Assembly: GCA_014190675.1 (NCBI GenBank)
Contig: BJGT01000016.1
Span: 1-38,793, forward strand
Reading direction: 5' to 3'
DNA: 38,793 nucleotides
Origin: Comamonadaceae bacterium
Lineage (GTDB): Bacteria > Pseudomonadota > Gammaproteobacteria > Burkholderiales > Burkholderiaceae_C
In this document: piece by piece, positions 1 through 38,793 of the stretch
How positions within the stretch are numbered: position 1 is the stretch's first letter
How the letters are laid out: every line of letters starts with the position of its first letter
Translations under genes and position numbers: made by a program
Notes under the pieces: generated by a model
What the model was told of the DNA's origin: nothing
Database searches by the model: none
Seen by the model: the letters and a program-made list of their open reading frames with translations, nothing else

Positions 1-917
1 AGCTGGTGATCAGCGACGACGAGCTGCGCGAGAGCATCGAGACCAACCAGCTGCGCCTGATGCGCGAGCGCGGCAGCGACCTCACCATTTTCAGCCCGCG
101 TGCGAGCTTCATGGCGCACCACATTGGTGACTTTGAGGTGTCCAGCACTTGGGCGGCGATCTGCAACGAGCTCTGCTACCGCGTCAGCCAGCTGTTCCCG
201 GACCACTTCATTCCCGCGGCTATGCTGCCGCAAAGCCCGGGCGTCGACCCCGCCACCTGCATCCCGGAGCTTGAGCGCTGCGTGCGCGAGTACGGCAACG
301 TCGGCATCAACCTCAACCCTGACCCATCGGGCGGCCACTGGACCTCACCCCCCTTGAGCGATCGGGCGTGGTATCCCATCTACGAAAAGATGGTCGAGCA
401 CAGCATTCCGGCCATGATTCACGTGTCGACCAGCTGCAACAGCTGTTTCCACACCACCGGTGCGCACTACCTGAACGCAGACACCACGGCCTTTATGCAG
501 TGCCTGACCAGCGACCTGTTCAAGGATTTCCCCACGCTCAAGTTCATCATTCCGCACGGCGGCGGCGCCGTGCCCTACCACTGGGGGCGTTTCCGTGGCC
601 TGGCGCAGGAACTCAAAAAGCCGCTGCTCAAAGACCACCTGCTCAAAAATATCTTTTTTGACACCTGCGTCTACCACCAGCCCGGCATTGACCTGCTGAC
701 TAAGGTGATTCCGGTAGACAACATTCTGTTTGCCAGCGAGATGATCGGCGCGGTGCGCGGCATCGACCCCGAAACTGGCTATTACTTCGATGACACCAAG
801 CGCTACATCGAGACCTCGACCATCGTGGTGGGCGACGACCGCCACAAGATTTATGAAGGCAACGCGCGCCGTGTGTTCCCGCGGCTGGACGCGGCCCTCA
901 AGGCGCGCGGCCACTGA
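1..917 (+). CDS. pmdE: 4-oxalomesaconate hydratase, 5' end outside the window
   Basis: Amidohydrolase-family hydratase of the protocatechuate 4,5-cleavage pathway (LigJ/PmdE type). It adds water to 4-oxalomesaconate to give 4-carboxy-4-hydroxy-2-oxoadipate in the cytoplasm. The reading frame is open at the left edge, so the GTG at position 6 is not the real start. About 40 N-terminal residues, including the expected metal-binding HxH, are missing. Visible family signatures are ERGSDLTIFSPRASFMAHH near the start, HGGGAVPYHWGRFRG in the middle, and SEMIGAVRGIDP late in the protein. It ends 53 bp before pmdF and heads the operon segment seen here, matching the order pmdEFDABC known in Comamonas. 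The family call is firm. The promoter and any pmdU, pmdK or regulator genes lie outside the window. Confidence 0.9.
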   Translation, partial: LVISDDELRESIETNQLRLMRERGSDLTIFSPRASFMAHHIGDFEVSSTWAAICNELCYRVSQLFPDHFIPAAMLPQSPGVDPATCIPELERCVREYGNVGINLNPDPSGGHWTSPPLSDRAWYPIYEKMVEHSIPAMIHVSTSCNSCFHTTGAHYLNADTTAFMQCLTSDLFKDFPTLKFIIPHGGGAVPYHWGRFRGLAQELKKPLLKDHLLKNIFFDTCVYHQPGIDLLTKVIPVDNILFASEMIGAVRGIDPETGYYFDDTKRYIETSTIVVGDDRHKIYEGNARRVFPRLDAALKARGH

Positions 918-970
918 GCCCTTGGCTGACCTGCGCCGGCTCGACCTGACCCCCCAAGGAGAAACTGACC

Positions 971-1654
971 ATGTATGAACTCGGCCTTGTGTACCGCAAC
1001 ATCCAGCGCGCTGACCGCGCCTCCGCCGACGCCCTGGCCGCGCTGGGCTCTGCCACTGTGCACGAAGCCATGGGCCGTGTCGGCCTGCTCAAACCCTATA
1101 TGCGCCCGGTGTATGCCGGTGCCCAGGTGTCGGGCACCGCGGTGACCGTGCTGCTCCATCCGGGTGACAACTGGATGATGCACGTGGTGGCCGAGCAGAT
1201 CCAGCGCGGGGATATCGTGGTGGCGGCGATCACGGCCGAATGCACCGACGGTTATTTTGGCGACCTGTTGGCCACCAGCTTCCAGGCGCGCGGCGCCCGT
1301 GCCTTGGTGATCGATGCCGGCGTGCGCGATGTCAAAGAGCTCACGCGCATGGGTTTCCCGGTCTGGAGCAAAGCGATTTCCAGCAAGGGCACCGTCAAGG
1401 CCACCCTGGGTTCGGTGAATATTCCGGTGGTCTGCGCCGGTATGCTCGTCAGACCGGGCGACGTGATCGTGGCCGATGACGATGGCGTGGTCTGCGTGCC
1501 CGCTGCGCTGGCTGCCAAGACGCTGGCTGCGGCGCTGCGGCGCGAAGCCAATGAGGGCGAGAAGCGCGCCAAGCTCGCCGCCGGCGTGCTCGGGCTGGAC
1601 ATGTACAAAATGCGCGAACCGCTGGCCGTCGCTGGGCTGCGCTACATCGACTAA
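971..1654 (+). CDS. pmdF: 4-carboxy-4-hydroxy-2-oxoadipate aldolase / oxaloacetate decarboxylase
   Basis: RraA-fold class II pyruvate aldolase of 227 residues, the usual length for LigK/PmdF. It cleaves 4-carboxy-4-hydroxy-2-oxoadipate to pyruvate and oxaloacetate and normally also decarboxylates oxaloacetate. The family's active-site loop GDLLA is at residues 97-101. The Arg-Asp pair used for substrate and divalent-metal binding is R119/D120 in DAGVRD. A good ribosome-binding site, AAGGAG at 956-961, lies 9 bases before the ATG and fixes the start. It sits between pmdE and pmdD in the expected operon order. RraA itself, the RNase E inhibitor, is a paralogue, but the gene context and the Arg-Asp pair favour the aldolase. 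Confidence 0.92.
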
Positions 1655-1668
1655 AGCCGGCCACCACC

Positions 1669-2601
1669 ATGAGCAAACCCACCACGGGTGACTTCACCAA
1701 AACCGCTGGATGGATGGACTGGTATGCCGGCCCGGCCCGGCCCCGCTTTGCGCTGCCGGCCGGGGCGGTGGACGCCCACTGCCACGTGTTTGGTCCGGGC
1801 GCTGAGTTTCCCTACGCCCCCGAGCGCAAGTACACGCCCTGCGATGCCTCCAAAGCACAGCTGTTCGCACTGCGCGATCACTTGGGCTTTGACCGTAACG
1901 TGATTGTGCAGGCTACCTGCCACGGCGCCGACAACCGCGCCATGGCCGATGCCTGCGTTGCCTCGGGCGGCCGCGCGCGCGGCGTGGCCACTGTCAAGCG
2001 CAGCATCAGCGATGCCGAATTGCAGGCCTTGCACGCGGCTGGCGTGCGGGGCGTGCGCTTCAATTTTGTCAAACGGTTGGTGGACTTCACGCCCAAGGAC
2101 GAATTGCTGGAGATAGCCCACCGCATCAAGCCCCTGGGCTGGCATGTGGTGATCTATTTTGAGGCGGTGGACTTGCCCGAGCTGTGGGAGTTTTTCACCA
2201 CCCTGCCCACCACCGTGGTGGTGGACCACATGGGCCGACCCGATGTGAGCAAGCCCCTGGACGGCCCGGAGTTTGAGCTGTTTGTGCGCTTCATGCGCGA
2301 GCACCCCAACGTGTGGAGCAAGGTCAGCTGTCCTGAGCGCCTGAGCGTGACGGGTCCCAAGGCCTTGCAGGGCGAAGCCAATGCCTACCGCGATGTACTG
2401 CCCTTTGCCCGCTGCATCGTTGAGACCTTTCCCGACCGGGTGCTGTGGGGCACCGACTGGCCGCACCCCAACCTGAAGGACCATATGCCCGACGACGGCC
2501 TGCTGGTCGAATTTATCCCGCACATCGCCGTCACGCCCGAGCTCCAGACCAAGTTGCTCGTCACCAACCCCATGCGCTTGTACTGGCCAGACGAATGTTG
2601 A
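1669..2601 (+). CDS. pmdD: 2-pyrone-4,6-dicarboxylate hydrolase
   Basis: Amidohydrolase-superfamily lactonase (LigI/PmdD) that opens 2-pyrone-4,6-dicarboxylate to 4-oxalomesaconate. The protein has 310 residues. The superfamily HxH is H37/H39 in DAHCHVFGP. A strand-end motif VDHMGRPD lies mid-protein, and WGTDWPHPN near the C-terminus carries the conserved Asp. LigI is known to work without a bound metal, so the HxH probably binds substrate. The ATG lies 14 bases after pmdF with only a weak ribosome-binding site. The TGA stop is the first few bases of an 84-bp tandem repeat, so the repeat abuts the coding end without changing the protein. Confidence 0.92.
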   Translation: MSKPTTGDFTKTAGWMDWYAGPARPRFALPAGAVDAHCHVFGPGAEFPYAPERKYTPCDASKAQLFALRDHLGFDRNVIVQATCHGADNRAMADACVASGGRARGVATVKRSISDAELQALHAAGVRGVRFNFVKRLVDFTPKDELLEIAHRIKPLGWHVVIYFEAVDLPELWEFFTTLPTTVVVDHMGRPDVSKPLDGPEFELFVRFMREHPNVWSKVSCPERLSVTGPKALQGEANAYRDVLPFARCIVETFPDRVLWGTDWPHPNLKDHMPDDGLLVEFIPHIAVTPELQTKLLVTNPMRLYWPDEC

Positions 2602-2765
2602 CCCCCACGCTTGTCGCTGCGCGTACGGCGCTGCCCCCCGAGGGGGCGTCAGTCGCCTTGGGGCGGCCCGGCGGCGACTGGTTGACCCCCACGCTTGTCG
2701 CTGCGCGTACGGCGCTGCCCCCCGAGGGGGCGTCAGTCGCCTTGGGGCGGCCCGGCGGCGACTGG
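2598..2765 (+). repeat. Exact 84-bp tandem duplication between pmdD and pmdA, with two hairpins per unit
   Basis: Two consecutive 84-bp units, 2598-2681 and 2682-2765, read identical by eye. The first begins on the last base before the pmdD stop codon. Each unit holds a tight G/C hairpin; in unit 1 it is GCCCCC/GGGGGC at 2633-2638 and 2642-2647 with a CGA loop. Each also holds a longer inverted repeat, CAGTCGCC/GGCGACTG at 2650-2657 and 2673-2680. The spacer therefore carries four stem-loops inside a co-transcribed operon. No T-tract follows, so it does not look like a standard intrinsic terminator. It resembles the G/C-rich extragenic palindromes common in Comamonadaceae genomes. Confidence 0.93.
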
Positions 2766-2784
2766 CCTTCTGATGGAGACTCTA

Positions 2785-4088
<1,304 letters not shown>

Positions 4089-5048
4089 ATGAGCAAGACC
4101 ATCAAGGTCGCCCTGGCTGGTGCCGGTGCCTTTGGCATCAAGCATCTGGACGGTATCAAAAACATCGACGGCGTGGAGGTGGTGTCTCTGATCGGCCGAG
4201 AGCTCGACAAAACCCGTGAGGTGGCGGCCAAATACGGCATCGGCCACGTGACCACCGACCTGACTGAGAGCCTGACGTTGCCCGGTCTGGATGCGGTGAT
4301 TTTGTGCACGCCGACGCAGATGCATGCCGCGCAGACCGTGGCCTGCCTGCAGGCGGGCAAGCATGTGCAGGTGGAAATTCCTCTGGCTGACTCTTTGGCT
4401 GGCGCGCAGGACGTGGTGGCCTGGCAGCGCAAGACCGGCCTGGTGGCCATGTGCGGCCACACCCGGCGCTTCAACCCCAGCCACCAGTTTGTGAACCAAA
4501 AAATCCGGGCTGGGCAGTTCAACATTCAGCAGTTGGATGTGCAGACCTATTTCTTCCGCCGCAGCAACATGAACGCCCTGGGCCAGCCGCGCAGCTGGAC
4601 AGATCACCTGCTGTGGCACCACGCCGCCCACACGGTGGATTTGTTTGCCTACCAGTGCGGCAGCCCGATCGTCAAAGCCAATGCCTTGCAGGGGCCGATT
4701 CACCCGGTGCTCGGTATTGCCATGGACATGAGCATCCAGCTGCAGGCCGCCAATGGTGCCATCTGCACGCTGAGCTTGAGCTTCAACAACGACGGCCCGC
4801 TGGGTACCTTCTTTCGCTACATCGGCGACAGTGCCACTTACCTGGCCCGCTACGATGACCTGTACACCGGCAAGGAAGAAAAAATCGATGTCAGCCAGGT
4901 GGCGGTGAGCATGAACGGCATCGAGCTGCAAGACCGCGAATTCTTTGCCGCCATCCGCGAAGGACGCGAGCCCAACGGCAGTGCTGCGCAGGTGCTGGCC
5001 TGCTACGAGGTGCTGCAGGGCTTGGAGCGGCAGTTGGCCGGCGGGTGA
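4089..5048 (+). CDS. pmdC: 4-carboxy-2-hydroxymuconate-6-semialdehyde dehydrogenase
   Basis: Gfo/Idh/MocA-family dehydrogenase (LigC/PmdC, 319 residues). It uses NAD(P)+ to oxidise the hemiacetal form of the ring-cleavage product to 2-pyrone-4,6-dicarboxylate, the substrate of PmdD. The N-terminal Rossmann motif is GAGAFGIKH at residues 11-19. Typical family stretches follow: AVILCTPTQMHA, VEIPLADSLAGA and WTDHLLWHHAAHTVDLF. The ATG directly abuts the pmdB TAA, so coupling is likely. It is the last pmd gene and is followed by a weak terminator-like hairpin. Confidence 0.93.
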   Translation: MSKTIKVALAGAGAFGIKHLDGIKNIDGVEVVSLIGRELDKTREVAAKYGIGHVTTDLTESLTLPGLDAVILCTPTQMHAAQTVACLQAGKHVQVEIPLADSLAGAQDVVAWQRKTGLVAMCGHTRRFNPSHQFVNQKIRAGQFNIQQLDVQTYFFRRSNMNALGQPRSWTDHLLWHHAAHTVDLFAYQCGSPIVKANALQGPIHPVLGIAMDMSIQLQAANGAICTLSLSFNNDGPLGTFFRYIGDSATYLARYDDLYTGKEEKIDVSQVAVSMNGIELQDREFFAAIREGREPNGSAAQVLACYEVLQGLERQLAGG

Positions 5049-5081
5049 CGCCGTTTGATATCGAAAAGAGGGCAAACTGTT

Positions 5082-5111
5082 CAAGCCTGACAGGGCTTGG
5101 GAGCGTTTTTT
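5082..5111 (+). terminator. Weak candidate terminator after pmdC
   Basis: Inverted repeat CAAGCC (5082-5087) and GGCTTG (5094-5099) with a 6-base loop, followed after 6 bases by a run of six T (5106-5111). The position, 34 bases after the pmdC stop, fits the end of the pmd operon. The stem is only 6 bp and the T-run is set off from it, so strength is uncertain. Confidence 0.42.
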
Positions 5112-5191
5112 CCACGTGGCTTGTCGGGCGCGGTGCGCAGAGCATCGACGCTCAGGCATGGGCGGGATAAACTACAAAAACATGGAGTGAT

Positions 5192-5491
5192 ATGCGACTG
5201 ACCCCGGCCCAAATTGAGGTGATTCGTGAAGGTGCTGCCCAGCTCGCGGGCAGTGCGGCCCGGGTTTGGCTGTTTGGTTCACGTATCCGGGATGATGCGC
5301 GGGGCGGAGATGTGGACTTGCTGCTGGAGTGCGATCAGGTGGTGGACGAGCCGGCGCAGCTGTCGGCCCGATTGGCCGCGCGGGTATCGCGGGCGATGCA
5401 CGGCCGCAAGGTGGATGTGCTGATCAAGGCGCCCAACCTGATGGTCTTGCCCATCCATACTCTGGCACTTCAAGAAGGCGTTCGCCTATGA
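5192..5491 (+). CDS. MNT-domain nucleotidyltransferase, MntA-type antitoxin
   Basis: Minimal nucleotidyltransferase of 99 residues. The signature GSX9DXD is present as G29-S30 and D40/D42 in LFGSRIRDDARGGDVDLL. The third acidic residue of the fold is D75 in GRKVDVLIK. In characterised type VII systems the MNT protein adds AMP to the Tyr of the HEPN toxin's RX4HXY motif and inactivates it. The next gene encodes such a HEPN protein and overlaps this one by 4 bases, supporting that role. GGAG at 5184-5187 precedes the ATG. A possible promoter is TCGACG (5145-5150), 17 bases, then TAAACT (5168-5173), each 4 of 6 to consensus. The antitoxin is upstream here, the reverse of Shewanella hepT-mntA. 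Confidence 0.85.
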   Translation: MRLTPAQIEVIREGAAQLAGSAARVWLFGSRIRDDARGGDVDLLLECDQVVDEPAQLSARLAARVSRAMHGRKVDVLIKAPNLMVLPIHTLALQEGVRL

Positions 5492-5967
5492 AAATCACCC
5501 TGGCACAAACTGCCCGCCTCGAATTTCTGGCGCGCGTCACCGACAAGGAGTGGCAGCATTTGCTGTACACGGACAGCCGCCTTTTCGGTGATCTGTTCAC
5601 AGTTCAGACCGCTGAAAAAATTCAATCCGATCCCGTCTTGGCCGAACGGCTGGATGCTTTTGTCTCGCGCTTTGGCAGGTTGCAGGATACCGTGGGCGAC
5701 AAGCTCCTGCCTGCCTTGCTTTCGGCTTTAGCCGAGCCTGTTGGTCCCGCCATTGACAACCTTGACAAGGCAGAAAAATTGGGCCTGCTGGAATCTGCGG
5801 ACCTGTGGATGGAAATGCGGCGACTCAGGAACCAGATGGTGCACGAATACATCGAAGACTTGGCCGTGTTGACCAGTGCGTTGCGTACGGGGCACGACTT
5901 TGTTCCCATGCTTGTACAAACGGCGCGGCACTGCGTTGCCGAGACCCGGCGTTTGCTGTCGGCCTGA
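5488..5967 (+). CDS. HEPN-domain protein, HepT-type toxin
   Basis: Predicted HEPN ribonuclease toxin of 159 residues. The catalytic and AMP-acceptor motif RX4HXY is intact: R114, H119 and Y121 in RNQMVHEY. The ATG at 5488 overlaps the antitoxin stop as ATGA, so translation is coupled. The rest is Leu-rich and helical, as expected for HEPN. With the preceding MNT gene it forms a two-gene toxin-antitoxin module just behind the pmd operon. It is somewhat longer at the N-terminus than typical HepT proteins of about 130-145 residues. The pair is recognised from motifs; the RNA target is unknown. Confidence 0.82.
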   Translation: MKITLAQTARLEFLARVTDKEWQHLLYTDSRLFGDLFTVQTAEKIQSDPVLAERLDAFVSRFGRLQDTVGDKLLPALLSALAEPVGPAIDNLDKAEKLGLLESADLWMEMRRLRNQMVHEYIEDLAVLTSALRTGHDFVPMLVQTARHCVAETRRLLSA

Positions 5968-6091
5968 CTGGGCGCGAGTCAAAATCTCCCGCACGAGTGC
6001 GATCAGCGTAACGATGTTGCTGAACTTGACGGGCGCATCACCCTGGGTGGTGTACCGAGACGGTCGTATCAATCACAAAGGAATATTGCTC

Positions 6092-6244
6092 ATGACGCTC
6101 AAAGACTCGGCCTCTGATGCCTTGGTCAACGTCATGCCAACCTGGTTCATCCCGCATGGCGGGCGCCCTTGTTTTTTCATGGGCTGTCCCCCGCCCTGCG
6201 GCCTCCTCCTTGATGCCGCTGCGCCAAACGCCGCGCCGGTCTGA
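6092..6244 (+). pseudogene. 5' stub of a DODA-type class III extradiol dioxygenase gene
   Basis: An AAAGGA ribosome-binding site at about 6077-6082 precedes an ATG that opens a 50-codon frame. Its first 31 residues contain MPTWFIPHGGRPCFFMG, the N-terminal signature of the DODA/YgiD-like extradiol dioxygenases (usually PTLFIPHGGGPCFFM). After about 6184 the similarity ends abruptly in G/C-rich repeat-like sequence related to that at 10023-10054, and the frame stops at 6244. Members of this family are about 260 residues long, so most of the gene is missing. The rest of 5968-6322 has no gene I can support. It reads as a decayed gene truncated at an intergenic repeat. Confidence 0.6.
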
Positions 6245-6322
6245 TCTGGCAAGGTGTGGGCCCTGCTGCGCCGGCCCAGGCTCCGATCGAGCAGGGGGTC
6301 GCGGGGGCGGGTTGCCCTTGGT

Positions 6323-7201
6323 TCAGGTTTGAAGCTTTGGCACGGGTTTGTGTATGGCTCGGATCAGGTAGACGCCGCAGGCGATGATGATGGCGGCACC
6401 GAGAAGGGTTCGGCCAACAGGGAGGGTCTGCCAAAGCATCCAGTCCAGGCCAGCACCCCACACCAGCGCCGAGTACTCAAATGGCGCAACCGTCGCTGCC
6501 TGGCCGTAGCGAAAGGCCTGCGTGATGGTCAGTTGGCCCAAAAAACCGGTCACGCCAAGGCCGATGATCAAGGGCCAGTGGTCGGGCGACAAAGTCTGCC
6601 AGTCGGGGGCTGCCAGCGCCCCGGCCCCGGCTGCCATGAGCAGCGTCATCCAGAACACCAGGCTGCTGCTGGTGTCTGTGCGGCTCAGCACCCGACCGGT
6701 TACTGCAGACGCGGCGTAGCAAACAGACGCGCCCAAAATAGCCAGCGCACCGGTTGAGAACATGGCGGCGCCACTGGGTTTCATGGCAATCCAGACGCCG
6801 ACCAAACCGCCGCACAGGCACAGCCAATGCGTCGGGGTGGCTTTCTCGTTCAAAAATGGAATCGCCAGCAGCGTGATCAACAAGGGTGCGATAAAGGAGA
6901 TGGCGTAGGCGTCGGTCAGCGTCAGGGTTTGCAGGCCATAGGCAAACAGTGACAGCATCACAACACCCATGATGCCGCGCATCAAGTGCAAGGGCCAGCG
7001 GACCCACAACAAGCTTGCGGTTTCACGCTGCCAAAGAACGTAACAACAAACCAAGGGTAACGAGGCCATTCCCCTCATTGCGGCCACTTGCATGGGCGGG
7101 TAACTGGCAGCCAGGAGCTTCATGAGAGCGTCCATCAACGAAAAAAACCCAACAGCTGCGACCATCGCAAGGATGCCGCGGGAGTTGTCAGAAAGCTGCA
7201 T
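6323..7201 (-). CDS. DMT-superfamily (EamA) transporter
   Basis: Inner-membrane drug/metabolite transporter of 292 residues with about ten hydrophobic segments arranged as two EamA repeats. The first starts at GILAMVAAVGFFSLMDALMK, the second at GALAILGASVCYAASAV. The C-terminal half has the typical GVTGFLGQLTITQAFRYG and APFEYSALVWG motifs. It is 6 bases downstream of the HD-oxygenase gene on the same strand and is probably the third gene of that operon. The family exports or imports small metabolites. The context suggests the phosphonate or quaternary amine handled by the two oxygenases, but the substrate cannot be read from the sequence. Confidence 0.85.
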   Translation of the reverse strand: MQLSDNSRGILAMVAAVGFFSLMDALMKLLAASYPPMQVAAMRGMASLPLVCCYVLWQRETASLLWVRWPLHLMRGIMGVVMLSLFAYGLQTLTLTDAYAISFIAPLLITLLAIPFLNEKATPTHWLCLCGGLVGVWIAMKPSGAAMFSTGALAILGASVCYAASAVTGRVLSRTDTSSSLVFWMTLLMAAGAGALAAPDWQTLSPDHWPLIIGLGVTGFLGQLTITQAFRYGQAATVAPFEYSALVWGAGLDWMLWQTLPVGRTLLGAAIIIACGVYLIRAIHKPVPKLQT

Positions 7202-7207
7202 GCCGCC

Positions 7208-7789
7208 TTAGTGTCCGATGCGCTCCTTGAGCGTGCTCGCTTCGAAAGGCTTGCGTGAAAACACCTCACGCAGCATCGGTTCGAAATGCGCCAGCGACTT
7301 GCTGGGGTAGGCCGGATCAAAGGCGGCTTGGTCGTAGCGCTGGCAAAACGCCTGGCAAGAGTCGAACCACGGGTGGTCTTTGTAGGCCAGGTAGGCTTGG
7401 GGGTCTTTGCCGTAATGGTGTGCGTAGTACTGCGTTTGAAACAAGCCGTGCATTTCGACAATCCATGTCACCTCGGCGCGCACATAGGGCCGCAGGATGG
7501 ACGCGGCGACCTGAGAATGGTTTTCAGGCGACAGCTCGTCGCCGAGGTCGTGCACCAGCGCGGCCACGATGGTCTCGAGGTCAGCGCCGTCATCTTGGGC
7601 ACGGCTGGCCGTTTGCAAAGAATGCTCCAGGCGGCTGACCTGGTAGCCCTGCAGCGAGTCGTCCAGCCGCGCCAAGGCCAGCAGCAACCGATCGGGCAGG
7701 CCCCGAATGTAGTGGTGCTCTAAATCCTGCAGCAGCAAGTAATCTGCTTTCGAGCCGTCTTTCATCTGTAAAAAATTAACTGTGTTCAC
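7208..7789 (-). CDS. tmpB: HD-domain mixed-valent di-iron oxygenase, TmpB/PhnZ-like
   Basis: HD-fold protein of 193 residues. All di-iron ligands expected from PhnZ and TmpB are visible: H56 in RLEHSLQTA, H80-D81 in ALVHDLGDEL, H91 in ENHSQVAA, H114 in VEMHGLFQ and D153 in QRYDQAAFD. TmpB oxidatively cleaves the C-P bond of (R)-1-hydroxy-2-(trimethylamino)ethylphosphonate to glycine betaine and phosphate. The neighbouring dioxygenase gene would supply that substrate. I chose the GTG at 7789 because AAGGA lies 8 bases upstream; an in-frame ATG at 7765 has no such site. HD-oxygenase membership is firm. The exact substrate is inferred from the gene pair, and another hydroxyphosphonate or a polyol is possible. 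Confidence 0.72.
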   Translation of the reverse strand: MNTVNFLQMKDGSKADYLLLQDLEHHYIRGLPDRLLLALARLDDSLQGYQVSRLEHSLQTASRAQDDGADLETIVAALVHDLGDELSPENHSQVAASILRPYVRAEVTWIVEMHGLFQTQYYAHHYGKDPQAYLAYKDHPWFDSCQAFCQRYDQAAFDPAYPSKSLAHFEPMLREVFSRKPFEASTLKERIGH

Positions 7790-7802
7790 TGGAATATTCC
7801 TT

Positions 7803-8954
7803 CTAGGTATCGCGCTGGGATTCGGCGCGTTGGTGCAGCACCCGGTACAGGCTGCGGGGGCCGTCGCGGTCAATGTAGCAGCCTTGCAGCTGCCGGTGTC
7901 CTTCAGCCGGGTCAAAAGCTGTGCGCCCGTGCAGGATGCGGTTGTTGTCGAACATCATCAGTTGGCCTGCCTCGAGCTTGAAGCGCAATTCAAAGGCCGG
8001 GCTCTCAAGCAGTTGCCCCAAGTGTTTGCGTGCCCGATGGTAGCTGCGGGTATCCGCCTCGGACATCAGCGCAATGTCGTCCAGACGCGGGCTGTAGTGC
8101 ACGCCGCACAGTGCGCCGCTGCCATCGATCTCAATCATCGGCTTGACCGCCACTAGGTGCGTGCTGGCGTCTCGGTATTCAAAGCGTACTGGCACCCGGC
8201 ACAGCAAGTCAAAGCCGCGCGGGTCCAGCAGGCGCACTTGCTCGATGACGGCCAGGCTGTCCACCAGCGTGGAGAGGCCACCCGAGGTGTTGTTTTGCAA
8301 GCAGTGCAGCAGTTGAATGCCGGGGACAGGCGTGCGGTAGGGGTTGTCGGTGTGCGGCCCCAGAGCGACTGGCCGGTAGGCCAGGTCGTTCGAGTCTGGG
8401 CGTGAATACACCTCAAAAAAACTGCCGAAATTGGTGGTCCGTACAAAACCAAAGCGGTTTGCAATCGTCAGCACCGAGTCGGCCTGGGTTGGTGTGTCGT
8501 GCACCAGCAAAAAGCCGAGTTGCAGAAAATCGATCAAGGCACGGTATAAAACAGCGTCACTTTGAAGATCTGCCCAGCGATAGACCGGGGCTGGCTTGGC
8601 ATCGGCGCGCCAGGGCGTAGTGATCGGGCAGCCTTCGCTCAGGTCTGCGCCGGCACGCAGTTCTGCCGGGTCAAACAGCCCGGCGAAGCCATCACTGAAG
8701 GCCAGGTGAAGCTGCCCGTCTTGCCAGCGAGCGTCAGTGAGCATCAGATCGTCTGGCAAGTGATGCGGGTTAATCAGACGCTGGCCGGTGGTCGCATCGC
8801 GCTGGCTGCTGCAATTGCTGCGGGCACGCAACCACAGCGCGGGCAGCTCAGTGCGCACGTCTTGCCTTGTCAGGACAAGTTGGATGCTTTTGGGCTTATC
8901 GGAGACTTGAATTTCAAACACGTTTTGATCTGCCCTGCTGGCTTTGTTGGACAC
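7803..8954 (-). CDS. tmpA: Fe(II)/2-oxoglutarate dioxygenase, TmpA or gamma-butyrobetaine hydroxylase type
   Basis: TauD/TfdA-fold dioxygenase of 383 residues in the gamma-butyrobetaine hydroxylase family. With the chosen start, the iron triad is H201 and D203 in GPHTDNPYR and H342 in RILHGRTAF. The 2OG-binding Arg is about R354 in GHRQLQG. The N-terminal zinc subdomain is recognisable (ALWLRARSNCSSQ, TTGQRLI) but has lost most of its Cys ligands. TmpA hydroxylates 2-(trimethylamino)ethylphosphonate at C1, and the HD oxygenase 13 bases downstream would finish the reaction. The start is uncertain: GTG at 8954 is preferred, and a TTG at 8993 adds 13 residues. True gamma-butyrobetaine hydroxylase is the main alternative and would also feed the carnitine genes in this window. 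Confidence 0.72.
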   Translation of the reverse strand: MSNKASRADQNVFEIQVSDKPKSIQLVLTRQDVRTELPALWLRARSNCSSQRDATTGQRLINPHHLPDDLMLTDARWQDGQLHLAFSDGFAGLFDPAELRAGADLSEGCPITTPWRADAKPAPVYRWADLQSDAVLYRALIDFLQLGFLLVHDTPTQADSVLTIANRFGFVRTTNFGSFFEVYSRPDSNDLAYRPVALGPHTDNPYRTPVPGIQLLHCLQNNTSGGLSTLVDSLAVIEQVRLLDPRGFDLLCRVPVRFEYRDASTHLVAVKPMIEIDGSGALCGVHYSPRLDDIALMSEADTRSYHRARKHLGQLLESPAFELRFKLEAGQLMMFDNNRILHGRTAFDPAEGHRQLQGCYIDRDGPRSLYRVLHQRAESQRDT

Positions 8955-9011
8955 GTCTGGAGTCTGGCGCAGACAGAAAAAAAGTACAAGCAAAGAAAAC
9001 AGCCCATTAAA

Positions 9012-9026
9012 ATAAGAAAAACTTAT
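9012..9026. promoter_or_regulatory. LysR-type binding palindrome between the dioxygenase and regulator genes
   Basis: Perfect inverted repeat ATAAG-N5-CTTAT, which contains a T-N11-A core (T9013, A9025), the hallmark of LysR-family operators. It lies in the 92-bp gap between two divergent genes, 21 bases before the regulator ATG, in a local A/T-rich patch. This is where LysR regulators usually both autoregulate and activate the divergent operon. Confidence 0.7.
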
Positions 9027-9046
9027 GTATAACTAATGAGTTACCC

Positions 9047-9940
9047 ATGGCCGCTCTGCCGCCACTGAATTGGCTGCGTGTATTTGACGCGGCTGCCCGG
9101 GCGCTGAGCTTCACCAACGCGGCCCAGGAGCTGCACATGAGCCAGTCGGCCGTCAGCCAGCAGATCAAGAGCCTGGAGAACGCGCTGGGCCGCCCGCTGT
9201 TTGTGCGCCGGGTGCGCGGGCTTGAGTTGACCGACGAGGGGCGGGGATACTGGCCTACCGTGCAGGCCGCCTTTGCCATGCTTGAGGAAGGCACCAAGGT
9301 GCTGACCGGCCGCAATGACCCCCATGTGCTCGAGTTGCATGTGAATTTGTCCTTCGCGATTTATTGGTTGACACCGCGCCTGGCGGGCTTCATGGCAGAG
9401 TTTGAGTGGGTACAGCTCAACATGGCGACCTCGATCTGGCCAGAGGAAAAGCCCAGCGCCTCGGCCGCCGTTGAAATCGTCTTTGGGCAAGGCAAGTGGG
9501 AGAGTCGGCTGGGCACCCGGCTGACCCAGGACCAGGTGTTTCCGGTGTGCAGCCCTGAGCTGGCGAACCGGATTCACTCGGTACAAGACTTGAGCCGGGA
9601 GCGACTGATTGACCTGTCTGGCACGCTGCAAAGCTGGGACAGCTGGTTTGACGCCCAGCCCGAGCGCGGTGCTGCCGTGCCAGCCGTGGTCCACCGCGCC
9701 AGCACCTGGGCGGTCAGCCTGGAGTGGGCACTGGAGGGCCTGGGTGTGGCGCTGGCGCACGACACGGTGGCGAGCCACTTGATTCGGTCCGGGCGCCTGG
9801 TGCGTCCCCTGCCATTCGCCTTGCCGATGAAGGAAGCCTACTACCTGATCTCGCCCCAGGGCGGACCACCGAACGCGGCAGCTGAGGCGTTTCGGCGTTG
9901 GGTGTTGCGTGAGATGGCGGTTGTGGTGGCACCGGCTTGA
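9047..9940 (+). CDS. LysR-family transcriptional regulator, GcvA-like
   Basis: LysR-type regulator of 297 residues. The winged helix-turn-helix spans about residues 6-65, with the recognition region ALSFTNAAQELHMSQSAVSQ followed by QIKSLENALGRPLF. An effector-binding domain of the GcvA kind follows, with HRASTWAVSLEWALEGLGVA near its end. It is transcribed divergently from the dioxygenase, HD-oxygenase and DMT genes, with a T-N11-A palindrome between them, so it probably controls that operon. The inducer is likely the operon's substrate or product; the sequence does not say which. Confidence 0.9.
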   Translation: MAALPPLNWLRVFDAAARALSFTNAAQELHMSQSAVSQQIKSLENALGRPLFVRRVRGLELTDEGRGYWPTVQAAFAMLEEGTKVLTGRNDPHVLELHVNLSFAIYWLTPRLAGFMAEFEWVQLNMATSIWPEEKPSASAAVEIVFGQGKWESRLGTRLTQDQVFPVCSPELANRIHSVQDLSRERLIDLSGTLQSWDSWFDAQPERGAAVPAVVHRASTWAVSLEWALEGLGVALAHDTVASHLIRSGRLVRPLPFALPMKEAYYLISPQGGPPNAAAEAFRRWVLREMAVVVAPA

Positions 9941-9996
9941 CGGCGCGGGCGCGAGTTAGCTTTTGGCGCGGGTTGGCCCCTGGCGCGGACGGGGAC

Positions 9997-10066
9997 GGCG
10001 TGCCTCATTCCGCTCGTGTCCTCCGCCCTGCGGGCTCCCCCTTGACCTCGCTGCACCAGGCACGCC
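9997..10066. repeat. 70-bp element with 9-bp inverted ends
   Basis: The arms GGCGTGCCT (9997-10005) and AGGCACGCC (10058-10066) are exact inverted repeats around a core containing CGCTCGTGTCCTC and GGCTCCCCCTTGACC. The related copy at 10364-10431 lacks this core, so the element looks like a discrete unit. Similar core sequence occurs in the repeat-like tail of the truncated dioxygenase gene near 6190-6230. It is far too short to encode anything; a small palindromic or MITE-like repeat is the best description. Confidence 0.62.
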
Positions 10067-10170
10067 ATCCCCTGCCTGACGGGGCGAGGCTAGATATCCG
10101 AATAGCTCAACCCCGGGTTCCAATCGCTTGCGCGCCAAGGTCGTCAAGGTGGTGACGGGTCGGGCGGCGG

Positions 10171-10232
10171 AGCGAGGTCAAGGGGGAAGACACGGGAGCC
10201 CGAAGGGCGCCTGTGTCTGGAGGACACGAGCG
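10171..10232. repeat. Inverted, interrupted copy of the 10011-10054 element core
   Basis: AGCGAGGTCAAGGGGGA at 10171-10187 is the reverse complement of core sequence near 10036-10052. GAGGACACGAGCG at 10220-10232 is the exact reverse complement of 10011-10023. Between them the inverted copy has extra bases, including a GACAC...GTGTC pair. Together with the 9997-10066 element, a transcript through here could fold into a long imperfect hairpin. Confidence 0.62.
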
Positions 10233-10638
10233 CAGCTGCTCGGCCCGGCGCCGCCTTGACCGGTGCGCCAAATACAAGCGCGACCCAGCAGCGCTATACA
10301 CATGCCCCGTAAACAAATGCCAGACACGAGCTTGAGCGTTTTTTGAGGTGGTTTGGACGCTGGGGTTGGCTCCTGGCACGGGCAGGGACGGCGTGCCTGA
10401 CGGGGCGAGGCTGGATATCCGAATACCTCAAAGCCTGAACGCCTAGGTCCGCTTGCTTGCGTCTCAAGGTGGTGACGGGCTGGGCTGGCACCTTGTCAGG
10501 CAGACTCGGGCTGATGACGGCGAGGTTGGTCGTGGCAAGCAGCAGGGCTTGGGTTGCGGCCAGCTTGTTTCAGACTCGCAAATGCCGCTCAAAATATGGC
10601 GAGCTAAGTTGCCGCGACATGGCTGCAGGCCAATTTAA

Positions 10639-12063
10639 TCAATATTTCATGACCACGAGCCGGGTCTGGGTGAACTCCAGCATGCCGTGCTTGCCGTCGT
10701 CGCCGCCCAGGCCGGAGCGCTTCCAGCCGGCGTGGTAGCCCTGGTAGGGGTCGGCCGGGGTGCGGTTGATGTACAGCTCGCCGGCCTCGATCTCGTTGCT
10801 GGCCTGCATGATGTCTTGGTAGTTGGCCGAGTAGATCACCGAGGCCAACCCGAACTGGTGGTCGTTTGCCAGGGCCAGCGCGTGGTCGATGTCGCGGTAG
10901 GGCAGCACACACAGCACCGGGCCGAACACCTCGTCTTGCACGATCTCCATGTCCTGGCGCACCTGGGTCAGCAGGGTGGCGGGGTAGAAGTAGCCGGGGC
11001 CGCCCGGCAACATGCCGCCGCAGTCCAGCTGTGCACCCTGCGCCACCGCCCGCTGCACCATGACGTGGATATCGTCGCGAGCCGTGGCACTGATCAGGGG
11101 CCCCATGTGCTCGGGGTGCAGGGCGCGGTCGCCAATGGTGCGCGCGGCCAACAGCGTTTTGAGCTTGGCAACCAGGGCGTCGTGCACGCTGTCCTGCACA
11201 TAGACCCGCTCCACGGCGGTGCAGAGCTGGCCGCAGTTGGTGGTCTTGGAGCGCACGATGTCACTGGCGGCCCGGTCCAGATCGGCGTCGGCGGCCACGA
11301 TGGCCGGGGTCTTGCCGCCAAGTTCGAGCGACACCTTGGCAATATTGGCCTTGGCGTAGTCCAGCACGCGCCGGCCGGCGCTCAGGCCACCGGTCAGGGT
11401 GATCATGGCCACCTTGGGGTGGGTGCACATGGCCTGCGCCTGCTCGTGGCCCATGGCCATGATGTTGACCACGCCCGGCGGCAACCCGGCGTCCAGCACC
11501 GCCTGCGCAAACTCAAAGGCCGAGCAGGGCGTGTTGTTGCTGGGTCGCACCACCACGGTGTTGCCGGCAATCAGGGCCGGCGCGATCTTGCGCAGCAGGG
11601 TATAGACCGGGTAATTGAACGGAATCAGGCAGGCCACCACCCCCATCGGCTCGCGGTGCAGCATCAGGTTCTCCCGGGGGGAGTCACTGGGGATGATCTC
11701 GCCCTCGATCCGGCGCGCCCACTCGGCGTGGTAGCGCGTCACTTCGGCAGCGTAAACCGCTTCATCGGTGGCGTCTTGCAGGCTTTTGCCGGTTTCCTGG
11801 GCCAGGGCCTGCCCGATCTGCGCACTGCGCGCCACCAGCGCGTCGGCCAGCTTGTGCAGATGGGCGCCCCGCGCCACGCTGGTCAGTTTGCGCCAGCCGC
11901 GTTGGGCGGCAGCGGCCTGGTCGCAGGCCTGCAGCACCTGCACGGTGCTGGCGGCGCTGACTGTGGCGAACTGCGCCTCGGTGGCCGGGTTGTCCACGGC
12001 AAACGTGGCGCCATCCTCAGCGGCCAGCCACTGGTTGCCGATGAGGTTCAGGTAAGCCGTCAT
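10639..12063 (-). CDS. NAD-dependent aldehyde dehydrogenase, AldA-like
   Basis: Aldehyde dehydrogenase of 474 residues close in layout to E. coli AldA (lactaldehyde/glycolaldehyde dehydrogenase). It shares EWARRIEGEIIPSD, the SLELGGKTPAIV block and a C-terminal YHAGWKRSGLGG...GKHG ending. Catalytic residues are C281 in CGQLC, E248 in LELGG and N150 in IPFNYP. One oddity is the cofactor-binding KPSE motif, which reads RPSN here (around residue 173), so the usual Lys and Glu are replaced. It is the last gene of a minus-strand operon, with one base between its ATG and the stop of the enolase-superfamily gene. It probably oxidises an aldehyde made by that pathway; the substrate is unknown. Confidence 0.85.
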   Translation of the reverse strand: MTAYLNLIGNQWLAAEDGATFAVDNPATEAQFATVSAASTVQVLQACDQAAAAQRGWRKLTSVARGAHLHKLADALVARSAQIGQALAQETGKSLQDATDEAVYAAEVTRYHAEWARRIEGEIIPSDSPRENLMLHREPMGVVACLIPFNYPVYTLLRKIAPALIAGNTVVVRPSNNTPCSAFEFAQAVLDAGLPPGVVNIMAMGHEQAQAMCTHPKVAMITLTGGLSAGRRVLDYAKANIAKVSLELGGKTPAIVAADADLDRAASDIVRSKTTNCGQLCTAVERVYVQDSVHDALVAKLKTLLAARTIGDRALHPEHMGPLISATARDDIHVMVQRAVAQGAQLDCGGMLPGGPGYFYPATLLTQVRQDMEIVQDEVFGPVLCVLPYRDIDHALALANDHQFGLASVIYSANYQDIMQASNEIEAGELYINRTPADPYQGYHAGWKRSGLGGDDGKHGMLEFTQTRLVVMKY

Positions 12064-12064
12064 G

Positions 12065-13258
12065 TCAGAAATAGCCCAGCGGGTGCTGCGCCATGCTCAG
12101 GTGCAGGCCCTTCTCGTGGTAGGGGTGGGCAAGCGCCACTTCTTCGTTCAGTTCCACGCCCAGGCCGGGCGCTTTGCTGGGGATCACATAGCCGTCTTCC
12201 CACTGGATTTTGGTCTTGAGCAGCTTGGCATGGAAGCCGCCGAGCTGCTGGATGCTCTCCAAAATCAAGAAGTTGGGGATGCAGGCCGCCAGCTGGATGT
12301 TGGCTGCGGCTTCGATCGGGCCGCAGTACAGGTGCGGCGCGATCTGGGCGTAGTGCGCCTCGGCCATGCCGGCGATTTTTTTGCATTCCAGAATACCGCC
12401 TACCCGGCCCAGCGCCGGCTGCAGAATGCTGGCCGCGCCGGTTTCCAGCACCCGGGCAAACTCGTACTTGGTGCACAGCCGCTCGCCGGTGGCAATCGGG
12501 ATGCTGGTGTGGCGCGCCACCTCGGCCATCATCTCGGGCCGCTCGGGCGGGGTGGGCTCCTCAAACCACAGCGGGTCGTATTTTTCGATCCGGCGCGCCA
12601 TGCGCTTGGCGCCAGACACGGTGTATTGGCCGTGGGTGCCGAACAGGATGTCGGCCTTGTCGCCCACCGCTTCGCGGATCAGCTTGCAAAAGCGCTCCGA
12701 CATGTCCATGCGCTCCAGCGTGGGCTGGCGCGGGTCAAACACCGAATAGCCCCCCACCGGATCAAATTTGATAGCAGTAAACCCTTGCTGCACATAGACT
12801 GCAGCCCGTTCTGCCGATCGAACCGGGTCGCCGTAAAAGGAGTCGTCCTCGGTCTCATCGGGGTACAGGTAGGTGTAGCTGCGCAGGCGCGGGTTGACCA
12901 GGCCGCCGAGCAGGCTGTAGACCGGGCGGTCCAGCGCCTTGCCGGTGATGTCCCAGCAGGCCATCTCCAGCGCACTGAGCACACCCATCAGCGAAATGTC
13001 CGGCCGCAGCGAGAAGCCTTCGCCGTAGGCGCGGCGCCACAGGGTTTCGGTCTGCATCGGGTCTTCGCCGGCAAACACGCGGGCGAACAGGTCTTCAGCC
13101 ATGGCCGCAATGATGTGCGGGCTGAAGGTGGCGGCATAGGCTTCGCCCACGCCCTCGATGCCGCAGGCGGTGCGGATCTTGACAAACACAAAGTACTTGC
13201 CGCCAAAGCCGGGCGGTGGGTTGGCGACGACAAAGGTCTTGATTGATTCGAGTTTCAT
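12065..13258 (-). CDS. Mandelate racemase/muconate lactonizing enzyme family protein, atypical active site
   Basis: Enolase-superfamily protein of 397 residues, nearest in layout to galactonate dehydratase. It keeps K164 in IKFDPVGG, the metal-ligand Glu E234 (FEEP) and E259 (TGERL), and the catalytic His H309 (APHLYCGP). Two normally conserved acids are absent. The first metal-ligand Asp (DFHG in E. coli DgoD) is replaced by GTHG at residues 207-210. The Asp that pairs with the His (QPD) is A282 (QPALGRVGG). An AAGGAAC ribosome-binding site precedes the ATG. Flanked by GMC oxidoreductase and aldehyde dehydrogenase genes, it probably dehydrates or cycloisomerises a sugar acid or aryl-acid derivative. 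The substrate cannot be named. Confidence 0.82.
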   Translation of the reverse strand: MKLESIKTFVVANPPPGFGGKYFVFVKIRTACGIEGVGEAYAATFSPHIIAAMAEDLFARVFAGEDPMQTETLWRRAYGEGFSLRPDISLMGVLSALEMACWDITGKALDRPVYSLLGGLVNPRLRSYTYLYPDETEDDSFYGDPVRSAERAAVYVQQGFTAIKFDPVGGYSVFDPRQPTLERMDMSERFCKLIREAVGDKADILFGTHGQYTVSGAKRMARRIEKYDPLWFEEPTPPERPEMMAEVARHTSIPIATGERLCTKYEFARVLETGAASILQPALGRVGGILECKKIAGMAEAHYAQIAPHLYCGPIEAAANIQLAACIPNFLILESIQQLGGFHAKLLKTKIQWEDGYVIPSKAPGLGVELNEEVALAHPYHEKGLHLSMAQHPLGYF

Positions 13259-13287
13259 GGACTTGTTCCTTGAGTAGGGTCGTAAAT

Positions 13288-14907
13288 TTAGCGGGCAGCT
13301 TGGAGGATGGCCTCGGCCCCCTTGTGGGCCACCATGGTGGTGGGCGCGTGGGTGTTGCCCGAGGTGACCGTGGGGAACACCGAGGCATCCACCACATACA
13401 GCCGGTCCACGCCATGCACCTTGAGCTGCGGGTCGACCACCGATGTCTGCGGGTCTGAGCCCATCATGCAGGTGCCGACCGGGTGGTAGCAGGTGCTGGC
13501 GCGGTCACGAAAATCGGCCAGCATGCCGGCGTCGTCCAGCGCATCCAGCGACGGCGGTATGGCTTCCCTAATCAGGCCGCGCAGCGCCGGCGTTTGGCTC
13601 AGGCGCTGAACCAGTTTGGCGCCCAGCAGCGCCACGCGCGCGTCGTCCGGGTGAGACAGGTAGTTGGGCTGAATATGAGGTGCCACCTGCACCTCCGGGC
13701 TGGCCAGGTCAATGCGGCCCCGGCTCAGTGGCCGGCAGGGCTGAAAACACAAAATGAAGCCGGCAAACTTGTCGGGCACGATCTGGGTGCCGGTGTCGGA
13801 CTGCGCCAGGGTGTAGGTGATCGGGTTGCAGTACAGCTGCAAATCCGGGCGCCAGGCGCCAGCGTGCGATCGGACAAAGCCGCCGCATTGGTTCACGCTG
13901 ATGCTCAGCGGCCCGCCCAAGGTGGTGACGTACTGCAGCCCCACACGCAGCTTGCCCAGCCAGCTGCTGAGCACATTGTTCAGCGTGGGTTGGGTGGCCT
14001 TGTAGTAGTAGCTCATGGCCAGGTGGTCTTGCAGATTGCCGCCGACCGCGCTGTTGGCATGCACCACTGGAATGCCGTGGCGATGCAACAGGTCGGCTGG
14101 CCCCACGCCTGAGAGCTGCAGCAGCTGCGGGCTTTGCACTGCGCCAGCACTCAGCACCACGGCGCGCCTGGCGCGGGCCTGGTGTTCTACGCCGTCCTGG
14201 CGGTAACAAATGCCCACGGCTTGGCGACCTTCAAACAGCACCCGACTGGCCATGGCGCCAGTCAGCAGCCTGACCTGGCCGCGCCGAAGCGCCGGGCGCA
14301 AAAACGCGTCGGCTGCCGACCAGCGCAAGCCGTGGCGGGTGTTGATCCGGTAGCGGCCCACGCCTTCAGGCTCAGTGCCATTGAAATCGTCGGTCAAGGG
14401 CAGGCCAGCCTCACGGGCGCCGTCAAAAAACACCTTTTCCATCGGGTGCAGTTGCCGGCGCACATCGCTGACGAACAGCCGGCCGCTGCCGCTGGCCCGG
14501 CCATCGGCATCGACCTGGCGCTCAAAGCCCTCAAAGACCGGCTGCACATCCTGCCAGCCCCAGCCCGGGTTACCCAGCGCAGCCCAGTCGTCAAAGTCCT
14601 GCGGCAGGCCGCGGCAGTAGACCATGGCGTTGATCGAACTGGAGCCGCCGACCACGCGGCCACGCGGCATATAAATGCGCCGGTTGTTCAGGCCGGCGTC
14701 TGGCTGCGCCTCGAATTTCCAGTTGACCCGCTGGTCGTAAAACGATTTGCCGTAGCCGATCGGCAGGTTGATCCAGAGCCGGCGGTCATGCCCACCGGCT
14801 TCGAGCACCAGCACGCTGGCCTGGCCGTCGGCACTGAGCCGATCGGCCAGCACACAGCCGGCAGACCCGCTGCCCACCACGATGTAGTCGTATGCATCGA
14901 CTGTCAC
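13288..14907 (-). CDS. GMC-family FAD-dependent oxidoreductase
   Basis: Glucose-methanol-choline oxidoreductase of 539 residues. The N-terminal FAD motif is DYIVVGSGSAGCVLADRL. The GMC signatures are MPRGRVVGGSSSINAM and, further on, VVLSAGAVQSPQLLQLSGVG. The active-site His is in CYHPVGTCMMG, and the C-terminal NTHAPTTMVAHKGAE carries the second conserved position. It oxidises an alcohol to an aldehyde and passes electrons to O2 or an acceptor. The start is GTG at 14907 with AAGGTG upstream. It lies 29 bases before the enolase-family gene and 54 bases after the transporter, in one operon ending with an aldehyde dehydrogenase. Choline is a common guess for this family, but nothing here shows it. 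Confidence 0.88.
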   Translation of the reverse strand: MTVDAYDYIVVGSGSAGCVLADRLSADGQASVLVLEAGGHDRRLWINLPIGYGKSFYDQRVNWKFEAQPDAGLNNRRIYMPRGRVVGGSSSINAMVYCRGLPQDFDDWAALGNPGWGWQDVQPVFEGFERQVDADGRASGSGRLFVSDVRRQLHPMEKVFFDGAREAGLPLTDDFNGTEPEGVGRYRINTRHGLRWSAADAFLRPALRRGQVRLLTGAMASRVLFEGRQAVGICYRQDGVEHQARARRAVVLSAGAVQSPQLLQLSGVGPADLLHRHGIPVVHANSAVGGNLQDHLAMSYYYKATQPTLNNVLSSWLGKLRVGLQYVTTLGGPLSISVNQCGGFVRSHAGAWRPDLQLYCNPITYTLAQSDTGTQIVPDKFAGFILCFQPCRPLSRGRIDLASPEVQVAPHIQPNYLSHPDDARVALLGAKLVQRLSQTPALRGLIREAIPPSLDALDDAGMLADFRDRASTCYHPVGTCMMGSDPQTSVVDPQLKVHGVDRLYVVDASVFPTVTSGNTHAPTTMVAHKGAEAILQAAR

Positions 14908-14961
14908 TTGCCCACCTTGCGCTTCCTCAGGTTCTAGCCGGGCGACACCCGGGACAGCAGT

Positions 14962-16248
14962 TTAGGGCAGCTCAGCACTGCTGCCTGGCCCCTGAACGAC
15001 CGAGCTCTGGCGTGTGTTCTGCTCGCGGCGCGGGTCCATTTGCAGCACTGCTTGCGAGCCCCCGCCCATCAGCACATAGTCCGATTTTTGGCTGGAGGCG
15101 CCAAAGCCATGGGCGACTTTGCCAGCAAAATACCAAACTGTGAGGCCCAGTACCGCCAAGATGCCGGCAAAGTAAAGCATCAGGCTTTCTGGACCCAGCA
15201 GGTCCATCAGGCTGCCACCCAAAGTTGGCCCCAGGGTGGCACCGATGCCGTACAACAACAGCAGCCCGCCGGTGACCTCAAGCACCCGGTCCGGGTCGAT
15301 CAGGTCGTTCACATGGGCCACGCACAAGCCATAAATGGTGAACACCAGACCGCCGTACACAGCGCCCAGCACAATCAACCAGTTTTCATACTCGCGCGCC
15401 AGGTAAAACCCCGCCCCGGCGACGGCAGCGCCAGCAACACAGACCCAAAACAAGACCCAGCGCCGGTCACGCCGGTCTGACAGGTGGCCCACCGGCCACT
15501 GAAGCACCGCGCCGCCCAGAATCGTGGCAGCCATGAAGGTGGCAATACCGGTTTCGCTGAAACCCACCCCTTGACCAAACACATGGCCCAGGCTCAACAG
15601 GGCGCCATTGAGCAGGCCTGAACCGAGCGCAGTGATGACGCCGATTGGCGATATGGCAAACAGCTTCAACAGGCCTAATTTGGGTGCCTCTGATGGCTGT
15701 GGTTCCTCAACCGGTGTCAGGGTCAGCGGCAGCAGGGCAAAAGAAAACAAAATCGAGACCAGCGCAAAGGGGGTGAACCCAAAGCGGTCACCGACCAGAA
15801 TCAACCACTGCCCAACTGCCAGCGAGACACCGCTGACCGCCATGTAGGCCGCAAAAACCTTGCCACGCTGCTGGCTGGTGGCCACCACATTGAGCCAACT
15901 CTCCACCACGATGTACAGCCCCACAATGCACACGCCACTGGTAAAGCGCAGGCCGGCCCAGAACCAGGCGTTTAGCCACAGGGCATGCAGCAGGGGCAGG
16001 GCAGAGGCAATGGACGCCATGGCCGCAAAAGCCCGGATGTGACCGACCTTGCGGATGATGGCCGGGCAGCTGTAGGTTCCGTAGACAAAGCCTGCAAAAT
16101 AAGCCGACATCACCAAGCCCGTCACCAGGCCAGAAAATTTGGCCGAGCCGGCTTGCGCGCCGATGGCCGAAAACAGCAAACCGGTGCCGACCACAAGCAA
16201 GCTGACTCCGCTGAGCAAGGAGGCCAGGGGCAGCAGTAATTTGTTCAA
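14962..16248 (-). CDS. MFS transporter, YcaD-like
   Basis: Major facilitator transporter of about 428 residues with 12 hydrophobic segments. It resembles E. coli YcaD in its early helices: LVMSAYFAGFVYGTYSCP, IRKVGHIRAF, GLYIVVESWLN, and the Arg-Gly-Lys loop RGKVFAAYM. The central loop is short, with TPVEEPQPSEAPKL. I prefer the TTG start at 16248 because AAGGA lies 6 bases upstream and the first helix begins directly after it. An upstream TTG at 16293 would add 15 residues. It is the first gene of the MFS-GMC-enolase-ALDH operon and probably imports that pathway's substrate. It diverges from the carnitine operon. Confidence 0.85.
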   Translation of the reverse strand: MNKLLLPLASLLSGVSLLVVGTGLLFSAIGAQAGSAKFSGLVTGLVMSAYFAGFVYGTYSCPAIIRKVGHIRAFAAMASIASALPLLHALWLNAWFWAGLRFTSGVCIVGLYIVVESWLNVVATSQQRGKVFAAYMAVSGVSLAVGQWLILVGDRFGFTPFALVSILFSFALLPLTLTPVEEPQPSEAPKLGLLKLFAISPIGVITALGSGLLNGALLSLGHVFGQGVGFSETGIATFMAATILGGAVLQWPVGHLSDRRDRRWVLFWVCVAGAAVAGAGFYLAREYENWLIVLGAVYGGLVFTIYGLCVAHVNDLIDPDRVLEVTGGLLLLYGIGATLGPTLGGSLMDLLGPESLMLYFAGILAVLGLTVWYFAGKVAHGFGASSQKSDYVLMGGGSQAVLQMDPRREQNTRQSSVVQGPGSSAELP

Positions 16249-16476
16249 GATAGATCCTTGGCGGCTGCCTGACACCGATGCGGCAAACGGCAAGTGCGGA
16301 GTGTGGCATTTTGACGATCGGGTCTCGATTCAGTTTGCGACCTCCAAAGCCGAATTCGCTCTTTGGTCGCCAGCAGTCAAATGCGGGTCGTGCCGGACTT
16401 GAGAGGTGCGGCTGTGCCAGCGTTACAGTGCGGGAGCTGGCCGCGCCGTCGTGGCCGCCTCGAGGAGCTCAAGCCC
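16249..16476. promoter_or_regulatory. Divergent promoter region between the MFS operon and the carnitine operon
   Basis: This 228-bp gap must hold the promoters for both divergent operons. I see no -35/-10 pair good enough to name. A short CGAATTCG palindrome and the well-spaced GAGGAG (16462-16467) before cdhC are the only clear elements. No regulator gene such as cdhR lies beside it. Confidence 0.45.
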
Positions 16477-17364
16477 ATGAACCCTAATGTCATCATCACC
16501 TGCGCCCTGACCGGTGCCGGCGACACAGTAGACAAGCATCCGGCCATTCCGGTCACGCCCACACAGATTGCGGCGGCGGCAGTAGAAGCTGCCAAAGCCG
16601 GTGCGACCGTGGTGCACTGCCACGTGCGTGACCCTGACACTGGCAAGGGCAGCCGCGACCCGGCGCTCTACCGCGAGGTGATGGGCCGCATTCGCGACTT
16701 CGGCGTAGACATCATCGTCAACCTGACCGCCGGCATGGGCGGCGACCTGGAAATCGGCGCCGGCGAGAACCCGCTGGCCTTCGGCCCGGCGACTGATCTG
16801 GTGGGCCCGCTGGCGCGGTTGGTACATGTGGAAGAACTGCTGCCCGATATTTGTACGCTTGACTGCGGCACCCTGAACTTTGGTGACGGCGACATCATTT
16901 ATGTGTCCACTCCTGCGGCCTTGCGTGCGGGGGCCAAACGCATCACCGAACTCGGCGTCAAGGCCGAGCTGGAGATTTTTGACACCGGCCACCTTTGGTT
17001 TGCCAACCAGATGATCAAGGAGGGCTTGCTGCAGGACCCGCTGTTCCAGCTGTGCCTGGGCATTCCCTGGGGCGCACCGGCCGACACCACCACCATGAAG
17101 GCGATGGTCGACAACCTGCCCGGTGGCGCCACCTGGGCCGGCTTCGGCATCGGCCGCATGCAGATGCCGATGGCGGCGCAAGCCGTGCTCTTGGGCGGCC
17201 ATGTGCGGGTGGGGCTGGAAGACAACCTGTGGCTGGACAAAGGGGTGCCCGCCAGCAATGGCTCGCTGGTGGAGCGCGTGATCAAACTGATCGAATGCAT
17301 GGGCGCCCGGCCCATGAGCCCGGCCGCCGGGCGCGTCAAGATGGGCCTGAAGGCCCGCAGCTGA
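16477..17364 (+). CDS. cdhC: 3-dehydrocarnitine cleavage enzyme (BKACE family)
   Basis: Beta-keto acid cleavage enzyme of 295 residues. It condenses 3-dehydrocarnitine with acetyl-CoA and splits the product to acetoacetate and betainyl-CoA. The zinc-binding HCH is H47/H49 in [14 protein letters not shown]. Further family blocks are [38 protein letters not shown] and [12 protein letters not shown]. These agree closely with what I recall of Pseudomonas aeruginosa CdhC. The start is fixed by GAGGAG nine bases upstream. cdhA follows after 41 bases, giving the C-A-B order of the Pseudomonas carnitine operon. Other BKACE members use other keto acids, but this context makes carnitine the strong choice. 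Confidence 0.9.
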
Positions 17365-17405
17365 CCCGGTCTTTTTTGATCCCGGCTTCTTTCTAGGAAC
17401 TCTGT

Positions 17406-18371
17406 ATGTCATTTGTGACGGATATCAAGACCTTTGCCGCGCTGGGCAGCGGCGTCATTGGCAGCGGCTGGGTGGCACGCGCCCTGGCCAATGGGCTGGA
17501 TGTCGTCGCCTGGGACCCGGCGCCCGGCGCCGAGGCGCAGCTGCGCGCCCGCATTGCCAAGTGCTGGGGCGCGCTGGAACAGCAGGGCCTCAAGCCGGGC
17601 GCATCGCCCAGCCGACTGCGCTTCGTCGCCACCATCGAGGAATGCGTGGCCGAGGCTGATTTCATCCAGGAGAGCGCGCCCGAGACGCTCAGCCTGAAGA
17701 TCGACCTGCACACCCGTGTGAGCGCGGCGGCCCGGCCCAATGTGTTGATCGGCTCGTCCACCTCTGGCCTGTTGCCGTCCGAGTTTTACGCCAAGGCCAC
17801 TCACCCCGAGCGTTGTGTGGTGGGTCACCCGTTCAACCCGGTTTACTTGCTGCCCCTGGTGGAGGTGGTCGGCGGGGACAAAACCTCGCCCGACGCCATT
17901 CAGGCCGCCATGGCCTTTTACCAGTCGTTGGGTATGAAGCCCTTGCATGTGCGCAAGGAGATTCCAGGCTTCATTGCCGACCGCCTGCTCGAAGCCATGT
18001 GGCGAGAGTCGCTGCACCTGGTCAATGACGGCATTGCCACCACCGGTGAGATCGACGACGCCATCCGCTATGGCGCCGGCTTGCGCTGGTCGTTCATGGG
18101 CAGCTTTTTGATCTACACCCTGGCTGGCGGTGACGCCGGCATGCGGCACTTTATGGCGCAGTTCGGCCCGGCGCTCAAGCTGCCCTGGACCAAGCTGGAG
18201 GCCCCCGAGCTGACAGACGGATTGATTGATGAGGTGGTGGATGGCACGGCAGTCCAGTTGGGCCGGCATTCCATCGCCGATCTGGAGCGCTACCGGGACG
18301 ACTGCCTGCTCGCAGTTCAAGCGGCGGTTCGGGCCACCAAGCTAAAGCACGGCATCAGCCTCGACGAGTAA
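17406..18371 (+). CDS. cdhA: L-carnitine dehydrogenase
   Basis: 3-hydroxyacyl-CoA dehydrogenase-fold enzyme of 321 residues that oxidises L-carnitine to 3-dehydrocarnitine with NAD+. The Rossmann motif is GSGVIGSGW at residues 14-22. The active-site His is H141 in [17 protein letters not shown], and [12 protein letters not shown] is the substrate-side block. The sequence follows P. aeruginosa CdhA almost word for word at the N-terminus ([16 protein letters not shown]). It lacks the C-terminal thioesterase domain fused to the carnitine dehydrogenases of rhizobia. Instead two separate thioesterase genes follow, the first after 5 bases. AGGAAC precedes the ATG. Confidence 0.92.
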
Positions 18372-18376
18372 GCCCA

Positions 18377-18871
18377 GTGACCGATCCAGCGCCCCTGGCT
18401 GCCCCCCTGTCCACCTACCGCAGTGCGGTGCTGCCAGAGTGGGTGGACTACAACGGTCATTTGCGTGATGCCTACTACCTGCTGCTGTTCAGCCTGGCCA
18501 CCGACGCCCTGATGGACCAACTTGGGCTGGACGAGGCCGGTCGGGCTGCCACCGGACATTCGCTGTACACGCTGGAGTGCCATCTGAATTTTGTGCAGGA
18601 GGTCAAGCTCGGGCGGCAGGTCGAGGTGCGTACGCAGATCCTCGGTCATGACACCAAGCGGCTGCACCTGAACCACAGCCTGCACCGCAGCGGTGAAGCG
18701 CCAATGCTGGCCGCCAGCGAGCAGATGCTGCTCAATGTGGCCACGGCCATGGCCCGCGCTGCCCCCTTTGCAGAGCCGGTACAGCGGCGGGTAGAAGCGC
18801 TGGCCCTTGCCCACCAAGCGCTGCCAGCCCCCAGATTTGCCGGGCGCGCCATCAGCCTGTCCCGTTCATGA
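18377..18871 (+). CDS. cdhB: Hotdog-fold thioesterase, first of a tandem pair
   Basis: 4-hydroxybenzoyl-CoA-thioesterase-like hotdog protein of 164 residues, starting with GTG. The catalytic region is LPEWVDYNGHLRDAYYLLLF, with the acidic residue in VDYNG. It occupies the cdhB slot of the C-A-B carnitine operon, where the enzyme releases glycine betaine from betainyl-CoA. Because a second paralogue follows at once, this copy could instead hydrolyse carnitinyl-CoA to carnitine. The gene overlaps the next by 4 bases (ATGA), so the two are translationally coupled. Confidence 0.82.
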   Translation: MTDPAPLAAPLSTYRSAVLPEWVDYNGHLRDAYYLLLFSLATDALMDQLGLDEAGRAATGHSLYTLECHLNFVQEVKLGRQVEVRTQILGHDTKRLHLNHSLHRSGEAPMLAASEQMLLNVATAMARAAPFAEPVQRRVEALALAHQALPAPRFAGRAISLSRS

Positions 18872-19437
18872 AGCCCAACGAACCCGACCGACGCTTGCGC
18901 ACCCCGCTTGAAGGCAGTGGCCACCGGCCCTGGGACCCGGCGGCGGTGATTGATGCGCCCTTGCAGCTGCACCAAGCCCGCGTGCAGCCGGAGTGGGTGG
19001 ACTACAACGGGCACATGAGTGAATCCTGTTACCTGCTGGTGTTTGGCGACAGTTCCGACGCGTTTTTTCGCTTTGTTGGCATTGACGAGACCTACCGCGA
19101 CGTGGGCGGGCATTCGTTCTACACGGTTGAGACCCACCTGCACAACCTGCGCGAGGTGGCGCTGGCAGCGCCGCTGCGCCTGAGCCTGCAGCTGCTCGAC
19201 CTGGACGACAAGCGGGTGCACCTGTTTCATGCCATGCAGCATGGCGACACCGGCGACCTGCTGGCCACCGCCGAGCAAATGCTGGTGCACGTCGACATGC
19301 AGCAGGGCCGCGCCGCGCCCATCCTGCCGCCCATTCACCAACACCTGCAGGCGATTCTGCAGGCGCATGCGGCCTTGCCGCGCCCGGCGCAGGCCGGCAG
19401 CAGCATCGGCATCCGGCGCAAGCCGGCGCGTACCTAA
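18868..19437 (+). CDS. Hotdog-fold thioesterase, second of a tandem pair
   Basis: Hotdog thioesterase of 189 residues, with an N-terminal extension of about 30 residues over its neighbour. It shares the PEWVDYNGH core but continues MSESCYLLVFGDSSDAFF and FYTVETHLHNLREV. That is the wording of the thioesterase domain fused to rhizobial carnitine dehydrogenases, which act on betainyl-CoA. Two thioesterases make sense if one frees carnitine from carnitinyl-CoA and the other frees glycine betaine from betainyl-CoA. Which does which is open. The C-terminal tail is rich in Arg and Ala. The acyl-CoA dehydrogenase gene begins 18 bases later. Confidence 0.82.
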   Translation: MKPNEPDRRLRTPLEGSGHRPWDPAAVIDAPLQLHQARVQPEWVDYNGHMSESCYLLVFGDSSDAFFRFVGIDETYRDVGGHSFYTVETHLHNLREVALAAPLRLSLQLLDLDDKRVHLFHAMQHGDTGDLLATAEQMLVHVDMQQGRAAPILPPIHQHLQAILQAHAALPRPAQAGSSIGIRRKPART

Positions 19438-19455
19438 GACCCGGAGGCTTTTGCC

Positions 19456-20616
19456 ATGAATTTTGAACTCAGCACCGAACAGACCATGCTGGTGGACACG
19501 GTGCGCAGCTTCGTCGAAAAAGAGCTCTACCCGCACGAGGCCGAGGTGGAACGGCTCGACGAGGTGCCGGCCGAGCTGGCGCGCCATTTGCAGGGCCGCG
19601 CCATCGAGCTTGGCCTGTACGCCGCCAACATGCCCGAAGCCCTGGGCGGCGGCGGGCTCAATAACTTTGACATCACGCTGATGGAGCGCGAGCTGGGGCG
19701 CGCCTCCTACGGCCTGCAAATGCTGGTGGCGCGGCCGAGCAACATCCTGCGTGCCTGCCACGGTGACCAGATTGAGACCTATTTGCTGCCGACCATCCGT
19801 GGCGAACGCCACGACTGCCTGGCCATGACCGAGCCCAACGCCGGCTCGGATGTGCGGGGCATGCGCACCCGGGCTGTGCGTCAGGGCGATGGCTATGTGA
19901 TCAACGGCAGCAAACATTTCATCAGCCATGCCGACAAGTCTGACTTTGTGGTGCTGTTTGCTGCCACCGACGTGGAAGAAACGTCCCATGGGCCCAAGAA
20001 AAAAATCACCGGCTTTCTGGTCGATCTGGACAGCCCGGGCCTGACGGTTCGGCGCGGCCCGGCCTGTGTCTCGCACCGCGGCTACCACCAAAGCGAGCTG
20101 TTTTTCAGCGACTGCCGGGTGCCGGTGGGCAACCGTCTGGGCGAGGAGGGCAAGGGCTTTGACCTGATGGGCGAGTGGCTGGGCGCCACCCGGCTCACGG
20201 TGGCGGCCACCAGCGTTGGCCGTGGCCGGCGCGTGCTGGACATGGCCACCCAGTGGGCTGCGACGCGGCAGCAGTTTGGCCAGCCAATTGGGCGCTTTCA
20301 GGGTACGGGTTTCAAGCTGGCCGACATGGCTACCGAGCTGGAGGCGGCCGAGTTGCTGACCCTGCAAGCCGCCTGGAAGTGCGACCAGGGCCGCATGACC
20401 GATTCGGATGCGGCCATGGCCAAGCTGTATGCCTCCGAGGCGCTGGCCCGCATCACCGACCAGACGCTGCAGATTTTCGGCGGCATGGGGCTGATGAGCG
20501 AGCTGCCGATTGAGCGTTTTTGGCGCGATGCCCGGGTGGAGCGCATCTGGGACGGCACCAGCGAAATTCAGCGCCACATCATCTCGCGCGCCATGCTGCG
20601 GCCGCACGGCGCCTGA
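19456..20616 (+). CDS. Acyl-CoA dehydrogenase, probable gamma-butyrobetainyl-CoA dehydrogenase
   Basis: FAD-dependent acyl-CoA dehydrogenase of 386 residues, full length for the family. Flavin and substrate motifs are AMTEPNAGSDVRGM (residues about 124-137), INGSKHFISHA and TRQQFGQPIGRFQ. The C-terminal segment has FGGMGLMSELPIERFWRDARVERIWDGTSEIQ. Where most members have the catalytic Glu (EGTSQIQ in medium-chain enzymes) this one has Asp (DGTSEIQ), as some subfamilies do. GGAGG precedes the ATG. Between the thioesterases and the ligase and CaiD genes, its likely reaction is gamma-butyrobetainyl-CoA to crotonobetainyl-CoA. That substrate is inferred from context. Confidence 0.82.
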   Translation: MNFELSTEQTMLVDTVRSFVEKELYPHEAEVERLDEVPAELARHLQGRAIELGLYAANMPEALGGGGLNNFDITLMERELGRASYGLQMLVARPSNILRACHGDQIETYLLPTIRGERHDCLAMTEPNAGSDVRGMRTRAVRQGDGYVINGSKHFISHADKSDFVVLFAATDVEETSHGPKKKITGFLVDLDSPGLTVRRGPACVSHRGYHQSELFFSDCRVPVGNRLGEEGKGFDLMGEWLGATRLTVAATSVGRGRRVLDMATQWAATRQQFGQPIGRFQGTGFKLADMATELEAAELLTLQAAWKCDQGRMTDSDAAMAKLYASEALARITDQTLQIFGGMGLMSELPIERFWRDARVERIWDGTSEIQRHIISRAMLRPHGA

Positions 20617-20618
20617 GC

Positions 20619-22697
20619 ATGCAGCCTCTTCCCGCCGCCACGCACCCCTTGCGGCGCTTGTTGTCGCCGCGTCATGTGGCGGTGTTTGGCGGTCGGGCTG
20701 CCGCCGAGGTGGTGCGGCAATGCCAACAACTCGGCTTTGCCGGCGAGATTTGGCCGGTGCATCCGCGCCACGAATTCATGGAGGGCCTGCGCTGCTACCC
20801 CAATGTGGCGGCCCTGCCCGCCGCGCCCGACGCCAGCTTCATCGCGGTCCCGCGGCAAGGCACCATTGAGCTGGTGGCAGAACTCTCTGCCCGTGGGGCG
20901 GGCGGGGTGATCTGTTACGCCTCCGGCTTTGCCGAAGCGGGCGGGGAGGGTGTGGCCCTGCAGCAGCAACTGGTGGCAGCCGCTGCCGGCATGGCCTTGC
21001 TGGGCCCCAATTGCTACGGCATGCTGAATTACCTGGATGGCGTGGCTCTTTGGCCCGACCAGCATGGCGGCGAGCGGCTGGCGCGCGGGGTCGCCATCGT
21101 GACCCAGAGCGGCAACATCGGGCTGAACCAGACCATGCAGACGCGCGGCCTGCCACTGGCCTGCCTGATCACGGTCGGCAACAAGGCGGGCGCCAGCATC
21201 GAGGCCATCGTCGGCGCCCTGCTGCTCGACCCCCGCATCAGCGCCATCGGCCTGCACATTGAAGGCCTGGACGATGTGGCGGCGTTTTCCCGGGTGGCCT
21301 TGCAAGCGCTGCGCCAGCGGGTGCCGCTGGTGGCGCTCAAGGCCGGCAGCTCCGCGCTGGGGGCCCAAATCACCATGAGCCACACCAGCTCGCTGGCCGG
21401 GCCGGACGCGCTGTACCAGGCCCTGTTCCAACGGTTGGGTGTGGCGCGGGTGTATGACCCGATAGGTTTGTTGGAAACCTTGAAGTTTTTGCATGTGCAC
21501 GGCGCCCTGCCGGGCCGGCGCATCGTTTCTGCCAGTTGCTCGGGAGGCGAGGCCTCACTGGTGGCCGACCTGGCGCAGGCGCGCGGCCTGGAGATGCCGG
21601 CCTTGCCGGCGCCGGCCCACCAACGCCTGCACGCGGTGCTGGGGAATAAGGTGAATGTGGCCAACCCGCTCGATTACCACACCTACATCTGGGGCGACCT
21701 CGCCGCACAGACCGAGTGCTTTGCCGGCCTGCTGGATTGCCGCTTTGACGCCCACTTGCTGGTGTTGGATTTCCCCCGGCAGGACCGCTGTGCGGCGGAC
21801 GCCTGGCAGACCACGGTCGACGCCTTCATTGCCGCCCAAGCCGGCTACGGCGCACGTGGGGTGCTGGTGGCCTCATTGCTCGAGGGCTTGCCAGAGCCTG
21901 TGGCCCGCCAGTTGCTGGCTCAGGGCATCGCCCCGATGCAGGGCTTGGCCGATTGTCTGGACGCGATCAGCCGCTCGGCTGTCATTGGCGCGGCACAACA
22001 CCGGGCGGCCATGATCACGCCCTTGCAGGCGACCGTGCCCCTGACGCTGGCGGGCGCCCGGTTGCTCGATGAAGCCAGCGCCAAACAGGCCTTGGCGCAC
22101 TTTGGCCTGCCCGTGCCCCAGGGCCGGGTCCTGGACCGGGCACAGGCGCTACCGTTTGCCGCGGCCTTGGGTTACCCGGTGGTGCTGAAAGCACTGGCCC
22201 CGGGGCTGGCGCACAAGACCGAAGCCGGTGCGGTGCGGCTCAACCTGCAGAACGACGCCGAACTGGACGCTGCTTTGGACGCCATGGCCCCCCTGTCTGA
22301 GCAATTTCTGGTGGAGCAGATGGTGCGCGGCGCCCTGGCCGAGTTGCTGGTGGGTGTGAAGCGTGATCCGCAGTTTGGCCTGACCCTGACCCTGGGCGCG
22401 GGTGGGGTGTTTGTGGAACTGCTGCGCGACAGCGTGACGCTGCTGCTGCCCCTGACCCGTACTGATCTGCTCCAAGCACTCCAAACCCTGCAGATGTGGC
22501 CCATGGTGACCGGCTACCGGGGTCGCGCGCACGGCGATGTAGAGGCCTTGCTGGATGCGATTCAGGCCATCCTGGCTTTTGCCACAGCCCATGCCGACCG
22601 CCTGCTGGAGCTCGATGTCAACCCCCTGCTGGTGCTGCCGGTGGGCCGTGGGGTGTTGGCCGTCGATGCGCTGATTCGACTTGCCGATGAGGAGTAA
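20619..22697 (+). CDS. ADP-forming acyl-CoA synthetase, probable gamma-butyrobetaine-CoA ligase
   Basis: NDP-forming acyl-CoA synthetase of 692 residues with fused subunits. In order these are a CoA-binding domain (about 10-130, LSPRHVAVFGG, LLGPNCYGMLNY), the succinyl-CoA-ligase-like domain (about 150-450) and a C-terminal ATP-grasp domain (about 475-690, ASAKQALAHFGLPVPQGR, LKALAPGLAHKTEAGAV). The phosphorylated His is H255 in MSHTSSLAGPDAL. The ATG follows the dehydrogenase stop after 2 bases. In E. coli carnitine metabolism CoA is loaded by CaiC (AMP-forming) and CaiB. Here neither is present, and this ligase would activate gamma-butyrobetaine or carnitine instead. Confidence 0.82.
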   Translation: MQPLPAATHPLRRLLSPRHVAVFGGRAAAEVVRQCQQLGFAGEIWPVHPRHEFMEGLRCYPNVAALPAAPDASFIAVPRQGTIELVAELSARGAGGVICYASGFAEAGGEGVALQQQLVAAAAGMALLGPNCYGMLNYLDGVALWPDQHGGERLARGVAIVTQSGNIGLNQTMQTRGLPLACLITVGNKAGASIEAIVGALLLDPRISAIGLHIEGLDDVAAFSRVALQALRQRVPLVALKAGSSALGAQITMSHTSSLAGPDALYQALFQRLGVARVYDPIGLLETLKFLHVHGALPGRRIVSASCSGGEASLVADLAQARGLEMPALPAPAHQRLHAVLGNKVNVANPLDYHTYIWGDLAAQTECFAGLLDCRFDAHLLVLDFPRQDRCAADAWQTTVDAFIAAQAGYGARGVLVASLLEGLPEPVARQLLAQGIAPMQGLADCLDAISRSAVIGAAQHRAAMITPLQATVPLTLAGARLLDEASAKQALAHFGLPVPQGRVLDRAQALPFAAALGYPVVLKALAPGLAHKTEAGAVRLNLQNDAELDAALDAMAPLSEQFLVEQMVRGALAELLVGVKRDPQFGLTLTLGAGGVFVELLRDSVTLLLPLTRTDLLQALQTLQMWPMVTGYRGRAHGDVEALLDAIQAILAFATAHADRLLELDVNPLLVLPVGRGVLAVDALIRLADEE

Positions 22698-22700
22698 CTG

Positions 22701-23483
22701 ATGAACCCAGCCGTGCGCACTGAGGTTGATGACGGTGTTTTGACCATCACCCTGGACCGGCCCAAGGCCAATGCCATTGATGTCACCACCAGTCTGGCCC
22801 TGCACGCCGCCTTTGTGCGGCTTCAGCAGGACCCCGCCTTGCGCGTGGCCATCATCACCGGCACCGGCCGGTTTTTTTCGGCAGGGTGGGATTTGTCCGC
22901 CGCTGTGGCGGGCGAGGCGATCGACGCCGACCATGGCCCGGGTGGCTTTGCCGGATTCACGGAATTCTTTACGCTGGACAAGCCGGTGATCGCCGCCGTC
23001 AATGGCCTGGCCATCGGCGGCGGTTTTGAACTGGCACTGGCTGCCGACCTGATGGTGGCCGCCAACACGGCCGAGTTTGCCCTGCCCGAAGTTAAGCTCG
23101 GCATGATGGCGGATTCAGGCGGGGTGCTGCGTTTGCCCAAACGATTGCCGCGCGCTATCGCCAATGAGTTGCTGCTCACCGGCCGGCGCATGGGTGCGGT
23201 GGAAGCTCATCGCTGGGGCCTGTTGAACCGGGTGGTGGCGCCCGACCAACTGCCTGAAGCTGCCCGCGAGCTGGCCAGGCAGATCGTGAACGCAGCTCCG
23301 CTGCCCATTGCGGCATTGAAGCAGGTGATGCGGGAAACTGAAACCCAGACGATTCAACAGGCCTACCAGACCCTTCGCGGTGGCAGCCTGCCTGCCTATG
23401 TCGCGATGCTGAAGTCAGAGGACGCGAAAGAGGGTCCGCGCGCCTTTGCCGAAAAGCGGCTGCCGGTGTGGCGCGGGCGTTGA
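22701..23483 (+). CDS. caiD: Crotonobetainyl-CoA hydratase (carnitinyl-CoA dehydratase)
   Basis: Enoyl-CoA hydratase-family protein of 260 residues that reads very close to E. coli CaiD. Shared stretches include [82 protein letters not shown] and [13 protein letters not shown]. The oxyanion-hole residues lie in FSAGWDL and AIGGGFE. It interconverts crotonobetainyl-CoA and L-carnitinyl-CoA. GAGGAG precedes the ATG, 3 bases after the ligase stop. This is the most specific marker that the operon handles gamma-butyrobetaine and carnitine. Confidence 0.9.
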
Positions 23484-23530
23484 GGCTGCCCTAAACTCGC
23501 CGAGCACGCATCAAAACAGACTCGCAATCC

Positions 23531-24472
23531 ATGACTATTTCTTCCTATGACGGGGACCGAGAGGCTTTCGAATGGCGCACCGGGGCGCTGTTTTTGCTGA
23601 TCTTCGGGGCCTGGCTGTTCTTGATCCTCCAGTACCGTGCGCTGCCGCCAGCAGTTGCGAATATCGCACTGGTGATCGTATGCGCCTGGTACATGAGCCT
23701 GCAGCATGAATTGCTTCATGGGCACCCGACCCGCCACGCCGGGCTCAACCGCCTGTTCGGGTTGATGCCATTTGCCGCCTGGTACCCCTATGACGTTTAC
23801 CGCGACAGCCACCTGACTCACCATCGAGACGAACTGCTGACCATCCCCGGCTTGGATCCTGAATCCAACTATGTTGACCCAAGCACCTGGCAGGGCATGA
23901 AACCGTGGCGCCGGTTTCTGTGCTGGTCGATGCGCACAGTCGCTGGCCGCTTCCTGTTCGGGCCGGCCATCACGATTCTTCATGTCTGGGCCGATATCTT
24001 CACAGGCCCCGGGCAGCGCGGCTGGCGCGCGGTGCGCACCTGGGCCGAACACCTGACACTGCTGGCGCTGTTGCTTTGGTGGGTCGGTGAGCAATCGGGA
24101 ATTTCATCGCTGCACTACCTGTTCGCAGTCGCATATCCTGCACTTGGCTTGGCGATGTTGCGTTCTTTTTATGAGCATCGCCCAGCCCATCTGCCGGGGC
24201 ACCGTATCGTCGTGAACCAGGCAGGTTTGTTTTGGCGGTTGCTGTACCTGAACAACAACTACCACGCGGTACACCATGCTGTGCCTGGCCTCGCCTGGTA
24301 CCAGATTCCGGTCTTCTGGCATGCCCATCGCGAACAGCTTTTGGCAACCAATGGCCAGTTCCACTTGCAGGGCTATGGCAGCCTGTTTTGGCGACACCTG
24401 TTCCGGCCGATCGACTCGCCGGAGCACCCCGGTTTGGGCGATGCCGGGCCGCAAGCGCGCAGTGCCAAATAG
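23531..24472 (+). CDS. Membrane di-iron oxygenase of the fatty-acid-desaturase family, MocD-like
   Basis: Integral membrane protein of 313 residues with the three His boxes of the desaturase/hydroxylase family: H59-E-L-L-H63-G-H65, H94-L-T-H97-H98, and NNNYH245-AVH248-H249, plus EHRP at 215-218. Hydrophobic segments flank the boxes. The family includes lipid desaturases and small-molecule oxygenases such as rhizopine-catabolism MocD. Standing 47 bases after caiD, beside a PhnD-like protein and upstream of a solute ABC transporter, it more likely hydroxylates or demethylates a small amine than a lipid. No ferredoxin or reductase partner is adjacent. Substrate unknown. Confidence 0.78.
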   Translation: MTISSYDGDREAFEWRTGALFLLIFGAWLFLILQYRALPPAVANIALVIVCAWYMSLQHELLHGHPTRHAGLNRLFGLMPFAAWYPYDVYRDSHLTHHRDELLTIPGLDPESNYVDPSTWQGMKPWRRFLCWSMRTVAGRFLFGPAITILHVWADIFTGPGQRGWRAVRTWAEHLTLLALLLWWVGEQSGISSLHYLFAVAYPALGLAMLRSFYEHRPAHLPGHRIVVNQAGLFWRLLYLNNNYHAVHHAVPGLAWYQIPVFWHAHREQLLATNGQFHLQGYGSLFWRHLFRPIDSPEHPGLGDAGPQARSAK

Positions 24473-24483
24473 GTGTGCCAAAA

Positions 24484-25284
24484 ATGCAACGTGTCGCTGC
24501 TCTGCCCAACTATGACAGCAAGCCGTCGGCACTAGAGGATTTTTGGCGTGCGCTGCGCCCACGGCTCGCCATAGCGGGCCTGCAAGGTCTGCCTGAGCGG
24601 CTGTCCTGGCCCACCGAGCTGCTTGCTCACTGGCGCGATCCGGCACTTCTGCTGGGTCAGACCTGCGGCTATCCGCTGGTGACCGAACTCGCAGGCCAGG
24701 TGCGTGTGGTCGGCAGTCTGCTCCATGACGCGCCCGGCTGCGAGGGCGTGCGCAACCGCAGCCAGTTGGTGGTGCGAAGCGAGGACCCTGCCACATCGAT
24801 CGAACAGTTGCGCGGGCGCACTGTGGCCTACAACGGCAGCGACTCCCAGTCCGGCTACAACGCCCTGCGCTCGCTGGTGGCGCCGCTGGCGGACGACGGC
24901 CGCTTCTTTGGTCGCAGCATCGAAACCGGGCGCCACCGCAGCTCGGCCGAGGCGGTGCGCGACGGCCGCGCCGATATCGCCTCAATCGATTGCATCAGCC
25001 TGGCGGGTTTTCGCCGCTACCTGCCTGACTCGGTGCGTGGCCTGCGGGTGCTTTGCGAAACCGATGACTTCGCCGGCCTGCCCCTGGTCACCTCGCTGCA
25101 AACTGACGACGCCACCCTGGCGCTGCTGCGCCGCGCGCTGGCCGCGACGATTGCCGATCCGGCCAACGCATCGACTTGTGCCGCCCTGCTGCTGATCGGA
25201 TTTGAGCCGCTGGAATACGCGGCCTACAGCAAGCACATGACCATGCGCGACGACGCCTTTGCCCTGGGTTGCCGTAGCCTATGA
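24484..25284 (+). CDS. PhnD-like substrate-binding-domain protein without signal peptide
   Basis: Protein of 266 residues in the PhnD/SsuA-like type II periplasmic-binding fold. It has VAALPNYDSKP at the start, TCGYPLVTEL, an ATSIEQLRGRTVAYNGSDSQSGYNALR block in two lobes, and DGRADIASIDCISLAGFRRY. There is no hydrophobic signal segment, Cys lipobox or Tat motif, so it should stay in the cytoplasm. No phosphonate permease or ATPase lies beside it. It starts 11 bases after the desaturase-family gene and is surely co-transcribed with it. It may bind that enzyme's substrate or act as a sensor or chaperone. I do not recognise a characterised relative. Confidence 0.75.
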   Translation: MQRVAALPNYDSKPSALEDFWRALRPRLAIAGLQGLPERLSWPTELLAHWRDPALLLGQTCGYPLVTELAGQVRVVGSLLHDAPGCEGVRNRSQLVVRSEDPATSIEQLRGRTVAYNGSDSQSGYNALRSLVAPLADDGRFFGRSIETGRHRSSAEAVRDGRADIASIDCISLAGFRRYLPDSVRGLRVLCETDDFAGLPLVTSLQTDDATLALLRRALAATIADPANASTCAALLLIGFEPLEYAAYSKHMTMRDDAFALGCRSL

Positions 25285-25537
25285 GACGGCCCTGTGGAGA
25301 CCAAGATTGGAGGCGCCGGGCTGCCGCGGAACCGATCAGCATCCATGGACACTCAAAACGCCAAAACATGCCGTATCTAGGGGAAAGTCTGGATACCGAA
25401 ACAGCCTGAAAATCCGTTACGATGCCTCCGGCGAGCAAAATTCGTTGCCCCTGGCCGTCCGGTGATCCTCTTGTTCATGAAACACATCGCGGCTTGCATC
25501 TAGCTGGTTTGTATTGACACTTAAGGAGTTTTTGACA

Positions 25538-27112
25538 ATGGACAATTCTGAAATTCAAACCGCATCAGGACTCATCCTGGATCGGCGGCAACTCATCGCC
25601 GGTGCGTCGGCCCTCGGTTTGTCGGCGATCTTGGGCGCTTCGCCAGCCATGGCCCAAGGCGCACCGAAAAAGGGTGGCACCCTGCGCATGGGCATGGAGG
25701 GCGGCTCACCGTCTGACAGCCTGGACCCATTGACCTATGCGGACTCCATCCCCATCAACATGAGCCTGATGCTCTGGAACAACTTGGTCGAAGTCGCTGA
25801 CAACGGCGACGCGACCGGTGAGTTGTTCGAGAGCTGGGAAGTCAAGCCTGGCGCTGCCGACTGGATTTTCAATGTGCGCAAGGGCATCAGCTTCACCTCG
25901 GGAAAAACCCTGGATGCAGACGATGTCATTTATTCGCTCAACATGCATCGGGGCGAGACCAAATCTCCCGCCAAGGCGCTGCTGGCCGACATCAAGGAAA
26001 TCAAAAAGCTCTCCGCCACTCAGGTGCAGATCGTCATGAGCAAAGGCAATGTCGACCTGCCTTACAACCTCAGCGATTACCACATTATTGTGGTTCCCAA
26101 CGGCTTCAAGGACTACAGCAAGCCCGACGGCACGGGTGCCTATACCTTGGATGAGTTCCAGCCTGGCGTGCGTGCCACCTTCAAGCGCAAGGCCGGCAAC
26201 TACTGGAAGCCCAACCGCGGTAACTTTGACCGAGTTGAACTGATCTACATTGGCGACGCATCCCAGCGCACCACGGCCTTGCAGACCGGCACGGTAGACC
26301 TGATCAACCGAGTTAATCCTAAAACCGCTGGTCTGCTGGCCAGAGACCCGCGCTTCAAGATTGGGCGCACCCCGGGCATGGGCAACCGCTTCTGCTTTGT
26401 GGCTCACACCGACAAGTCCCCCTTTAGCAACCCTGACCTCATGATGGCCTTGAAGTTCGGCATCGACCGTCAAAAAATCGTAGACAACGTCTACAGCGGT
26501 TTTGCTTCTATTGGTAACGACAACTGCGTCGGTCCAAAAATGAAGTTTTACAACCCCAGCCAGGTGATGAACCGCTACGATCCGGACAAGGCCAAGTTCC
26601 ACTTCGCCAAGTCCAAACACGCTGGTGCCATTGAGTTGCAAGTCTCCGAGGGTGCGTTTTCAGGCGCCACTGACGCCGGCCAGATTTTCCAAGAATCGCT
26701 GTCCAAGGCAGGCATCAACCTTGACTTGAAGCGGGTTTCGGGAGACGGTTATTGGGATAACGTCTGGCTCAAGCAACCTTTTTGCGCTGTCTACTGGGGC
26801 AACCGCCCAACCATTGACAACCAGCTTACGTCGATTTTTTACGGCGGCAAGGGCAATCCATGGAACGACAGCCATTTCGAAAATGCCGAGTTCTCCAGGA
26901 CTTTGGAAGCCGCGCGGGTCGAAATCGACCAGAGAAAACGCCAGGAGCAGTACGCGCGTTGCCAGGAGTTGGTGTCGCAAAACGCCGGTATGATCAATTA
27001 CGCGGTGCAAGATTACCTGGACGCCTACACACCCAAGTTGCAAGGCCTGACACCGTCAGGACGCTATGACTTTGGTGACGGCCGCATTGCTGAAAAAGGC
27101 TGGTTCGCCTAA
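25538..27112 (+). CDS. ABC transporter substrate-binding protein, dipeptide/oligopeptide type (SBP_bac_5)
   Basis: Periplasmic binding protein of 524 residues. The N-terminus has a signal sequence with a twin-arginine-like DRRQLIAG, a hydrophobic stretch and a cleavage site near SPAMAQG. The mature part starts KKGGTLRMGME and shows ELFESWEVKPGAADWIFNVRKGISF and DADDVIYSLNMHRG, typical of DppA/OppA-type proteins. AAGGAG (25523-25528) is 9 bases before the ATG; an earlier in-frame start is unlikely. The 253-bp gap upstream (25285-25537) should hold its promoter, but I cannot name one. It feeds the two permeases and the fused ATPase downstream. Given the neighbours, a quaternary amine or betaine is a plausible ligand. 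Confidence 0.88.
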   Translation: MDNSEIQTASGLILDRRQLIAGASALGLSAILGASPAMAQGAPKKGGTLRMGMEGGSPSDSLDPLTYADSIPINMSLMLWNNLVEVADNGDATGELFESWEVKPGAADWIFNVRKGISFTSGKTLDADDVIYSLNMHRGETKSPAKALLADIKEIKKLSATQVQIVMSKGNVDLPYNLSDYHIIVVPNGFKDYSKPDGTGAYTLDEFQPGVRATFKRKAGNYWKPNRGNFDRVELIYIGDASQRTTALQTGTVDLINRVNPKTAGLLARDPRFKIGRTPGMGNRFCFVAHTDKSPFSNPDLMMALKFGIDRQKIVDNVYSGFASIGNDNCVGPKMKFYNPSQVMNRYDPDKAKFHFAKSKHAGAIELQVSEGAFSGATDAGQIFQESLSKAGINLDLKRVSGDGYWDNVWLKQPFCAVYWGNRPTIDNQLTSIFYGGKGNPWNDSHFENAEFSRTLEAARVEIDQRKRQEQYARCQELVSQNAGMINYAVQDYLDAYTPKLQGLTPSGRYDFGDGRIAEKGWFA

Positions 27113-27122
27113 GGCAGTGGTG

Positions 27123-27194
27123 ATGCCGGCCTGGCAACAGCCGGCATTGCTGGGTTTGGCGCTCGAAGGGCTGGGTTTGCGCCCGGCCCTTTTT
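27123..27194 (+). terminator. Hairpin pair with intrinsic terminator between binding protein and permeases
   Basis: The first hairpin, ATGCCGGC/GCCGGCAT (27123-27130, 27140-27147), has an 8-bp perfect stem. The second, at 27167-27190, has a 9-bp stem (AGGGC..GGG with CCC..GCCCT, one G-T pair) and runs straight into T27190-27194. The second has the form of a Rho-independent terminator. Its place just after the binding-protein gene would give high binding-protein mRNA and lower permease mRNA, a common arrangement in ABC operons. Confidence 0.75.
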
Positions 27195-27277
27195 GCATGT
27201 CGGCCCGCCCGCCCAGGCCCTGTGCTCGCCTAAGCCTGGTCGCTAAGCCGCATCCCTCATCTCAGATCTAGCAAGTC

Positions 27278-28225
27278 ATGGCAAAGTTAATAGTGAACCG
27301 GCTGTTCCTGGGCCTACTGACCCTGTTTGCCGTGTCTGTGCTGATCTTTGTCTGCACGCAAATTCTTCCGGGGGATGTTGCATCGGCGGTGCTGGGTCAG
27401 GGGGCAACGCCTGAGGCTCTGGTGATATTCCGCCGTGAACTTGGGCTTGATTTGCCGCCGCAGACACGCTACTGGAACTGGCTGAGCGGCGCTTTGCAGG
27501 GTGACTTGGGTGTGGCCCTCACCAACAAACGCGTCATCATGGATGATTTGCTGCCCAGATTGCGCAACACCCTGTTTTTAGCCGGGTATGCGGCACTGGT
27601 GGCAATTCCGCTGTCAGTTGGTCTGGGTGTATTGGCCGCTATCAACGAAGGCAAACTGACTGACAGACTGTCCAATGTGCTGACCCTGATCGCCATTTCC
27701 TTGCCTGAATTTTTTGTCGCCTACTTGCTGATTATTTTTTTCGCGGTCAACTTCCAGTGGTTCCCGCCGCTGGCGATGGTCTCCAAAGGCATGACCTTTG
27801 GCGAACGCATATTTCAGACCACCTTGCCCGCCATCACGCTCACGCTGCTGGTGGCTGCCCACATGCTGCGCATGACTCGCAGCTCGGTGCTCTCGGTGAT
27901 GTCCACACCCTATATCGAGATGGCCTTCCTCAAAGGTGCGCCGCGCCGGCGGGTGATCGTGCGGCACGCGCTGCCCAATGCGGCTGCGCCCATCATCACC
28001 GTTGTTGCGCTGAATATGGCCTATCTGGTGGTTGGTGTTGTGGTGATTGAGTCGGTGTTTGTCTACCCCGGCCTGGGTCAGTACATGGTCGATGCGGTCG
28101 CCAAGCGTGACGTACCTGTCATCCAGGCCTGCGGCCTGACTTTTGCCACGGTGTTTGTAGCGCTCAACACGCTGGCCGACATTTTGGTGATCCTGGTCAA
28201 CCCTCGCTTGCGCCAGCAAGACTAA
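27278..28225 (+). CDS. ABC transporter permease, DppB type
   Basis: Inner-membrane permease of 315 residues with six expected helices. The N-terminal helix LFLGLLTLFAVSVLIFVCTQ and the following LPGDVASAVLG are typical of DppB/OppB. The cytoplasmic EAA loop, which contacts the ATPase, is about YIEMAFLKGAPRRRVIVRHALPNA. It ends ILVILVNPRLRQQD. It lies 165 bases after the binding-protein gene, past a terminator hairpin, and 23 bases before the second permease. It belongs to the same importer. Confidence 0.9.
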   Translation: MAKLIVNRLFLGLLTLFAVSVLIFVCTQILPGDVASAVLGQGATPEALVIFRRELGLDLPPQTRYWNWLSGALQGDLGVALTNKRVIMDDLLPRLRNTLFLAGYAALVAIPLSVGLGVLAAINEGKLTDRLSNVLTLIAISLPEFFVAYLLIIFFAVNFQWFPPLAMVSKGMTFGERIFQTTLPAITLTLLVAAHMLRMTRSSVLSVMSTPYIEMAFLKGAPRRRVIVRHALPNAAAPIITVVALNMAYLVVGVVVIESVFVYPGLGQYMVDAVAKRDVPVIQACGLTFATVFVALNTLADILVILVNPRLRQQD

Positions 28226-28248
28226 ATGTTTCGAGTCCTGCAAATACC

Positions 28249-29082
28249 ATGAAACTTTTTGGTCACCGGCTCACCGCCTCAGCCGCTTTTGGCGCTGTTG
28301 TGGTGGCGCTGTTTATGGCTATCTCTTTGTTCACGCCCTGGCTCGCGCCGTACGCTGAGTCGGCCAGCGTGGGTGGCACCTGGGACGAGCCGTCGGTCAA
28401 GATGATATTCGGCGCCGATCAGATCGGCCGCGACATGCTCACCCGGATGATGTACGGCAGCCGCATGACCATCGGCGTGGCCTTGGCGATCACGGCGCTG
28501 TCTTTTTTGATCGGCATTCTCACTGGCCTGGTCAGCGCCGTGGTGGGCGGCTGGGTGGATATTTTCTTCACGCGCCTGGTCGATGTCATTTTGTCCATCC
28601 CCAGCCTGATTTTTGCACTCATCATTTTGGGCGTTTTTGGCTCGAGCATCCCAGTGCTTATTTTGACGATTGCGGTGCTTGACTCAACCCGCGTGTTTCG
28701 GCTGTCCCGCGCATTGGGTATGAACCTGACGGTGATGGAATATGTCGAAGCCGCTCGCCTGCGCGGCGAAGGCCTTTGGTGGGTGATCACCCGAGAAATA
28801 TTGCCCAACGCCCGCGCGCCGCTGGTGTCTGAGTTTGGCCTGCGTTTTTGCTTTAACTTCCTGTTTATTGCTGGCCTGTCTTTTCTTGGTCTGGGTATCC
28901 AGCCGCCCTATGCTGATCTGGGCGGCATGGTGCGCGAGAACGCCGCCGCCATCAACTTCGGCATGATGGCGCCGATCTACCCGGCCACCGCCATTGCCTT
29001 GCTCACCGTGTCGGTCAATCTGGTGGTCGACTGGATGCTGTCCATCGACGCCAGGCCCTCGGGCGCGCAGGCTGAACTCTGA
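28249..29082 (+). CDS. ABC transporter permease, DppC type
   Basis: Second permease of the importer, 277 residues. After the first helix comes the family's periplasmic loop with FGADQIGRDMLTRMMYGSRMT. The EAA loop is EYVEAARLRGEGLWWVITRE followed by ILPNARAPL. Near the C-terminus it has FIAGLSFLGLGIQPPYADLG, typical of DppC. It pairs with the DppB-type protein to form the transmembrane channel. The fused ATPase gene starts 15 bases downstream. Confidence 0.9.
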   Translation: MKLFGHRLTASAAFGAVVVALFMAISLFTPWLAPYAESASVGGTWDEPSVKMIFGADQIGRDMLTRMMYGSRMTIGVALAITALSFLIGILTGLVSAVVGGWVDIFFTRLVDVILSIPSLIFALIILGVFGSSIPVLILTIAVLDSTRVFRLSRALGMNLTVMEYVEAARLRGEGLWWVITREILPNARAPLVSEFGLRFCFNFLFIAGLSFLGLGIQPPYADLGGMVRENAAAINFGMMAPIYPATAIALLTVSVNLVVDWMLSIDARPSGAQAEL

Positions 29083-29097
29083 GAAAGATTGCCGGGC

Positions 29098-30732
29098 ATG
29101 GACGACCGCACCATTTTGAACATCACTGGCTTGCGTCTGGTCAGCGTGGCCGGCCATGTGATTGTTGACCGGGTTGACCTGCACCTGCAGCGTGGCGAAG
29201 TGCTCGGCCTGATTGGCGAAAGCGGCGCCGGCAAATCCACCATCGGTCTGGCTAGCATGTGTTACGCCCGGGCCGGCGTGCACATTGAGCACGGCGAGGT
29301 GATGCTGGGTGGCATCAACATCCGGGCGCTGGATGCCGAGGGCCGGCGCAATGTGCGCGGCAAGCGCATCGCCTACATCGCCCAGTCGGCAGCGGCGGCC
29401 TTCAATCCCGCCCACAGCCTGATGGACCAGGTCTGCGAGGCGCCTGTCATCCATGGGCTCATGAGCCGCACCGAGGCCGAAGCCTGGGCGCGCCAGCTGT
29501 TTACTTCGCTGGACCTACCTGACCCGCAAAATTTTGGTTCGCGCTACCCGCACCAAGTCTCGGGTGGCCAATTGCAGCGTGCCATGGCGGCCATGGCGAT
29601 GTCCTGCCGACCTGATGTGCTGGTGTTAGATGAGCCGACTACCGCACTCGATGTCACCACACAAATCGAGGTCCTGATTCTGCTCAAGTCGCTGATTCGC
29701 GAGTACCGCACAGCAGCGCTCTACATCACCCATGACCTGGCCGTGGTGGCGCAGGTGGCCGACCGCATCAAGGTGCTGCGCGGGGGCAAAGAGGTGGAAG
29801 AAGGCCTGACTGACCAGATCCTGCACAACGCCCAGCAAGACTACACCGCCCGGCTGGTGGCTGTGCGTGGGGCTGCGGCCAATGAGCGGGCGGCTGCGCA
29901 CACCGTCAAGCCAGAGACCGTTTTGTCTGTTATCGATTGTCATGCCTACTATGGTGATTTTCATGTGATCAAGGGCGTCACGCTGGATGTCAAAAAAGGT
30001 GAGACAGTGGCCGTGGTGGGCGAATCAGGCTCGGGCAAATCAACCCTGGCGCGCATAGTCACCGGGCTATTGCCGCCAAGAAGTGGCCAACTGCTGTTCC
30101 GGGGCCAAGCCATGCCGGCAACCCTGAAGGCGCGCGACAAAGAACTCAAGCGGCGGATGCAACTGGTCTACCAGATTCCCGACGTGGCCATCAACCCACG
30201 GCAAACCCTGCTGGAGATCATCGGGCGACCGGTGCAGTTTTATTTTGACGTCAGTCGAAGCCAAGCCCTGCGGCGGGTTGAAGAACTCATGACCCTGGTG
30301 GAGTTGCCGCTCGATTACTTGCAGCGCCGACCGGGGCAGCTCTCGGGCGGCCAAAAGCAGCGGGTCTGCATTGCCCGGGCTCTGGCAGCTCAACCCGATC
30401 TGATCATCCTCGATGAGCCCACCTCAGCGCTCGACCCGCTGGTAGCTGAAGAAATCCTCAAACTGTTGCGTCGCTTGCAGAGCGAGTTGGGTCTGTCCTA
30501 TGTGCTGATCACCCATGACCTTGATGTGGTGCACCGCATTGCGCACCGCACCGCGGTGATGCTGCAGGGCGGGTTTGTTGCATTCGATACCACCGAGGCG
30601 ATTTTTGACGGCCCCTACCACCCCTACACCGAGCGGCTGATCAAGGCTGTGCCGGTGATGCGCAGCGACTGGCTCGACGGCATTCTGGCTCTGCGAGCGC
30701 AGACCGCCTCCGGCGTTCGCTCACACGTTTGA
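29098..30732 (+). CDS. ABC transporter ATP-binding protein with two fused nucleotide-binding domains (DppD-DppF type)
   Basis: Single chain of 544 residues holding both ATPase halves of a peptide-type importer. Domain 1 (about 1-260) has Walker A GESGAGKST, signature VSGGQLQRAM and Walker B VLVLDEPTTALD. Domain 2 (about 280-535) has Walker A GESGSGKSTLA, signature LSGGQKQRVCIARAL and Walker B LIILDEPTSALD. Dpp and Opp systems usually have these as two genes; the fused form occurs in GsiA-like members. The start is taken as the ATG at 29098. Its last 12 bases overlap tail-to-tail with the convergent mttB-like gene, leaving no room for a terminator between them. Confidence 0.9.
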   Translation: MDDRTILNITGLRLVSVAGHVIVDRVDLHLQRGEVLGLIGESGAGKSTIGLASMCYARAGVHIEHGEVMLGGINIRALDAEGRRNVRGKRIAYIAQSAAAAFNPAHSLMDQVCEAPVIHGLMSRTEAEAWARQLFTSLDLPDPQNFGSRYPHQVSGGQLQRAMAAMAMSCRPDVLVLDEPTTALDVTTQIEVLILLKSLIREYRTAALYITHDLAVVAQVADRIKVLRGGKEVEEGLTDQILHNAQQDYTARLVAVRGAAANERAAAHTVKPETVLSVIDCHAYYGDFHVIKGVTLDVKKGETVAVVGESGSGKSTLARIVTGLLPPRSGQLLFRGQAMPATLKARDKELKRRMQLVYQIPDVAINPRQTLLEIIGRPVQFYFDVSRSQALRRVEELMTLVELPLDYLQRRPGQLSGGQKQRVCIARALAAQPDLIILDEPTSALDPLVAEEILKLLRRLQSELGLSYVLITHDLDVVHRIAHRTAVMLQGGFVAFDTTEAIFDGPYHPYTERLIKAVPVMRSDWLDGILALRAQTASGVRSHV

Positions 30733-32298
30733 ATCAGGGAACGACGCCTTGCGGCGGTTCATGTAATCCAGCACCGCCTCATCGGCGGCCGGATCCATCG
30801 GGGGCAGCTCATACTCTGCCAGTTGCTTTTTCCAGGAGGCGTTGGCCCGCGCCGTCAGATCGCGGGAACCCTCAGCCTCCCACTGCTCGAAGCTGTTGTT
30901 GTCGGTGATGGGTGAGCGGTAAAACGCGCTCTCGAAATTAGCCTGGGTGTGGGCGCAGCCCAAAAAGTGCTTGCCCGGGCCAACCTCTCGAATGGCGTCC
31001 ATGGCCTGGCCGTTCTCCGACAGGTCTACGCCGCCCAGCAGGGTGTGCATCATGCCGGCCTGGTCGACGTCCATGATGAATTTTTCATAGCCCATGGACA
31101 GGCCGCCTTCGAGCCAGCCCGCGGTGTGCAAGACAAAATTGACCCCGCCCAGGCAGGTCGGCAGCATGGTGTTGGCCGACTCAGAAGCGGCCTGTGCATC
31201 AGAAATCTTCGAGCCACACAGCCCGCCACCCGAGCGGAACGGCACGCCCAGTCGGCGCGCCAGGGCCGCCATCACGTAGAGCACCAGGGCCGGCTCTGGT
31301 GTGCCAAAGGTCGGGGCGCCCGATTGCATGGAAATGGACGAGGCGAAACTGCCCATCACCACCGGCGCGCCTGGGTTGACCAGTTGCACAAAGGCCATGC
31401 CAGCCAGCGACTCGGCCAGGGTCTGCGCGGCAGTGCCGGCCACTGTGACCGGCGACATGGCCCCAGCCAGAATGAAGGGCGTGATGATGGTCGCTTGGTT
31501 GGCCCGCGCATACACCTTGGCCGCGCCCAGCATGGTCTCATCGAAGGTCATCGGGGAGTTGGCGTTGATCAGGTTGATGACACAGGTTTTTGGCTTGCCG
31601 GTCAGTGGGTCCAGATAGTCGTCGCCAAACAGAAGCCGGGTCATCTCTACCGTGTCACGCGCCCGCTCGGGGTGGGTGACCGAGCCCATATAGGGCTTGT
31701 CGGTGAACTTCATGTGGGCGTACACCATGTCAAAGTGGCGCTTGTTGACCGGCAGGTCCACTGGCTCGCAAATCGTGCCGCCCGAATGGTGCAGGGCGTT
31801 GGCCATGTAGGTCAGCTTGACGAAATTTTGGAAGTCTTCGATGGTGGCGTAGCGGCGACCGCGGTCCAGATCGCGCACAAAGGGCGAGCCGTAGGCCGGT
31901 GCAAACACCGTGTGCTTGCCACCGATGAGCACGCTGTGCGCCGGGTTGCGCGCATGCTGCGTGAACTCGCGTGGCGCCGTGGCCTGCACCAGGCTGCGGC
32001 ACAGGCCGCGCGGGAAGCGCACCCGCTCACCCTTGATGTCGGCGCCGGCGGCCCGGAACAGCGCCAGGGCTTCCGCGTCATCCCGAAAATCAATGCCGGT
32101 TTCTTCCAGGATGGTGTCTGCATTGCGTTCAATGATTTGCAGACCTTCTTCGTCAAGCACCTCGTAGTAGGGAATTTTGCGCGTGATGTAGGGGACAAAA
32201 CTGCTGCTTCTGGCAGACCGTGCGGCCCGCTTGGCTTCGCGCCCGCCGCCGGCTCGTTTGCCTCGAGGGGCCTGTATTTCGGTTTGAGCGTCGCTCAT
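30721..32298 (-). CDS. MttB-superfamily corrinoid methyltransferase, non-pyrrolysine
   Basis: Trimethylamine-methyltransferase-family protein of 525 residues. The frame is open throughout with no in-frame amber codon, so unlike true MttB it needs no pyrrolysine. Known non-pyrrolysine members demethylate glycine betaine (MtgB), proline betaine (MtpB), carnitine (MtcB) or gamma-butyrobetaine (MtyB) and pass the methyl group to a corrinoid protein. Family features are EETGIDFRDDAEALALFR, GSPFVRDLDRGRRYATIEDF and GGLCGSKISDAQA. The N-terminus is basic (PRGKRAGGGREAKRAARS). AGGAG lies 6 bases before the ATG at 32298. No corrinoid protein gene is adjacent. It diverges from sdaA and its partners. 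Substrate inferred from context only. Confidence 0.85.
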   Translation of the reverse strand: MSDAQTEIQAPRGKRAGGGREAKRAARSARSSSFVPYITRKIPYYEVLDEEGLQIIERNADTILEETGIDFRDDAEALALFRAAGADIKGERVRFPRGLCRSLVQATAPREFTQHARNPAHSVLIGGKHTVFAPAYGSPFVRDLDRGRRYATIEDFQNFVKLTYMANALHHSGGTICEPVDLPVNKRHFDMVYAHMKFTDKPYMGSVTHPERARDTVEMTRLLFGDDYLDPLTGKPKTCVINLINANSPMTFDETMLGAAKVYARANQATIITPFILAGAMSPVTVAGTAAQTLAESLAGMAFVQLVNPGAPVVMGSFASSISMQSGAPTFGTPEPALVLYVMAALARRLGVPFRSGGGLCGSKISDAQAASESANTMLPTCLGGVNFVLHTAGWLEGGLSMGYEKFIMDVDQAGMMHTLLGGVDLSENGQAMDAIREVGPGKHFLGCAHTQANFESAFYRSPITDNNSFEQWEAEGSRDLTARANASWKKQLAEYELPPMDPAADEAVLDYMNRRKASFPDSNV

Positions 32299-32566
32299 AA
32301 GTTCTCCTGAAGGCGGTAGACGGACCGCAAGCCGGCCCACAACAGCTGCAGTATGGGGAGCCTGCGCACCCCGGCGTGGTCAGCATGCGACACCATTTTG
32401 CATGCGAACGGCAGCGTCGATTCAGCCCCCATCGGGCTGGCCCGGCGCTCGGCTGCGGTCGCTTCCTGATGGACCGATGTCGTTCTGCTGACATTTGTGG
32501 CTTGGCAGCTCAGCACAATGCATTGCTGCGCAGACCCCTTTTTCACATGTTTCAAGAAAGCCCTAG
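32299..32566. promoter_or_regulatory. Divergent control region with direct repeats and a palindrome
   Basis: This 268-bp gap separates the minus-strand methyltransferase gene from sdaA. It holds two direct copies of GCATGCGA (32383-32390 and 32400-32407), 17 bases apart start to start, about 1.6 helical turns. It also has a perfect CAATGCATTG palindrome (32516-32525), 42 bases before sdaA. These are reasonable operator candidates for a shared regulator. I cannot assign one, and no -35/-10 pair stands out. Confidence 0.5.
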
Positions 32567-33958
<1,392 letters not shown>

Positions 33959-33961
33959 AGC

Positions 33962-35986
33962 ATGCGGTATTTCCTGGGTATAGACACCGGTGGCACCTAC
34001 ACCGACGCGGTGCTGCTGGACCAAGACAAGCAGGTGGTGGCAGCGGCGAAGAGCCTGACCACCCGGTTTGACCTTGCTGTTGGCATCAGTGCCTCACTGG
34101 ACCGGCTGCCCAAGGAAGGGTTGGCCCAGGTGATGCTGGTGTCGCTGTCCACCACGCTGACGACCAACTCGGTGGTCGAAGGCAAGGGCTCGCCGATCTG
34201 TGTCTTGCTGGCCGGCTACGAGGCGGCCCAGATCAAGTCCAGCGGGCTGCTTGAGCTGGTGGGTGCTGAGGCCATTGTGTCCTTGCCCGGCGGCCATGAC
34301 GCGGGCGGCCATCCGGCTGCGGCGCTGGATGAGGCGGCGTCCAAAGCTGCCATCTTGCGCCATGCGCCGCGTGTCAGCGCATTTGCTATTTCGGCCAGTT
34401 TTGCGGTGCGCAACCCGGCGCATGAGCAGCAGCTGCGCGCCTGGGTTGAAGCACTGTGTGACAAGCCGGTCACCTGCGGCCATGAGCTGGCCTCCAGCCT
34501 TGGGGCACCCCGACGCGCTTTGACCGTGGCCTTGAATGCGCGCATGATTTCCCACATCAAGGCCTTGATTGAATCGGTCAAGCGCACCCTGGCCTTGCAT
34601 CAAGTCTCGGCGCCCTTGATGATGGTCAAAGGTGACGGCACGCTGGTCAATGTCGCCTCGGCGCTGCAGCGGCCGGTCGGCACCGTGCTGTCGGGCCCCG
34701 CTGCCAGTTTGCTCGGCGCCTGCGCGCTGAGTGGCTTGAGCGACGCCATCGTGGCCGACATGGGTGGCACCACCACCGACATTGCCATCGTGCGCGGCGG
34801 CCAGCCCGCCCTGAGTTTTGACGGGGCCATGATTGGCAGCTGGCGCCCCATGATTGAAGCGGTCAAGGTCTATGCCATCGGCCTCGGAGGGGACAGCGAG
34901 ATCCGCATGCTTGGCGGCCAGGGCCTGGCCATCGGGCCGCGCCGGGTGCTGCCCTTGAGCCTGCTGGCCCATGAACACCCCAAGGTGCTGGCCGTGCTGG
35001 AGCGGCAGCAAACCGAGTCACCGCATGCCAGCCAGATCCGCTTTGTGCAGCGGCTGCAAAGCCACGATGCCCTGATTGACCGTTTGCCCGATGATGAGTT
35101 GCGCGCCTGGGAGCAGTTGGCCCAGGGGCCGCTGGACATGGAGCACTGCAACATCCATGACCGCGTGATGTCCCGGGCGCTAGCGCGGCTTGAGCGCAAG
35201 GGTCTGGCTATTTACAGTGGCTTCACACCCAGTGACGCGGCGCATGTGCTGGGTCTGTCTGACCATTGGAGCCAAGACGCAGCGGTATTTGGCGCCAGGA
35301 TCTGGGCCCGGCAAATGCGGCACCTGTATGGCCTGGGCACCTGGACCCTGGGCGACGCCGTCGCGCCCTCGCGCCAGGTGGTGGATCTTGTGATCGCCAC
35401 CATCTCGCAAAAGCTGATCGAGGCTGGCCTTAACGATGAAGGTCAACTTAACGAGTCAAATGCAGGCCGGCTCGCCGGCCTGCTGACCCAGCTGGCCTTG
35501 AGCCCGGGCTCAGGTTCGGGCGCGGCGGGCGCCCACCCATTGTTCAAGCTCCAGTTTGCCCCTGATTTGCCGCTGGTCGCGGTGGGTGCGCCGGCAGGCA
35601 GTTACTACCCTGCAGTGGCCCGTGGTCTGGGAATCGCCTTGGTGTTGCCGCCCTTTGGCGAGGTGGCCAATGCGGTGGGCTCGGTGTTTGGCCGGGTGTC
35701 GCAGCGGGTTCACATGACCGTGACGCAGCCGGTGCGGGGGGTGTATCGGGTGTTTACCCCGGATGGGCCCCGGGATTTCGCTGCCCTCGACGCTGCCCTG
35801 GCCTTGGCGCGCGATCTGGCGGCCGGTGAGGCACATCTGCGCGCCCTGCAGGCCGGTGCGGCCCAGGTCGACGTGCGCTTTACCCAAAGCGACAACAGTG
35901 TCAGCAACGACATCGACGGCCACATGTTTTTCGAGGCCATCGTCACGGCCATTGCATCGGGGCCGCCGGTGATGCTGGGCTCCTGA
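33962..35986 (+). CDS. HyuA-like hydantoinase/oxoprolinase-family protein (ASKHA fold), no HyuB partner
   Basis: ASKHA-fold ATP-dependent protein of 674 residues. The phosphate-binding motifs are FLGIDTGGTYTDAVLL at residues 4-19 and IVADMGGTTTDIAIV near residue 265. A C-terminal Gly-rich FAPDLPLVAVGAPAGSYYPAVA follows. HyuA proteins normally work with a HyuB subunit, and none is present here. The gene sits 3 bases after sdaA and 4 bases before a protein with two [4Fe-4S] motifs, opposite an MttB-type methyltransferase. An ASKHA ATPase with a ferredoxin domain is the plan of the RamA-type activators of corrinoid methyltransferases. A split activator is therefore one reading; an amidase of hydantoin or oxoproline type is the other. 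Confidence 0.78.
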   Translation: MRYFLGIDTGGTYTDAVLLDQDKQVVAAAKSLTTRFDLAVGISASLDRLPKEGLAQVMLVSLSTTLTTNSVVEGKGSPICVLLAGYEAAQIKSSGLLELVGAEAIVSLPGGHDAGGHPAAALDEAASKAAILRHAPRVSAFAISASFAVRNPAHEQQLRAWVEALCDKPVTCGHELASSLGAPRRALTVALNARMISHIKALIESVKRTLALHQVSAPLMMVKGDGTLVNVASALQRPVGTVLSGPAASLLGACALSGLSDAIVADMGGTTTDIAIVRGGQPALSFDGAMIGSWRPMIEAVKVYAIGLGGDSEIRMLGGQGLAIGPRRVLPLSLLAHEHPKVLAVLERQQTESPHASQIRFVQRLQSHDALIDRLPDDELRAWEQLAQGPLDMEHCNIHDRVMSRALARLERKGLAIYSGFTPSDAAHVLGLSDHWSQDAAVFGARIWARQMRHLYGLGTWTLGDAVAPSRQVVDLVIATISQKLIEAGLNDEGQLNESNAGRLAGLLTQLALSPGSGSGAAGAHPLFKLQFAPDLPLVAVGAPAGSYYPAVARGLGIALVLPPFGEVANAVGSVFGRVSQRVHMTVTQPVRGVYRVFTPDGPRDFAALDAALALARDLAAGEAHLRALQAGAAQVDVRFTQSDNSVSNDIDGHMFFEAIVTAIASGPPVMLGS

Positions 35987-35990
35987 GCCG

Positions 35991-36755
35991 ATGGTAGCCA
36001 CCAGCCCTTCTGCCGATGACATTGGAGAGGCGCTGGCCGGGCACGGGCTGTTTCTGCGCGGCGGGTTGCAGCCAGACCCGGCGCTGGACCAACTGCTGGT
36101 TTTGCCCGGCGGGCAGAGCGCCGGCGTGGTCTGGATGGCGGGCGTGGTCGGTGCTGCGCATTGGGCGAGTTTTTCAGCCTCGTCCTTCTTTGCGGATGGG
36201 CTGCCAGACCCGCTGGACCGCTGGAGCCAGGCGATCGGGGACGAACTGGCCGCGCGCTGGGGCGGGGTAGCGCTCTATCCCTTCAGTGGCCCGCCGTATT
36301 GGCCGTTTCAGCAATGGGCGACCCGCGCCGAGCCCCTGCAAAACAGTCCCTTGATGCTGCGCATCGATCCGGTCTACGGGCTGTGGCACGCCTACCGCTT
36401 TGCCCTGGCCTTGCCCGGGTCGCCGCCAGCCAGTGTGGCCGTCCCAGTGGCAGCCGCAGCGCCTGGGCTGGGCAGCCTGTGCCTGCAGTGTGATGGGCAA
36501 CCCTGCCTGCAGGCTTGTCCTGTTTCGGCGTTTGATGGCGCAAGCTACCGCGTGGAGACTTGTCTGGGCTGGCTGCACGAGGCCGGCGGCGAGCCTTGCA
36601 TGCAGCAGGGCTGCCTGGCCCGGCGCGCCTGCCCGGTGGGGGCAGCCTACCGCTACCCGGCTGAGGTGGCGGCTTTTCATATGAAGGCCTTCGCCGCCCA
36701 TCACAGGCCGGTCCCGGCACCCGCGCCAGCATTGCCGGCTGTGCCCGGGGACTGA
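35991..36755 (+). CDS. Protein with two C-terminal [4Fe-4S] motifs, ferredoxin-like
   Basis: Protein of 254 residues. The first cluster motif is C164-X2-C167-X4-C172-X3-C176-P. The second is C191, C203, C208 and C214-P. This is the bacterial 2[4Fe-4S] pattern with an elongated second set. The first 160 residues form a separate domain with YPFSGPPYWPFQQWATRAEP and YGLWHAYRFAL, which I recall only in uncharacterised ferredoxin-like proteins of proteobacteria. It starts 4 bases after the HyuA-like gene and is probably its electron-transfer partner. Low-potential electrons for corrinoid reduction would suit the MttB-type neighbour. The role is inferred. Confidence 0.72.
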   Translation: MVATSPSADDIGEALAGHGLFLRGGLQPDPALDQLLVLPGGQSAGVVWMAGVVGAAHWASFSASSFFADGLPDPLDRWSQAIGDELAARWGGVALYPFSGPPYWPFQQWATRAEPLQNSPLMLRIDPVYGLWHAYRFALALPGSPPASVAVPVAAAAPGLGSLCLQCDGQPCLQACPVSAFDGASYRVETCLGWLHEAGGEPCMQQGCLARRACPVGAAYRYPAEVAAFHMKAFAAHHRPVPAPAPALPAVPGD

Positions 36756-36792
36756 TGCCGACCGATGCCGCTGGCTTGAGCAAAGTCAAGCC

Positions 36793-37857
36793 ATGCGTCC
36801 ACAATCAACCATGATTAAGAAATCAACCATGCGCGCCGTGCTGTTGACGGGTTACGGCGGCTACGACCAGTTGCAGTACCGCACCGATGTGCCCCGGCCC
36901 GAGCCGGCAGCGGGCGAGGTGCTGGTCCAGGTGGGCGCCTGCGGCGTCAACAACACTGATGTCTGGACCCGCGAAGGCGCCTACGGCGCCAGCGAGCAGT
37001 CGGGCTGGCAGGGCAGTGCCTTCAGTTTTCCGCGCATCCAGGGTGCCGACAGCGTCGGCCGCATCGTCGCGGTGGGCGCGGGTGTGTACGCAGACCGTCT
37101 GGGCGAGCGCGTCATGGTCAACCCCACCCTGTACGGCCCCTCGGGCGACGGCCTGTTTGAAGCCACCTACCTGGGCAGCGAGCGCGACGGTGGCTTTGCC
37201 GAGTTCGTCAGCGTGCCCGATGCCAATGCCCACGCCATCACCTCCACTTTGGCTGATCATGAGTTGGCCAGCTTCATGACCTCCTACCTGACGGCCGAGC
37301 ACATGCTCAACCGGGCGGCATTGGCGGCGGGGGAGACGATTCTGGTGACCGGTGCCTCAGGCGGTGTTGGCTCGGCGCTGGTGCAATTGGCCACCATCCG
37401 TGGCGCCCATGTGGTGGCGGTGATCGGCCGCGGCAAGGAGGTGCATCTGGCGGCCCTGGGCGTGCAGCGCTTCATCCTGCGCGACGAGCCCGACTATGCA
37501 GCGGCATGGCAGCGCCAACTGCCAACGCGCCAGATCGATGTGGTGGCCGATGTGGTGGCCGGTGACAAGGTACCGGTATTGCTGGACCTGCTGGCAGTGG
37601 GCGGGCGCTATGTGACGGCGGGGGCCATTGCCGGCCCGATGGTGACGATCGACTGGCGCAAGCTCTACCTCAAGCACCTGACACTGCTGGGCGCCACCAT
37701 GGGCACACAGGCAGAAGCGCGGCAGATCGTGCGCTATGTGGAAGCGGGCCAACTCAAGCCCCTGATCGCCGGTATCTACCCGCTGGAACAGCTGGTGCAG
37801 GCGCAGCAGGCCTTCCAGACCCGCACGCATTTCGGCAAGCTGGTAATCACCCTCTGA
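36793..37857 (+). CDS. Zinc-independent MDR-family oxidoreductase, quinone-reductase-like
   Basis: Medium-chain dehydrogenase/reductase of up to 354 residues. The N-terminal catalytic domain has PAAGEVLVQVGACGVNNTD. The nucleotide-binding domain has ILVTGASGGVGSALVQLA. The GHE motif for catalytic zinc reads QGAD, and the four-Cys structural-zinc loop is absent, so it should be a zinc-free NAD(P)H reductase like quinone oxidoreductases. Three in-frame ATGs compete as starts: 36793, 36811 and 36829. The last gives MRAVLLTGYGG, the usual family beginning, and none has a clear ribosome-binding site. It follows the ferredoxin-like gene by 37 bases. Substrate unknown. Confidence 0.83.
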   Translation: MRPQSTMIKKSTMRAVLLTGYGGYDQLQYRTDVPRPEPAAGEVLVQVGACGVNNTDVWTREGAYGASEQSGWQGSAFSFPRIQGADSVGRIVAVGAGVYADRLGERVMVNPTLYGPSGDGLFEATYLGSERDGGFAEFVSVPDANAHAITSTLADHELASFMTSYLTAEHMLNRAALAAGETILVTGASGGVGSALVQLATIRGAHVVAVIGRGKEVHLAALGVQRFILRDEPDYAAAWQRQLPTRQIDVVADVVAGDKVPVLLDLLAVGGRYVTAGAIAGPMVTIDWRKLYLKHLTLLGATMGTQAEARQIVRYVEAGQLKPLIAGIYPLEQLVQAQQAFQTRTHFGKLVITL

Positions 37858-37949
37858 GCCCGACCACACGGGGTCAGCCCCATCGCCAGAAAGACGATTA
37901 GACTGGCGCGAAAAGTGCTTTGGATTGGCTGATACAACAAGGAGATGTC

Positions 37950-38793
37950 ATGCCCATTCGCCGTAATTTTATGCTCGCTGTGTCATCGCTTGCCGCCGCC
38001 GCCATGGCGCCCGCGATCGGTCGGGCACAGACCTGGCCGAGTCAGCCCTTGAGGCTGGTTGTCACTTTTCCGCCGGGTGGTGCGAGCGACATCGTCGCCC
38101 GGTTGATCGCTCCGGCCCTGGCGGAGAAATTGGGCCAATCCGTGGTGGTGGACAACCGCCCGGGCGGGGCCTCGACCATCGGTGCTGTCCACGTCGCCAA
38201 TGCCGAAGCCAATGGCTACACGCTGCTGATGTCCAACTCGGCCCCCATGTTGATCGCGCCAGCGCTGATGGACAAACCCCTGTATGACCCAGTCAAGAGC
38301 TTCAGGCATCTGAGCTATGTCGGCGACGTGCCGACCGTGCTGGCGGTGCATCCGTCCTTGGGCGTGAATGACTTTGCAGGCTTTGTCGCCTGGGCCAAGT
38401 CGCAAAAAGACCCGGTTCCTTTTGGCAGCGGCGGTGCCGCGTCCATTGGGCACATTGTTGGCGAGCTACTGGGCCAACAAGCTGGGCTGAAGGTGCTGCA
38501 TGTGCCCTATCGCGGCGCGGGCCCGATGCGGACAGATCTTTTGGGCGGGCAGTTGAAGGTGGCGATCGACGCCTTGCCCCAGAACTTGCAGTTTCGCAAG
38601 ACCGGGCAGCTGCGGCTGCTGGCAATCACATCGGCCAAGCGTGTTGTTCAGGCCAACGATATTCCCACATTGGCGGAGCTCGGCTACCCGTCCTTGGTCG
38701 CTGAAAACTTTGTGGGCGTATCGGCCCCCGCAGCGGTACCCGCGGCCGTGGCGCAGGTGCTGATCAAGGCGGTCAGCGATGTGATGGCCATGC
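37950..38793 (+). CDS. Bug/TctC-family substrate-binding protein, 3' end outside the window
   Basis: Periplasmic binding protein of the Bug family, greatly expanded in Burkholderiales, feeding tripartite tricarboxylate-type transporters. The frame is open from the ATG to the window edge (281 codons). The N-terminus is a signal sequence with RR near the start (MPIRRNFMLAV) and cleavage near GRAQTWP. Family motifs are WPSQPLRLVVTFPPGGASD, VVVDNRPGGAS, a GYTLLMSNS block, and HVPYRGAGPM. AAGGAG at 37939-37944 lies 5 bases before the ATG and makes the start secure. No membrane subunits (TctA/TctB) are in view. Ligands are usually organic acids; this one is unknown. Confidence 0.9.
   Translation, partial: MPIRRNFMLAVSSLAAAAMAPAIGRAQTWPSQPLRLVVTFPPGGASDIVARLIAPALAEKLGQSVVVDNRPGGASTIGAVHVANAEANGYTLLMSNSAPMLIAPALMDKPLYDPVKSFRHLSYVGDVPTVLAVHPSLGVNDFAGFVAWAKSQKDPVPFGSGGAASIGHIVGELLGQQAGLKVLHVPYRGAGPMRTDLLGGQLKVAIDALPQNLQFRKTGQLRLLAITSAKRVVQANDIPTLAELGYPSLVAENFVGVSAPAAVPAAVAQVLIKAVSDVMAM

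What the first reader, a model, noticed from the sequence alone, without database searches (positions are those of the whole stretch)
30721..36755. Non-pyrrolysine MttB-type methyltransferase divergent from sdaA, a HyuA-like ASKHA protein and a 2[4Fe-4S] protein
In anaerobes, MttB-family enzymes work with a corrinoid protein and a RamA-type activator, which is an ASKHA ATPase joined to a ferredoxin domain. Here an ASKHA protein and a separate two-cluster protein share an operon opposite an MttB homologue, in what appears to be an aerobic betaproteobacterium full of betaine genes. This could be an undescribed betaine demethylation system with a split activator. No corrinoid protein is in the window.
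Basis: inference. Interest (0 to 1): 0.78.

Follow-up and report, generated by a model that had tools for sequence, protein, structure and literature searches.

The report
Betaine-demethylation genes with a B12-type helper
A bacterium carries a known kind of vitamin-B12-dependent betaine-demethylating enzyme beside two unstudied helper genes, one of which looks like a small cousin of the human vitamin-B12-processing protein joined to iron-sulfur clusters.

Summary
The genes are real: a non-pyrrolysine MttB diverges from sdaA–hyuA–FeS–adh. The core system is not undescribed. The same genome encodes the corrinoid protein MtgC, DUF1638, MetF, MtgD and a complete one-piece RamA on contig C25: the gene set of the aerobic MtgBCD betaine demethylase reported in 2025 (PMC12478193). 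A split activator that replaces RamA is therefore not supported.

The unexpected part is the '2[4Fe-4S] protein'. Its predicted structure places it with MMACHC (human CblC), QueG and reductive dehalogenases (sequence support is weak): a cobalamin-handling fold plus two [4Fe-4S] sites. MttB lies directly upstream of it in 21 of 54 loci. In 259 sampled genomes it is in 21 of 23 with MttB and 2 of 236 without at 150 bits or more (19 of 236 counting weaker matches). The HyuA-like ASKHA protein has no separate HyuB; it is in 15 of 23 MttB genomes and 0 of 236 others. A HyuA protein is also induced with an anaerobic betaine-methyltransferase cluster (PMC9768040).

Best reading: accessory cobalamin-reduction or repair factors for MttB–MtgC, in addition to RamA. 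Function is inferred, not tested.

The parts
30721..32298 (-). MttB-superfamily methyltransferase, MtgB-like, non-pyrrolysine (525 aa from the likely ATG; the ORF runs to 32340)
   Evidence: PF06253 E 1.2e-231; best PDB sequence matches 4yyc (769 bits), 2qne and 9yce 'Glycine betaine methyltransferase'; 68% identical to the Sinorhizobium meliloti MttB that lies next to mtgC
32299..32566 (.). divergent intergenic region; single TGTC-N8-GACA inverted repeat at 32478-32493, role unknown
   Evidence: aligned with L011, L012, L014; 0.51 expected per window by chance, so weak
32567..33958 (+). sdaA, L-serine ammonia-lyase (end of the C1/serine route to pyruvate)
   Evidence: TIGR00720 697.7 bits, cut-off 345.1
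33962..35986 (+). HyuA-like stand-alone ASKHA protein, 674 aa; glycine-rich nucleotide-binding-type motifs conserved
   Evidence: PF05378 and PF01968; alignments A2 and A5; the only HyuB domain found in the genome is in a 1230-aa open frame that also carries a HyuA match
35991..36755 (+). FeS protein, 254 aa: MMACHC/QueG-like predicted fold with two [4Fe-4S] sites
   Evidence: A1, 42 sequences; AF2 pLDDT 89.5; the 50 PDB matches listed (of 87) are all MMACHC, QueG or PceA
36360..36398 (+). stretch with the invariant GLWHAYR motif, in register with the human MMACHC HPRFGGWFAIRG region
   Evidence: profile match of this region to MMACHC at E 0.42 and relative L063 at E 7e-4
36480..36632 (+). eight invariant Cys (C164, C167, C172, C176, C191, C203, C208, C214), two predicted [4Fe-4S] sites
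36793..37857 (+). zinc-type alcohol dehydrogenase/quinone oxidoreductase family gene, last of the run
   Evidence: PF08240 and PF00107; next to FeS also in L011-L015

Best explanation
MttB is the first methyltransferase (MtgB) of the aerobic corrinoid betaine-demethylation system. It moves a methyl group from glycine betaine, or a closely related betaine made by the carnitine/choline genes upstream, to cob(I)alamin on MtgC. MtgD passes it to tetrahydrofolate, MetF oxidises methyl-THF, and SdaA drains the serine formed. RamA on contig C25 is the ordinary ATP-driven activator. The FeS protein is a small member of the MMACHC/QueG/reductive-dehalogenase fold group; it most likely binds or docks cobalamin and, with its two clusters, reduces or repairs corrinoid that has fallen out of the cycle in an aerobic cell. 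The HyuA-like ASKHA protein most likely works as its ATP-using partner. Shown here by computation: gene identities, the MtgC-RamA set in the genome, co-occurrence, predicted fold of FeS. Inferred: substrate, cobalamin binding by FeS, direction of electron flow, and the role of HyuA (least certain). Rough confidences: MttB/MtgC assignment 0.85; FeS acts on cobalamin 0.65; FeS plus HyuA as one accessory pair 0.35.
For: Contig C25 holds a GbdR-like regulator, MtgC, DUF1638, MetF, MtgD, RamA, BetB, a GMC oxidoreductase and a homocysteine methyltransferase. No GbcA-type monooxygenase was found in the assembly: the single Ring_hydroxyl_A match scores 50 bits against a GbcA cut-off of 670. FeS: AF2 pLDDT 89.5, pTM 0.85; the 50 PDB matches listed, of 87, are all MMACHC (best E 3.8e-4, prob 1.00), QueG or PceA; at E up to 1, PF16690 MMACHC is matched by 23 of 42 members (best 0.003) and QueG TIGR00276 by 23 of 42 (best 9.4e-6); relative L063 matches MMACHC at E 7e-4. 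Position: MttB directly upstream of FeS on the same strand in 21 of 54 loci, 12 of them within 100 nt; HyuA directly upstream in 11 of 54. Same 259 genomes: MtgC in 24, RamA in the same 24, MttB in 23, FeS (>=150 bits) in 21 of 23 MttB+ and 2 of 236 MttB-, HyuA (>=600 bits) in 15 of 23 and 0 of 236. G259, with MtgC and RamA but no MttB, lacks FeS and HyuA. In 10 further HyuA stretches, HyuA lies directly beside QueG in three and a Fer4_19/CDGSH-type protein in two. A HyuA-type protein is in, and more abundant with, an anaerobic betaine-methyltransferase cluster (PMC9768040, section 14 read).
Against: FeS homologues of 95-134 bits occur in 17 genomes without MttB or MtgC, and two more at 269-273 bits, so the family is not tied to MttB alone. 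In 12 genomes of family f91 FeS lies beside an argB-like gene, with no MttB in the 16.5-17 kb stretch. G205 and G243 have MttB but lack FeS and HyuA. 16 of 54 FeS loci with 1.5 kb or more upstream have neither MttB nor HyuA directly before FeS. HyuA is missing from 8 of 23 MttB genomes; none of 10 HyuA stretches of other genomes contains MttB, and in five annotated plasmid records HyuA has no Fe-S or QueG neighbour. By sequence the FeS profile finds nothing in the PDB below E 0.039 (QueG); MMACHC comes at E 0.42-0.91 among other ferredoxins, and NapG-type ferredoxin models match 29 of 42 members (best 6.2e-5). TM-scores are low (0.35-0.48 by query). L063 was tried because it looked MMACHC-like. 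The HyuA model failed (pLDDT 42.5). 19 of the 23 MttB+ genomes lie in two families (f87, f91), so the counts are far from independent; the own genome's proteins are rows of the search alignments (without it: FeS 20 of 22, HyuA 14 of 22); score limits were set at visible gaps after the searches.
Confidence: 0.5

Rival explanations
1. The HyuA-like protein is a catabolic ATP-dependent amidase or lactamase for some betaine-related or methylated compound, and FeS serves something else; they share the operon only because catabolic genes cluster.
For: Closest solved relatives of HyuA are 5-oxoprolinase and N-methylhydantoinase subunits. In L023 hyuA-FeS lies between sarcosine-oxidase alpha/gamma genes and a dimethylglycine-dehydrogenase-type gene. 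None of 10 HyuA stretches from other genomes contains MttB.
Against: No separate HyuB: the only HyuB domain found is in a 1230-aa open frame that also carries a HyuA match. HyuA (>=600 bits) is in 0 of 236 MttB-free genomes, odd for a general amidase. Fe-S or QueG-type neighbours in 11 of 54 FeS loci and 5 of 10 HyuA stretches.
Confidence: 0.25
2. One reading: HyuA plus FeS form a split RamA that replaces the normal activator.
For: ASKHA plus Fe-S composition; tight operon; co-occurrence with MttB.
Against: Full RamA with RACo domains on C25; RamA in all 24 MtgC genomes of the sample, including all 15 with HyuA.
Confidence: 0.07
3. FeS is an electron carrier for the later demethylation steps (dimethylglycine and sarcosine oxidation), not for cobalamin.
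For: FeS lies before an 854-aa FAD/GcvT (dimethylglycine-dehydrogenase-type) gene in L018, L020 and L023, and after sarcosine-oxidase alpha and gamma genes in L023.
Against: The fold matches are to B12 proteins, not simple ferredoxins; in 21 of 54 loci the gene directly upstream is MttB, in 12 within 100 nt.
Confidence: 0.12
4. FeS is a B12-dependent reductase with its own small-molecule or RNA substrate, like QueG or a dehalogenase.
For: Predicted fold and two clusters; relatives in genomes without MttB.
Against: Association with MttB; only about 250 aa.
Confidence: 0.06

Closest known systems
Aerobic MtgBCD(E) betaine demethylase / split methionine synthase of Ruegeria pomeroyi (PMC12478193) and Phaeobacter inhibens (PMC5764234)
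   Same: MttB-type MtgB, MtgC, MtgD, MetF, DUF1638, RamA and a homocysteine methyltransferase are all in this genome
   Different: MttB is on another contig beside sdaA, hyuA and FeS. The main text of PMC12478193 holds none of the terms ferredoxin, hydantoinase, ASKHA, iron-sulfur, 4Fe-4S, oxoprolinase, MMACHC or QueG; PMC5764234 holds no 'hydantoinase', and the ferredoxin passages shown concern NIL/ferredoxin proteins or the RamA-like protein. PMC12478193 (sections read) names Alpha-, Gamma- and Deltaproteobacteria; the nearest relatives here are Burkholderiales-type records
RamA/RACo corrinoid activators
   Same: ASKHA ATPase and Fe-S chemistry near a corrinoid system
   Different: HyuA matches no RACo domain and no Fe-S domain; a true RamA is also present
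MMACHC (CblC), QueG, reductive dehalogenases (PceA)
   Same: Predicted fold; MMACHC-like GWFAxR-type motif; two cluster sites, as in QueG and PceA (recalled)
   Different: MMACHC has no Fe-S clusters (recalled); the window FeS protein has no QueG or dehalogenase family match at E 0.001, though QueG is matched at up to 9.4e-6 by some relatives
HyuA in anaerobic glycine-betaine methyltransferase clusters (strain DCMF, PMC9768040)
   Same: N-methylhydantoinase A-type protein in an MttB-type cluster, more abundant on glycine betaine
   Different: Anaerobe; 'ferredoxin' and '4Fe-4S' do not occur in the main text; sequences not compared here

Membership tests
MttB superfamily, non-pyrrolysine (MtgB-like) | PF06253 full length, no in-frame stop read as Pyl | tested here: met
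MttB superfamily, non-pyrrolysine (MtgB-like) | methyl transfer from glycine betaine to cob(I)alamin | not testable with these tools
   TIGR02369 (TMA, Pyl) below cut-off, 260 against 525 bits; PDB kin include a glycine betaine methyltransferase
Aerobic MtgBCD system | MtgC, MtgD, MetF and RamA in the genome | tested here: met
   MtgC is below NCBIfam's MtgC cut-offs (205 against 370 and 172 against 310 bits); its 452 bits are with an alignment that contains it
RamA activator | RACo middle and C-terminal ASKHA domains (PF17651, PF14574) | tested here: not met
   absent from the HyuA-like protein; present in the C25 protein
HyuA/HyuB hydantoinase | separate HyuB partner | tested here: not met
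   one HyuB domain, within a 1230-aa open frame
HyuA/HyuB hydantoinase | HyuA N-terminal and ASKHA domains | tested here: met
   but only positions 1-145 of 291 of PF01968 match
MMACHC/QueG/RdhA cobalamin fold | structural match as best hits | tested here: met
   TM by query 0.35-0.48, so a weak match
MMACHC/QueG/RdhA cobalamin fold | sequence family cut-off (PF16690 or TIGR00276) | tested here: not met
   weak matches only, best E 0.003 and 9.4e-6 among 42 members; neither family is listed for the window protein
MMACHC/QueG/RdhA cobalamin fold | binds cobalamin | not testable with these tools
   needs protein

The most novel reading that the evidence does not exclude
The FeS protein and the stand-alone HyuA-type ASKHA form a second, ATP-using class of corrinoid reactivation machine, built from an MMACHC/QueG-type cobalamin module instead of a RACo module, which maintains MttB-MtgC methyltransferases in oxygen-exposed cells and runs alongside RamA.
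Probability: 0.22. Interest if true: 0.8.

Novelty: new variant of a known kind. Interest (0 to 1): 0.6.

Why it matters
How oxygen-tolerant bacteria keep a Co(I)-dependent methyltransferase alive is an open question. A conserved gene with a human-CblC-like predicted fold plus its own Fe-S sites, often directly behind MttB, is a concrete candidate that can be knocked out in Sinorhizobium or Ruegeria laboratory strains. It would also link human B12 processing, tRNA QueG and environmental betaine turnover through one fold, and suggest a role for a HyuA gene already seen, unassigned, in an anaerobic betaine cluster.

Tried and rejected
Split RamA as replacement: rejected, since RamA is present in all 24 MtgC genomes of the sample. 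Plain hydantoinase with a separate HyuB: not supported, as the only HyuB domain found is in a 1230-aa open frame. GbcAB route in this genome: not found in the assembly. Riboswitch or other known RNA: no Rfam match at gathering score in the window. Palindrome between mttB and sdaA: one TGTC-N8-GACA, about as expected by chance. HyuA structure: a 9-row alignment gave pLDDT 42.5, so no fold search was made with it. Second structural aligner: library not available. FeS hits under 30 bits were dropped before counting: 15 of the 55 genomes listed and 10 of the 13. Three of the 17 weak-FeS genomes (G168, G176, G183) also have a distant RamA-like match of 129-137 bits, not counted. In Burkholderiales, MttB and HyuA are each in 1 of 160 sampled genomes, the own genome, so no within-order statistics were possible; FeS above 100 bits was in 3 of 160, two of them divergent relatives in genomes without MttB. 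Literature: nine answered searches, seen as listings, showed no paper describing this FeS family with MttB; only open-licence PMC papers are held, so this is a limited statement. The labels ASKHA motif, Rhodobacteraceae, argB and sixA rest partly on recall; argB-like and phosphatase neighbours were checked by family only in L185 and argB-like kinship in L184-L195 by phmmer.
Full report
What is there. The window is the whole of contig C16 of a 3.69-Mb, 275-contig genome. MttB (30721-32340, likely start 32298) faces away from sdaA, hyuA, FeS and adh, which run on one strand with 3, 4 and 37 nt between them. Upstream are a butyrobetaine-hydroxylase-like TauD protein, an aldehyde dehydrogenase, a GMC oxidoreductase, a BKACE enzyme, a 3-hydroxyacyl-CoA-type dehydrogenase, a thioesterase, an acyl-CoA dehydrogenase, a CoA ligase and an enoyl-CoA hydratase, which together read as carnitine, butyrobetaine and choline catabolism (inference from family names). 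An oligopeptide/nickel-type ABC transporter lies between them and MttB.

MttB and its partners. MttB matches PF06253 over its length and has no in-frame stop. Its closest solved relatives are 4yyc, 2qne and 9yce, the last named glycine betaine methyltransferase. The genome holds four MttB genes; the window one is 55-57% identical to the copy on C121, 42% to C24 and 29% to C87. Contig C25 encodes a GbdR-like regulator, MtgC (B12-binding cap and domain), DUF1638, MetF, MtgD, a 673-aa RamA with 2Fe-2S and RACo domains, BetB, a GMC oxidoreductase and a homocysteine methyltransferase. This is the gene set of the aerobic MtgBCD betaine demethylase (PMC12478193: abstract, results part 1, section 7 and discussion read) and of the split methionine synthase with RamA and DUF1638 (PMC5764234: passages read).

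The FeS protein. A scan of genome contigs with the window protein gave 54 loci in Alpha- and Betaproteobacteria. The window protein and 41 of the 54 loci were aligned (A1; fragments and some close copies left out). Eight cysteines and a GLWHAYR motif are invariant. The window protein has no family match at E 0.001. Among the 42 members, at E up to 1, MMACHC (PF16690) is matched by 23, best E 0.003; QueG (TIGR00276) by 23, best 9.4e-6; and NapG-type ferredoxin by 29, best 6.2e-5. The A1 profile finds no PDB sequence below E 0.039: QueG is first, MMACHC comes at 0.42-0.91 among ferredoxin-type chains. AlphaFold2 gave pLDDT 89.5 and pTM 0.85. Foldseek found 87 PDB matches at E up to 10; the 50 listed are all MMACHC, QueG or PceA, MMACHC first at E 3.8e-4 with probability 1.00, though TM-scores by query are only 0.35-0.48. 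A relative that looked MMACHC-like to me (L063, a 161-aa fragment outside A1) matches human MMACHC at E 7e-4 in the HPRFGGWFAIRG stretch; the arginine there is at position 161 of chain 3sby_A, which appears to be MMACHC Arg161, described as the glutathione anchor near the cobalamin site (PMC10740964: passages read). I read the FeS protein as a cobalamin-handling domain with its own clusters. Cobalamin binding is not shown.

Context of FeS. Of 54 loci, 21 have MttB directly upstream on the same strand (4-nt overlap to about 560 nt apart, 12 within 100 nt), 11 have HyuA directly upstream (4-nt overlap to 12 nt apart), and 22 have neither; six of those 22 have under 1.5 kb of upstream sequence. 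Any MttB is seen in 27 of 54, MtgC in 17, RamA in 9. Of the 21 adjacent MttBs, 13 score best against the window gene and 8 against the C87 copy, two groups far apart in a tree of 18 MttBs, some with long branches. In an S. meliloti record labelled pSymB the annotated order is MttB then 'ferredoxin', with a cobalamin-binding protein, DUF1638, methylenetetrahydrofolate reductase, a methyltetrahydrofolate cobalamin methyltransferase and an ASKHA protein alongside. In 12 of 12 stretches from family f91 (Rhodobacteraceae-like by inference) FeS lies beside an argB-like gene instead, with no MttB in the stretch. In L023 the pair lies between sarcosine-oxidase alpha/gamma genes and an FAD/GcvT protein of dimethylglycine-dehydrogenase type.

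Co-occurrence. The same 259 genomes of the phylum were searched with five queries. MtgC scores above 400 bits in 24, with the next genome at 141. RamA scores above 900 bits in the same 24. MttB at E 1e-50 is in 23, all of them MtgC+. FeS at 150 bits or more is in 23 genomes: 21 of 23 MttB+ and 2 of 236 MttB- (Fisher p 1.5e-26, not corrected for kinship). With the 17 weaker matches of 95-134 bits included, it is in 19 of 236 MttB- (p 7e-18). HyuA at 600 bits or more is in 15 genomes, all MttB+ and FeS+, and in 0 of 236 MttB- (p 6e-19). By genus, 14 of 16 MttB genera carry FeS and 9 of 16 carry HyuA. The own genome's proteins are rows of the alignments used; without it the figures are 20 of 22 and 14 of 22. 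Nineteen of the 23 MttB+ genomes lie in two families, f87 and f91, so these are far fewer independent events than genomes; but members of both families without MttB (G201, G237, G262, G402 in f87; G328 in f91) also lack FeS and full-length HyuA. G259 has MtgC and RamA without MttB and lacks FeS and HyuA; G205 and G243 have one MttB each and lack both. In a separate sample of 160 Burkholderiales, MttB and HyuA are each in 1 (the own genome) and FeS above 100 bits in 3.

The HyuA-like protein. It has the HyuA N-terminal domain and the first half of the hydantoinase A domain. Glycine-rich DTGGT- and GGTTTD-type motifs are invariant across 12 aligned sequences; that these bind ATP is established for the fold (recalled), not tested. 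Its nearest solved relatives are 5-oxoprolinase and N-methylhydantoinase. The only HyuB domain found in the genome lies in a 1230-aa open frame on C2. Ten HyuA stretches from other genomes were read: in three HyuA lies 48-66 nt from a QueG gene, in two it follows a Fer4_19/CDGSH-type protein, in five neither was seen, and none holds MttB. In five annotated plasmid records HyuA has no Fe-S or QueG neighbour; in two of them an MttB gene lies within 10 kb. In anaerobic strain DCMF a HyuA-type protein belongs to the nine-gene betaine methyltransferase cluster and is more abundant on glycine betaine (PMC9768040, section 14 read). The structure model was too poor to use.

Judgement. The window gene cluster is a Burkholderiales-type case of a known aerobic system, with two accessory genes whose link to MttB is strong and whose function is unassigned in what I could read. 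The best mechanism is accessory cobalamin reduction or repair; RamA is present as well, so these genes are not its substitute. The weakest link is HyuA, which could still be a hydrolase.

Noticed in passing
window 7803-23483: Run of genes that reads as gamma-butyrobetaine, carnitine and choline catabolism (TauD/GBBH-like, ALDH, GMC, BKACE, 3HCDH, thioesterase, acyl-CoA DH, CoA ligase, ECH).
   Followed up: partly
window 25514-30732: Oligopeptide/nickel-type ABC transporter with a fused double ATPase, directly beside mttB; its substrate may be a betaine or betaine-containing compound.
   Followed up: no
L182 (G000:C181) 1-1724 and L183 (G000:C74) 6655-7071: Pieces of a second HyuA-like gene in the same genome at two contig ends, possibly one gene cut by the assembly.
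   Followed up: no
L184-L195 (family f91 genomes): FeS homologue beside an argB-like gene in 12 of 12 stretches, away from MttB.
   Followed up: partly
L073, L074, L124, L126: Divergent FeS relatives in genomes without MttB, with a G-x-WFAYR motif in the reads seen; an apparently wider unstudied family.
   Followed up: partly
L172, L174, L175: QueG gene 48-66 nt from the stand-alone HyuA gene.
   Followed up: partly
L018, L020, L023: hyuA-FeS pair before an 854-aa FAD/GcvT dimethylglycine-dehydrogenase-type gene (cut by the contig end in L020); in L023 also after sarcosine-oxidase alpha/gamma genes, with an sdaA fragment further upstream.
   Followed up: partly
window 971-5048: RraA-like, amidohydrolase, LigB dioxygenase and Gfo/Idh/MocA oxidoreductase genes, likely an aromatic-acid (gallate/protocatechuate-type) route.
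   Followed up: no
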